Assembly: GCF_029962835.1 (NCBI RefSeq)
Contig: NC_080588.1
Location: 68,168,501-68,232,500, forward strand
Source: Magnolia sinica
Lineage: Eukaryota; Streptophyta; Magnoliopsida; Magnoliales; Magnoliaceae
Length of the DNA stretch: 64,000 bases
Direction: 5' to 3'
The notes below the pieces were generated by a model. That model had not been told where the DNA came from and searched no databases. It saw only the letters and a list, made by a program, of their open reading frames with translations. Every line of letters begins with the position of its first letter. Position 1 is the first letter of the stretch. Position numbers and translations under genes: made by a program. Below, piece by piece: positions 1-64,000 of the stretch.

Positions 1-265
1 ACGTAAAAAGTAATATTTATTTTCCATCCAACCTGTTGACAATGTCACGTAAACTAAGAATAAAGAGAAAAACAAACATCAGTTTGGCTCAAAACTTAAA
101 TCGCTCATTAATGATAAATCACCATTATTTTCCTATAAAAAGTTTCATTTGATAATTGGATTTAACATATTTTTGGGCTCATATTTTAAAAATATTTGAA
201 AAAATGATAGGCATAGCTTAATATAGGATAAATACATTAAAGTGGGCCTAATATCTTTTTGGTGG
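1..265. repeat. Fold-back family, partial copy cut by window edge
   Basis: The window opens inside a copy of the fold-back repeat that recurs through the region. Visible parts are the centre (TTTATTTTCCATCCAACC), then a right arm ending with the segment before ATTAAAGTGGGCC. The left arm lies outside the window. The copy is diverged and its end is approximate. No coding content is seen. Confidence 0.55.
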
Positions 266-545
266 GAGCTGTGTGGGTCTATAGTGATATCCTTGGCAAA
301 TCCACCCTGTTCATCTATTTTAAAATATTACAATTAGTTACGATTTTAAAAATCATCATATCCAAAACTCAGGTAGACCATACCAACAAAACCGTGGTAA
401 CAATAATATCTACTGTTAAAACCTTTCTGGAGCTGGTCAGGATGTTTATATGTCATCCAAACCGTTGATAGAATTATTACTACTCCTGGTATAAAACTTC
501 TTTCACTACCAAGCGTTCAATCTCATGGTATGGCCCACATGAGTT
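266..545. repeat. Fold-back family, truncated diverged copy
   Basis: This piece carries the left arm (CACCCTGTTCATCTATTTT, then CTCAGGTAGACCATACC), the centre (GTTTATATGTCATCCAAACC) and a short right arm (GGTATGGCCCACATGAG), and then breaks off. The arrangement matches the longer copies at 699 and 3064. The 69-codon open frame over it has no recognisable product. Confidence 0.45.
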
Positions 546-698
546 CTAGATATGCCATTATAGAATTATTTCTCATTGTAGTCTTTCAAAACTGATGAGT
601 AAAGTACGTTTGCCACGAAAATCTATCTGGACCCACAACGCCGCGGTGACGAACGGAAACGGATTGGCTACTCCCCCTGCCAACAGCCAATGGATGGT

Positions 699-1143
699 GG
701 TCGGTGCTCTGTGGGACCCATCATGATGTATGTGTTTCATCCATGCCGTCCATCTATTCTTCTAGATCATTTTATGGCATGAGACAAAAAATTAGTTATA
801 TAAAAATCTAAAGTGGACCACATTAGAGGAAAGTGTTGATTGAACGTCGACCATTAAAAACCTTTTGGGGGCCGTAATAGTTTTGGATCAAGCTGATCTT
901 TGTTTTTTCCCTTCATTTAGGTCTGTATAACCTAATCAATAGATTGGATGTCAAATAAACAGTACGGTGGGCCTTAGGAGGATTTTAATGGTGGATATCT
1001 AATCACTGTTGTTTTTCTGTGGTGTGGTCCACCTGAGATTTATATCCCTCTCATTTTTTTGGGAAGCCTAAAATTATCTTTAAAAATGGACGAATGGCAT
1101 GGATGAAACAAATTAATCATGGTGGGCCCACAGAGCACCGACC
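699..1143. repeat. Fold-back element, well-preserved copy A
   Basis: This 445-bp element has ends that are inverted copies: it starts GGTCGGTGCTCTGTGGG and finishes CCCACAGAGCACCGACC. The pairing continues inward: ATGATGTATGTG, CCGTCCATC, GTGGACCACA and TTGATTGAACG each reappear inverted in the right half. Only the central stretch (TTTTGGATCAAGCTGAT to TTGGATGTCAAATAAAC) is unpaired. Near-identical 16-mers flank it at 683-698 and 1144-1159 (14 of 16 match), probably a target-site duplication. No protein is encoded. Long inverted ends suggest a MULE-like or fold-back non-autonomous DNA transposon. Confidence 0.75.
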
Positions 1144-1204
1144 ACAGCCACTGGCTGGTGGAAATAATGGTACTGAGTAAGGCAGTCGGCTAAGCGTGCA
1201 GACT

Positions 1205-1640
1205 ATAATCTATGGGCCCAACCCTAATTTAAATACTTTATCAACTCCGTCCACCTATTTTATTAGATAATTTTAGACCTTGATTTAAAAAATGAAGCGT
1301 ATCCAAAGGTCAAGTGAACTACGCCCATAGAAAAAAGTGTGAATTGATCATATACCATTGAAAAATTCTTAAAGGTCACAGAGTTTTGGATCAAGCTGAT
1401 ATTTGTTTTTTTTTTTTTTCATCTAACGAACAGTTTGGATGAAAAATAAACATCACTTTAAGTCCCAGGAAGGTTTCAACGGTGGAAATCATTATTTCTA
1501 CTTTTTTCTAATGGTGTGGTCTACTTTAGCTTTATATATTCTTCAATTTTGGAATCAACCACTGAAATGAGCTGAAAAAACGTATGGAGGGCGTAGATAA
1601 ATTAAATACATTCAAGGTTGGTCCAACAGAGTTTAACTCA
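1205..1640. repeat. Fold-back element copy B, diverged
   Basis: This copy has the same architecture as copy A: left arm with CTATGGGCCCAACCC and TCCGTCCACCTATTTT, centre TTTTGGATCAAGCTGATATT, right arm with GGTTTCAACGGTGG and GGTGTGGTCTAC, ending near CATTCAAGGTTGGTCC. It is more decayed than copy A and its ends are approximate. Confidence 0.6.
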
Positions 1641-2395
1641 GTGCGCAATCCGATTTCAAAATAATGCGCGCATGGACTCTCCGTGTTCGTCGGGCGCACG
1701 AAAGAGTTTCTTTCTCGAAAAAGGGGCTTGCTTTTGAGAAAGCTGCATCTCTCGTTTGGTCATGCCACGTTGTTGAGGAACCTTCCTTTCGGTATTCGTA
1801 AAAGCAAAAGCAATATTGAAAAAGCGAGAGGAGAAATGCTACGCAAACACGCGTGTAGAAGGAAGAGTAATGTGCACGCCATCCCATGTGGGAGTTATAT
1901 CAATAGGCGCAAAATCAATCTGGTCCACTCATCAGGTGGGTCCGGATTTTAGATGTACGAATAGGCCAGAATTCAATTTGGTCCACTCACAGGTGGGGCC
2001 TACTAGAAGGAGGTGGATTGGTTAGAACAGCTCATTCTTAAACTGTGCCTACTTTTAAAAAAGTAGACCAGCATGTTTCTTGGGCGAAGGCATCCAAATG
2101 GTGGGAATCCTCTTATGAAAGGACTGGATTTCCAATTTATTTGCCATGTCTGCGCATCTCATCTGTGGCGATTACATGATTTGTTTTGTACACGAACTGT
2201 TTTTCACACGCGTGTGAACTCATATAAAAGCTCTGGTAAAGAACGCGGCCCCCTTTCTGCCGTTTGGTACTCCTCGAGACTACTCAAGTCAAAAGTCGGT
2301 GGCGTATGGACAGGGAGCAGACTAAGTAGGGACCCGGACTCACCCAAGACCAGAGGTCGACCGACTCCAGTTGATCCGGCTTTGCCAACTGCGTG
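1641..2395. other. Intergenic sequence, no gene recognised
   Basis: Open frames on both strands overlap here, but none has a recognisable domain or consistent splice context. Two short pieces near 1919 and 1979 share the form TGGTCCACTCA...AGGTGGG. A higher GC content and the Thr-Ser-Arg-rich frame at 2073-2396 look like chance. No RNA gene is seen. Confidence 0.4.
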
Positions 2396-3063
2396 ACGCG
2401 AACTCCATCTAACTTGGGATTGAGCTCAGCCTGGCTGACTCGAATCGAGTTCGACTTAGTTAGGGAAATCGTGTCGGTTCAAGTTGGGTACGATTCGGAT
2501 CGAGTTTTTATTTTATTTTTGAAAAAAAATAATATAGAAAAATTTTAAAAAATTGTTCAATAGCTAATACGTGTCCATCCCGATCTAGGGTGGGCCATGA
2601 CCGAAGTCCCGAGTCAACTCGGGCTACCAGCGGCCTGCACGGCTGCACCTGAGGTCCCGAGCTAGGGTGGGCCACCGACGGCCTACACGGTTGCACCTAA
2701 GGTCCCAAACTCAAATCAACATAGTAAAAAAATATATATAAAATCAACCTACTTAATGAATGGATGAAGATGACAAGTGAAATTAGGGTACTGGGCTGCT
2801 GACTGCGTGGATTCCAATCGAGTTCGGTGCAGCGCCGACTCAAGTAGGATTAGGGTTCGAATGGATGAAGGATAAAGGTAAAAAAATGACTTTATAGTAA
2901 CTGATTCTAGATCGGATTGGATCGAGTTGCTACGTGACCTAAACTCGACTCGATCGGACTTCGAATCCAAGTTAGTCTACTTGATCCGACCCAACTTTGG
3001 CTTTTGGCTCGGGTCGAGTCGGACCCGACCGATTCAGTGGAGTTAGATCCTGCCCAAGACGTT
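2396..3063. repeat. Fold-back-like repeat rich in CGACTCGAGT motifs
   Basis: Both flanks are rich in alternating GACTCGA and TCGAGTC motifs in opposite senses (2440-2505 and 2905-3045), consistent with a decayed inverted-repeat element. The middle holds a short imperfect tandem repeat at about 2588-2705, in which CTAGGGTGGGCCA...CGGCCT.CACGG.TGCACCT occurs twice. The composition resembles the inner arms of the hAT family at 15356, 38321 and 52177, but no TAGGGGTGTA ends were found, so the relationship is uncertain. Confidence 0.35.
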
Positions 3064-3485
3064 GCCGCCCTTACCATGGGGCCCACCTTGATGTATGTAT
3101 TCCATAAAAAAAGATTCAAATATGAGGTGGACCATATCATAAGGAAAAAATGGTGATTGACCATTAAAAATTTCTTATGGGCACAAAAGTTTTAGATCAT
3201 GCTGATATTTTGTTGTTCTTCTTCTTCTTTTTTTTTTTTTTGGGATACATTTAAGTTTGTGCGACCTTATCAACTGGCTGGATGGAAAATAAAACATCAC
3301 GGTGGCCCTTAAGAAGTTTTTAATGGTGGAGCATTCAATCACCACCGTTTTATATATTATTGTCTAGCTTAGATTTGGAACTGCATCATTTTTGGGCTCA
3401 TTACCTTGAAATGATCTAAAAGGATGGATGGAAGGCATGAATGTAGAATACATACATCAAGGTGGGGCCCACAGTAAGGGCCGCA
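3064..3485. repeat. Fold-back element copy C
   Basis: This ~420-bp copy has clear inverted ends: GCCGCCCTTACC then GGGGCCCACCTTGATGTATG at the left, and CATACATCAAGGTGGGGCCC then AGTAAGGGCCGC at the right. The left arm has lost the CCGTCCATC block. The centre keeps the GTTTTAGATCATGCTGATAT and GGCTGGATGGAAAATAAAAC segments around a poly-T run (3228-3241). No protein is encoded. Confidence 0.7.
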
Positions 3486-3559
3486 CCTAATCTGCTCCTC
3501 CTTGGACATGGAATCGGATTCGCAGTGACCCCTCCAGTACTGAGGTTAGTATTGGTCGG

Positions 3560-4065
3560 CTGATAGGTGTAGTGGGCCAGACCTTGATGTGTGTATTTTA
3601 TCCATGTTGTCCATCTATTTTGCAAGCTCATTTAAGGAAATGAGGCAAAAAATGAGGTAGATCCAAATCTCAGGTGAACCATATCATAGAAATTATTGGT
3701 GATCAAACACTTACAATTAAAAACTTCACACAGCCGTTGTAATGTTTATTTGTCATCCAACATGATGATTAGGTCACACAGACTTGGGAAAAATACAAAT
3801 ATCAACTTAATCCAATTTTTGTAGTCCTTAAGAAGTTTTCAATTGCGAGTGTTCAATAACCATTGTTTCTTATAGTGTGGTCTGCGCCTTAAATCTGGAT
3901 CTGCGTCATTTTCGGAGCTGCGCTCTTAAGTGAGCTAGAAAAATGGATGGAAAAAGTCCACAAAACACATTTTTGGTGTTGTGCCCTAAGTGAGTTAGAA
4001 AAATGGATGAACAACGTGGATAAAACACATGAATCATGGCAGAGCACTAACCTCGGTATTGGATG
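3560..4065. repeat. Fold-back element copy D, centre reversed
   Basis: The outer arms are as in other copies (GACCTTGATGTGTGTATTTT at left, ATAAAACACATGAATCATGG at right), but the asymmetric centre is in the opposite orientation: GTTTATTTGTCATCCAAC precedes ATCAACTTAATCC. The right arm is partly duplicated: a TAAGTGAG.TAGAAAAATGGATG unit occurs twice (about 3927-3951 and 3988-4009). The ends are approximate. Confidence 0.6.
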
Positions 4066-4194
4066 GGTCGAGCCAAATCTTGGCCCATAGTGGAACCTGA
4101 GCTGGAAATGGCCCACCTGGGGTGATTGGAATCAAATCTCCAGCCTTTGTAGCAGTGAGCCCTTGTATTAAATAAATAAATAAATAAATAATAA

Positions 4195-4440
4195 AAAAGC
4201 TTTTTAGAGCCTACCGTAATATGTGCTCGACATCCACCCTGTCCATCATTTGTGCCAACTTAGGTTAAGACATGAATACAAAGAATAAGACTAATTCAAA
4301 AATCAAGTACACCACAATGCAAGAAAAGGTAAAGATATTGATGCCTTTATTAAAATATATTTTCACCCAATAAGATTCTTCTTATATTCAATGGTATACA
4401 AACATCACAGTGAGCCTTAGCAGGGTTTCAACCATGCGCA
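4195..4440. repeat. Fold-back family fragment
   Basis: The piece has a left arm (ATCCACCCTGTCCATCATTT, CAAGTACACCACA) and part of the centre, then stops after ATCACAGTGAGCCTTAGCAG. It is heavily diverged. It follows a short TAAA run at 4169-4190. Confidence 0.4.
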
Positions 4441-4470
4441 GCCCCAGTGTTGAGCGCAGCCCCAATGTTA

Positions 4471-4790
4471 AGGGGGAGGATGTAGATATCTTGTTAAGAG
4501 ACAACTCCTCTCCCTTCTTATGTAAAGTGTGTACATGTAGAGCATAATTTCAACAATCTTTGGATGCATTCTCTTTGATGAGAAAATTCTTGTCATTGTA
4601 ATTAATTTGGTTTTCTCTTGTTTCAACTATGAAGAAAGCTCTATATTATTATACCGTGGTTCTTTTATTTTAGTGATGAAAAAAGTTCTAATTTATTATC
4701 CCTTGAACCATGTAAATATATTATCAAATCACATAAATCTTTAAATCTTTTATTTTGTTTTCATTTAGCTCTTTTTTATGGCTTTGCTTT
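4471..4790 (+). mobile_element. Possible Copia-type LTR remnant
   Basis: A purine tract (AAGGGGGAGGA, 4469-4479) sits directly before TGTAGATATCTTGTTAAG, the usual layout of a polypurine tract and the start of a 3' LTR in plant Copia elements. The AT-rich tail that follows has T-rich, Gln-tract-like signals typical of LTR U5. No internal region or second LTR is present. It is preceded by a small duplication of the GCAGCCCCA.TGTT.AG type (4439-4470). The identification is tentative. Confidence 0.35.
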
Positions 4791-5439
4791 GCCAGTTACA
4801 GTTGCGCACGTTGTGTTCCACAGCACCTAACATCTTCTGTTCATGTGGTGTGGCCCACTCGCGTTTTGGATTGACTATATTTTAGGCACTCTCATCAGTT
4901 GAACGATTCTAACCATTCAATTGCTAGGGTTTGTGTTATTGGACATGGAATCTTGGCTTTTCTTACTATCTGTTTTCGGTTGGTGTATATGCACGTCTAT
5001 GGCTGAGGGGTGACTTATCTTTCTCACATGTGACACTGATATAAAGCTAGTAAACAGTCCAGATTGTGGGTCCCATTATGGATGGATCATATCTCCAAAA
5101 ATCATATGATCAAGCAATCCTAACCATTCAATGCCGATCAAAGGATGGTTAAAAGTAAAATAGTGGGTGGTTGACACTTGAAGGGAAAAATTAGACCGAT
5201 GTTTTCGATTTTATTCCACTAACAGCCGTTCCAGTCATTTAGACGGTCTGAATTGTCATCCCAAGACCCCGAACGTGGATGCCTGAAATATCCAACATGA
5301 TCTAATCAGATCTGGTCCAGATATTCGAGTGAGATTAAATACCACAAGAAGTTAGGTCAACTTGGATGTGGACCCTTAATATATCATTGGTGTAGTTTTA
5401 TTTTTCTTTGATTATTAGAGGAAGAGTTTCAGATTAATT
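4791..5439. other. Gene-free stretch with dispersed repeat pieces
   Basis: No gene is seen. The block at about 5083-5180 (ATCAAGCAATCCTAA.CAT and AAATGGATGGTTAAAAGTA-like text) recurs at about 62700-62810, so it is a dispersed repeat. Other pieces resemble degenerate repeat arms (TGTGGTGTGGCCCACTCG). Confidence 0.4.
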
Positions 5440-5965
5440 ATGAATAGTAAACTTCATGTGGGGCCCATATTTGGTTTATCCAAGCCATTGATTTGATGTC
5501 TCCCATCATGGATGAACGATGCCCTAAATGTCTCTCAAATTGGAAGATCCTAACTATCAAATCTTTTTTGTGTTCTTTCTATTGAATGTGGACTTTTGGT
5601 TAGTTACTTCTTAACCATGTATTTCCTTTCCAAACAAATAAGGAGATTCCTTGTGGTGGACCTAGTTTTTACATGTGGGCCATGGTTGGATCATCCAAGC
5701 CATTGATCTGATGGAGCCCACCATGGATATACCATGCGCCAAAAAATCTCCTTGATTGGTCGACTTTAAGCTTTCCAGTGTTGGATTGCAAATCCATTGG
5801 TTAAGAAAGCATGCATCAACAAGCCATATTCAATGTAGGAAAAGATCAAAGAATCGATGGCTAGGATCTTTTGATTTCAGAGATTTTTTTTTTGGCCCAG
5901 TACATCCATAATCGGGGCTGTCAGATTAATGGCTTGGACGAGCATTATAGGAAAAGTACTGTTGA
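5440..5965. repeat. Third fold-back family (TCCAAGCCATTGATCTGATG type)
   Basis: Two direct units (about 5455-5630 and 5665-5820) carry ATCCAAGCCATTGAT.TGATG, a CATCATGGAT-like block and a TTG.ATG.A end. A reversed unit follows at about 5821-5960 (GATGGCTAGGATC, GGCTGTCAGATTAATGGCTT). The last two form an inverted pair. The same family occurs at 31910-33015. No protein is encoded. Confidence 0.5.
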
Positions 5966-6050
5966 CCACAAATATGAAAGTCAGTCACTTCTTAAAGACC
6001 ATAGAATAGCACTTGATTTTTTTTTTTCACGTTTTATCCTTTATTACCTT

Positions 6051-6053
6051 TAA

Positions 6054-6091
<38 letters not shown>

Positions 6092-6093
6092 AA
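6051..6093. repeat. AAT/ATT microsatellite
   Basis: A run of AAT units passes directly into ATT units, making a small self-complementary block. The two open frames across it are repeat translations. Confidence 0.9.
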
Positions 6094-6499
6094 AGAGGCC
6101 ACACCTCTGCAACTCTTTATGGAATAAGTTTCCCATACGGATTGCCTAATCGTGAAATGAAATTGGAACACTTAAAAAATCAGCCCCATCATTTGGTCCA
6201 CCACTAGAATTGGAGGATTATTTTATTTTATGTTTGTCCCTTGTTTTTTTCATAGCGTGGACTACAATGTTACTTTTATGAAATCCAACCTACATGAAGT
6301 GAGCCCCACCACCATGATGAGATTTCCAAAATGAAAATAAAAATAAAAATCATGCTTATAAAATCATCAAGTGGACTACACTTTAGAAACCAATTGACAA
6401 CCATTCAAAAACCTCCTAATTCATGTGGTGGTCCATGTGATGATTGGATTGGTATTATTTTTTAAGTGTCCCACTTTAATTGCTGGGCAATCATTCTAG

Positions 6500-7260
6500 A
6501 TGGGTATGATGCCATACATGTAGGGTGTCAATGGATACACGCGCTAGGCCTGACATGGCTTGGTTATTAGCTAAGGGCCTGGTTGGATTTATGTATAGCA
6601 TTGTTTTGCATTGTACTTTTATATGAATGAGGTATTGGAAGAAGTAGAGTTTATATTTTTCCATTTTCTCGAAGAAAAATAGATTGTTTGGATTGGAGTA
6701 GATTTAGATTTACTATACAAAGGCAATGAATTAGTCGATATTTGGAATACGATGAGATTTGCGGGGTACATAAAAGGCCCCAACCATTTCATAGCATAAT
6801 GCTCACGTGTACCTAACCCAACTGTCAGTAATGCTCATTTTCTATGTATTTACACCAAACAGATACCAAAGGTCGACCATATCTCACATAATATTTCTGA
6901 GAATAAAACGGCTGCGTGTGGATTTTGTTATCTTTCTCGGCCTAGGTGTGAGTTTTGGCGTACCAATAATCTGAGCCCAGCCCATATCCAACCTGACATG
7001 AACTCATTTATATACAGAGATCTACTAATGAATGATCTGAACTGCATTTTCAATTGTAATTTGTGCTAGAAATTGGAGCCAACAGAACCTGATTGAATAG
7101 CCAGACCAGGTTCGATTCAAAACCTAGGTCTATTAATGGGTACCTGGACTTGCGGGTACCCCATAGGTCTCATTTCTTGGACCAGTTAAGGAATCTGGTA
7201 AGGTGTAAAAGTCAGATCTAGTCCGTTTCAAGCCAGTCCATGGTCTGGTCAGGTACAATG
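6500..7260. other. Degenerate repeat-like stretch, no gene
   Basis: Pieces such as GGGCCTGGTTGGATTTATG and GATTGTTTGGATTGG resemble ends of Harbinger or hAT-type miniature elements, but no matching opposite end or target duplication could be placed. No coding signal is seen. Confidence 0.3.
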
Positions 7261-7762
7261 ACTTATAATTGTACAATGATATATTTTTAACATATAAACA
7301 AATGCTCTCCTCCGAGATGGTTGAAAGATCGATTTCTTTGTTTGCTATCTACTTTAAGAATCGATTTCACCATTCACCATATAAAATGATACTCTGTCGG
7401 AGTGTGGTGGATGATACACTGGCACTTAGAAATTGTACAGGTGGTAAAGCAGACCATCCAAACCTAGTGTAGATGTATCATGAACTGAACTTTTAAGGAT
7501 ATGATTATCAAAATATATGATTGGTCGACATCAGGGTGAACACCAAGATGAGGTGAAAAAACAAGGATCAGCTCCAAAACTTCCGTGGGCCCCAAGTTCC
7601 AATGGTGGGCGCCCAATCCAACAATTTCTTGTGCTGTCGCCCACTTGATTCTGAATGTGTGATTTTTACCTCATGTCCTAACATAATCTGACAGTGGACA
7701 TACCACAAGCATCCTGGTGGTCCACATGATCTGCGATCATGCAGAAGATTTTTACAGAAGGA

Positions 7763-8023
7763 TCATAACCATTTAGTAGCTAATCCGAACTTCTTTATTT
7801 CAATTTCCTCTGTGAGACCAACTGGATCACCTAACCCGATAGCAATCATGACTGGATAATCATAACCATACTGTGAAGTCATGTAAATGGATGGTATAAG
7901 CATTGGCCATTTCGCAGGCCGACTTTGAATGGCTGTGATCCTTCGTTTTGGGAGATACTGGGGCCACATGCAATCCAAAGTAGGCCCTCCCATCAAACGG
8001 TTGGCTGCCACATAAAATTGCAC
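7763..8023 (-). CDS. Possible terminal exon, product not recognised
   Basis: This open frame ends in TGA at its lower end and lies directly downstream of a plausible acceptor (CTTTTTAAG, then GTGCAATTTTATGTGG) on the minus strand. The translation has a coding-like composition (PTLDCMWPQYLPKRRITAIQ, IPSIYMTSQYGYDYPVMIA) with many Pro, Tyr and Trp residues and no low complexity. I do not recognise the family and see no partner exon upstream before the unrelated gene ending at 9688. It could be the last exon of a decayed gene, a transposon gene fragment, or chance. Confidence 0.3.
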   Translation of the reverse strand: MQFYVAANRLMGGPTLDCMWPQYLPKRRITAIQSRPAKWPMLIPSIYMTSQYGYDYPVMIAIGLGDPVGLTEEIEIKKFGLATKWL

Positions 8024-8393
8024 CTTAAAAAGCAGGGAATAATTGAAACATCATAGTTGCAGCCTACCTATCAGAATTTAAAGAGAGAGAAAAAAAATAA
8101 AAATCCGATTTGGTTATGTTCCCTCAGACCGAAGAGAGACTGTATGATCAATGGGGGCTAAGAAGCTCCCACCTGGGAAGTTTTTGGGTCATAGTCTGTT
8201 CCCAGTGTGGCCCTTCAGATGAACAGTGGACCAGTGAACAGATGAGGCTCATATGACTAATTCAGGTTTGCAATAAGAGCCTTCAGTGCTTCTGTCACTG
8301 GGTACAATGACAGCTTCTAGTCAAATAGGTGTTCTGGTACCATGTAACTCAACCCGAAGCCAAAGCACCCGACTAATATAGGAATGCATGTAG

Positions 8394-8940
8394 GGCAGGT
8401 TGGGTCGGGTTCAGAGTCAACCTAGGCCCAACCCAAACTCTAGCATCGGCCCGACCCAACCCAAGGTATTCAATACTCGAGCCCTATTGAACAAATAAAT
8501 TGAATTGAAAAATCTAACCATCAAATAACATACTTAAATGAACACCTATAACTACCAATCAGTAACCCTACTTTCCATTCCAATCATTAACTCCATTTCC
8601 CATTGATGAATGGTTCCGACTGTGAAACCCATATGGCATTGTCCACAAAATGGATGGCAGCAATCATGAACCCATGGATGGATGGTTCCGACTGTGCATA
8701 TGTACTGCTTGTAAAGTCAGGTTTGGACCAGATCAGATTGCCCAAGGTCTCAACCCTGGCCCGGTCCAACCTGGGGGTCAGGTTGAGGATTTCCAAACTG
8801 AGCCTGGTCAGGCCCAGCCCAACATGACATAAATTCAGGTTGGGCCACTCTGGTTCGGCTTGAGCTCGACACAAGATGAACTACAGTTCGGGTTGGGGCA
8901 CTCGGTTTTGGGTTGAACCCAATCCAAATTGCACCCCCCC
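8394..8940. repeat. Possible hAT-like miniature element
   Basis: The left edge (GGGCAGGTTGGGTCGGG) and right edge (GGGTTGAACCCAATCC followed by GCACCCCCC) are rich in CAACCC/GGGTTG motifs in opposite senses, as in many plant hAT-type miniature elements. Inside, a short unit ending GATGGTTCCGACTGTG is repeated (about 8606-8623 and 8680-8696). No clear 8-bp target duplication was found, so the boundaries are uncertain. Confidence 0.4.
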
Positions 8941-9274
8941 GACTCATTTCAGTTCAACTCAGATGATGTATGCACATTCATGTCCCTAAGAGCAATGACC
9001 GAGGCTGTCAACAGGCCAGGCCCGGGCCAAGCAAACTCCTCATAGACAACCTGCAATCGATCAGGTTTGCTTTAACAAGACCCAAACTGCGACAACCAAT
9101 CATATCACAATGTTTCAAGGATTGCCCACTGAAATAAATCAAACACAAAGATGAAAATAGCTGATTGGCCCCTTTAAAGAAAGGATGTTATTTACAGGGG
9201 AGAAGTGAAGCAGAAGACGAAGATGCTACCACATGTATATTGCTATTTACATAAAGAATTGCTATATATGTATA

Positions 9275-9278
<4 letters not shown>

Positions 9279-9322
<44 letters not shown>

Positions 9323-9337
9323 GGGAAAAGGTACTAT

Positions 9338-9374
<37 letters not shown>
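9279..9374. repeat. CT then TA microsatellites
   Basis: A (CT)14 block at 9279-9306 is followed by TA runs at 9307-9322 and 9343-9374. It lies within or just beyond the 3' end of the minus-strand gene ending at 9688. The Ser-Leu and Tyr-Ile frames here are repeat translations. Confidence 0.9.
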
Positions 9375-9377
<3 letters not shown>

Positions 9378-9687
9378 AGCCAATTCCAAACCCTACACTT
9401 CTGGTAAGGAAAAGCAAAAGGGTATATAAGAAGTATCCGGCACTTTCCTTCCATTAAAAACAAATGGTCTCGTTTAACATCTCGTCTGGAATCGCTCCAA
9501 ATCCATTAGAAGCTGTTTCTTCCTTGCACACTGCTGGCCATTCTGGATGAGTTTAGCCAGTTGGGATCTCAGATGCTGTTTCTTTTTCCCATTTTTTGTT
9601 TTCTGTTTTCTTAACAGTTTAAGATCTTCAACATATGAAAAAGTAATAATTTTCAAGGGCCAAGCTGACAATCAGTTAGTCAGGAAC

Positions 9688-9737
9688 TCAGCTATTCTGA
9701 AGGGAGGACAGCAATTCTTCTAAAGACTTCTTGCTCT
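9688..9737 (-). CDS. Last coding exon of the conserved 169-aa plant protein
   Basis: This 50-bp exon follows the acceptor TTGACATGCAG and starts in the phase needed to complete a Glu codon. It then reads SKKSLEELLSSLQNS and stop TGA (9688-9690). It is too small to appear as an open frame by itself. The match in phase and in expected C-terminal sequence is the main evidence. The 3'UTR end was not determined. Confidence 0.7.
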
Positions 9738-12700
9738 CTGCATGTCAATGAAAACAGTGAGGATATCTCAGTATGGCTATGAGATTGAAAGCCAGTATTT
9801 GCAAGTGTGGTAGTTAGGCCAGCTTGGATCATCCCCAATGAGCAATTTGGGTTGAGATTTGCCTGTTTGTGACATTTGGGAGTTACATGTCAGGCTCAGG
9901 ACTGGATTTTGGGCCAGGATTGGGCTCTGTGTGACCCTTGACCTGACTCAAACCCAACCCATTGCCACCCCCAGGAAAATCCCTCCATCCAAACAGCCCC
10001 TTTATACTTTTCCCAGTAATAATATATGCAGAATGCAGGGAATAACAACACCAGCAGCTGAACAATGAAAACAAATAAACAAGATATACTGGAACTAAAA
10101 AGAAAATGGCTATTTTTTAGTTCCTGCAACTCTATTTGTTTTCAGCTCAATATCATGTCTTGTATAAAAACCTGGAACTTCATTGTATAATACTAATGAA
10201 CCAAAACAAAGGAATGCAAGCAAGGAAACCTTGGGTGCATGATAATGAAAGGCAGGTTATTCAGTAACCCTTGAAACATTCTGAAGCCATGACTTCAGCA
10301 GCTAGACATCTTTCTACCATTGCTAATCTAGGATTGCAGATGAGTGCATGACAAGGTAAGGAAAGGCTAGAAATCCTGAATACTTGCCCCTTCCCTAGCA
10401 AGGCCACCTCATTAGCTTCCCACAAAATAGGAAATCTCCAAAGTGAGAATGTCAACATAGGAGGCAGAGTTCTCTATTAGTGACTAATAGAGAACATCCT
10501 CTATCACAAATGGAGTTTTAGCAGATAGGGCCCATCCTTTTGTTGACCACTACATCGATCTAATGGTCTCACCTCCATCCACTGTGAGTCTCGTCATAAA
10601 ATGGTTTGGGTCATCGAAATATGACCCTGGATCCAATAAGTGTCTTTAAACTATGCATGTATGCTGAATGGGAAAAATAATTAATAATGTCTTTAAACTA
10701 TCCAATCTTCTTTAAAAAATAAAATAAAATTTAAAGGTGATCCACTTGATGACTGGACCAGGGCCAACGGGCTGGCACAGGGCATTCATAATTGGCCCAG
10801 GCCTAGCCCTCAGGCCATGTTTAGGGACCCAGGTCCCAACCTACAGGGTCAAACTGCCCAGGCAAGGCTGCCCCACCATTGCCCCTAAATCTGGGAGATT
10901 TTTAGGATGTAGTCAATCCGTGATGGGGGCTGTCAGATCACTGGGATATATCACCAAAGAATGGGCCACACATGTACGAAATCCTTGCTCAATAGGGATG
11001 TTACCTAGTATTACTAATAGAGAACTGTCTCTATGGAAGGACAATTGCCAAGAACAGCTGAAGGGTCATCTACCAACTGGAAAATGGCATAAAATGCATG
11101 TTTCACAACAACAAAGACCATGTTACCCTTTCCGAGAATATTCACAAATCCCTTAGAATTGCTGAAATCTGAAAAGATTTCATCAGTGATGTAATGCATG
11201 GAGAGATTTTTATTTTTATTTTTGAAAAAAAAATAATCCTATTTTGGTCCCATAATGGGCTGTTACAGGTAAATTTTTCAATAATGACCGTTATGATCCC
11301 GTATCGCGTAATGGTAACAGTTACCATTGTTACCATTACTTGACTGTTTTGGGATACCTTGCCCATAGCTAATCTAGTAAGTGTTGGGGGAGAAAGGAGT
11401 TTCAAAAGGATATATTGCATGACTAGGGATACATATGAGGGTGCCATAAGTAAAAAAAATGTGAGGACCACTAGTGGAGAGAGAGAAGTGAGTTCCCAGT
11501 TGGCACTAGGGATTGGCATTGAGCTCCTACCTTTTCACATTGGCTATGGATTGTTAATGAAGCATTTACAAGAAGAGATCCCATGGTGTATTTTGCTTGC
11601 AGATGATAGTTTTGATTGACAGGATAGAGGGAGTAAACACAAAGCTAGATTTATGGAGAGGTGCTTCAGAATGAGTATTTTGCTTGCAGATGATAGTTTT
11701 GATTGACAGGATAGAGGTAGTAAACACAAAGCTAGATTTGTGGAGAGGTGCTTTAGAATGAAAAGGATTTAGAATTAGTCAGACTAAAACAGAGTATATG
11801 GAGTGCAATTTTAGTAACAATAAGAGTGGGAATGAGGAATTAGTAAAGATTGCTGACCAAGAAGTTTCCCAAAATGACCACTTCTGATACCTTGAGTTGA
11901 TAATTCATGACTGTGGAGATATTGAGGAGGTTGCCCATAGAATTCAAGCGGGGTGAAAGAAATGGAGATGAGCCTCTAGATTTTTATGTGATTGTCGTGT
12001 ACCACTCATACTGAAAGGGAATTTTTATAGGATGGCTATAGGACCAGCCATGCTCTATGGGACAATGTTGGGTAGTTAACGAACATCATGTCCATAGGAT
12101 GAGTGTAGCTGAAATGAGAATGTTGAGACGGATGAGTGGCAAGACAAGGATAGCATCAGAAATGAATACATTCGAGGAAATTTAAGAGTCGGACTAATAG
12201 GTAACAAGATGAGGGAAAGTAGAACTAGATGGTCTGTCATGTGCAAGGGAGACCAAGAACAACGTCATTTAGGAGTGAGTTCATACAATTTGAAGGCTGT
12301 AAAGGGCAAGGGAAAGGCCCAAAAGGACATGAGTGGAGGCAGTAAGTAAAGACTTAATGACCTGTGGTCTAACTGAAGTTATGGCCCTTGATAGAGTGGA
12401 ATGGCGGAAAAGGATTCATATAGCCAACACAATTAGTTGGGATAAGGCATAGATGATGAGGAGCAAGAGGAATAAACATTAAACTACCACTGATAACTAG
12501 GGATGGAATTTAATAAGCAATTTTTTCTTTCTAGCGAAGAGGGACCGCTCTAAAATCCTAAAAGTGGTTTCCCTAAACTTTTTCATCTTGGACTCATTTC
12601 AAAATGTCAGACCCACCCCATAAAACCAGGCAGGCCATCTGGCTAGCGGATGCAGTTTTGGAAACATTACAGACCAGCATGCATTTGGAATGTTCTCCAA

Positions 12701-13800
12701 AAATGCAACTTCTGAGTTTTCTTCCAGCCATTTTTGCAAGGTGAACAGAAAATTTCATCACTAAACATTCTACAATTTTCATTTAAATACTAAGTAACCA
12801 TTACTGTGAAAAGTTTCTTCGACTTCCCCAGTGCCGGTGGGTGATCTATTGCTAGCTTGGCATGACATGGGTTGAGGGAAAGGCAAGAAGGCAGAAGGCC
12901 ATGTGGAGAATGGCCCTGGTTGTGGTGTGTAGGCTTTTTGGTAAGACAACTGGAAGATGCTTCAAGAACCAAGTAAGGCAATGGACGAGATCCCCGAAAA
13001 GGGCTAGGCTGCTTGTCGTCAAATGTGCCTATTGTGTTTCTAAGCTTATGTATTGTAATTTTGATTTTCTTAGGAAGCAATGGGGGTGCCATCTCCGCGC
13101 CTCTTTGCTGTTGTCTTTTTGCTTTTGTTCAAATAATAATAATAATAATAATAATAAAATAAAATAATTCCCTCCCTCCCTCCCTCCCTCTGCTTTTGTG
13201 TTTTTTTTTTTTTAATAATAATAATATATAAAAAAATCCCTCCCTCCCTCAAAACAGGAAAAAAAAAAAAAAAACCATGAATAGCAATCAAAGTTTACAA
13301 TATGTAGATATTGCAACTAAAATGTTATAAAAATTTTTACCCGGGAGGTTTGCAGATAAAAAGGCAACCAAAACATGGTTCTTTGGGCTCTCTGCGAGCT
13401 CGTTGCAGCCATGCCCATAGCATGGGACCAAGACAGCGAAACTGTTCTCTTTTTCATCATCACTCAAAAAATCCGGTGCATGAGGTTCCAACCACCCGAT
13501 CGACCAATCGGAACCATCTGATTCCGATCCCGACCAGCATCCTCCATCAGAGGGCACCAGAACCAAATCGTATTCTCTATCAATTCTCCGTTCTTCCCGG
13601 CTCTGCCACTTCCTCTTAACCCTTCGCGATGGAGACCTCATCTTAGTTCCCTTAACAGAAGGGAACTTCACAGATTCATGCTCCCGCAGACCTAAACCTA
13701 AATCCAACGAAGCATTCAAAGAGGAACCAGAAGAACCAGTTGGTTCTTGATCTTTCCCACCCCACAACCACCAAGAAAGGCGACTGAAGGCCGTAGCCAT
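9688..13800 (-). CDS. Conserved plant protein of unknown function, 169 aa, two coding exons
   Basis: The coding sequence is join(13800..13341, 9737..9688) on the minus strand, 510 bp including the stop. The start is the ATG at 13798-13800, which opens with the Trp-rich segment SRLSWWLWGGKDQE (residues 6-19). Next come a basic stretch (SRRVKRKWQSREERR, about 58-72, a possible nuclear signal), LVPSDGG (81-87), an acidic Ser-rich part with SIGWLEPH (100-107), FAVLVPCYG (121-129) and a C-terminal SKKSLEELLSSLQNS. I recall this pattern from small uncharacterised proteins found across flowering plants, including a C-terminus of the KKY.EQWLSSLQ type, but know no function. The C-terminus was found only by looking for that tail. 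The intron is 3603 bp and contains an RTE LINE. Upstream in-frame codons to 13920 are probably 5'UTR. Confidence 0.75.
11359..12460 (+). mobile_element. RTE-type LINE remnant (reverse transcriptase 3' part), broken
   Basis: In shifting frames the plus strand reads like plant RTE LINE reverse transcriptase. MTRDTYEGA...VRTTSGE precedes the motif HLQEEIPWCILLADDS, a changed form of the catalytic FADD box. After it come SQTKTEYMECNFS, the AHRIQAG block, GNFYRMAIGPAMLYGT and a C-terminal VEWRKRIHIANTISWDKA. Stops and frameshifts break it throughout and the endonuclease part is missing, so it is a dead, 5'-truncated copy. It lies antisense inside the intron of the 169-aa protein gene. Confidence 0.75.
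11588..11761 (+). repeat. 87-bp tandem duplication inside the RTE remnant
   Basis: The segment around the LADDS box (GTATTTTGCTTGCAGATGAT onward) is present twice head to tail, 11588-11674 and 11675-11761, with only a few differences. The length is a multiple of three. It arose after or during decay of the LINE. Confidence 0.85.
13132..13275. repeat. AAT and CCCT low-complexity cluster
   Basis: AAT units (13132-13159) and CCCT units (13171-13192, 13237-13250) are mixed with T and A runs (13201-13213, 13259-13274). It is intronic DNA just downstream of exon 1 of the 169-aa protein gene. Confidence 0.8.
13341..13800 (-). CDS. Exon 1 (coding part) of the conserved 169-aa plant protein
   Basis: This exon codes for residues 1-153 plus the first base of codon 154. 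The donor is CTCCCGG followed by GTAAAAATT. Reading on past the donor gives an unrelated tail before a stop at 13288, which I take to be intron. The sequence before the donor (SANLP) joins smoothly to ESKKSLEEL in the next exon. Confidence 0.75.
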
Positions 13801-14720
13801 TTTCCGATTAAAGCAACAGTTTTCAAGGATTGAAGAAGAGTAGGACAAAATCTCCTGATAGAGGATTCCAACAGAATCAGTTTTCAAAAGAATTGCAATT
13901 AATTCCTGTATTAAAACCAAAACATGGCGATTCAGGAAAGATTAAAAAAATCAATAAAATAAAAAAAATGATACAAGATAAAGAAAGAAAGAAACTGATT
14001 CTAACAAGATGAGATTGCTAGCAAGAACCAGAAAAAAATAATATAAAATTCTGAAATTCGAGCTGCGAAATTATAGTTTGAGCATTTCCCTGAACATTAT
14101 AGTAAAAACAAGTTTCTTTTTTGGCTGGAAATCTGTTTAAAACCTGCAAATCAATCTAAAAGTGGCATGAAGGTAATTAGAAAATAAAAAACCATACAAA
14201 GACCAACACTGCCAGTGAAAAAATTCAAACACAAACAAGCCAGAAAAAAATCTGAACTTTTTCCCTTCTTAATATCTAAATTCCTAAAGAGCCTACTCAA
14301 AATACAAAATACAAAATAAAATGAAATTCCTTCCTTTTCTCTTTTCTGTAAAATCAAACTCCACAAAAAACTCCTCAAATCGAAGCCTCCGAAACCTTTA
14401 GTTCTTGAATTTTCTTTGAAATTTTGAAAAGACAAGTGTGAGAAACGAAGAATCGTTCAATCTTAAACCCAAAAACACATCTGATAGAAATTCTGTAAGA
14501 TCAAAACATATCTTCTCCAAATCGCTGGAGGAAAAAGAACCAAAAAAAGAATCGAAAACAACAAGAAATTCAGATGAAAGAAAGATCGAATAGACCGAGA
14601 ATCCGATAATCCGATCTTCCTAAAGAAATCAAACCCTAGAAATCTCTCTCTCCCTCCCTCTCTCCCGTCTCCCTCTCTCTCTCTCTCGTGAAATCAACAC
14701 TCAGAGCTTGTCTGTTTCTC

Positions 14721-14729
14721 AATTTATAG
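14721..14729 (-). promoter_or_regulatory. TATA box of the 169-aa protein gene
   Basis: The minus strand reads CTATAAATT here, about 920 bp before the start codon. A pyrimidine/purine-rich leader (CT repeats on the plus strand, 14645-14689) begins about 30-40 bp downstream, typical of plant transcription starts, so transcription probably starts near 14690. A 5'UTR intron ending near 13857 (TCTATCAG then GAGATTTTG) is possible but not proven. Confidence 0.5.
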
Positions 14730-14929
14730 CGCCAAGTTCGTTCCGTACGTCGCGACGTACGCTGCTCTAGCGTTAGTCGCTGATTGGGAATACATGTATT
14801 CATGATCGGATGATCCAATCCGTTGATACTTTGAAAATTATGAATGGGCCACAATCTAAAATAATAAACAAATTGATATACGGATGAAGGAAAAATTCGA
14901 CTATCCCTATTCACGGAAAAAAGTGATGG

Positions 14930-15224
14930 TTTAAAATGTTCGTCCTATACGATTTTTCATTAACAGGTCATCCAACATCTGTTATCTGGATGGCTTGGAT
15001 CATCTTAAAATGGATATATGTGGGCGCCACTTTGAATTTAATACTGATTTTGATGGGTTCTGTTCTGTTACAAATCTAGATAGTACGATCGGACGGTCGA
15101 GATTTATAAGGAGGTTAGCTTCGGGTGTTGTACGATAAGACATTTAATTAGAACATTGATAAAGAGAAGAAACTTCAAATACTCTGGCCGAGTGTGATGG
15201 ATGATAGGCAGGCACTAGGAAATT
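14930..15224. other. Promoter-distal intergenic DNA with a short repeat end
   Basis: No gene is seen. The stretch 15178-15222 (ACTCTGGCCGAGTGTGATGG, GGCACTAGGAAATT) matches text at about 7391-7440 and the end of the element at 51505, so it is a fragment of a dispersed miniature element. Confidence 0.4.
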
Positions 15225-17076
15225 GGCTGGTGTACCGCACACCAGCAATAAAGCTGGTGCAGATACGTGTCGTGCGAAGACGAGCGCCGACGCTCGTCGA
15301 GCTTGGAGTCGAAGAAACAGTTTACATGGCCCCACAGTGATGTATTTAGCAAATTTAGGGGTGTAAATCGAGTCGAACCGCGCGAGCTGGCCTCGGCTCG
15401 GCCAGCTCAGCTTGAGTCGAGTCTGAGCCAAGATCGGGTCAAGTTTGTCACTGAGGCATTCCACTGTTTGTAAAAAAGAGGCAATGATTTTCTAAGTGTT
15501 TCATCGAACACCTTCTAAGTAACATAAAATTGTAATAAAAATAAAAAATAAAAAGAAAAGAGAGAAAAAGAATATTTGCTTCATGTACTCCATCACAAAC
15601 CATCTCCATTTCAACAAACCCAACATTTGAAATGGTGGAGTTGAGGTGAGCTTTCCTTCCTTTCTCCCTTTCCGCTGGTGGGCCTTAGCTTTGGTGTGAC
15701 ATAGGTTGCAGAGAACTGATATGATAGAAATTGAGAGACAAAGTAGAAAAATAGCTGCAGAGGAGAAAGGTCAAGAGGCAATTGAAGTCATTAGTGAGCA
15801 ACATCGATGGCAAAGTAATCAATTCATCGAACTGGTTCGATTCGCATTCGATTCAAGCTGGATTCGATCTGAGTAGAGTTGAGCCGCGGCTTGCTTGAAC
15901 TCGGCTTGAACTCATTTTTGAGCTCAAAAAATCAACTTGACTGGGCTCGAACTCAGCTTCGAACCGAGTTGAATCGAGCTTCTTCGAGTCGAGTTAAGCA
16001 AGCTAACTGAGCTAGCTCGGTTCGTGTACACCCCTATTTATTATATCCACACCGTTCATCCAATTTTAGAGATCATTTTAGAGTATTAACACAAAAATGA
16101 ATCACATCCAAAGCTCAAATGGACCACACCAAAAATAGCAGAGGGGATAATGATTTTTACTGTTAAAAAATTTGTAGGGCCCACTATAATGTTTATTTTC
16201 CATCCAATCTGCTCATAAGGTCACAAATACCTAGATGAAGAGGAAAAACAAATTTCATGTTGATCCAAAACTTTTGTGACCCCCAAAAGGGTTTCAATGG
16301 TATACGTTCAATCCCCCACTGCATTTCGTAGTGTGGCCCACTTGATCTTTAGATCTGCCTTATTTTTCAGCTCAAGCCTTAAGACCAGCTCGCAAAATCG
16401 ATGGAGGTTTGGATATAACATATACCTTATGATGTGACCCACAAAACTTGCTGACATCACTACACTGGCTATATGGCTGGTGTACCACACACCATCTACA
16501 TAGCTGGTGTAGATACATGTCGTGTGAAGACAAGCGCAGATGCTCATTGAGCTCTAGTAGTATGAATTATTCCAAAGATGTCAAAGTTGCATGGCCCCAC
16601 AATGATGTATTTATTATATCCACACTGTTCATCCATTTTTCGAGATAATTTTAGAGTATTAGATAAAAAATGAATCATATTCAAGCTCAAATGGACCACA
16701 CCAAAAATAGCAGTGAGGATAATGATTTTCACCATTAAAAGTTAAAAAGTTCGTAGGGCCCACCATAACATTTATTTTCTATTTAATCTATTAATAAGGT
16801 CACAGATACATGTATGAAGAGGAAAAACAAATTTCATATTGATATGAAACTTCTGTAACCTCAAAAGGGTTTCAATGGTAGACGTTCAATACCACACTGC
16901 TTTTTATAGTGTGGTCCACTTGATCTTTATATATGTCTTAATTCTAGTCTCAAGCCTTAATAGAAGCTCATAAGATGGATGGACAATTTGGATATAACAC
17001 ATACCTCGTGATGGGATCCACAACACCCACCGGTGTCAATACACCAGCTTTATAGCTGGTGTGTGGTACACCAGCC
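15225..17076. mobile_element. Tandem pair of fold-back elements sharing an end, with nested hAT
   Basis: The composite begins GGCTGGTGTACCGCACACC and ends GGTGTGTGGTACACCAGCC, an inverted pair. A third copy of this end lies in the middle at 16475. Unit 1 (15225-16474) is split by the hAT element at 15356-16036; unit 2 (16475-17076, about 602 bp) is complete. Both inner bodies are fold-back family sequence with CACACCAAAAATAGCAG arms and a reversed centre (ATAATGTTTATTTTCCATCC). The end motif is itself a hairpin (GGTGTACC.CACACC). The open frames are not genes. Confidence 0.65.
15356..16036. mobile_element. hAT-like non-autonomous element, copy 1 (with PPR-like remnants)
   Basis: The ends are TAGGGGTGTAAATCGAGTCG and ...GTTCGTGTACACCCCTA, matching the two better copies at 38321 and 52177. 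The sub-terminal arms are dense in CTCGA/TCGAG motifs. Inside, on the minus strand, reading fragments KVFDETLRKSLP and AIDVAH recall the PPR-like pieces of the other copies but carry stops. The expected 8-bp target duplication (TTTATTAT on the right) is altered on the left (TTTAGCAAATT). It interrupts a fold-back element, so it is younger than that element. Confidence 0.7.
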
Positions 17077-17129
17077 AATCCAATCCGCTTTGGGAAATTA
17101 AAGTACTTGTCATAAAGGAATTTAACTTA

Positions 17130-17739
17130 GGGCCTATTTGGGAGCTTGGATTTGGAACCCCTTGAACCCCCTTGATTGGCAATCCTCCTGGTGTATTTGG
17201 GTCTCTCGAGTGTGAATCAAATTTAATTCAAAAATACCTATGTAGGGTATATTTACGTGGGTTTGAATTTAACTACTAAATCAACTTTAATATTCCTAAT
17301 TTGTGAGATATATAATTTTTGACATTATAGTTGTGATAAGCCCACTGAAATATATACTTTGCCTAAAAACAATGAAATTTCAAGTCTTGGAACGACTGCA
17401 CACATAAGATCGTGTCGGAGTGACAAACTAATGATTTTTAATCATTGATTAATATGGACAATGTTTGAACGGTGCTGACTTACATGGGTAATGTTTGGAT
17501 GGTGCTGATCATCATTAGTGGGTCATGCTCCCAATAGAATGATAGTGTACAGTGACACACATGTTACACTTGCAACTATTAAAATGATTTTAAGTGTAAG
17601 CCAAGCTCTCATAGTGGATTGCAGACCACCTCAAAGAGAGATTAGAAATGCCCTATATTTAAAACCCCCGATTACTTTATGCTGCCACACAACAAAGTAG
17701 ATTTGAAACCCTCTCCAATCGACGGTGCCAAATGACCCC
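17130..17739. mobile_element. PIF/Harbinger-like non-autonomous element, copy 1
   Basis: The element starts GGGCCTATTTGGGAGCTTGG and ends ...GGTGCCAAATGACCCC. It is flanked by TTA on both sides (17127-17129 and 17740-17742), the 3-bp duplication typical of this superfamily. It matches the elements at 21584 and 34993 but is reversed relative to them (ATAAGCCCACTGAAATATAT against ATATATTTTAGTGGGCTTAT). No transposase is encoded. Confidence 0.7.
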
Positions 17740-18029
17740 TTAACCTATCATAACTAAGGTCTCATCTTACATCGGTTCATAAATAAAAAATAAGTATACC
17801 CTATGATTATCTGGGTTTAATTCAAGTTAATCGCATGTGTAACGTGTACCATTTCTAAGTACCAGCGTATCAAGCATCGTACATATATGGAGTAACAAAA
17901 TAACTCCCAAAATATATATCATGAAAATACCTGCAACGTCGGATTGAGAGCCCCAGTACAAGACCAAATCGGATTGCTAACTGACCTCTGTACGCTTTTA
18001 TAGTACCGAGTAAACTCTGTTCGCCCGCT

Positions 18030-18260
18030 GTGAATGTACGTGGTTTATCCACTCCTTTCATATATTTTCCAGCCCATTTTAATGGTTGAAATCAAAATTG
18101 AATCGTATCCAAATCTCAAGTGAACCAATCTACGTGAAACAGCAGGAATAATATTTTCCATAAAGGATTCATTACAGGGATCAACCCTTAAAATTAATAA
18201 TATTTTCCACTTTATACGGTGTAGCTCACTAGAGCTCTGAATACGATTCATTATAGGGAT
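18030..18260. repeat. Fold-back family arm fragment
   Basis: The piece carries ATCGTATCCAAATCTCAAGTG with a GAACCAATC...GAAACAGCAGG arm and then a locally duplicated GATTCATTA.AGGGATCAACC unit (18168-18187, 18247-18263). It is incomplete and diverged. The open frames over it have no recognisable product. Confidence 0.4.
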
Positions 18261-18384
18261 CAACCGTTAAAATTATCTGTTAAAATATATGTAATTAGTT
18301 GATAAAATATATAAATCACGTCATGCACTGCATGGTTTACTCGGTATGTAATCGGCTCATGGACTGTGGCCTGGGTTCCGGAAA

Positions 18385-18780
18385 AGATCTATGGCCCACC
18401 ATAATGTATATATTTTCTCCATGCCGTCTATGCCATACATCCATTCATTTTGACACCTTATTTTAGGAAATGTGACAAAAAAAAAAAATCAGGTAAATCT
18501 AGATCACAAATCGACCACATCACAAGAAAAGTGGTGATTGAACTGCCACCATTAAAAACTTTTCAGGGTCTCAGAAGTCTGGATCAAACCCATATTTATG
18601 TTTTACCTTTGTTTAGATATGTGCAAATAAAAATTAAAGTGAGCCCTATGAGGCTTTTTAATGGTGGGCGTTCAATTACCGTATTTCCTCTTTTTTCTTT
18701 TTTGCTTTTTGTTTCATCTCATACCCGGTTCGGCTCTGAGGGGCCACTAGACTCACTACCGAATTCTGAGTCCTGATTGC
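18385..18780. repeat. Fold-back element copy, right arm lost
   Basis: The left arm (ATGGCCCACCATAATGTATA, ATGCCGTCTATG), the inner arm (TCGACCACATCACAAGAAAA) and the centre (TCTGGATCAAACCCATATTT) are present. The right arm stops after TGGTGGGCGTTCAATTACC and is replaced by unrelated T-rich sequence. Confidence 0.55.
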
Positions 18781-18804
18781 TTGGATTTCTGCAACACAAA
18801 GGTT

Positions 18805-19240
18805 TATAGGCCCAGCGTGATTTATGTGTTATATCCATGCCGTTCATCCATTTGAAAAGATTAATTTATGGCACGAGACTAAAAATAAGCTAGATCAAGA
18901 TATCAATTTGACCACACCGAAGAAAACAGTGGATATTGAACGCTCACCATTAAAAACTTCTTGGGACCACAGATGTTTTGGATCAAGCTGATATTTATAT
19001 TTTATCTTCATCCAGGTCATACTGATCTTATGAACGGATTTGATGGCACGATAAACATCACGGTGAGCTTTGGAAAATTTTCAACGGTGGATGTCGTAAT
19101 CCCCACTGTTTCATGTGGTGTGTTCAGCACGAGCTTTAGATCTACCTCAATTTTGGAATGATTACCTAAAATTAGCTGAAAAAACGGATAAACGGCGTAG
19201 ATATAACACGTACATCAATGTGGGCCCCACAAAACTTAGT
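18805..19240. repeat. Fold-back element copy H, complete
   Basis: Left arm: TATAGGCCCAGCGTGATTTA, ATGCCGTTCATCC. Centre: TTTTGGATCAAGCTGATATT to GGATTTGATGGCACGATAAAC. Right arm: GGAAAATTTTCAACGGTGG to ACGTACATCAATGTGGGCCC. The order equals copy A. The copy is about 435 bp and the ends are approximate. Confidence 0.65.
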
Positions 19241-20296
19241 TATGCAGGAAGCTTTCGCGTCCCCTGTGCGGCTCTGTTGTCGCCGATTTAGCGAAACGTT
19301 TTCGTGTGCGCCTTAGAAGATTGAAGCTTGGGGAGCAAAGCAATTAACGGTAGATTTTTCTATGACGACAATGCCCCTGTAAACCGGACCGTATGACGAA
19401 GAAGCCCCGGGTAAGTTAGCCGTCCGGCATCTGAAAAAGCTCATGGGTAATTTAGTCCTATTGCATTATTGGTTGTTTTGATACTCTGATACTCAGGCAT
19501 TTCTATTTGATTTAATAACCAACACCAATAAGCTTTTGTTTGTTGAATTTGAACCGTATATTAATTTGTATTTTGATTCCATAAATATCTAATTAGTTTA
19601 AAAAATCATCTGAATTTTATATTTCTGACCCATCTAAATTGGGATATGTAATTTGGACGGCTTAATTTAAGTTTACCATATGCTATGTGTGCATTTTTTT
19701 TAGTGCTTGTGTATCAGCCATCAAACTCTGCCAGAGTATCAAAGGTTTTGCTTGATACTCTGAGAGAGTGTGGTGATTCATATGCACGCACTCTGATATT
19801 GTACATGGGACACCTCGTAACTCAGATTAAACCGTTCAAATCATGGTTCCACCTTATATTGATATCCTAATGGCCAATCAGTGGACAACCAAGTCAAAGA
19901 CAAATGGGAGATAATCAATGGCCAAAAATAGACGTACAACGTCCATCAATCAAATCAAATCCGACAATCAATATATTTTCTTGTAATAATGTTCAATATT
20001 TTAGTGCATGATTCAACACAATCTGTCGATTTGTACCCTGATTTAAAGGTTAGTGTTGTCCAAACAGTGTGATTCTTGAACGATGGTCCGTTCATTGTTT
20101 GACCTATCAAATGAATGGTTTAGATCTATCACACGTATTTCAGGTGACCAATGACACGGAGGCTCCTCAGAGTCGCTGGATCTGGTCCCAACATTAATAC
20201 CCACTTGATTTCATCGCCTCTTAAAAGTTCACATCCAGTGGGACACACATAGCTATGGTACAATCTTGATCAGACGGTGATGAATGCATGTTAGAG
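19241..20296. other. Intergenic DNA with a short ACTCTG-type repeat
   Basis: No gene is seen. Around 19725-19815 the motifs ACTCTGCCAGAGTATC and ACTCTGAGAGAGTGTGGTG followed by GCACGCACTCTGATATTGTAC match the ends of the miniature element at 51505. A GC-rich patch at 19245-19440 has no open frame of note. Confidence 0.35.
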
Positions 20297-20633
20297 GAGG
20301 GTGCGACCCTGACGGTGGGGACCACTTTGATATATGCATGGTATATCCACGCCGTCCATCGTTTTTTAAAGATTGTTTTAAGATAGTGTTCAAAAAATGA
20401 AGCAGATATATATCTTAACTGGACCACACTACAGGAAACAGTGGTCATTGAAAACTCACCATTAAAAGCTTATGGGGTCTGTTGATAGGGTCACACAGAC
20501 CTGGACAAATAGCAGCTTAATGGTGAGAATTCAATCCGTACCGTGTGGTCCACCTGAGATTTGTATGTGCCTCGTTTCGAGGACTGGATATACAATCCAT
20601 GCATCGAGGAGGGGCCCCACGGTAAGGGTGCCC
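20297..20633. repeat. Fold-back element copy I, short form
   Basis: A shortened copy of about 340 bp. Left arm: GGTGCGACCCTGACGGTGGGG, CACGCCGTCCATCG, GGACCACACTACAGGAAACA. Right arm: TGGTGAGAATTCAATCC, GTGTGGTCCACCTGAG, GGGGCCCCACGGTAAGGGTG. Most of the centre is deleted. The overlapping open frames on both strands are products of the inverted symmetry. Confidence 0.65.
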
Positions 20634-20698
20634 ATACATCGAGGGTGCTGGATCCGGGGTCACAGCCGGGCGCGGTTTGGGCACCAGTCCGTAAGTGG

Positions 20699-21077
20699 AT
20701 TGCGTCCGACCTCCGCTGGAGCAATAAGCCGTCCAACCAGTGCTACTGTCGGGTCCACCGTGTATTTGTTTATCCAAGCCGTCCATTCATTTTCTCAGAT
20801 CATTTTAAGGCATGACCCTAAAAATGGTGGAGATCCAAAACTGAAGTGGACCACACCAAATAATAAGCTTAGGTTGCATTAAATGCACAAAACATTAAAT
20901 GCAAGAGTCATATTTGGTGTGGTCCACTTGAACGTTGGATCTGCCTCATTTTTGGGCTAATTACTTAAACTGATATGAGAAAATGGATAAACGGTGTGGA
21001 TAAACAGATAAATCATGGTGGGCCCCACAAGAGAGCATGTCAGACGGCTTATTATCCAGGCGGAGGTTCGACGCAAT
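20699..21077. repeat. Fold-back element copy J, nearly perfect hairpin
   Basis: This 379-bp copy lacks the asymmetric centre, so its two arms (about 160-170 bp each) face each other directly. It begins ATTGCG.C.GACCTCCGC with AATAAGCCGTC and ends GACGGCTTATT with GCGGAGGTTCGACGCAAT. The inner arms are TGGACCACACCAAATA and TATTTGGTGTGGTCCA. A central CATTAAATGCA repeat forms the loop. No protein is encoded. Confidence 0.75.
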
Positions 21078-21135
21078 GGGGTTCCACCGTCCCCACCACG
21101 ACATAGCACCTAGCTAGAGACCTAGAGTCCTGGGG

Positions 21136-21480
21136 CTAACCATGGTATGTGTATTTTATCCCATGAGACTAAAAATAGTAGGTCTTGAGTGGACTATATG
21201 ATAAGAAGCAGTCGTAACAATGACCTCACCGCCGAAAGCTTTTTAAGGCCTATTATAATGTTTATTTATTATTTAACATGTTCATAAAATCACATAGTTA
21301 TATATGAAAGAAAAGTATTGATATTGAATTGGTCTATAACTTATGTGCCCATAAAGGGGTTTTATGTGGGAATTTGATCTGTCTCAATTTTTTATCTCAT
21401 TACGTAATTTTTTTATATAATCAAAATAGATGATAGGTATAGATAAAACACATAGATTGTAGTAGGGCGCCCCACAACTG
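21136..21480. repeat. Fold-back element, diverged copy with reversed centre
   Basis: The outer pieces CCATGGTATGTGTATTTTAT and ATAAAACACATAGATTGTAG form the ends, with a reversed centre (TATAATGTTTATTTATTATT). The arms are worn and the CCGTCCATC block is lost on the left. The ends are approximate. Confidence 0.5.
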
Positions 21481-21583
21481 CCTTTGATTGGACCGTTCAT
21501 CTCTACCTGGGTCTTGATTGAAGTAGTACTCAATCGACCCCTTGTCCATATGGTGGTAAGATCCACCTTAAAAGTAAGTAGTA

Positions 21584-22203
21584 GGGCCATGGATTTGAAG
21601 GGATTTAAGGTTCAAATGCCTTATTTGTTTTGCACGTTAAGTGATTAGGGGTTTCAAATGGAGGAGATTTCAAATCCTCTTAAAGAGGAGGTTTGAATTC
21701 TAATGTCAAAGCTTAGATTATATTTAAAATCTTTATAAGAGTTTTATGTGTAACATATGTGTCACTAGGCTATTAATCTATCAGGAACATGGCTCGCAAG
21801 TGATATTCCAAAACAATTAGATTATTAACTTCAAGACTATAATTACTTTAATCGGATAATTTACACTGTTCAACCATTGTCTATATAAATTAATGGTTAA
21901 AAATTATTAATTAATCACTTGTATGTGATCTTGTGCTTGTGGCCCATTTGAGACTTAAAATTTCATCATTTTCGAACAAAAATATATATTTTAATAGGCT
22001 TATTACAACTGTTGTGTTAAATATTACATGCGTGCATTCATTAGAAATATTAAAATTAATCTAGTAATTAGATTTAAACCCTATAAATACATCATGCATA
22101 GCTAATTTTGGACTACAAAAAATTCGTGTCAAACGCCGGTGGGAATTCCAAATTCAGGGATTCGAATCCCGCGTTTCCAAATCCACTCTCCCAAAACAAA
22201 CCC
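21584..22203. mobile_element. PIF/Harbinger-like non-autonomous element, copy 2
   Basis: The copy begins GGGCCATGGATTTGAAGGG and ends ATCCACTCTCCCAAAACAAACCC, followed by TTA. The left flank is GTA instead of TTA, so one flank has probably mutated. Shared internal blocks with the copy at 34993 include GTGTAACATATGTGTCAC, GATCTTGTGCTTGTGGCCCA and TAATTAGATTTAAACCC. Confidence 0.6.
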
Positions 22204-22574
22204 TTACATTCAAAGGGGCATTTTAGTCATTTTAGCACCATCTGAATGGATAAACCAAAAGCAGCAAAAAGTCATTATGTCGTAATTCCAGTGAAAGGTG
22301 GGCACTTTACTTTTGTCCGCCCGCGAGTTCTACGAAGAAGTTTAGCCGCGTTGGAAAATGACATGGGCATTTTCGTCACATGAAAGATTCCATCAAGAAA
22401 GATCACGGCAATTGCTTTGCACGCACCATCAACGATAGTAGGGTGAGGATAACATACATCCGATTGTACGGTACCATAATATACAAGCCATCTTACCTGC
22501 CAATGTTTCACACGTGTAGGAAATTAGAGGTGTATCTCTGTGATATTTTAAGTGGGCACGTCAGCCCAAGTCGA

Positions 22575-23035
22575 CGCGGATTGCGTCCTAATTCAGTATG
22601 CTATATTCTGTGGGGCCCACCGTGATGTATGTGTCTTATCCACACCGTTCATCCGTTTTTAAGGATCATTTTAGAGCGTGAGTAAAAAATTAAAGCATAT
22701 CCAAAATTTAACTAGACCACACCAATGGAAACACCGTTGAAAACTTATTGGGAGCCATCAAAGTTTTGTATGAGCTGATATTTGTGTTTTCCTTTCATCT
22801 GTGACATGATGAACAGGTTGGACGGCAAATAAGCATTAATACGGGCCTTAGGAAGGTTTCAACGGTGGATGTCATTATTCTCACTATTTCCATGGTGCGG
22901 TCCATTTAAGCTCGGGGTATGCTTCAATTTTAAAATCATGCCTAAAGTGACCTGGTGAAATGAATGGACGGTGTAGATAAGACACATACATCAGCAGTAG
23001 GCCCCACATAGTTTACTCAGTACACGATCTGCCTC
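22575..23035. repeat. Fold-back element copy K
   Basis: The left arm has GGATTGCGTCCTAATTCAG and TGTGGGGCCCACCGTGATGT; the right arm has ACATCAGCAGTAGGCCCCAC and ACTCAGTACACGATCTGCC, inverted to each other. The centre is in the copy A orientation (TATGAGCTGATATTTGTG, GGTTGGACGGCAAATAAGC). It is about 460 bp with well-kept arms. Confidence 0.65.
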
Positions 23036-23204
23036 CTCATTCTTGAGTCGAGTGGTGGCTCACCCATATCTTGGGTCGAGTCGTGGTTCACCCGAGTGGA
23101 GGTGAGTGGTTTGAGACAGGGACGCATGGGTTTGAATCAGATTTCACTTGATGAGGACGCCGATTGTGTGGTGACCGAACACCATATAACAACGCTGTGT
23201 GAGG

Positions 23205-23615
23205 ACTCTATAGGACGCACCATGATGCATGCGTTTTATCTACCCGGTTCATCTGTTTTACAAAGATTGAAAGATATCCAAAGCTCAAGTGAACTATGCC
23301 ATGGTAAACAGTAGAGATCGAGCGCCTAACATCAAAAACTTCTTGGGAGCCACCTAAGTTTTGGACCTAGCTGACATTTGATTTTTTTTTTTTTTGTATG
23401 ATCATATATGAATAGGTTAGATGGCAAATGAACATCACCGCGGGTCCATAAATGTTTCAACATGAACATCATGTCTCCATTATTTTATGTGGTGTAGTCC
23501 ACTTAAGCTTTGGACCTGCTTTAATTTTGGGCTCATGTCCTAAAATTAACTAGCAAAATAGATGGACAGCATGGATAAAACTCATAAATCTCAGTGGCCA
23601 CTCAGTGTACGGTCA
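23205..23615. repeat. Fold-back element copy L
   Basis: Left arm: GGACGCACCATGATGCATGC. Centre: TTTTGGACCTAGCTGACATT, a poly-T run at 23381-23394, and GGTTAGATGGCAAATGAAC. Right arm: ATGTGGTGTAGTCCACTTAA to ATAAAACTCATAAATCTCAG. The flanking 23620-23670 carries AAATA-type repeats. Confidence 0.6.
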
Positions 23616-23639
23616 CCATGTAGCTATACAGCACTGAGG

Positions 23640-24848
23640 TCGCAAAAATAAATAAATAAGTAAATAAATAAAAGGTCACCACACATTCCATACTCCGGAC
23701 AGTGACTCAGTTAACTGGTACAAGTCAGTTCCCATTGAGATGAGTCAGCAATCCATGCATGGCTACCACAATACCTCTCCATTCTTTTTCAACTTTGCAG
23801 ATACATCCCCCTTAACTCCCAATCGGGATGTGTTGAAGGAATAATCATAATGCCTTCTTCTTCTTCTTCTTTTTTTCAATTGAATTGCATGTCCACCAAT
23901 AAGAAGTTAGAATGATGCAACTGATCTTATTTGGACCTTTATACCATCTATGGTAGGCTCCGTGATTTGAACAGGTTGGATTGAAGTATGTGTGGGCCAT
24001 GTCTATGATGAATTTGTGAGAGGATAATTTCCTCGTAATATTAATTTGAAAATAAAGGGTATAAGAGTTATTTCTATATATAAAAAAATGCTAATCAACA
24101 ATGATTTTCCAGTAATAAGAAGCAACTCAATGACTACATGATGAAACTCAAGAGAGAATATCTAATGAATATCTAAAACAGAGGAAAATCATTGAGAAAA
24201 TGAAAAGCAGAGAAAGTTTATCAAATTGTCACGTGAAGTCTTCAGCTCAATAGCTACAACTGTTATGACCCTTTCCTGCCATAGTGGCCTTATGATCGAA
24301 AATGAGTATAGATGGAAACACAATCATGATAAGTGATGCAACCAATGCATCGTACCATCACATAGAAGCCATTACAGCAAAAACGAATGGAATAACAACA
24401 ATACCAAGTTAGCCGAGTTTCATAGTGCACTACACAAGTTTGCATGAAAATAGAGAACTATCATCAACAAGTGGCATCTCGAGAGGAGTTCCTATCCATG
24501 TAACGGAAGCATAACATGCCTGCAATTAATTACTAGCCCACGACAAATGACTAGCTCACATGCGTTGCTTGATATGCTGCAACGTTTGGGCTCAAACAGT
24601 TATTTCTATATCAGCAGACATAAAGAGGAGTCCTAATCAACCCAACACAAATCAAATTTACTGTGCAATGTTGTTCATTTTATCTTATTTTATTTTAGCA
24701 TATCCTAGACTAGTATAATCATATATTACTACGCTGGACCAACTTTAGCATAGGAGTAGTGTAGTTTCATTTGTCTACACCGGTACGTTGAACCGATTTA
24801 AATTAAGAATTGTGTAATTTCATTCCATCTATGCCAAGCGGTAAATGA

Positions 24849-24883
<35 letters not shown>

Positions 24884-26929
24884 TAGTGCAATTTCCCTCA
24901 TTTATGCCCAAGTCATTAGATCAATGAAGACTTAAATTTATGGCCTTGCCATCTACACTATAGACATTGAATCGCCAAAGGATGCCTATGTAAGTTTTTA
25001 TTGATTCATTTCAATTAATACAATTGAGTTCTTCTAACATTCGATGAATTGGATTATCTCTGTTATCATGATGAAAAAAGGTGTTTTCGATTGAAAAGTA
25101 AAAAAGAATTCATTAGAAGGATGAATCCTTCCCTTTATAAATCGTCCAATTTTATTTATAGGTAGCTAAGTACATGGCCGAACTGCGTCAGTTCTTGGTC
25201 ATAGACAACTGCTCATAATCTCTCTGTTAATTTAAGTATTTTTAAGTTGTAAGTATTCGATTCATATCAAGCTGTAAAAGGATCACGCCTGACGCCATCA
25301 TACGTGCTGATGACCGAATTTTGAGCCAAACAAGACACCTGAAAAAAAAGAAAAGAAAAAAAGAGTAAAAATTCAAAAGAAGAAGAACACTTATACTTTA
25401 TTTTATCAATAGATGTGGACAATCTTAATTATTAAACCATTCATGAATTATTTTTTAATGAGTTTAGTTTCATTGGTGGAAAAAAAGTTTTGTCGATATC
25501 ATGAGATATATGGTACATAACTACATGTTAGAATAATTATATGACTTTTTTATTTAATGCCCACTTTTAGCTTTTGGGAATATAGTTTTCAAACGAGGTA
25601 TTAGATGCACCGAAAGATATTAGTCTTGATATGCTATCATGTGCACACAAACCATACCTGATTATGGAACCACCTCTCACTAAGTCTAGTGAGATTTTGA
25701 AAGACAACAGAAGTATAACTTTTCTGAAAAAAAAATTAATATTAATTATGGATCTCTATCTAAATGTAATCAATGTGCATCAATCACATTTTGTGGAATG
25801 GATTAAAATTGGATGGTTGAGATTTTTTCGATTCTTTTGATTTTGGAGAATAATCTATCCACAATTACATCAGTGCCACGTGTGAACCAAGAGTCACTAC
25901 GATTTTCAAAAAAATTATTTGAGATGCACATTGAAATTCCCATCACTGATTGTTGTATGGTGAGAGATAGGCATGCTTAGAGGCTTGAATGTCCAGCTTG
26001 TTAGGATATCCTAGGATGAATCAACCCAACCACTGTCTTACACACCATTGGACACTATAAGGTCTTTATCTAATAACAACAATAGGAGAGCTTATACAAA
26101 TTGCATGACCCTAATGTTGTGGGTCCCGCTTGACTTACATGGCAGGAACTGGATTTGATGAGGGAATTTGGAGAGGCCCCAACATGTCGAGATTTGATTG
26201 TGTTAGGTGCCACTGTTAGACATGAGGACATACAAAGCATGTTTAAGAGGGGTGCAGATTAGGTGAGTTGGGGTAACAACTTAGTGTGTTTATACCTATT
26301 TTTGGCACACCACTGTATACTAATAAGATGTCATCATGTGTTGGCACTACAGGTTCAATACTATAAAAATCACACTCGCGTCTGCATATATCTTTTATTG
26401 CATTTTCCTTCTACAATTTGCCTTCCATCATTAATGTATGGCACAAAATTGTACGCATGACTTTCAAGAAATGAAGTGACAAATGACACGTAGTTCTAAG
26501 GCACATGATCGTGGTAATGTATGCGACACACATCTATAAAGAGACCCACCAAGGCAAGGATTCTATCACATATCTGAATATGCTTGGCAATGTTGTCTCT
26601 CATAATCCTTTTAAAATGATAGATCTTCCCAGAGACATTCAAAGCTCACATGGTGATTACAAAGATTTTGAAGATCAAACAATATCTAAGTGGATTGACA
26701 CTAATGGATTGGGGGCCCAGGATCTGGTGGATGTAGTCCCACCAATTTAAGAGATATTCAAAGGCATGATAAGGGTGGAGATGGCTCTAATTGAGTCAGA
26801 TTTAGATGCAACAATGTCCTTAAAATTATAATATATGGGACTATCTACATAAAAGTGGAGATCAATGGTTTTGGATTTACGAATATCTCCCATGAGAATA
26901 CTACAAAAAAGTCATTGTTGTGAAAGATC
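23640..26929. other. Long AT-rich gene-free stretch
   Basis: No gene could be supported. A TA microsatellite sits at 24852-24882. Frames at 25631, 26263 and 26505 have no recognised domains; the 26505-26750 frame (81 codons, with YLNMLGNVVSHNPFKMIDLP) has a coding-like look and could be a transposon or gene fragment. The text at about 26180-26240 (CATGTCGAGATTTGATTGTG) resembles 62390-62460, showing another dispersed repeat. Confidence 0.35.
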
Positions 26930-27620
26930 TTGACTAGTGATGTAGAGTGGGTCACGGACACTTTCATGTCCAAGATTGACTAGAGAAGGCCCGATCAAAG
27001 GCAGAAGTCATCAAGACCATTAAAACCTTAAAATAGGCATATCTTGCAAACCGGAATGAGTTATTCGACGTACCATATATGATTTTGGGTGGGACGAGCT
27101 ACTTCAACCAACCAACCTGACTATGCCGGGTTGCCCACGCCAAATTTGCGAGATGTCATCAGATCGATGGTCGAATTCCCTATTTATTTCCATTTTTACT
27201 ATTTTTAGTAAGTTTTGTTTTGATTGTAACTCTTCATTCGTTGGGTTTTAGGAGTTGTGTCAAACATAAAAAGTGTTTAGAAAAATGAGGAAAATATCAT
27301 GGCTAAGGAACATAGGACACTTACTATAAATAGTAAATTTATAGTAAGTTATGAATTTTATGGAGTTTTAGTTATAATTTAATTTCTAAACTTCTTCCAA
27401 GTCTTATTATCCCTATTTGAAGGGTTGTAGACTCATTTATTTCATCTATCAATCATCAACAAATTTATTTCAAATATTTTAGAATTATTTCTATTTCTTT
27501 TCCTTGTGGATTTAAGAAGTCTCTGTGAGGAGTCCAAAGAAGCTTCGTGGATTCAGAGTAGTTATCTTTGAGGAAGACGGTAATCGACCTCATCACGTTC
27601 ATCCCTGCGTCAACTAGCAA
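26930..27620 (+). mobile_element. LTR-like dispersed repeat, plus orientation
   Basis: About 690 bp match the inverse of 32087-32820. Shared order: GGTCACGGACA block, ACCTTAAAATAGG, TACCATATATGATTTTGGG, TAACTCTTCAT, ACATAAAAAGTGTTTAG, an ACTTACTATAAATAGTAA TATA-like core, a GAAGGGTTGTA block, and a 3' part with GACTCCAAAGAAGC-type text and GAGGAAGACGGTAATCGACC. The layout suggests an LTR. No reverse transcriptase is seen nearby. Confidence 0.5.
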
Positions 27621-28383
27621 GGAAACCCAACGAAGGTTTTGCAACTTCTAAAAGCTATAAAAGGAGAAAACGATGAAGAGTTGCAGGTCGCACACCAAAT
27701 ACAATCTTTCTTTACATTTATCTTGGCATTGCCTAGTTTAACTTTAGTCTTAGCATATATCGTTACTATTTAGCACCACCGCTATAGTATCGTAGGAGTG
27801 GTATAATCATCCACAACTTTCTGTTGTTGAATCATGATTAATCGAGTTCTTGGAGATCAATTCTTCTGGCCACATCCAGCTAACCATCCACTGGGATCGT
27901 CTGTTAATTTGGATAGTTTCAAGTATACATCTCTTTATATTTCTCTAGTTATTTTCACTATGTCGATTGTATTGAGTACCATTCACAAATTAATAAAATC
28001 TGCATTATTTGAACCTTATTTTATTTTAATTGTTCGTCTTTATTTATTTGAGAAATATGGCGGTTGCAATTATTGGTGAAAGAAAAGTTCTGAACGTAAG
28101 GCAAAAAGAATCTATCAGGAAGGACTAACTCTTGCCCTTCTGCAATCGCCTAATCGTTGTTACAACCGATGGTTGAGAGGGCAGCTAGATCTCCGAGTTT
28201 AGTCTTAATTAGTTCATCTTAACATGGGGGCACTAGCATTTAATCAGTCGTTGAGTCGAGTACGACTTTGGCACACCCACACTTCCGGCCCACGGTTGCT
28301 AATCGCACACATAAACTGAATACATGCCCTCGTTCATGGCCAAGTCTTTGATTGAATTACGCAAACAAGTGAATCGTCCCTAG
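27621..28383. other. Region downstream of the LTR-like repeat, no gene
   Basis: A TATA-like CTATAAAAGGAG (27656-27667) and an 81-codon frame at 27834-28079 (GDQFFWPHPANHPLGSSVNL) are present but have no recognised relatives. The stretch could be retroelement leader sequence. Confidence 0.3.
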
Positions 28384-28815
28384 CTATAGGGCCCACCTCA
28401 ATGTATTTGTTGTATATACATATTGTCCATTTGTTTTGCCAGCTCATTTTAGGGCATGGACCCAAAAAATGAAGCAGATGCAAATCTCAGATAGACCACA
28501 CCACCGGAAATAATGGTGATTGACCATTAAAAACTATTTTTGAACCACAAAAAGTTTTGGATCAAGTTGATATTTGTGTTTAACTTTCATCCAATTATGT
28601 GTGACCCTATCAATAAGTTGGATGGCAAATAAACATACAGTAGACCTTAGGAAGTTTTTAATGGTGGGTATTCAATGACTACTATTTCTTGTAGTGTGAT
28701 TTGCTTGAGATATCCATATACTTCATTTTTAAGCTTGCAATGAGTTGGTAAAATAAACAAATAATGTAGATATACAACACATATATCAAGGGTGAGCCCC
28801 ATGGTCAGATAATCA
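28384..28815. repeat. Fold-back element copy M
   Basis: Left arm: TAGGGCCCACCTCAATGTAT, AGACCACACCACCGGAAATA. Centre: TTTTGGATCAAGTTGATATT to GTTGGATGGCAAATAAAC. Right arm: TTTAATGGTGGGTATTCAAT to ACATATATCAAGGGTGAGCC. It is complete and about 430 bp. Confidence 0.65.
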
Positions 28816-29763
28816 CCCAATTGGCATCGGCTTAAAAGTAGCTCAGTATTCTACAAAAGAAATGGACCAATGAGAGCCCTCCATGTTAGGGCCTCATCAA
28901 ATAGAATGTTCCCCCGCCTCACCAAATCCACTTCCTGCTTGCCAGCATTAACTGACATGACAAGATTTGATCGGGCATACCCAAGCAAAGCATATTTGAA
29001 AGTGGAGAGGAACGTGTAGAAATATTTTAAAGCGTATCAGCCAACCTGGTTTACGAATCTATTCCAACTATCAATGAATTCCTAGGATTTTAGGTGGAAT
29101 GGAGATTGCAAGTCTTTCTTCTTCTAGAGGTATACTAACAGATCCAGTCATAAGTCAGACTAATAGAAATTGAAAAACAAGACATGAGAAATTAATTCCA
29201 TATGAAGAAATGCTCGACTTAAGGTTTTGATTTCTCAATTTGATGAGAGATAGTTCTCCCAGGAGACAATAATTGCTAGCTACTCTCACGTCCATGGCTG
29301 ACACGAACACATCAAGCCAAAAAACATGAGCTGCATGCAGGCAAGCCGAGAGATCAGAGAAGGACAGAAGCGCTTCGAGATGTCCACGGGGGGGGGGGGG
29401 GGGGCAAATTTAGGGCTACACTAGTCAAATCTCACCACATTGGGCCTCACCACAATCAGGTTCCCAAGAAGGATCTAAAATCAGTTTTGGTGCACCGTAT
29501 CTGTCACCACCTGACACTGGCTGCATCATGCCCTGCCCACTGACTGATGTAGCTGTATCATTTATAAACATTGACTACATGGACCGCGTCTCGAGCCTAG
29601 GCTCACAAACCCAAGAACCAATGGCTAACCAAAAAGGCTCAAGGGACCACAAGGGAACATCAAGACCCCATAGTTTGGGACCACATGAAAGTCCATATAC
29701 TTCCATGTCGTGGTGTGTCTGTATCTGTTCAGGTGCATGTGCAACTGTCTGCGCCAATCCCCA
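28816..29763. other. Gene-free stretch with a 17-G run
   Basis: No gene is seen. A run of 17 G occurs at 29388-29404. The overlapping frames at 29528-29845 and 29575-29826 on opposite strands have no recognised domain. Confidence 0.4.
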
Positions 29764-30336
29764 TTTGGCCGTGTTTGGATGGGCCGCTATCATTAGTCTC
29801 AAAGGGAATTGTGATTTCCTTTTCAAATCGCAATTATTTTACTGAGGCCCAGATCCTCTACAATGTTTGGAGAATAAGGTTATTTTAAAACAGAGTCTGT
29901 GGGGGCCGTCCAAAACTTATATAAAATCATGCATACTACCTGAGCTTTGGAGTGAAATGATTTATTTATTTGTCTTTATTTTTTTTGGTTTCTATTAATA
30001 ATGGTTGGATGCATCTTATATATAGGTTGGGTGATATGTAGGGAAAATGGTGGGTGGGCCCCACACACCATCTAGAAGGTTTTAATGGTGTCCCATCCCA
30101 ACCATTCCATGTGATGTAGCCCACCTATTTCTGGATCAGGCACTCCGCACTTGAAGAGAATCACCTTTTGGACGGATTGCATGTTGGCCCTACGTTATGG
30201 TGGGCGCCGGACAGCAACAAACCGTTGCAGAGAATCCTTCCTCTTACCTAACTTTACTCGAATCAGAACCAGCTAAAATACATCACTAAGACGGAATATT
30301 TCGCAATTTAATTCAATTGTGCATCCAAACGCGTCC
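29764..30336. repeat. Miniature element with GTGTTTGGATG ends
   Basis: The left end (GGCCGTGTTTGGATG, about 29767) and right end (CATCCAAACGCG, about 30323-30334) are inverted copies typical of plant miniature transposons. Inside, 30035-30210 is a worn fold-back arm pair (GTGGGTGGGCCCCACACACC). A lone right end of the same type (AATTCAATTGTGCATCCAAA) occurs at 33221-33240. The superfamily is not determined. Confidence 0.45.
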
Positions 30337-31909
30337 CTCTGGATGATCAAAGGACAGATAAGCAAGTTGAAGTGGTGCATGCAATCAATGGAAAGACGTC
30401 AACAAAAAAAAAAAAAAACGAGAAGGGAGTGGGGCCCACTTGCAGCACAAGTGGGGCGGGTGAAATCTTTCTTTTGCATGCTAGCACATGCAAGGCAACA
30501 TCGCGAGTCATGAAAGTTCTTTTGTTTTGTTTCTTTCTATTTAGTGGACCACGTTCACGTAAAAAAGTCATTGAACCTCATCATGGCCAGAAAATGGGAT
30601 CTTGAAAACCCTTTTAAAAGAATGCTAATGGCACATGCGATTGCCATGAAGAGTTCCATGGACACGTGTGGGACATGTGAAAGAAATCTGGAAGGACCCA
30701 TGATAAATGGGCCACCCAAAATATAAAAACTTAAAAAAAAAAAAAAAAAAAGTCGGATTATCCTAACCACTTGACCAGATATAGAGGAGAAAATGGACCA
30801 ATGGATCTCATTCAACGGAGAATAGAAATTGCAAGAGCAATCTCCTAGCTATCACTCATCATAGCTGGTCTCCAAGATGAACGGTTTGGATTTCACTCAC
30901 ACCCATGGAAGCACACGTGAGAATCATGTATGGTATTTGAGTTCCATGTTAGCACGCATCCACCTTCGTCAGATAAATCAAGAAACTGTTTGAGATGCTT
31001 TTGAAGAAAGGAAAATGATTGTATCCACACCCATTCTAGGAGTATACCAATCTCTTACAAAGTGACTTTTCCCTGTGATTTAGATCTTTTCCGTATCTTA
31101 TCTATTCACATGGGCTGTACATCTACATCATTGTTCTTGATTTTCTCTGATTTAGAATTATATAATTCCAACTTGAGAGACCCACTTGCATGTCATCATC
31201 ATGTTCTGTCTAGTAATAAGCACCATTGATTTTCTATTATTACATGATTGATGGCATGATTTCAATCGGCACAATCCATTCATATTGGTGTCTGTCTATT
31301 TTAACTACTAATTTTCAATTTTTACGGTCTCCTTAGCTGCATTTTGGAAAATGACCAAAGGCCTGTTCATCGCACTGTTATGGGTATAGGTTGTACAATG
31401 TTTACAAGTAGCTACTACCTGCAAACGGAGGAAAAGTGAGAAGGCGAGATGTTCACAAAAAGATGGAAGAAATTGCTAGTAGTAAGTCTTGTAATGTTTT
31501 TACCTGTAAATTTTTTTATAATTAAAGGATTTTACAAGCATTCAGATAGCCCATAAATTTAATTATTAACCTTTCACCCGCTTCAAATTGTTATTTCGCT
31601 AGTTTAATATCCAATGTAAATGCAACTCAAAGCCTAGCTTAAAAACTTATGATGATTTTCTTTGAAATTCAGTTGATTCAATTCAACCTGATGAGATTTT
31701 GAGCCCTATGGAAAATCTACGGTGGCTATGTGGTGGTCCTAAATTGGGAAGATTCAGCTGAGTCAAAATTTGTATGACTCGATGCATTTGTAGTGACTCG
31801 AGCTGAGTCACTTTTACCTGGTCAAACATTCATTTCAGAAAAGTTCAAAAAATATATATAGCTAATGAGTTTTGAAATGGGGAATATTGGCTTTTGTCTT
31901 TTGTAGATA
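30337..31909. other. AT-rich intergenic DNA, no gene recognised
   Basis: Poly-A runs occur at 30404-30418 and 30733-30750. Two CACGTG boxes lie at about 30664 and 30913. No exon-like sequence or RNA gene was recognised. Overlapping frames between 30319 and 30815 are low-complexity or antisense artefacts. Confidence 0.4.
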
Positions 31910-33015
31910 TTTAATTGTTGTAAGAGGGTGAGCATTGAATTTGTACATGTGAAGCCCATGGTTGGTTTTGTCTGAGCTGTTGAGCTGATGACCCCATCAT
32001 GGATGGACCATGGCCGTAAAAAAATCTCCTCAGTATCTCACCTTTAGCCTTTCCATTGTTGGATGCAAATGAATGGTGATGCAGGAAAGGACGTGTTGAG
32101 GTCAAGCACTGTCTTCCTCGGGGGATAACTACTCCGAATATACTGGGCTTCTTTGGAGTCATCACGGAGATACCTTGAATTCACGAGGTAAAAAAGAAAA
32201 TAAAAAATAATTTCTAAAAATTTTAAAATAATTGATTGATGCTTTAAAATAATAATAATAATAATTAATAAATAAATAACACGAATTTACAACCCTTCAA
32301 ATAATGTTATGAAACCTAGGGAGAAGTTTCAGAATCAAACTACAACTAAAACTTCCAGAAATCATGACTTACTATAAATATTAAACTTACTATTTATTAT
32401 TTATAGACAATCATGATTTCCACTAGACCTTATGGTTTTCGGCCAAAAATAGTAAGTGTTCTAATTGGCTCAACTATACTATTCTTCTAATTTTTCTAAA
32501 CACTTTTATGTTGGACACAACTTCTAAGGGTCCAATGGATGAAGAGTTATAATCAAAATAAAACTTAATATAAATAGTACAAATGAAAATTCAACAGTTG
32601 ATTTGATGGAATCACACAAATTTGGTGTGCACAACCCAGGTAGCTAAAGTAGTTCGTCCTACCCCAAAATCATATATGGCATGTCAGATAACTCATTTCG
32701 ATTTGTGAGATACACACATTTTAAGGTTTTGACAGTCCCAATCAATTTGTCGCCGGCCGAGTTTTTTTTGATCCATCTTGACCATGAAATTGTCCATGAC
32801 CCACAGTACATCAAATGATTAGGAAGAGAGGGAAGAGAAGCACCAGCAAGCCACGTTGAATGGAAGAAAGACCAAAGACACGATGGCTAGGATCATTTAG
32901 GAGATTTGGAGAGCATGGCCCATCCATGATGGGGCCATTAGATTAATGGCTTCGATAAACCAGCCATGGGCTCCACCAGTACAAACTTGGTAGACAGTAC
33001 ACGACATTAAATTAC
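31910..33015. repeat. Third fold-back family copy split by an LTR-like insertion
   Basis: 31930-32075 (AAGCCCATGGTTGG, GACCCCATCATGGATGGACC, TTCCATTGTTGGATGCAAAT) and 32865-32990 (GAGCATGGCCCATCCATGAT, AGATTAATGGCTTCG, AGCCATGGGCTCC) are inverted copies of one another and match 5440-5965. The sequence between them is the LTR-like block listed next, so the fold-back element was the target. Confidence 0.55.
32078..32857 (-). mobile_element. LTR-like dispersed repeat, minus orientation
   Basis: This is the inverse of the repeat at 26930-27620. Read on the minus strand it contains TACCATATATGATTTTGGGG, TAACTCTTCAT, an AT-rich core, GACTCCAAAGAAGC and GAGGAAGACAGTGCTTGACC, ending near CCTGCATCA. 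GAATGG occurs at both edges (about 32072-32077 and 32858-32863), a possible target duplication. Canonical TG...CA ends could not be confirmed at the far side. Confidence 0.5.
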
Positions 33016-33790
33016 AAAAAAAAAAAAAAAATCAAAATCAAAATATTTTTAATTTAATTATTAAATAGAGAATCAATGAAGGCACGAGCCAGTCATCGAG
33101 TCAACTCAACCCAAGCAGATTTGATCCGAGTCGAGTCAAGCAATGTCTACTTCAAATATCAAACGGCAGGCAATTGCAATTAGGATATGCCTACTTCAAT
33201 GAACTAATTATTGTAATTTAATTCAATTGTGCATCCAAACACGACAGTAGCAACCGCGAAGAGGTCTTATGTGGTGGGCTGATTAGCGCATGTTAATCAG
33301 CAGTTAAAACTGTTGTAAGTATCATTTTCAATAGAATTTTCAACACCTTCTTTCATTTTTTAATCTTTCTTTTTAAATTGAATTTTAATTAAGAAAAATT
33401 ACAAAAAGGGAAGGAAATTGACAATTGGTTTTCTTAATTTTTAGATTTTTTTATAATATACTGAGGTTTAAGATATGAAAGGTAGAGAAGAGAAGGTTTG
33501 ATTTCTCATACCATGGGAAGTATCCCCATGCACCAATATACAGAAACGAGGACCATGTTGCTTCATCCGGACCGTTGATCTTTCGTTATATGTAGTGGAT
33601 GGGGGACCCTTAGAAAAATTCTCCTACATTAGAGATTCCCAACGCTTTTATTGTTGGCCCACAGATCAATGGCTAAGAAAAAAAAATCAGCAGTGGTCCA
33701 TAAAAAAGACCCGTTTGACGATGAATACAATCTTCCAATCTGGAATCTGCAGTCGTTCCCATCAAATCAACGGTCTGGATTAACGGGTTC

Positions 33791-34646
33791 CACGTGTATG
33801 ACATAAGGAATTCCATTGGCATGAATTTTTCTCCGCCATCACGTGTGTGGAGCCCTATCCATCCACAAGCAAGCATCCATGCCAAGTTGGCACGTGTGAC
33901 CAAGATCAAAGCTTTCCATCAAGTGGACCACAATGTATAGATGGTTTGGAACATCCACACCGTCCAAAAGGTGTATCCCCACATGGTCACCGTACACACC
34001 AAATATCAGACAGATCAAAAAAATCAATGGGCCACAGCGTCGCCTGCATGTGTTTGGTCTCTGGCATAGCTTTGGAGTTTCCCTTCATCCAGGTGAGATG
34101 GAACATACAAAACATAAGAGGGTCCCACACACAAACCTACAGCTCAGTTCCCCCTCCCAGTTGTTTCCCATGGTGTGGCCCACCTGGATTGTAGTTAAAC
34201 TCTCCAAAACACCAACGAAATTCACATCTCACTCACTCGATTATGGTTAGACTCTTACACGTGCAGCACATCGCACGTGTGTTAGATACAATCTCTTCAT
34301 CGGTGGGGCCCGCCACTTATCCACTTGCCCAGAAATCAGATCATCGTGTGGATCACATGGTTGAATGGGGACCACCAATCCATTTCTTTTACTGTACGCA
34401 TCTTTCCCCAGGTCTTGGGCCGGTTCGTGCAACAGTGGGGTCCACGTGATGAACGGTCTAGATACACACGTAAGGGCCCACGTGTTTAGTGAGACGGGTC
34501 GACTACATCAAAACTCCCAAACGCGCGTGTGAGAAAGAGAATCATGGTCAAACAAGAGAGCGCTGTGGAGCAACGCACGTAGAAAATGCACATGCCAAGA
34601 CAAAAGCATGATTTCCATGCGAAGATGCATAAGAACCGTACACGTG
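33791..34646. promoter_or_regulatory. Cluster of eight CACGTG boxes
   Basis: Palindromic CACGTG (G-box, bound by bHLH and bZIP factors, part of many ABA-response elements) occurs at 33791, 33840, 33891, 34258, 34274, 34443, 34479 and 34641. That is eight in 856 bp, against about 0.2 expected by chance in random sequence. Five have a following T (CACGTGT). No gene was recognised next to the cluster, so a regulatory role is inference. Confidence 0.45.
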
Positions 34647-34992
34647 GCACATGTTTACTAATATTGAAATTATCCGTCCAAATCATGGCCCCACTAGAGA
34701 TGATTCACAGCCCAAAACAGCCGCCCGAGCGTACCTTGCAAGTCTAAGGGCGACTTACGGGGAACTTTCATGAGATTCACCTTTTCAAATAATACAGCAA
34801 AGCTGCTTGATTTTCACATTAGCAACTAACGGCTCGTTTGGATGTCTGTAATTTTTTTTAGTTGTAAATATATTATACCTGAAAAGAGTTCCCTATATAA
34901 CTGATTTTCATGCTACTCCGTATGACTTTTAAGTGGTAATATATGTATAGGCAAATAGATTGTGTTTGGCTCCTGTAAAGTGTTTATAATTA

Positions 34993-35702
34993 GAGGTTGT
35001 TTGGCATGGTGAATTGGAGGGATTTGAAGGGGTTTCAAATTCCCTAGTTGTTTGGCAGCATAAAGTTAACTGGTGATTTCAAATCCAAGGGATTGCAAAT
35101 CCCCATGGGTGAGAACTTAGATTACATTTATAATCATTTCAATAGTTGCAGGTGTAACATGTGTGTCACTATACACTATCATTCCATTGGGCATATGGAG
35201 AACTTGGATTATATCTAAAATCATTTCAATAGTTGCAGGTGTAACATGTGTGTCACTATACACTATCATTCTATTGGGCATATGGTCCACTAATGATGAT
35301 TAGCGCCATCCAAACATTGTCCATGTAAATTAGCATTGGCCAAACATTGTCCATGCTAATCAACAATTAAAAATCGTTGGTTAGTCACTCAGACATGATC
35401 TTGTGCTTGTGGCCCATTCGAGACTTTGAATTTCATCGTTTTCAGGCAGAGCATATATTTTAGTGGGCTTATCACAACCATTGTGTCAAAAATTATATAT
35501 CTCATTAGTTAGAGATATTAAAGTTGATTTAGTAATTAAATTTAAACCCTTATAAATATACCATGCATAGGTACTTTTGGATTAAAGTTGATTCACACTC
35601 TAAGGTGCCAAATACACTGGGAGGATTTCAAATCCAGGGGGTTTCAAATCCTGGGGGTTCCGAATCCAAGGGGGTTCCAAATCCACGCTCCCAAACATGC
35701 CC
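34993..35702. mobile_element. PIF/Harbinger-like non-autonomous element, copy 3
   Basis: The element is flanked by TTA on both sides (34990-34992, 35703-35705), with ends GAGGTTGTTTGGCATGG and CCACGCTCCCAAACATGCCC. It is 710 bp, longer than its relatives at 17130 and 21584 because of an internal tandem duplication. Repeated GGATTTCAAATCC-type text near both ends adds sub-terminal structure. No transposase is encoded. Confidence 0.7.
35111..35284. repeat. 87-bp tandem duplication inside Harbinger-like copy 3
   Basis: GAGAACTT.GATTA, ATCATTTCAATAGTTGCAGG, GTGTGTCACTATACACTATC and GGGCATATGG occur in the same order in 35111-35197 and 35198-35284 with a few differences. The other family members carry one unit. 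Confidence 0.85.
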
Positions 35703-36065
35703 TTAATAAAGTAGGAATTCATACTAAGAACTTAGACAGGCTATAAAGATTCTTTACTGCAGGTAAAAGTGAGAAAAGTAGAGATAGGTGAGGATAGTGA
35801 TGGAGAAAGCATAAACGGGTATGACCATTTCTTTCTTATAAGATATATTTCTTTTATTTATAGTGTATTAAGAATGTTAATAGATGTGACTTTATTTTGT
35901 CTCTTTTGGCATGTGAGCATTGCAACAAAAATCTAATAGCACTTGGATGCATTGTCATTTCATGTGATTGCATCATCTATCATCCCCCTTTAATGCATCA
36001 ATCACGGCAGCTGTGAAACCTTGAGTGCGTCCTTTTTTTCTCTTATCTTTTGTTCTTCTCTTTTT

Positions 36066-36582
36066 CATTAAATTTCAGAGCCGCCGCAAATCAAGATTAG
36101 ATTTGGTTCATTAAAGACTCCGATTGCATCTGGCGCCTATGTCAAGGAATATCCTTCGAACGCGACATGACACAATTGGTGCATGAAAAGTGAGGCAGAT
36201 CCAAGGCTCAAGTTAACCATGCCATAACTCATCATTAAAACTTCTTAGGGCCCGTTTGGCCGGTCGGATTGGAAGGTATTGGAGGGTATTGGAAGGGATT
36301 GAAGTTAAATCCGGGATTGGCCGGGCGTGCCAAACGAGTCGGTGATCGATCCCAATCCCACGGGTCTTGAGACAATCCACTGACACACGATCATTACCAT
36401 TAAATTTCAGAGCCGCCGCAAATCAAGATTAGATTTGGTTCATTAAAGACTCCGATTGCATCTGGCGCCTATGTCAAGGAATATCCTTCGAACGCGACAT
36501 GACACAATTGGTGCATGAAAAGTGAGGCAGATCCAAGGCTCAAGTTAACCATGCCATAACTCATCATTAAAACTTCTTAGGG
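36066..36582. repeat. Identical 185-bp direct repeat 332 bp apart
   Basis: 36066-36250 and 36398-36582 read identically base for base, from CATTAAATTTCAGAGCCGCC to AAAACTTCTTAGGG. The 147 bp between begins CCCGTTTGGCCGGTCGGATT and looks like the end of a miniature transposon. Identity over 185 bp in otherwise decayed DNA points to a recent duplication. Confidence 0.85.
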
Positions 36583-36870
36583 ACCTTGCAGGTTTTAGAT
36601 CAAGCTGATATTTGTGTTTTCCCTTTTTCCAGGTTTGTGTGACCTTCTGAATAGCCTGGTGGTAATAAACATCGTGGTGGACCTTTGGTGGACCTTAAGA
36701 AGGTTTTAATGATGAACATTATTATATTCACTATTTTCTTTATTGTGGTGCACTCGAGCTTTGGATCTATCATTTTTGAGTTCATGACCTAAATTAAGTT
36801 GGCAAAATTGGAGGGTGAATAAAACACATACATCACAGTGGACCCCGACGAACTTGGGGCATGTCGTGCT
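36505..36870. repeat. Fold-back element copy N, left end truncated
   Basis: The left arm begins inside the element (GAGGCAGATCCAAGGCTCAA). The centre (GTTTTAGATCAAGCTGATAT) and right arm (AGAAGGTTTTAATGATG to ACACATACATCACAGTGG) follow. Its left arm is part of the 185-bp duplicated unit, so the duplication copied a piece of this element. Confidence 0.55.
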
Positions 36871-36904
36871 CAAGGGATATTCTTAGAGACAGGTGCTTTT
36901 CTTT

Positions 36905-37000
36905 TTCTACACACCCACACACCACATGGGTGCTCCAACCCATGACTTGAGTGTCGAAACACAGTGTCTACCACTGAGCCACAAGCCACTAGGCAATCGG
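36905..37000 (-). mobile_element. Possible tRNA-derived SINE fragment
   Basis: On the minus strand GTGGCTCAGTGGTAGACAC resembles a Pol III A box and ATGGGTTGGAGCACC a B box, about 35 bp apart, as in plant SINEs. No poly-A end or target duplication was placed. It is not a functional tRNA, because no acceptor stem is visible. Confidence 0.4.
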
Positions 37001-37129
37001 AGTCCATGTATTGACCATTTAGATCTGGAGCTGATTTGATGTTGTATCATTTAAGAGTTATTATTCTTCTTTCTTATAGCAGAGGGCTGTCCATGAGACC
37101 ATAGGTGTCTGATGGATCCAACCCAATTT

Positions 37130-37530
37130 AAACGAATTAAGGTCCAATTATTTAGACCCATTCAAAAATAAGGTTGGGTTTGGGTCCAATTTTGGAGCTG
37201 GTAAAAAATAGGGTCTAGCCAGGTTTGGGTCAAGCTCAGCATGTTTCTCCCAGTCAAAACCCAATTTTAACAGCTGCACGCACACACGCACACACACACA
37301 CATGCAAGTCACGCTAGCAACTGAATGAGGTTTCCTAAAGACCGATTCATCTGTTGGGTTGGACCCTCCCATGTACATGCCCTTATTAGAAACGGTCCTA
37401 ACCTGAAACCAAGGCCTAAAGATCTGACAGGTACCAGAACCACTATCAATCCAGCACCTAAAAAACAAGATCCAGACATGAAAGAACCTGGATCCGACAA
37501 GACCCGAGACCAATCAGCCCAAGTTTGGGT
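37130..37530. repeat. Repeat-like segment rich in GGGTTTGGGTC motifs
   Basis: AGGTTGGGTTTGGGTCC at the left and inverted-sense CAAGTTTGGGTACCC and AGACCCGAGACC at the right resemble ends of GGGTTGGGT-type hAT-like miniature elements. An AC repeat lies at 37271-37301. The frames on both strands are not genes. Confidence 0.35.
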
Positions 37531-37689
37531 ACCCTAATGCCGAGAATTTTATCGATGATAGAAGCTGCAAATCATTCATGTATTTTTGAAAACATAATCA
37601 GTTGAAGGCTAATTACAGGATCCTTAGCAAGATTAATGCAATCCGCGGTTCGATGCCTTTGAAAATTTTCTACTGGGCTTCATCATCGT

Positions 37690-37930
37690 CAAAACCATGT
37701 CCCAACTGGCTGAGGGATGCATTAGGAACCTTCAAGTAAGCAAAGCTTTCATATTCCTTATCAACAACTCAATTCAAGTCTTCATCTCCCTTTCAAGTCC
37801 ATCAACTCCCATCGAAGTTTTCTCCCTCTTCAACAAGCCCATCTCCAAGTTTGTTAGCACAGCAGCATTGGGGCAACATGGCTCAGAAAATATACTCTCG
37901 GGGACCATCTCAACATGCAAATAGAAAGGT
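37690..37930 (-). pseudogene. Weak coding-like remnant, possibly DUF241-like
   Basis: The minus strand reads AAVLTNLEMGLLKREKTSMG, then VDGLEREMKT, a stop, and IELLIRNMKALLT. This recalls the C-terminal LE.EL...L...RVSLLNIL pattern of plant DUF241 proteins, but with stops in frame. The similarity is slight. The plus-strand 75-codon frame could instead be the chance one or the real one; neither is established. Confidence 0.2.
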
Positions 37931-38320
37931 AAGCTAAGATGATGATCTATCCACGGTTGGTAGCATGAGACCAGACATCTTTATCACTGAAACCATGGGT
38001 CCCACCTGTGCAAACGGAGTCTATCCAGTGTGCGTATCCTCAAATTATACTAAATTTCGCAACCTAGAGGCATCTAATGCCAGCATGCAAAGGCTAGTCG
38101 CCAGAAAACCCTAGCCCCTATGATATAGTGGATCTTTTTTCTTCTTCTTCTTCTTTTTTTTTTTCTTATTGAATGTGGAACATTGGCTAAAAGTGTCCAT
38201 TTGACCGCCAACTGGATAGCTAAAATTATTGCATGGAAGGAACTTCTGCAAAATGGCCATCTATAGTGGCCCACCAGAGAAGTTGGTCTGAATCACCTAA
38301 CAGGTGTGAGGGGTCCTAAC

Positions 38321-38876
38321 TAGGGGTGTACATCGAGTCGAACCGAGTCGAGCTGGCCTCAGCACGGCTCGGTCCTTGAGCCTGACTGGCCAGCTCAGCT
38401 CGGTTTGGTCAGCAGCTCGGGCCGAGTTCAAGCCAAGATCGAGCCGAGTTTGCCATTGAGGCATTTTCACAAACACCTAGACTGCAACTTCAAAATCCCA
38501 CTGTTTTACAAACAGAAGCAATGGCTTTACAGGTATTTCATCAAATGCCTTCTGAGCAACATAAAAACCAAGAAAAAAAAAGGATATTTGTTTCATGTAC
38601 ATACCTTCCTTTCCATCAGCCACACTTCGTTGAGTCATTTCATCAAACACTTGGCGAGCAACATCAATAGCAAAGAAACCAAGTCACCGTACTGGTTCGA
38701 TTTGAGCTGGATTCGATCTGAGTCGAGTCGAGTCGAGCTTGAACTCGGCTCGAACTCATTTTTGAGCTCAAAAAATCAGCTCGACTCGGCTCGTACTCAG
38801 CTTCGAACTGAGTCGAATCAAGCTTTTTCGAGTCGAGTTGAGCTAACCGAGCTAGCTCGGTTCGTGTACACTCCTA
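38321..38876. mobile_element. hAT-like element, copy 2, with PPR-like coding piece
   Basis: The ends are TAGGGGTGTACATCGAGTCG and ...TTCGTGTACACTCCTA, flanked by perfect 8-bp duplications GTCCTAAC (38313-38320 and 38877-38884), diagnostic of the hAT superfamily. On the minus strand about 38612-38671 reads [18 protein letters not shown] followed by a GTATGTAC donor-like site; a second piece reads YVAQKAFDEIPVKP. Both match the start of a PPR repeat (ARQVFDEM, AQKVFDKM). No transposase is present. The 179-codon frame on the plus strand runs antisense through it and is not a gene. Confidence 0.8.
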
Positions 38877-38930
38877 GTCCTAACACTTCAACGGGGGGAG
38901 GGGGGAAGAAAAAAGGAGCAAAAATGCATC

Positions 38931-39184
38931 CATTCTCAGATTGACCAATACAAGGATCTAAACGGCCGCAAGTGACCTGCACAGACATGGGAGCCCTTCA
39001 TCACCCATGGATGAAAATTCATGAGAAATACCAAAGGAGATACTGCGCAAAGATTAGGGTGGACATTCTCAGATTGACCAATACAAGAATCTAAACGGCC
39101 CCAAGCGACCTGCACAGACATACGAGCCCTTCATCACCCATGGATGAAAATTCAACTAAGGAGATACTGCGCAAAGATTAAGGA
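38931..39184. repeat. 133-bp tandem repeat, two units
   Basis: CATTCTCAGATTGACCAATA to ATACTGCGCAAAGATTA occurs at 38931-39063 and again at 39064-39184, the second unit shortened by about 12 bp. Several base differences show the copy is not brand new. The minus frame across both units repeats itself. Confidence 0.8.
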
Positions 39185-41022
39185 GGCAATCTATGGTGCC
39201 ATGCATGCTTGCCAATATGGAAGATGTGCGGATCCGCACCATTAATCACGTCGGTACCACTATGAATGTTCCCTGGGCGAAAAAAAAAGAAAAAGAGGCT
39301 GGTCACTGGTAGGCTGGCAGCACATGTTCAATATAGAGAGTTGGTCCTTCTCAACTTGACAACTACACCATCCAGCGGATTGGCACACCAGCCTGAGTTC
39401 TGGACCAGGGCGTGTTCATACCCCACTTGATAAATGGTCCAGATTTCCCACCAGCCTCTTTTCATTGATTTTGTAATAGTTGCCAGTTAGAAAACATTAA
39501 AAGGGACAATCCCAAAATCCGTTGCTATCTCGAATGTTGGTATTGCAAAACATCTGTTGAACCCAGTAGATTTCACCCACAATGCCTGCCGCAACTAATG
39601 TTATCCCAAATCTAAAATTGAAGTAACAATCAGTCCACTTGCGGGAACTCTGAAAAATCTGAGAAATGCTGGTGATGTGATGATCAAGAAGGCCCCCCCA
39701 TAGATGGGCCAACACATCAAAACTTCCACTCATCAGAGATCCCATCATGTCCAAAAAGGGCAAAAAACCAAGAGAGTCCAGAAAAGCAGTTTCTAACTCA
39801 CCTTCATCTAGATGTTAGTGATCTCTAATCATTGAGATTCTACCTGCTGGCCATAGAGTTGGAACTTTTAAATGAACAGCCCAGATCAGCACACGGTGGG
39901 ACAGGGATGGAAGCAGCTTGGATGAGCCTTGGCCAGAAAAACTCTAAAAGGAGAACCCCATTTCATCAGACACAGATGTACTCAAACAGAATCAATGCCT
40001 CTATTTGGCTTTATTAGTTGTTTATATTAGCATCGCTGCTTGGTACAGTTGTTTTGGGGAATAAATTGCAAAGGAGGCTTCCATAAGAAAATCATATTTT
40101 CAAGCTCTCATGAGAAACTACCATATAAGTAGGCATAAAATGAAATTGAAAAAAATAAAATAAAAATTGTAACATAGATCCAGAAATTTCTCATACTCTA
40201 CATAATTCAAAATGCTTCACTGGTTAGCAAGATGCATGGCGCACTATATACAGTGGGATGGGCAGAGGATCGGAATAGGAGGAAGCAGTACCAGGAGATG
40301 AGAAAACGCAGTTGATGCATGAGCTTCAGTTTCCGAGGTGCTTACAAGTACACGCCTGTCAGCCCGATCGGCACCGGCCTATTGATGTGTAGCGATATGC
40401 CGCCCCACGGGGACTGTCGAACATCCGGTCAATGTACAACTGCCAAATCATGTAAATGATAACCTCATTAGATGTGAGCAAAATTTTACTGAATTCCTAA
40501 ATTCTAAGCATGCGTTAATGAGTTCTGCATTGGTTATTGGCATTGATTTCTTTTCAAGTTTCAGATATCACAAACAACAAGAGGTTTAGCAGTAACAAAT
40601 AACCAACCCTAACAGATACACTGTTTCTTTTCAAACTATTGGTTGTATATTAGTAATTTAGTAGAACTTCAAAGAGAAGTGTGCATCTATCAACCAGGAT
40701 GGGTGGGTTTACATTACTAACGCAAAGGGCAGAGGTTGCCCTTGGTTTGAAAGTGACCAGATCAATAACAAAATCAAGTGAGTTTTTCCAACTGTAGATG
40801 AATTTCAAATTAAGTCAAGACAATCAAACTTGCCAAACACGGGGTGCTTCTAAGCTTCGGGCAATTCATTTGTGCATCACATCTGAAGTTCCATTGAAGC
40901 AAATGCATACCTCCCATTGTAAAGAAGGCATCAGAATAGTTGCGTGTATCTGAAAGCAGGAATTACTTACCCTGCAACTTATCTGAGCACGAATTCACCC
41001 TTACTCCATGTGCACTGAGAAT

Positions 41023-41115
41023 CTAATCTTGGAGCTTCAAACGATTGAAGAACACCAAGAAATGGTATTCAGGAGCCCAATACACAAATCCAACAACAGG
41101 CCCTCCTCTGATGTA
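41023..41115 (-). CDS. EX1: EX1 last coding exon
   Basis: This 93-bp exon reads [19 protein letters not shown], then [11 protein letters not shown] and stop TAG (41023-41025). The acceptor is ATATGTGCAG. The 3'UTR runs toward lower coordinates; a minus-strand AATAAA lies near 40009-40014, but the poly-A site was not determined. Confidence 0.94.
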   Translation of the reverse strand, partial: YIRGGPVVGFVYWAPEYHFLVFFNRLKLQD

Positions 41116-44100
41116 CTGCACATATACAATCAAACAAGTGATTTGCAATCAGTACTGTAACCCGCACATGAGGAAGAAGAAGAAGGTTAGCAATTAATGA
41201 GTTGTTAAAATCCATAGAGAAAAATGGATACCTTTCCATCAAGAATTACAAGTTCGCCATCAACCCATCGTGGATTCCGGAACCCAGGTTCTGCAAGCCT
41301 GCCTTGTCCTCTATATCGAGCAACCTGCATAGCCAGCTAGAGCTTTAGCAGTTCTTCAACATTAAAGACATGTTTGCATGCGGAGCCGATCACATTGCAT
41401 AGGATACCCCATATCTCTCTCACATTGGGCAGGAGTCGAAAGGAAACCAAACGGAAAAGGGTGCCTTGTTAACATGTTTTCATTTCAACCCGGGAAACCC
41501 GACCTTGTCAAATTCAAGTTCTTTCGGATAGAAGAAAAGTGAGGATTCTCCACTGTTCCAAAAAGGCTCTAATATAGAAAAGGAAAGCAAGAAAGAATAA
41601 ATACCACTCCAAATTCTTCAGGGATGATCCCTTTATGAGGCAGCTGATTTCGCTTGCCGACCTTAGCACGGAATGCTACCTGCAGAAACCCACTGACATT
41701 TTACTACAAGAAATAGAACGGACCAATTCCCTTTGAAACCTAGTAGGAGAACATCTCGAAAGTAGTATTTTGTTTCGATCAACATATGCAACAAGGAAAC
41801 TCATACTTCACAAAGATTGTCATGCTGAAAACTCAAACCAGAGCTGTTAGAAGTTGAATCTTAAAACAAAGCTTTAACCTTTTTTCTGTTTTTTTTTTTT
41901 TTTTGTGTGTGTGTGTGTGTGTGTGTTTCTTTTCTTTCTTGCTTTCTTTTCTTCTTCTTCTTCTTCTTCTTCTTAAGATCTCGAACAGATCTCTCCCCTC
42001 TTCTATATATTTTCATTATTCTTAATGAAATAAACAAATTACAGTTTCCACAATGTAGTCTCTTGTGCTTTAACATGAGCTATGTACCCGAACCCTAAAA
42101 TGGATGTGTTTTCCGCTATGAAATACTCAAATCTCCTTTAAAATTTTCTGTTGATTTTAAATTTGACAAATGGTGCATAGAAGTTCACACCAGCCTACCA
42201 AATAATCCCAATCACCATAAGAAGACTTATTTGGCAAGAGAAGAATACAAGATAACTGATCTTTTATAAAATGAAAGCACTCCCTCTTCAAACTTGCACT
42301 CCCACTCTACAGGCACTAACAGTTGGTAACATTTTGAAACAAATCCTTCCCTGCTAGCAAACCCAAACCCACTGAGCATTGTGCAACTAAGGTTTGAGCA
42401 AACCATAAAAAAATAAATAATTGTTTGGTTTGAAAGACAAGGATAGCAACTCAACCATTGAATTTTTTTATTTTTTTATTTAAATCAAAATACCTACAGA
42501 AAGGTGATGCCCAAGTTATTAAGAGCATAATAGAAACATAAGCATCTTGTAAGAAGGTGAGCAAATTGTGGCGTTGTAAAAACAAGAACACCATGTATCT
42601 TTAAAACATTCATGAAAAACATCATATTAGCCCACTTTAGAAAAAAGAAAGGGAACCCCTGCCACTTCCAAAAATAAAAAGAAATGTTCATAAGCCCAGC
42701 AAATTTATCCATCTGACTTTTTTTATTCTTCTTTTTTCTCCTTTTTTTTTTTTTGGAAAGGTAACACTACCAGGGATTAAACCCTGGATCACTCACACAC
42801 ACTACACTATCCATCTGCATATGAAATGCCTATCGAAAATTAGTAGTGCAGACCATAGAAACACAATACCTGTCCAGCCGGTACATAAGGATCCCCTGTT
42901 AATTTCAAAGCCTCAACATACTCGTAAAATTCCAAATCTGGGGACTTCTTAGTCCTGCCATCCTCTTGCCATTGCCCAAACTTTCGTCTCAAATGAATGA
43001 TTTCTGACGTGTAAAGTCCGTGAGCACCCATGTATAGTCCTGCCACAAATGAGAACTCTTCAAGTAAATTCACAGTTACATTTGGTCTTTAGACCACAGG
43101 TACTCATACATACATGTAAGTGACAGGATTCAGTGTCCAAGACAAAAGAGCATTGGACACTGAAAGCAGTAGGAGAGTGGTACATCTGTCATTTACTTAA
43201 ACTGAAGCCAGATCTATGGTGATTATGTAAAATTCAATCACCATTGAGAGGATCTGAGGTTGGTGGTATCTCAATGCGATTAAAAACTGTCGCTCCAGAA
43301 AGAGGTTGGCGGTTTTGAGCCTGACTAAGGGTGAGATTTATCAATTCTTCAACATCTTTAAGCACCTGCATGATCATGCATAAAGTAAGTGTGATGGGAC
43401 CCATAGAAAAAGACAATGGATCCATTATCAGCATTTTCTCCTTTTTATTTATAGAGGGATACAAGGCAATAGATTCTTTAACAGCATCTGACAACACTCT
43501 TGCTAGAGATGGAGCAAGAGAAGGTCACTTGTTTTCCTCAACTCGAGCCTCTTTCACTTGTACTGTCCTTCTATTTTAACAAATTTCGCATTTTATTTAG
43601 AAAATGTACAAAATGCACAATTCAACTAGCAAGAGAGATGAGAGATATGTCAGAATAGCCTGAGATGCCGTAACAGAGCTCTTAATTTTCAGAGAATGCC
43701 CAGTATCATTTTCTTAAAGTTTAGGAACCACTCTAAAATCTTCCTAGCAGCATTATGCTCCCTCTTTAAAGAAAAAGGAAGATGAGGAAAACAAGGGAAA
43801 AAAGAAAAACCAACCTTTGCAGGGATCTTCTCCCTACTAATGAGGACCTTAGCAAGATCAGACATAACATGGTCAATACTGCGTTGACCTGGAAGTTTAG
43901 TACTTTTCTCTATAGATTTTTGCCCTTTCCCATCAGCTTCCTGCCGATTCTCATCTTTCTTTATAGAAAACAAAAATGATAAGCGGCCCCTTTTCTCTAG
44001 CCTTGCGGGTACCCTGAGTAAGTCTTTAGGAGGCATATTATTTGATAATCTTTGTGCAAGATCTCCAATTACAATTTTTACCACCATTGCTCTTCCCTCT

Positions 44101-47100
44101 TCACTAGTGTCACTAACCCCACCTCCAGCATCCATTTCAATTTCATCTCCATCACTCTCTGCTTTAAGTTCATCATCAGGCTCTATACTCTCTAACTCTA
44201 CATCCTTTTCTTCATCTTCTTCCTCTGAATCCTGTTCAAACGCCTTAAAGACGAGATCTGTATCTAACTTTCCTGATGCCACTACTTTCACGGAATTGAC
44301 CTTAAAACCAGGAATCATATCCCGCAGGATACTCTGTATACCAGCCCGTTCCTCCACCACATCAGAATCATCATCCCTCTCTTCACCTTCTTCTAAATCA
44401 CCACTACTTCTAGCAGATAAATCAGTCTCTCCTTCAGCTAACTCAGTTGAGGAGTTCAGACTGCCCATGGCGGATGGTTTCGAGGATTTGGTTAGAAAGT
44501 CTCCCGAGTTTCCTCTATTCCGTTTCAAGTAGACTGCCTGGATAGTAAGTGACTTCACTTAGTCAGAGGATCAACATTTAGCCACTTTGGAAACAAACGC
44601 TTCTCAAATTATGATCACATGTAAAAGTTACTAAAAAGTAGTGGGCAGAAAGCATTCTTAAAACGAAAAAGAAAATGAAGTAATAAGAACACAGAAAGAA
44701 TAGCATTTATCAAAGAGCAGATGGGAAAATAGTCTCAAAATTGTGAACTGAAGCTTTTTAAATTTATTTTATAGGTGATTTGGTAATGAAGGATTATAGA
44801 AACCATAGCCATGCTTACGCACCTCTTTCCTGAAAAATTAATTGAGTGGCTAGAAGTTCGAAGATGCAACCATTTTCTGAAACTAGCAGCATGAGACAAA
44901 GGAATGCTATGAAGTAATAGATTCATAATAATGAGCCATATACAAATAACCACAAATGCTCGCTCCAGCATATTACAGAGATAAGAATCAAACTAGCAGT
45001 TATTCTCCACTAAGGAAGCCAGCAACTAACTAATTAAAAAAACTACCTAAACCAGAAGCTATTGCTTTGCCAGAACTAGGTCAAAAAGAAAAAAGAGAAA
45101 ATTACAGTCAAACACCCTTATTTGTGGTATAATTACGGTTATCCGCCTAGTCATCACCTAACTATACGTATACCCTAAGAATTTTACAATACTTTCTTTT
45201 ATACACTTAGTCAAAAAGTCAACAGATAATCATTTAAATGACCAAAATGCCCTTCTTAACAAAACCACGAATGTGTCCCCTCCCTTCTCTCTCAATCTCC
45301 AGAATAGTTTACCACACCTATTTTAGGCACTACGTATGGGCACACTATGTTCTATGTATGACATCCAATACATCCAGCATCTAATAAACCTTATATCCAC
45401 CATGCATCCAAAAGATCAACCTGATTTTAAAAATAAATAAATAAATAAAAACCAGATGAGCTACACCACTGGGAACAATTTCAAAATTATGGCAAAAATG
45501 TCTGTTCTCACGTTCCCCCCTGGTGAGCCACACCTCATGAACGGGTTTGATGGATTATACACAGCATGGTGGCCCCACACAGAAACCTATGGTTGGCATC
45601 CCATGGCCATAATTACCAGTGGTGTCTCCCACGTGAGTTATGGATCTTCTTGGTTTTTGGCCACATGGTCAAGCTTTGAGGGGCACACCTTATGGACTGA
45701 TTGGATATCTTACAGACAAGATGGAGGCCCCACAAAGCTAGGATGTTGTATGCACTGCATAGAGGAATGGGCTTGCCTGACTACATGTAATCACATGGAG
45801 GCTTGATTTGTGCTGCCCCGAGCACCAAATGGGATGAACATGAATCAGATGCACCCGGTCTATCAAGTGAGCTGCCACATTTTCACCATGGATCCTGAAA
45901 ATCAGTCCAATTCGAGACTTATGTGGGCCGCACCATAAGGATCAGTGTAAAATCATGCCTAAAACCTTTAAATTCATGAGGTGTGGCCCATGTGAGTGTG
46001 TGGAATGTCATGATTTTTGGAGCGTCCCTTCATCCTCATGTGATGCAGGCCCAAGGCCCACTATAGGGCCCAATGATGTAAGCCCACAACACACCTAGGG
46101 CCCAACATGTGGTGATTTTTTTACTGTTTATTTATAAATTTGGAGGCCTAAATCAGGGATTGTAATTTACTATTTTTTGGAAAATATAGGGGCTGATTTA
46201 AAGATGGGATTGAATATTTGAGGGGGATGCGATTGAAGATATGAGATAGATTTAGAGATGTCATTAGGATTATTTTCTATATTTGCTTTTACTATTATTA
46301 AGCTTCTACCATTTTAGGAATTCACTTAGAATCTGGGGGGTAGTCATTCGTCATTCCAAATTTTTCTAAGTGGGGGTTCTTTTCTTAAGAATTGTAAGAA
46401 GATGCTTGGTGTCAATAACATTATTTCTCCCTCTCTAATTCTTGTCTACTTCTTTGCAATCCGGTGTTGATATCTCATTGATTTGATAACTAGGTTGTAC
46501 CATTTTGGTATCAGAGCGAGTGATTATTGGGGAACTATTGACCATACATTATCTCCTAATGGCTTGGAAGGAAGTGACACAAGAAAAGTTTGTGCAAGTA
46601 ATCCAATTCATCCACACATCCACGAAGTGTGTACATCAACTCACATATGTGGTAGGCAATCTCACTGATCAAGTGGGAGAGATCTAGCATGAAGAGAATT
46701 TGGAGAGTGAAGTTGGAGCGCATGGACACGCAAGGGAAGGTCCCCACCAAGGTCCTAACCAACAACAAATAGTCACAGCTTATGAAGACACCAAGGATCG
46801 AATCCTTCTATTGTTGGAACACGACAGAGAATCCAAAATTAAACTAAAAATTCCAGAAACGGCGAAGAGATCCACAGAGTTAAAGAAAAAGTTGAGATCG
46901 GAAGTGATTGATGCATTAATGTTAGACCTACATTTGAATTTGCTAATGGATCAATTGATGGATCCACCGATATTGGCAATCACATTGATAGACATGCAAA
47001 TAGGTCTCAACGCTCGAATTGAAGCACCTTTGCAAAAGATGATTGTGGCATGAAAAGCACAGCAAAGGTTTAAAGATCCATTAGAAGAAGAAGAAGAATC

Positions 47101-50100
47101 GTCCAAAGGAGGTAATACAAGTCCAAAGGTTGAGATTGGTTTCAAGTTCTTTCAAGGCCGGGGTGAATTGATGCAAGCTCACAACCCACCTAGGCTAACT
47201 ATAGGGCCCAACAATGACCTAGGCGCACAGCCTACCGTAGGACACAACATGCACTGATTTTTGAACTGTTTATTTATAGATTTGGGGGCTTCAATCCAGG
47301 ATTGCAATTTACTATTTTTTGAAGATATGGGGGCTGATTTAAAGATGTGATTAGAGATTTGAGGAGGATGCGATTAAAGATATGAGACTAATTTAAAGAT
47401 GTAATTAATATTATTTTCTATATTTGCTTTTACTATTGCTAGGCTTTACTATCTTAGGTACATTAGATTGATTTGAAGTCAACTATTATTGATTTGAAAC
47501 CAATCTCTTACTTAGGGTTAGGGGGATTCTCATTAGGGATTCACGTGTAGGAAGTAGTCATTCGAAAATTTTCTAAGTGTGAGTTCTTTTCTTAAGCATT
47601 GTAAGAAGAAGTTAAATATTAATAATAATGTTATTTCAACCCTACTCAAATATTCCTGTGAGTGTAATTCTTGTCTACTTGTTTTCAATTGGGTGTCGAT
47701 ATCACATTGATTCAATAACTGGGTTGCACCATCATGGGTTGCATCAAGTGAATAAATTAGATAGCATATATAACACCATGGTGGACGTCACATACAATTT
47801 TGATGATTTTAATAGTGGGCATCCCCATCTCAACTGTTGCTTATGGTGTAGCCCACTTGAGTTTTGAATTGGCCTGATTTTTTAGGCCCGATTAAAATGC
47901 AAAGCGACGCGCCTTATGGACAGGATGGATTTATCCACTTGAAATCATTCTATCCATGTCATTGAAAGTCAAGCCCCGCATGACTATGTGCATCATGGTG
48001 TCTTCGCTACTTGAACGAGTAGTTGTAGTCAAGGATTCCAATCCCTCCAAAGGCACGGAATGTAACGCCATTTTTAAGTAGCGGCATAAAACACCTGAGC
48101 TCTGTGGGGCCCACTGTGTGGTATATGAGAAATCCACTCCGTCCATCAGATGCGCTCCTCAGTGCTTAGACCCCTAGGGCCCAAAATAAAATAAAAAAAG
48201 GCCAGCCATACCACAGGGGAAAATGGGGATGAACACCAACCATAGGCTTGTGTGTGAGGCCAACATGGTGTTTATATTTCATCAAATCCATTCATCAAGT
48301 GTGACTCACAATGATGAAAGGAATATACAAAAATCAGCTTGGTCCAATATTCAGGTGGGCCACAAAACACATACTTACAGGTTTTAGTTGCATTTTTACA
48401 TTGTTCCAACGGGTATCACCCATCTTAGATTTTTATCCAGCTAAGCTTTTGCTTGTACAGTGAACATCAGAGTCATAAGCTGATGGATGGTGTGGATTTC
48501 ACATATATGTCAGCCCCAAAGAGCTTGCGTGTTCCACACACTGTAAAATAGTTGTTGTAAACAATTTTGGTCCCTGTTGACAACAGAATAAGCTAGGTTT
48601 ATTTAAAAGGGTATTTTGGTCATTTAAATAAATTTCCTTTTACCAAGTGCATAAAAGCACTATAAAATTACTAAGGTATAACCATAATTAGACAAATAAT
48701 AGGTGGATAACTGTAATTATGCTATATTTATAAGTGTTTGACTGTAATTTTCTCAACAACAAAAATTCATGAGATGTCATCAAACATCTTAAACTATGGG
48801 CTAATCCTTTTTATGCAAAAAAAAGGTAATTTACATTATAAATTAAGCAAGAAAATCTAGTTTAGTGATATGAATCTAACAAGAGATCAGTAAACAGGGA
48901 TTGGCGAAAAGTCCTTCATATTTTTCTTTCCTTCAGAGGAGCAAAAAGGAGAGTTGGTGAGTTGACAGAACAAAACAAAAGACTCTAATTAGCTCTGTAG
49001 GGTACATAAATCACTTTAGAACCTTCACGCATCACTCATAAGCTCTGATCACTGTAAAGCATAAAGTGCAAGCTTTGAAAAGTAGAAGTTCTGGAGTAAC
49101 AATATTTTTATTATTTCTGGCCAGACCCTGTAAAGTTAGTAGATTTTAGACATTCAGAAAAGACAGCATATTTGTTTCATCTCATTCAAACTCAGGGTCA
49201 TTTATATAAATCTCAAGATAACACAAGTGGCTCAAGCACCAACTGAATGCAGCATACTAACCAACCAATTTGCCATGGTTATGAAATATACCTGCTGTTT
49301 GTATTCTCCTTCATCATTTGCAGTAATAAAAACTTCAAACAGAGGAACACCAGGTGTGGCTGTAGCTAGCTGCCTGAGAGAACATCAGGAAAAAAATAAA
49401 ATAGGAAGGGCTTCACAATAAGCAGATAGGTCCACTACAAACTTTGCGGTGTAAATGAAGCAGAACAGGTTCAATGAACACCTTGTAACTAAACATAGAC
49501 CAATCAGTTATAAGCTACTGGGGATTCAAAAATTAAACTGTAATGAACTATTAGAAGTATCGAGTATCCATAAGCGAGAACTGTACATATGCTAAAAAAT
49601 AAAAAATCAAAATCTGACTGGAAATTCAAAATTCAAATTTGAACAAACTACTAGAAATTTGAGTATCCATAAGTTTTTAAAATAGTTTCCAATAGTGATT
49701 TTAGAAAAAACTAAACACTGACCGATACCATATGATAAAATTATTCAGCTCGGTGCTGAACATTTATCTCCTTGAAATGTATCATGAAGTGAGAAAACCA
49801 TCATAGTTCATCTTCTGCCAAACAGAAGGCTCTCAAAAGCATATTGAAGGACCAGAAACAATGTTTTAAAACAGTTTTGTCTGGTTCAATGTCAACCTAT
49901 CCATTTGATGCCATGTTGGCATCATCAGTTAGACCAGTTTGGACTGCCTTAAACCAAGCTACCCCAAAAATGGGTCACAATCTTGGAATTAAGACACGAG
50001 ACTTGAAGAACACGAAAGCTCAATCATTTTGTACAAGTACTTCAATGAGACAAAGTATTAGGTAGAGTAAACCACAACATATGCAATATGGTAAAACTTT

Positions 50101-53100
50101 TAGAAGGAGCAGGACCATACTATGGGATCAAGTATTGGCATGCCAAGCTCAATGAGAGGCATTTTAGCATTTTTCTACTAAACAATTACAGAGAAGAACT
50201 CGAAACATCTCCCTCAATCAGCTAGAATGCAGACACAGATTAGCAATTACTTGTTAACTCTGTAAAGGTAGCTGGGATAGATGGACATGGAATTGTTCAA
50301 AAAAGAAAACACAATAAAAAAGAACAAAAAAGGATATTGACGGAGCAAGGGAAAATATCTATTACTTATAAAATCAAAGGCCATTTCACAAAATGAAACC
50401 TTTTCTCTCATCTTTTTCTCCTCTTTTGATAAAACATAGATATGCATGAATGTGGGTCAAATCCAGGCCCGCAGAATCATGGCCCAAAGGCATCAAAGCG
50501 AGCAGACATGAGGACCCTTTAAGATATCAATCTCCGTGCACCTTACCATGCTTCCTTCATTCACGGTTATAATCCAGAGCATCGGCTTATTGTACACAGA
50601 GACCCGAAAACAACAAAATATAAACATATATGAACTGCCACAAAGCAGAAAAGAGGTGGGGAAGAACAAAAAGGCAGAAAAAAAAAATGTACGGGTGTGA
50701 AAAAAATAAAATAAAAATTTTCAAAATACTGAAAGACCCCTTTAAGGTTCCCACTACAAAATTTTTGAAGATGTTGATGGTAGCTGCTGTTAAAATTTGA
50801 CTCTCAACGATTTTTGCGAAAGGCATCAAGCTTTCACCAGAACAAGCTCCTTGTGTTTGGAAGTTGAGGAATCTATAGATCATATGCTTCTTCTGTACGT
50901 TACAGTTCAATTAGGATGGTGTGGAGTCATTCTTTCAAGTTGTTTGGAGCAAATTGGGTGCCTAATGGACCTCTGGGTGAGAGTCGATAAAGGGTGGTCA
51001 GCAGAGCATTTTCCTAGTAAAGGGAACATTTTTCAGAAGATGGTTCCATATACCATGGGTAATGGGAAGAATGAAATCAGAGGGTGTCCAAAACAAGAAT
51101 TCGTCAGTGGAAACTATTAAAAGAAGAATTGTATATACAATCATGGATCAGGCTTGCATAAGGCCCGAATTCAAAGGAGACCAAATTCTTGGGAGATTGG
51201 AAAACAGTGATTAATGGTAGAGTGAGGAAAGTAAAAGTCAAAGGTTGATGGAGAGTGTGACAAAGGGGAAATCATGTAAATGAATGTATGACAATTCTAT
51301 GTGAGGACCTTCAAACAAATAAAAATGACCCATAATCAATAAATCATATAGATCTACGTTAGGATAGGCAAATTTGGTGTAAAGTGAGTACAGCAGTGGA
51401 GGCCAGTCTTTATCAGTTCAGAGGTAGGCAAGAACTGTGTTAATTTCAATGTTAAAATACCTCACAAGACTTCCAACGTAGGGCCAAAAGGCCAGGACTT
51501 ATTTGACACTCTAGAAGCATATGATGCTTGATATGCATGCACTTTGAAACTGTACATGTTGTATGCATTAACTCGAAGCAAACCAACTATATTGTGGAAC
51601 ACAATGACCCTAAGAAACAGTCCCAAAATCAAATTGATTAACCAATCCTAACCTCTTATTCACGGCCACTTGTTTGTCGAAATAAACCAGTAGTATTTAA
51701 ACTGTCCAATTAATGTCCACCAATCTGGTAACTAAATAATCAACTAAAACTAATATTTGGTTCATGACACATTAAACTGGGGCCCATAATTTAGAAGATT
51801 TAATTTGATTAAATTGTATGCCACTTGTGCAATTTCTTAATAATTTCTAAGTGCGTGCCATCCATCACTCTCTGCCTGAGCATCAAAAGTTTTTTCTCCC
51901 TGGTGTATAAATTGGTTTTCCCATTGTCGTGACTCAGGATCCAGCATGAGCAGCCGCTCACCAGGGCCCATATGATGGCATGGTCCAATGATTGGAACCA
52001 TTCATGTTGTGGACTCTATACTACACAGGCCGCTGGAAGAATCTTACAATGAATGGATTGATGGACATTGGAAAGGTCAAAAATGAAAATCATCTAATGA
52101 TCCTACAACAAACAAGTTTCCACGAATCAAAGGGTGGGACTGTTCAGTCAATCTGATTTTGCAACTACGTCTTAGCTGGGGGTGTACACAAACCGAGCTA
52201 GCTCGGTTGGCTCGCTCGACTCGACTCGGTTCAAAGCTGAGTTCAAACCGAGTCGAGCTGATTTTTGGAGCTCGAAAACGAGCTCGAGCCAAGTTCGAGC
52301 TTGCCCCAGCTCGACTCAACTCGGATAGAATCTAGCTCGAACTCGGCTCGACCCGGTGCAGGGGTATATATACCCTTCCAAAAAAAAAAAAACCCTACTA
52401 ACCTTTACTCATTTTCCCTCACCCAGCCGCACGAACCCTAACCCCTTTGGCACTTTCCCTTACTTGGCGCCCCTAAACCCTAACCCGAGCTCGAGCTCCC
52501 CTCTTCCGATCTTCCTCCTCTCTCTCTAGTCTCTCCTTCCTCTCTCAAGCGCTCACCTCGGTCTTCCTCCTTTTAATATTGATGTTGCTCACCAAGTGTT
52601 TGATGAAATGACCCAACGAAGTGTGGCTGGTGGCAAGGAAAGGTATGTACGTGAAACAAATACCCATTTTTTCTTGGTTTTTATGCTGCTCAAAAGGTGT
52701 TTGATAAAATAACTGTAAAACCATTACCACTGTTTTACAAACAGATTTTGAAGGTGCAGTCCAGGCATTTGTGGAAATGCTGCGCAGGCGAACTCAGCCC
52801 GATCTTGGCTTGAACTTGGCTCGAACTGGCCCGAGCTGCTTACCGAACCTAGCCGAGCTGGCCAGTCAGGCTCGAGGACCAAGCCGAGCCGAGTTCGAGC
52901 TGAGGTCAGCTAGTGGCAGAGCCGAGTCGAGCTGAGGCCAGCTCAACTCGGTTCGACTCGATGTACAACCCTAGTCTTAGCAATTTAGCAATATTAGGTG
53001 TTTGTGTGGGTGTGTTGGGGAGGGAGGACACCATGGTGTCTATATACCATCCAACCCATGCATCATGTGCACCTCGCTAGAATGAAGCCATGAAGGGAAA

Positions 53101-56100
53101 CTCCAAAACTCTGCCTGATCCAAAACTCATGCAGGTCACACCACGTGGACATAAGAGTTGTTAGGCTTGATTTTACACTATAACCCATAGTGTGGCCCAC
53201 CTGAGTTTAATTTTTGGTCACGCCTGATGGACAGAGTGGATGTGAGATACAGCACTATGGGCCCCACAGAGTTTGGGGGTTATAGTTGCTGTAGAGGATT
53301 TCGGACACTTTACTAGAAAATGTCCGATCATTGATATGGACCATATATCATGTGGGCCCACCCTGATGATTCATTCCTCTCAACCCACTTTGATCGAATG
53401 ATCATAAGTCTGTTTTCTTAAGGACGTTTACCAAACATGTTTATTTGTAATCAATTTTGCATAAACAATTCCAGAAAACTGTTTATTGGGATCAATCTTG
53501 CCCTAACTATTAGCAACGCCAAACAGGCCCAAAGTGTACATATAAGACACAGACGACCTGTTACTGTGTCCTCTAGTGGACCATGTCTACTGAATGGTTT
53601 CTACATAACCACAAAGTTCTAAATGAACCTGTGACAGAAAATGTGAAGCAGAACATTGGTGGTAGCATGGTAGGAGTTACATAATGTTCTGTTTTTTCAT
53701 TCCTAAACATTTATGTGAAAAGTGTGTTTCTCCAACATGTGTGTGGACCAACTCCAAAAGCACTCTTACTTGAGCATGTGATTGTGATCTTACCGGGAAC
53801 TATAACTTCTTGCCACATATCTTCCATGTTCAGCACGTATATGGATAATTCGACCATAAGGATCAGTTGAATCCTCCGATATGCCAGCCCACCAACCCAC
53901 CTGCAGGCATATATAAGAGAAATCAGCCAGGAAATGGTACCAACTACCAGATCTATAGATCAAATTAACTCTTAAAAATCCAACATCAATGCTCAATATG
54001 AAATCTAGACTAACAAATCTTCAAAAGTAGGAACAATAAGTAACATTTCAGTTAGCAAAAATGATGACCATGTTGCAGATTACATTCCCATCAATACTGG
54101 TAAATTTGTGACAAGAATTTAGATAACAGCTTCGAACTACATGGGGTAAGATTCCAAGCTCACACTTTCGCATTCTCACTACTAATAGGTTTTGTAAGCC
54201 TGCTTTGAGAGTTAAGACACATACAAGCTTTTAGTACTAACAGAAGGTTATGTTCTTGGTTGAATGAAGATCTAGAGTTGTAGTTTTCTTCTTATTTTTA
54301 ATAAGCTGGGCTGGAACCCGAGTCCTCAATGTTGAAACACACCCTGTCAACAATTGAGCTTTGGCACCAATCCAAGTTTTAGTCATCATCACAGCCTTGT
54401 GCTTGCATTTTGGAAAAAGTTTGGCGCTATGGTTAAACACCTGAAATCAACCCCCCTTCTTTACCCACGCATGCGTACATAAACAATGGTTTGATCCCAT
54501 GTTACCTTACAAAAACAAAAAAAAATGTTTTAAATCCCATAGTTCATAAATCTCCTTTCCAACTTGTTCTTCGAAAGATACTGGCAGAATAACTTTTGGT
54601 TAGAAAAACACATTAACCAAAACGGAAAAGACAATTTTCCTATCTTTTGTGAACTTGATCTCCACAACTCCAGTAAGCCTAATGTCTTCGGCTCTTCGCC
54701 AATTTACACCAAGTTTGCAGGCAGTATACTAGGTCTGTTAATGGGCGGTAAATACTGTGTCACTGAGTGTCATGCACGCTGAGATAGTGATCTTACGAGG
54801 AAAGAGAGGACCATGTAGCAGCTTTCCTCAGGGGTTACAGCCAGTAGACAGAATCTTTCATCTGAAAGCTCCTATGAGGATTTTCATAGTTTGCCCTCAT
54901 AATATGGCTATGGCATACGCGTAATTAGTTGCCATTAAAAAGAACAGCAGTCCACCTAGAAAATAAAATATAACCCGCATCCCAATAATGAAGTAATGGG
55001 CTTAAAAAAATATTTAACAGAGTTAATACTTTTGTGTGCAGCAAGCATAAATAATGTGTTTGTGTTTCAGGAATACCTTCTGTGAAATGAATCCATTCAA
55101 GAGCATAAGTTTTGAAAATACTACTCGTAGAGTTCAAAAAATTAGGGCCATTCCGTTCTCAGATTCAGGTAATTTACAGTGCGCATTACCCCCCCTTTTT
55201 TGGTTGTGTGTGTGTGGGGGGGGGGGGGTGGGGTCAAGGAAAAGCTGGAAATGAAGCCCACATTAGAAAGCCCTATCCATAATACATGTATTATCGTGGA
55301 TGATGCCAGGCTCTGTGGAGGAGTTTTTTCTTCATGGCATGAATGATGCTTGCTAAGCAAGAGCAGGTGGTGTGGAGATTATCTCTGCTAGCTGGTCTTT
55401 AATTTATTTGGGGTGAAAGGAACAGGAGATGCTTCAACAATTTGACCTCTTCCTTGACCTTGATCATTAAGGGCTAAGGATTGTTTGGCAGGCTGGGTTT
55501 CTTGTATGGAGTCTCTTAAAGATTGTAATTTTCGTATTCTTTAAGCTGGGATACGGTGTGTCGGTCATCAGAGATGGGGGGTGCCGGCCTAAGAAGTTTG
55601 GGTGATAAGAATCTCACCCTTCTCAGGAAGTGGGTTTGGAGGTTTGGATCTGAGCCCGAAAGATTGTGGAGGGAGGTGATAGCAAACAAATATGGTGTAA
55701 TCAGGGATGGATGGTTTGTGAAGAGATCTTCTTTATATAGAGCCTCAAGCATTTGAAAGTCAGTCGTGGAGAACGAGCACTTGGTCCACAGGGGGAATTG
55801 CCTTCTCCTTTGGCAATGGGAACCGCATCAGATTTTGGGTGGACGTTTGGTGCAGCATTGTGCTCCAAAATCTATTCCCTGGTGTGGCCTCCATTGCTTC
55901 CGATCACTTTATTTTGGTCGCAAAATGCTTCTCTATTTGCAATGGTCAAGTAGTATGGAATCCCCCTTGTCGTAGGAATATGTCCGATGAAGAGTTTGTC
56001 GAGTTCGTCAAGCTGCTTCAGCACCTAAAGGATTTTAGTCCTACTTAGGAAAGCAATTCAATACTCTGGTTGACACATCCCTCCAACAAATTCTCTGTCG

Positions 56101-57474
56101 GGATGCTATTTTGGATAATCAATACGATGCATCAAATCCCTATCCCCTCACAACCTTATCATCATTGGTTTTATAGAGGCGGCTTTTGCCTGGTTAGTGG
56201 CCTGAAAGAAGATCCTCGCGGTGGGTAATTTGCAAAGGAGATCTCTTATTCTTCTAAACATTTGTCTTATGTGTATGAAGGATGTAGAGTTTGATTGATC
56301 ATCTTTTTATCCATTGCCTATTTTCCAGGAGTGTGTGGGAGCACTTCTGTGTTTTTTTATACTACTTGGGTGATACCAAAGCCAATGGCTGATTTCATGT
56401 GGGCATGGCATGGGGATGGAGTTGGCAAAGCTAGTAAAGCTATGTGGAGGCTAACTGTCATGGTCGTTCTTTGGGTTATTTGGGTGCTAGGAATAGGTGT
56501 TGTGTTTTGAAATGAGAAAGTGGATGTTGAAGATGCTAGTAGGAAATTAAATTTCTGCTTTCAAGTTAGGCTGTACATGTTAAAGATATCCCAGCTACTG
56601 GTCTCTTATTTTAAGCTTGTTTTATCGGGTTGTTTTCTTTTCTCGCTTTTGCGAGTGTTTTAATAAAGTTTCTGTTATCTCTCAAAAAAAAAAAAAGAAG
56701 TAATTGCATACATGTATATGCAGGCTCTCCCTGCTACTCCACAACAACTACTTGAGCATGTCCTTCACCATTTGGTATGGCGGTGGTATATATGTGTGCC
56801 TTCATGCTTTAGTAGTTTCCCTAGAAACAAATGCTCCATGACCCTAACATGCCTGTCCTCTGGTGCAAAGCATGTAATAGTTAGGACTGGGGGTTTGATG
56901 TTAGGTGGGACCATGCTGCCATGTGAGTGGGAACCTCTGCCACGGCCGGATCTAGAAATCTGATAAAAGAGAAAGGTCGATTTCTGATGGGCAGTTGATT
57001 ATAAAACTTCTGTCAATCTAACATTTAAAAGCCAATCCCAAACAGTTGGAGAAATGCTAAGATGATCATGACGATCATAAGTGAAATTCTATGAACTTGG
57101 ACTTCAATAACTAACAGTCTTCAACAAATTCCAGTCATTTAAAGCAATATATGATTCAAAGCACAAGTAGATTAACAAGGATGTTTGTACTTTCCAAAGG
57201 ACGTGTCTCAGGTAGACTCACCAATCCAGCACCAGCATGGTCCCGGATAAACGCTGCGTCCTGGTAGCGTTCTTCTTCTACAGCTCTCTGCAGCAACAAA
57301 AGCTTTTAACCCCATGTGTGCTCATACATGAAAAGCTGAGATAAACACACTTCTTACATTGAGGCAAGAAATTGCTCTGCCCACAATATCGTTTCTTGCT
57401 GCTGCAGCGATTGCAACTTTGAGCTTAGCAGCATCTTCATAATCCTCTCGATGAACGGCATCGCTTAACTGGGA
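41023..57474 (-). CDS. EX1: EXECUTER1, plastid singlet-oxygen sensor; ten exons, 5' end outside
   Basis: Minus-strand join: 57474..57358, 57287..57222, 53900..53794, 49373..49292, 44537..43815, 43365..43242, 43039..42870, 41679..41605, 41324..41232, 41115..41023. It totals 1650 bp, 549 residues plus TAG; every junction is GT-AG and in phase. EX1 is a nuclear-encoded protein of the thylakoid grana margins. With EX2 it relays singlet-oxygen signals to the nucleus and is degraded by FtsH. Seen here: two UVR-like helices ([36 protein letters not shown]), the GWWAGISED block, an acidic middle, and the C-terminal SOS domain (DUF3506) with NPRWVDGEL, whose Trp corresponds to Arabidopsis W643. The [11 protein letters not shown] and [15 protein letters not shown] text favours EX1 over EX2. 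Arabidopsis EX1 has 684 residues; about 120-130 N-terminal ones (transit peptide) are missing. Confidence 0.93.
41232..41324 (-). CDS. EX1: EX1 exon: singlet-oxygen-sensing Trp
   Basis: This 93-bp exon reads [18 protein letters not shown], then [13 protein letters not shown]. The Trp codon at 41265-41267 aligns with Arabidopsis EX1 W643 when counted from the C-terminus; oxidation of that residue is reported to be needed for signalling. It is therefore intact here. Confidence 0.94.
41605..41679 (-). CDS. EX1: EX1 exon: [10 protein letters not shown] block
   Basis: This 75-bp exon reads [17 protein letters not shown] then IIPEEFGV, within the SOS domain. It is too short to stand out as an open frame. 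The acceptor is TTTCTGCAG and the donor GTATTTATTC. Confidence 0.93.
41889..41974. repeat. Poly-T, GT and CTT microsatellites in an EX1 intron
   Basis: T16 at 41889-41904, (GT)11 at 41905-41926 and CTT units at about 41950-41974. The Cys-Val and Lys-rich frames across it are repeat translations. Confidence 0.9.
42715..42830 (-). mobile_element. Possible SINE-like fragment in an EX1 intron
   Basis: On the minus strand a B-box-like AGGGTTTAATCCCTGG is followed by a poly-A-like tail (T-rich on plus, 42719-42755). An A box is less clear (GATGGATAGTGTAGTGTG). It may be a SINE 3' part. Confidence 0.35.
42870..43039 (-). CDS. EX1: EX1 exon: start of the SOS (DUF3506) domain
   Basis: This 170-bp exon reads [20 protein letters not shown], then [17 protein letters not shown] and [19 protein letters not shown]. 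It is the most conserved part of the family. The donor is GTATTGTG. Confidence 0.95.
43242..43365 (-). CDS. EX1: EX1 exon: SQAQNRQ block
   Basis: This 124-bp exon reads [20 protein letters not shown], then [15 protein letters not shown] and DPLN, with the following Gly codon split. The acceptor is GATCATGCAG and the donor [17 protein letters not shown] is a hallmark of EX1. Confidence 0.93.
43815..44537 (-). CDS. EX1: EX1 exon: acidic central region
   Basis: This is the largest exon (723 bp, 241 codons). It starts [17 protein letters not shown] and contains [20 protein letters not shown], long Glu/Asp tracts, [29 protein letters not shown] and [12 protein letters not shown]. It ends at ISREKIPAK before GTTGGTTT. 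The in-frame codons upstream of 44537 are intron read-through. Confidence 0.93.
46041..46502 (+). repeat. 5' LTR of the TRIM-like element
   Basis: This 462-bp LTR shares TTTACTATTTTTTG, GGGGCTGATTTAAAGATG, ATTTTCTATATTTGCTTTTA, AAGTG.G.GTTCTTTTCTTAAG and a TTGATATC...ATTGATT. end with the 3' LTR. It is shorter by about 100 bp, mainly one gap after CCATTTTAGG. Confidence 0.85.
46506..46517 (+). other. Primer-binding site (initiator Met tRNA)
   Basis: TGGTATCAGAGC lies 3 bp after the 5' LTR. It is the standard plant retroelement primer site, complementary to the 3' end of tRNA-iMet. Confidence 0.85.
47169..47731 (+). repeat. 3' LTR of the TRIM-like element
   Basis: This 563-bp LTR carries an extra block (GATTGATTTGAAGTCAACTA to CTTACTTAGGGTTAGGGGG) missing or deleted in the 5' LTR. 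The many differences between the LTRs indicate an old insertion. Confidence 0.85.
49292..49373 (-). CDS. EX1: EX1 exon: [15 protein letters not shown] block
   Basis: This 82-bp exon completes the split Arg codon and reads [20 protein letters not shown] then EGEYKQQ. The acceptor is TTCTCTCAG and the donor GTATATTTC. It precedes the largest visible intron (4754 bp), which houses the long-TIR element with a nested LTR element. Confidence 0.92.
50770..51200 (+). pseudogene. LINE C-terminal (zf-RVT-like) fragment in an EX1 intron
   Basis: The 107-codon frame from 50797 reads [20 protein letters not shown], then IDHMLLLY and [12 protein letters not shown]. This resembles the C..C...ES.DHL...C zinc-binding C-terminal part of plant L1-type LINE polyproteins, but the key Cys pattern is incomplete. 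It is a remnant without reverse transcriptase. Confidence 0.4.
51505..51894. repeat. Miniature element with ACTCT...GCACTT ends
   Basis: The left end (GACACTCTAGAAGC... GCATGCACTTTGAAACTG) and right end (inverted: GATGCTCAGGCAGAGAGTG, GGCACGCACTTAGAAATT) are inverted copies. Related single ends lie at 7391-7440, 15178-15222 and 19725-19815. No protein is encoded. The superfamily is not determined. Confidence 0.4.
52177..52973. mobile_element. hAT-like element, copy 3, longest, with PPR-like pieces and promoter-like DNA
   Basis: The ends are TGGGGGTGTACACAAACCG and ...CGATGTACAACCCTA, with perfect 8-bp duplications GTCTTAGC (52169-52176 and 52974-52981). The 797-bp copy is in the opposite orientation to copy 2. 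On the plus strand: a telobox-rich, CT-rich leader (AAACCCTAACCCGAG; CTCTCTCTCTAGTC), then [18 protein letters not shown] (from 52575), a donor-like AG/GTATGT at 52641, [10 protein letters not shown] (from 52682), and [15 protein letters not shown] (52744-52788). These match the VFDEM and A..F.EM signatures of PPR repeats. It lies in an EX1 intron. No transposase is encoded. Confidence 0.8.
52575..52788 (+). pseudogene. Captured PPR-like gene fragment inside hAT copy 3
   Basis: Three short reading pieces with PPR-repeat signatures lie in order on one strand: [19 protein letters not shown] and AVQAFVEM. The first is followed by a consensus splice donor. The same first piece occurs in copy 2 with Arg for His and a matching donor. 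Stops between the pieces mean no functional PPR protein. PPR proteins normally bind organelle RNA; this fragment has far too few repeats. Confidence 0.55.
53010..53300. repeat. Type-II fold-back repeat, EX1 intron
   Basis: CACCATGGTGTCTATATACC at the left and inverted ATACAGCACTATGGGCCCCAC at the right frame a shorter body with AGTGTGGCCCACCTGAG. It resembles 48095-48545 and 63040-63480 more than the 0-23-kb family. Confidence 0.45.
53794..53900 (-). CDS. EX1: EX1 exon: GWWAG block
   Basis: This 107-bp exon reads [16 protein letters not shown], then [19 protein letters not shown], with the last Arg codon split over the next 4.4-kb intron. The acceptor is GCCTGCAG and the donor GTAAGATC. Confidence 0.92.
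54290..54370 (-). mobile_element. Possible SINE-like (tRNA-related) fragment
   Basis: The minus strand has an A-box-like AGCTCAATTGTTGACAGG and a B-box-like CGGGTTCCAGCC about 35 bp later, similar in plan to the fragment at 36905. No full tRNA fold is apparent. Confidence 0.35.
55300..55545 (+). pseudogene. LINE C-terminal tail fragment
   Basis: The reading pieces [29 protein letters not shown] and [14 protein letters not shown] match the W..ERN.R.F tail of plant L1-type polyproteins. This tail lies before, not after, the reverse transcriptase end at 55556, so it belongs to another insertion or a rearranged copy. Confidence 0.4.
55556..56696 (+). mobile_element. 5'-truncated L1-type LINE with poly-A tail, in EX1 intron
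   Basis: [19 protein letters not shown], then [20 protein letters not shown] is the standard end of the plant LINE reverse-transcriptase region. Frameshifted zf-RVT parts follow ([46 protein letters not shown]). The 3' end has AATAAA at 56662-56667 and A13 at 56684-56696. It inserted in the direction opposite to EX1. It is coding-dead because of frameshifts and stops. GAAGTAAT occurs after the tail and at about 54987, which might be target duplication traces. Confidence 0.75.
57222..57287 (-). CDS. EX1: EX1 exon: second UVR-like segment
   Basis: This 66-bp exon reads [19 protein letters not shown] then AGL. The acceptor is TTGCTGCAG and the donor GTGAGTC. It is followed by a 3.3-kb intron that holds two LINE pieces. 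Confidence 0.92.
57358..57474 (-). CDS. EX1: EX1 exon: first UVR-like segment
   Basis: This 117-bp exon follows the acceptor GTTTCAACAG and starts [20 protein letters not shown]. It ends ...AISCLN before GTAAGAAG. It begins exactly where Arabidopsis EX1 has [18 protein letters not shown], so one upstream exon coding the N-terminus is expected. The 70-bp intron after it is the shortest in the gene. Confidence 0.92.
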
Positions 57475-57529
57475 CTGTTGAAACAAGCCATCATGTAGAT
57501 TGCATTAAAAAAACAACAACATATACACA

Positions 57530-58380
57530 ATACACTTCAGTGATGATTTTGTTTTCCCTTTGATGAATGAATTTTTTTAAGGATGTGTGGATTATTTTAT
57601 TCAAAAGAGAAGAAAAAACAGCAACCAGAGAAACAAGAAAGGGGGAAAGATCTCACTACCAAGGAGGTGCAAAGTGATGCAAGACAGATGGCCTAAACTA
57701 GGATGATGCAAATAAATTAACTAACAGATTACCAAAATAAATCGAAGCATAAAATAAAGCCAATCTACCACAAATCTAGAGAAATCAAATATTCAATCAA
57801 GCTCAAGTTCAATACGACATCACAATCCCGCAAAATAGATCCTCCAATGGCCCAATGGAAGGTAGAACTTCCATCTAGCATAGGATCGTTCTAGATTCGA
57901 GGATTCAATTGCGCTTTGCTAGGGTTTGAATGGATCAGGGTTTGGGTTTGGAAATAAAATTTTGAGAATTTAGGGTTTTATAAAAAGCTAGGGCTAAGGT
58001 TAGGGTTATATAAAATAGAAAAGAAGAGAAAATTATCAACGCGGGGGAGGTCGATCAACTGTACAGTCGTTGTATGGATAGATCCATGCCATGTACCAGA
58101 ATGTTCGTACAGTCGTATGGACGGTGTGGTGGGACTAAGTCGATTCGGTCGGTGATGGGTTGGATTAACGATGGAGTTAGGGTTTAAGAAAGAAGAAGGA
58201 AAATTTCAATGGAGGAAGAGGGTTTGAGAGAGAGAAGAAAGAAATACCTGAATAGGAATAAGAAACATAATTTGGAATTACTCCAATGGCTTCACACTAA
58301 ATTCCATTCACAAGAAGTTTTCTTGCTCAAAGAAGCAACGTAGAGAAATTTCATTCAATATGTCCATCATCCCAAGTCTC
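57530..58380. other. 5' side of visible EX1 exons, no exon recognised
   Basis: The stretch contains AACCCTAA-like text and CT-rich pieces on the minus strand (about 57900-58260) that look like a plant gene leader, and a donor-like CAG/GTATTT at about 58255. None encodes the expected N-terminal EX1 sequence (an acidic DWDW.RW segment). It may be a 5'UTR, another gene's promoter, or LTR sequence. Confidence 0.3.
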
Positions 58381-58386
58381 AAACAA

Positions 58387-58389
<3 letters not shown>

Positions 58390-58417
<28 letters not shown>
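58390..58417. repeat. TA microsatellite
   Basis: An uninterrupted TA run of about 28 bp. Confidence 0.9.
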
Positions 58418-58421
<4 letters not shown>

Positions 58422-58879
58422 CGTAAGTCTAGAACTATTCTTGACCGTCCGAATCTATTAACAGTCAAGATCAAAAATAAATCTCTAACAACCTGAAATA
58501 AAACCGAAAAAAAAAGCAAGAATAAATATGTGCCACACAGCACAAGGATGATCTCCAACGTGCAACAGATACATCCACACGTGATCAACAGCCTGGATGA
58601 ACGTGTCCACGACTCAGATGTGCAAACTAGAGTGCCCGTACACCTAAACCCGAGTCTCCGAACATATCCATCAATCCGGATCACCAAACTGATGTGTCTA
58701 AGATATCTAATGGCATGGTCTAACGTTTGTAATGTCCAGATGTAGTCCAGGTCAAGCTAGGTGACGTCCAAACCGTCCAAAGATGTATCAATCAATTTCA
58801 ACTAAGCAGCCCGAATGCATCTTCCCACTATGGGGTTTTCGAAGATGCACAACCATGTATGTGGAGTCTTTAAAGCGGC

Positions 58880-59250
58880 TATGAACTCGAATTATGTCCA
58901 TTGGGCCCCATGTAATGATCATACAACCATAATGAAGCTGGGGCTAAGCCTCAACTCTCCTCCTCCTCTGATAAACTCGTGTAGGTGCTTGGATGCTCTC
59001 ATCACAAAGACCCCAAACAAATTGACTAGCAACACTCCTCTAACACTAGCTACACAACAAAAGCTCCCCTCAATTGGATTGAAAAAGGGCACTAAGAATT
59101 CCCAAAAACAACTTGTGTTGCTTGCCCCATTCAACCACCCAACTGTTAATCTTTCTGAAGATTGTTGCCTCTGCCCATGCCTTACTCTCGAAATTTTTGT
59201 TGTCTCTTCAGCCAAATACGACATAGGCCAACCTTGATGGTTAAGTTTCA
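58880..59250 (-). pseudogene. LINE-tail-like remnant
   Basis: In one minus frame LAYVVFG, a stop, RDNKNFESKAWAEATIFRKI, then NSWVVEWG resembles the C-terminal tail of L1-type LINEs (..W..RN...F..K). It may belong with the zf-RVT-like piece at 60000-60470, separated by the LTR-like block between them. Confidence 0.35.
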
Positions 59251-59284
59251 AAGAACCCTTCCGAGAGGCCCCCCAAGCAACTGA

Positions 59285-59995
59285 TGCAAGAACATGTGAT
59301 AACCTAACCCTAGATGCATGTATAATCAGGTTAAAGAATATTCAAATAAATATGTCAATTAACTAATTGTTTCTAAACAAAGGGATTAGATAAATCTCAA
59401 CACAAAGATGAGGTTATTCCGTCAGGATCATGCCCCTTAGCACAAGATCACGTAAACAGTAAAAAAGGGAGGACCTTGGGATATGAGGATATCCCGGATC
59501 TAGCATAAGTCAGTCCACGAGTAAGCTTAGATCTGATTCCACTGACTAACTATCCCTCTTCTCCGTTCGAACTAGAAAGGGGTATCCAAAAAGAAACAAA
59601 AGGAGTGAAGGATGAGGGGTTCGAGATGAAGAAGGTATACGTCCTTTGTTGTCAAAAGAAAAGGAGGAGGATGATTCTTACCTTTTCCTGCACTTCGAAG
59701 ATCTTAAAAAGAAGGAAACCTGAAATCGGGAGAATCCTCGACACCCAATGGTCAATCCTGAAACTCTAATCTCTTGAATAAAGAGAAAGAAAATAGACGA
59801 ATTCTTATTCATTTAATCATAACGAAAATAGGGTTCCTCACAACGTATATATATAAGCTATGGAAAAAGTAAAAGTGCACTAAAGGCCCTGGAAAAAAGA
59901 AAAATAACAAAAAGACGAAAAATAAAGAAAGTTGCAATAAGGCCCCTGAAACAAGAAAAATAACAAAAAAGTCCAAAACTAAAACACTCATGTGG
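59285..59995 (-). mobile_element. LTR-like block between two LINE pieces
   Basis: Read on the minus strand it has a TATA-like AGCTTATATATATACG followed about 60 bp later by CTCTTTATTCAAGAGATTAG and purine/pyrimidine-rich leader DNA, as in an LTR promoter. No paired LTR, primer site or verified target duplication was found, so solo LTR is a guess. Confidence 0.3.
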
Positions 59996-59999
59996 TAGG

Positions 60000-60470
60000 G
60001 TGTGAAATCCGACCCATGGATCTATGGTTGGGGTGAACATGCTGCTCTTATACTCGTAGCATGTCAGAAAGTGGGTCCGATGAACCTGTCGTCTATCTAC
60101 ATCAACTCCACCGCTCTGGTACTCTGTCAGCGACGCCTCCTCCTCTGGTACACTCTAAAGGAAGCACCACTGATGTCCGCATCAACAACACTCCACAATC
60201 CCACAATGCAATCCACCACTGACTTAAGAACAACCAATTGGATCCCAGATTTTCTGAACACACCGACCCAAATTTGCCAAGCCACTTTGCAGTGCGAGAA
60301 GAGGCAAGGAACGTTCTCCTCATCAGCAGAACACATAACGGATCTATTCGACAAGGTAATGCCTCTAGTTTGGAGATAATTTAAATCTAGCATCTTATCC
60401 CAACAAACTAGACAACAAAAGACACTAACATTCGAAGGTGCCCTAACCAGTCAAATGACATGAGTCCAAG
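60000..60470 (-). pseudogene. LINE zf-RVT fragment
   Basis: The minus strand reads RAPSNVSVFCCLVCWDKML, then LNYLQTRGITL and MCSADEENVPCLFSHCKVAW and QIWVGVFR. This matches the ...R..VMC....E...HLF.HC..A..IW zinc-binding region near the C-terminus of plant L1-type LINEs. Stops interrupt it. Confidence 0.6.
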
Positions 60471-62990
60471 CAAGAAGATCAAGAGTTAAACTGAATAATT
60501 TGGCAACTCCAATAATTTGGCAATTCCAATCATTATCAAGAGAAGTTAGAATCCGAGGAGCCCACATGAACAAAGAGGGATCCAAGTCCTAGAGCATCAT
60601 CTCTGGTCTCCTCAACACTACTTTTGGAGCTTTTGGCATGATAGAAATTCTTTTATTTACAACACCATAGCTGTCAATGTTTCTAGGATGTTTTTTTTTT
60701 GCTCAATAAAAGTAATACCATGGGTAGAGAGGAATGACAAGAGATTTTGAGGGGAGATCAAGTAATCATGAGGAAGCAAATATCAGTAAAGCTATATTCG
60801 TGTGATAGAAGTGATTTTTTTTTTTTTTTTTCCTTTCAAGCTTCATATAATATTGACAATCCCAGAAGATAGACTCTTGGAGAATTGACACTGATAAAAC
60901 TACATATTGGCATTGACCCTTATTTTTCACCTGCTCACCAAATTTGATCCTCCATTGCCCCCTCCATATGGTGTCCAAATCCTCTTCCTTGGGAACAAGT
61001 GTCACTTGCTTCACTCTGAATAGAGAACTCCATAGTCCACACCATGGTCCTAAATATCATCAAATGCCAAGTCTTCTCAATAATGGTGGAGTGCAAAACA
61101 AGTTACTGGGTAAGCCACACTCAGAACCGATATTTGAAATCATGGTTCATGCTAGAGGTCTAAATTATCCCACTCACCTAACCCTTTCCCCCTCGACATG
61201 TTTTCTAAAATCCCAAGAGGAGAACATCCCTTCTTCCTTTTGTAATAGAAGATGATCCCTTATTCACAAAGAGGCTAAAGGATGATAATCTATCAAGGTC
61301 ACGATTTTCTGACTCAGTCACTCGGACTAACTCGAGTTGAGTCGTAGGCTCGTAGCGGATGAGTTGGAGGTGACTCAGCCAATTCACCTTCTATTTCCAA
61401 TTCTAACAAATACAACCCATGTTTCAGTAACCAAACCATTGGTTCGTTGATTCACATCTTGGATGGACATGCCCTAAAAAAATTCCAGCTTGTAACAATT
61501 TAGCAACCTGAATTATTTCAGTTGAATGTGTCCTGTTGTCTTAACAGCCTATTTGAGTATCTACAGGCCATCGATCTGGATATTATTTGGAGTATGGTCT
61601 ATATGGTCCATACTCTGCTTGCCAAAACTAAAAACCCATGGGCACACCTGTGTGCATGGTGTCTGCATGGCAAACACAAAGCAAGCGACTGTTTTCTACA
61701 ATTCTCATGGGTTGACTCGACTTGACTCAACCAAATCATCTGAGTCTGTAATTGACTCAACTAAGTCAGACAAGTCAACCCAGGTCAACACCACAGTATA
61801 AGACTCATGGTGTTGAACTGGATTGGCCTTAGCCGAGTCTGAGTCGCGTCAAACTCAAACAAGTCATCGAACCATGGTTAAGGTGTCAAACGTAACCCCC
61901 TAAGAATGTGAGATGACATTCTATAACGTATGTATAACTTTATTAATTAATGCGCATTCCCACTTATATTCGTATCTTTATTAAATAAAGCTTTGATTTA
62001 TACTCAATTAAAAGAACTTGTGAATAGGCTTCCATACAAGGCAGGGGTTAAAAATCAGCTTAAATTATACCATACAGGTCACCAACAAAACCAATGCAAA
62101 ACTGCCATATCAGGTACTGCCCAAAACAGACCAATAACAGTTGTTTTTCAATTCCAACAAGTGGGGCCCATGGACAGGTGATCCAAAACATTGTTATGTA
62201 GTGTCCCACCATAGATCAACTATTCCCAAGGAAACTCTTCAGGATTACAATCTTAGCCTTCCTATCTGTAGCCAACATATAGATGGCTAAGAAGAGAAAT
62301 ACAACAACTGTCTATACTCAAATTTGTTGTTAGATGGGGAAGGATGCAGATTGCATGGTGACCCTGCTGCCACCGACCTCCGCAATGACCCAACATAGCG
62401 GGATTTGATTGGGTCATGTGCCGCTGTCACAGATGGAGCCCATGCAAAGCATGTTTTAAAGTTGTTAGGTCAAGTATGTACTCAACCGAGCCCATCTCTA
62501 ATAGGGGCGAGGGCCAATCGAATCCCGCAATGTCAGGTCACCATGGAGGTCAATGGTGCCAGGGTCACCACGCACTCCATGTCCATTAAGGAATGGGGCT
62601 AGGCTCTTCTGTTAGTTTTACCACTATTTTGAAAATGGTGGTGACTCATCCTCGCAAAGGGCACAAATTTCCAGCCATCCCAATTGTCTATCCCACCGTG
62701 GACAGAGCATATCTCTTAAATCACATTAATCAAGCAATCCTAAGCATCCACTTAATGCCTATCAAATGGATGGTTAAAAGTAGAACAGTGAGTGGTACAA
62801 ATTCGAGGGAAAATTCAAAAGGTTAATATTATTTTCTCGGTGCAACTTTTTGTCATGCTCCATCCATAGTTGGCCCATCAACTAGGACAGTCTTGAATCT
62901 CTGGATTGTCATAAACTAACAAAGAAGTCTAGCCTGATTCCCGAATTGAAATGATTCAATAAAGTGAATGGTAAGCTAATTTAGCATACT
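60471..62990. other. Gene-free stretch
   Basis: No exon of EX1 or any other gene was recognised. A T16 run lies at 60815-60830. The stretch at 61690-61870 repeats GACTCAACT/GAGTCA-type motifs. 62390-62460 and 62700-62810 share text with 26180-26240 and 5083-5180 respectively. Confidence 0.4.
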
Positions 62991-63007
62991 GTTCAGCAGT
63001 TATTCAT

Positions 63008-63009
<2 letters not shown>

Positions 63010-63038
<29 letters not shown>
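63010..63038. repeat. TA microsatellite
   Basis: A pure TA run at the left edge of the type-II fold-back copy. Confidence 0.9.
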
Positions 63039-63039
<1 letters not shown>

Positions 63040-63043
<4 letters not shown>

Positions 63044-63480
63044 AGTTGTTTGTGGGGCCAATTCGATGTGTGGCTAGCAACCAAACCTTGCACCAGGTGT
63101 GCTTCACCATGAAGATATGACACCCCAAAAATAAGGCTGACCAAAAACTTAAGTGGGCCATATAATAGGAAAATGTAAAAACATGCCCAAAACTGCTAAA
63201 TTCAAGCAGTGCGGACCACCTAAGTTTTGGATCAACCTGATTTTTTGTGTGTCCCTTCATCTTGTTAACACCTTATGAATGTGTTGGATGGGTAGATAGA
63301 TGCAACCATGGGTCCCAAACACAATGGTGGGGGTCCTCCCACATTGTTCCCATTATTGCGGCCTTAGTTTTGTTTCAGCCTGATTTTTGGACTAAAGGCC
63401 AACCATTGTAGGATGCACTCAATGGACAAAACAGATGTCAGATACACATCATGGGCAGTCCCCACCCAGCAGTCCTCTAT
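63040..63480. repeat. Type-II fold-back repeat copy
   Basis: Left arm: TTTGTGGGGCCAATTCGATG, CTTAAGTGGGCCATATAATA. Centre: AGTTTTGGATCAACCTGATT and GTGTTGGATGGGTAGATAG. Right arm: AACACAATGGTGGGGGTCC to ATACACATCATGGGCAGTCC. It shares the ground plan of the main family but differs in the arms. Confidence 0.5.
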
Positions 63481-63842
63481 GAAGCCTCGGCAAGTCATAC
63501 AGGGGTGACTCCGTCTGAACCACCCCAATTCATGTTGGGGACAGTTTGGACCGGGTTGCCCCATAATACTGTATACAAGTAGTATGTGCCAGATTGTCTG
63601 GGGATGAAACCAGCACATATCAGGTGATTCACAGAAGTTTCAGCCAATACTTTAAACCTTGATATAGAGGTGGATCCACTGCTCACACTCATCTAGGGGG
63701 ATCATGGCGACAATTGATGCAATGGCAACAATGGCCAAGCCACATAGGCTCAGTTTAAAATTTTAAGCAACTCACAATATCCACTCAATATTTTCACAAT
63801 GAATCATCAAGTGACAAAAGTGCAATCAAATAGTTAATAAGG

Positions 63843-63845
<3 letters not shown>

Positions 63846-63893
<48 letters not shown>
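63846..63893. repeat. TC microsatellite, (TC)24
   Basis: A perfect 48-bp dinucleotide run, the longest in the window. Confidence 0.95.
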
Positions 63894-63898
<5 letters not shown>

Positions 63899-64000
63899 CA
63901 TCAGCTTCTCTTCACAGTCCATGACTCACCAGGGTCCTAACAAACACAATTCACCAATTTCAGACTACCACTTTCAATCAGAGGCAGTGATTCATCAGTT

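Follow-up and report, generated by a model that had tools for sequence, protein, structure and literature searches.

The window analysed here, 64 kb of contig C16 from a genome of 1.84 Gb (G000), contains three related transposon copies, and two of them, at 52177-52973 and 38321-38876, are whole transposon insertions. From the comparison of sequences we favour, with moderate confidence, reading their family as a Pack-hAT-like large MITE whose interior descends from part of a PPR-type gene of the host and has been unconstrained since, the leader in front of it being a separate block. The element would be a non-autonomous member of the hAT superfamily, whose ends, with GAGCTCGAG-rich subterminal DNA, would be used by a transposase made elsewhere. 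The interior would represent two or three repeat units of a PPR-type gene, probably taken up in a single capture before the family spread; evolution after the capture would have gone on without protein constraint, and the TATA/telobox/CT-rich module would have entered or left the element as a block of its own.

The three elements (15356-16036 and 38321-38876, both on the minus strand, and 52177-52973 on the plus strand) have the end sequences TAGGGGTGTA / TACACCCCTA in common. A scan of the 64 kb with 12 letters on both strands, allowing up to 2 mismatches, gave 7 places, 6 of which were the two ends of the three elements and 1 a stray match (60028). The 52177 element carries the leader module and PPR-like pieces between the ends TGGGGGTGTA / TACAACCCTA, and is flanked by an exact 8-bp target-site duplication, GTCTTAGC, at 52169-52176 on the left and 52974-52981 on the right. 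The 38321 element is without the leader module, holds its PPR-like pieces on the minus strand, and is flanked by the exact duplication GTCCTAAC (38313-38320 / 38877-38884), which differs from GTCTTAGC. Aligned to the 52177 element as query, it matched at positions 3-165, 401-717 and 755-797, with 82% identity over 401-717. The 15356 element, which has the common ends and a decayed PPR-like part, matched at 3-165, 503-568 and 752-797, and no 8-bp duplication was recognisable beside it (best 4 of 8 letters at 16 offsets tried). An earlier note on this DNA had described three elements with common ends at these coordinates and two perfect, different 8-bp duplications, and both descriptions were borne out by inspection and the end scan. 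Its further statement that the elements transposed as units holds for the 52177 and 38321 elements and not for the 15356 element, with its lack of a recognisable duplication.

Searching the host's own genome with the DNA of 52177-52973 gave 49 match rows, which we grouped into at least 40 places, query included; the count is a lower bound, since 40 of 8965 first-look candidates were scored. Among the matches listed, 36 of the 40 places cover at least 727 of the 797 bases (the query and 35 others at 76-86%), one matches 3-568 with small pieces near the other end, and three match only 5-165/181 (76-78%) and 396/401-797 (89-90%). The scored places are spread over many contigs. These matches across 40 places, 36 of them near full length, indicate a dispersed, non-autonomous family. 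The further genome copies that the earlier note had proposed to look for thus came to light with the whole element as query, and its idea that a non-autonomous element with hAT-type ends had multiplied was supported by the genome matches, the end scan and the duplications.

Seven copies beyond the query were examined as loci L002-L008, the 52177 element being L001. Short terminal inverted repeats are, in general form, a feature of the hAT superfamily, and repeats of this type, TAGGGGTGTA / TACACCCCTA, were found with no more than 2 changes per end in all ten elements (L001-L008 and the 38321 and 15356 elements). When 16 offsets were tried per pair of ends, the 8-bp duplication was exact in four of the ten (L001, L003, L007 and 38321), had one mismatch in five (L002, L004, L005, L006 and L008) and was absent in one (15356). 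L002, L004 and L007, at 40.67-40.70 Mb of contig C18, have common flanks that are about 91% alike, indicating that one insertion was multiplied by duplication of its C18 region, so that the ten elements amount to eight independent insertions. With 15356 left out and gaps not counted, the nine aligned elements are 84-93% alike; they are 556-889 bp long, and CpG transitions make up 160 of their 482 differences from the majority sequence. The family is therefore short, present in many copies (at least 40 places) and without coding capacity, as judged from the silent changes below, all of which are marks of a MITE. Among the paper titles listed in literature searches, none names it.

The leader module lies on the plus strand at about 52342-52576 of the longest element in the window. 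It contains TATATATA at 52365-52372, the telobox AAACCCTAA at 52475-52483 and a CT-rich tract at about 52498-52574, so the telobox and CT-rich leader described earlier for this element were both found by reading the sequence. The module is missing from the 15356 element, from the 38321 element (query 166-400) and from 3 of the 40 scored genome places, where about 166/182-395/400 is replaced by 21-43 other bases. Its absence from the 38321 element and the three genome places indicates that copies have either the entire block or none of it, and the leader, with its TATA, telobox and CT-rich parts, is a module separable from the PPR-like part. TATATA is present in 8 of the nine aligned copies, the exception being the 38321 element; the scored genome matches are biased towards copies with the leader, because the query carries it. 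The telobox AAACCCTAA was not enriched in the window (3 matches; 3 or more in 9 of 100 shuffles). A scan for bacterial promoters and terminators, a method designed for bacteria and not for plants, gave nothing.

Behind the leader, three PPR-like stretches follow each other in order on the plus strand. The first (52572-52642, 23 residues) is followed by GTATGT at 52643-52648, the second (52679-52743, 21 residues) lies in another frame, and the third (52744-52797, 18 residues) lies in the third frame of the 52177 copy; in the majority sequence of the nine copies, the second and third stretches share one frame, so that two frames suffice there. The VFDEM-like units one and two are 99-102 bases apart in all nine aligned copies. 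A PPR unit has 35 residues, or 105 bases, and the observed spacing is near this value. The pattern used for these units was loose, as many as 9 of its 27 letters being free to differ; it has a third match 72-73 bases further on in 4 of the 9 copies. At the DNA level, the first two units of the 38321 element resemble each other, with a score of 41, whereas none of 500 letter shuffles scored above 32. The claim that every element carries VA.QVFDEM is right for the 52177 and 38321 elements, whereas the 15356 element has a decayed and split version.

We compared the translated interior with protein families. A majority peptide, made by joining two frames by hand, matched in Pfam PF13041 PPR_2 (3.5e-4), PF01535 PPR (6.2e-3), TAP_C (0.034) and PPR_1 (0.097), and in NCBIfam TIGR00756 PPR (2.2e-3, under the curated cut-off), whereas six shuffles and one reversal of it, the 7 controls, gave no PPR match. 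A peptide modelled on the 38321 element, with one stop read as Q, matched PPR_2 at 1.4e-3 and PPR at 0.042. The gathering scores were not reached (PF13041, 21 bits against 30; PF01535, 17.2 against 25). The stronger PPR match is dependent on the hand-joining of two frames: the two longer unjoined majority peptides had no PPR match, and neither did the three peptides of the 52177 copy in Pfam, the first stretch having no Pfam match at all on its own. NCBIfam gave no match for two single peptides. Among five single short pieces, two matched PPR in Pfam at 0.19-0.24 (the majority version of the third stretch alone matched PF13041 at E 0.19) and three did not, and for single pieces UBA_8 and TAP_C scored equally well or better. 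TPR is a helical repeat related to PPR. In the PDB comparison, the hits of the joined peptide were for the most part designed TPR proteins, the best at 0.029, together with two chains of sodium channels near 2. A single piece hit designed proteins and nothing else, chiefly TPR of consensus or engineered type, with 3.5e-6 over 18 residues as the best value; such matches neither prove nor exclude PPR. The PPR-like character proposed for the interior was thus weakly supported by the joined-peptide scores and weakened by single pieces with low matches or none, all under the cut-offs. On balance, the layout and these scores make a PPR origin of the interior probable.

Alternatively, the interior could be what is left of the autonomous hAT element's own sequence, with its promoter, leader and first transposase exon, in which case the family would be an ordinary deletion derivative and the likeness to PPR would be due to chance. 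A TATA box and a leader, with a short open stretch behind them, do look like the start of a gene, and the low PPR scores of the single pieces agree with this; however, the interior peptides, short as they are, matched no hAT transposase family, the three PPR-like units stand in order at near PPR spacing, and the joined peptide scored as PPR where none of its 7 controls did. We consider this origin unlikely.

To the question of whether the copies maintain a protein, the changes among them gave an answer. Counts were made over nine aligned rows, three of which represent one insertion, with 15356 left out, the majority sequence standing for the ancestor and the expected silent share derived from the alignment's own change rates. 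The first stretch had 23 changes from the majority, of which 10 each fell on the first and second codon positions and 3 on the third; 3 of the 23 were silent (22% expected) and 4 created stops. In the second and third stretches together, 20 of 64 changes were silent (29% expected) and 14 were stops. There was thus no excess of silent changes in the PPR-like stretches of the nine aligned copies, indicating that no protein is maintained by them, and a conserved protein in these rows was rejected. Conservation of the VFDEM text as protein among copies had been set beforehand as a test of the gene-capture reading, and it failed in both regions. The result speaks against a maintained protein and not against a past capture, since a captured fragment without function would give the same picture. 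Divergence in 40-base steps was lowest at majority positions 400-560 (52577-52736), with 0.033-0.044 per site compared to 0.051-0.109 elsewhere and 0.040 in the last 25 bases. This zone is the join of the leader with the first and second stretches, and its low divergence does not fit simple neutrality; fewer CpG sites may be the cause.

The same neutrality would be expected if the interior were unrelated filler DNA of a MITE, its PPR-like text and its splice- and promoter-like signals having arisen by chance. The stops among the changes, the insignificance of AAACCCTAA in the window and the mostly negative searches with single pieces are all in keeping with filler; but capture, too, would leave copies that evolve neutrally, and the ordered units and the joined-peptide score are at odds with it, so that filler seems to us an improbable account. 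Compared with both, capture of a PPR-type gene fragment remains the reading that we prefer.

GTATGT directly behind the first stretch is kept in 8 of the 9 copies and lost in L008. It had been taken for a splice donor right behind the VFDEM piece; the position at 52643 is correct, whereas its role as a donor is put in doubt by the roughly 100 bases behind it, which contain the second VFDEM-like, PPR-like unit. Because of this unit, exon, donor and intron are not the simplest reading, and a captured intron behind GTATGT, which would itself hold the second PPR-like stretch, is disfavoured and on these grounds unlikely. Shared descent of the copies means that the preservation of GTATGT says little. 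It is very doubtful that a single PPR gene supplied leader, exon and splice donor in one capture, as the earlier note had it, and that the copies could serve as mobile first exons. It would suit this reading that TATA is followed by the CT-rich leader, the open stretch and then GTATGT, that GTATGT is kept, that divergence at the join is low and that a Pack-hAT of maize provides a splice donor (PMC8903248), but the leader is separable, PPR-like DNA lies behind GTATGT and silent changes are not in excess. We regard it as highly improbable that a large hAT MITE family, built by shuffling of modules between sub-families, distributes a complete gene start (TATA with telobox and CT-rich leader, then a PPR-like exon and a splice donor) through a plant genome, some copies driving new first exons of neighbouring genes.

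Capture of gene pieces had been thought less well known for hAT elements, and cases in print (PMC8903248, PMC2528002) make it less unusual than that. Pack-TYPE hAT elements (Pack-hATs) with captured genes exist in maize and rice, and the maize hAT and PIF Pack-TYPE elements form large clusters of more than 100 elements (PMC8903248). The present family resembles the Pack-hATs in its hAT ends, 8-bp duplications, presumed gene-derived interior and large cluster; it differs in that the captured genes were identified there (PMC8903248), whereas here, with at least 40 places, the PPR origin is what we infer. In grapevine, Hatvine-6 comprises hAT elements with genic interiors and Cactavine-5 is a CACTA element carrying part of a PPR gene (PMC2528002); the first is similar as a hAT with a genic interior and the second as a plant DNA transposon with part of a PPR gene. 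The grapevine PPR piece, however, belongs to a CACTA and not to a hAT, and a transposase coding sequence is common to the Hatvine-6 elements. BniHAT-1/2 of Brassica nigra are plant hAT MITEs (PMC7385995), alike as high-copy, non-autonomous hAT elements. If the PPR origin is true, the family would add a further hAT capture of a gene piece beyond rice, maize and grapevine, with inner modules that come and go as blocks; if it is false, this would be an ordinary hAT MITE family.

The 15356 element shares its decayed and split PPR-like part with the 38321 element and has about 170 bp (15622-15790, approximate limits from the alignment) without counterpart there. This part includes, after a GCAG, the open stretch RTDMIEIERQSRKIAAEEKGQEAIEV, which is protein-like to the eye; the whole peptide matched DUF7428 at 0.14, none of its PDB hits was better than 1.2, and a shorter piece gave no match. 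A second captured gene, read as SQTISISTNP...RTDMIEIERQSRKIAAEEKGQEAIEV across a supposed intron, was rejected, as its first part aligned as the decayed VFDEM stretch in antisense.

Elsewhere in the window, an open frame on the minus strand at 43689-44558 is likely a host gene, which we take to be similar to EXECUTER proteins; it had no Pfam match above the cut-off. The same search gave no match above the cut-off for a 217-residue open frame at 13288-13941 (minus strand), with the possible protein start MATAFSRLSWWLWGGKDQEP. Repeat blocks, among them TCTGTGGGGCCCACC... and ...GTTTTGGATCAAGCTGATATTTG, recur in many diverged copies (about 60-83%) at 700-4300, 16022-23600 and other places, and an inverted pair of 446 bases (17165-17610 / 35198-35643), 83% complementary, lies 17.6 kb apart.
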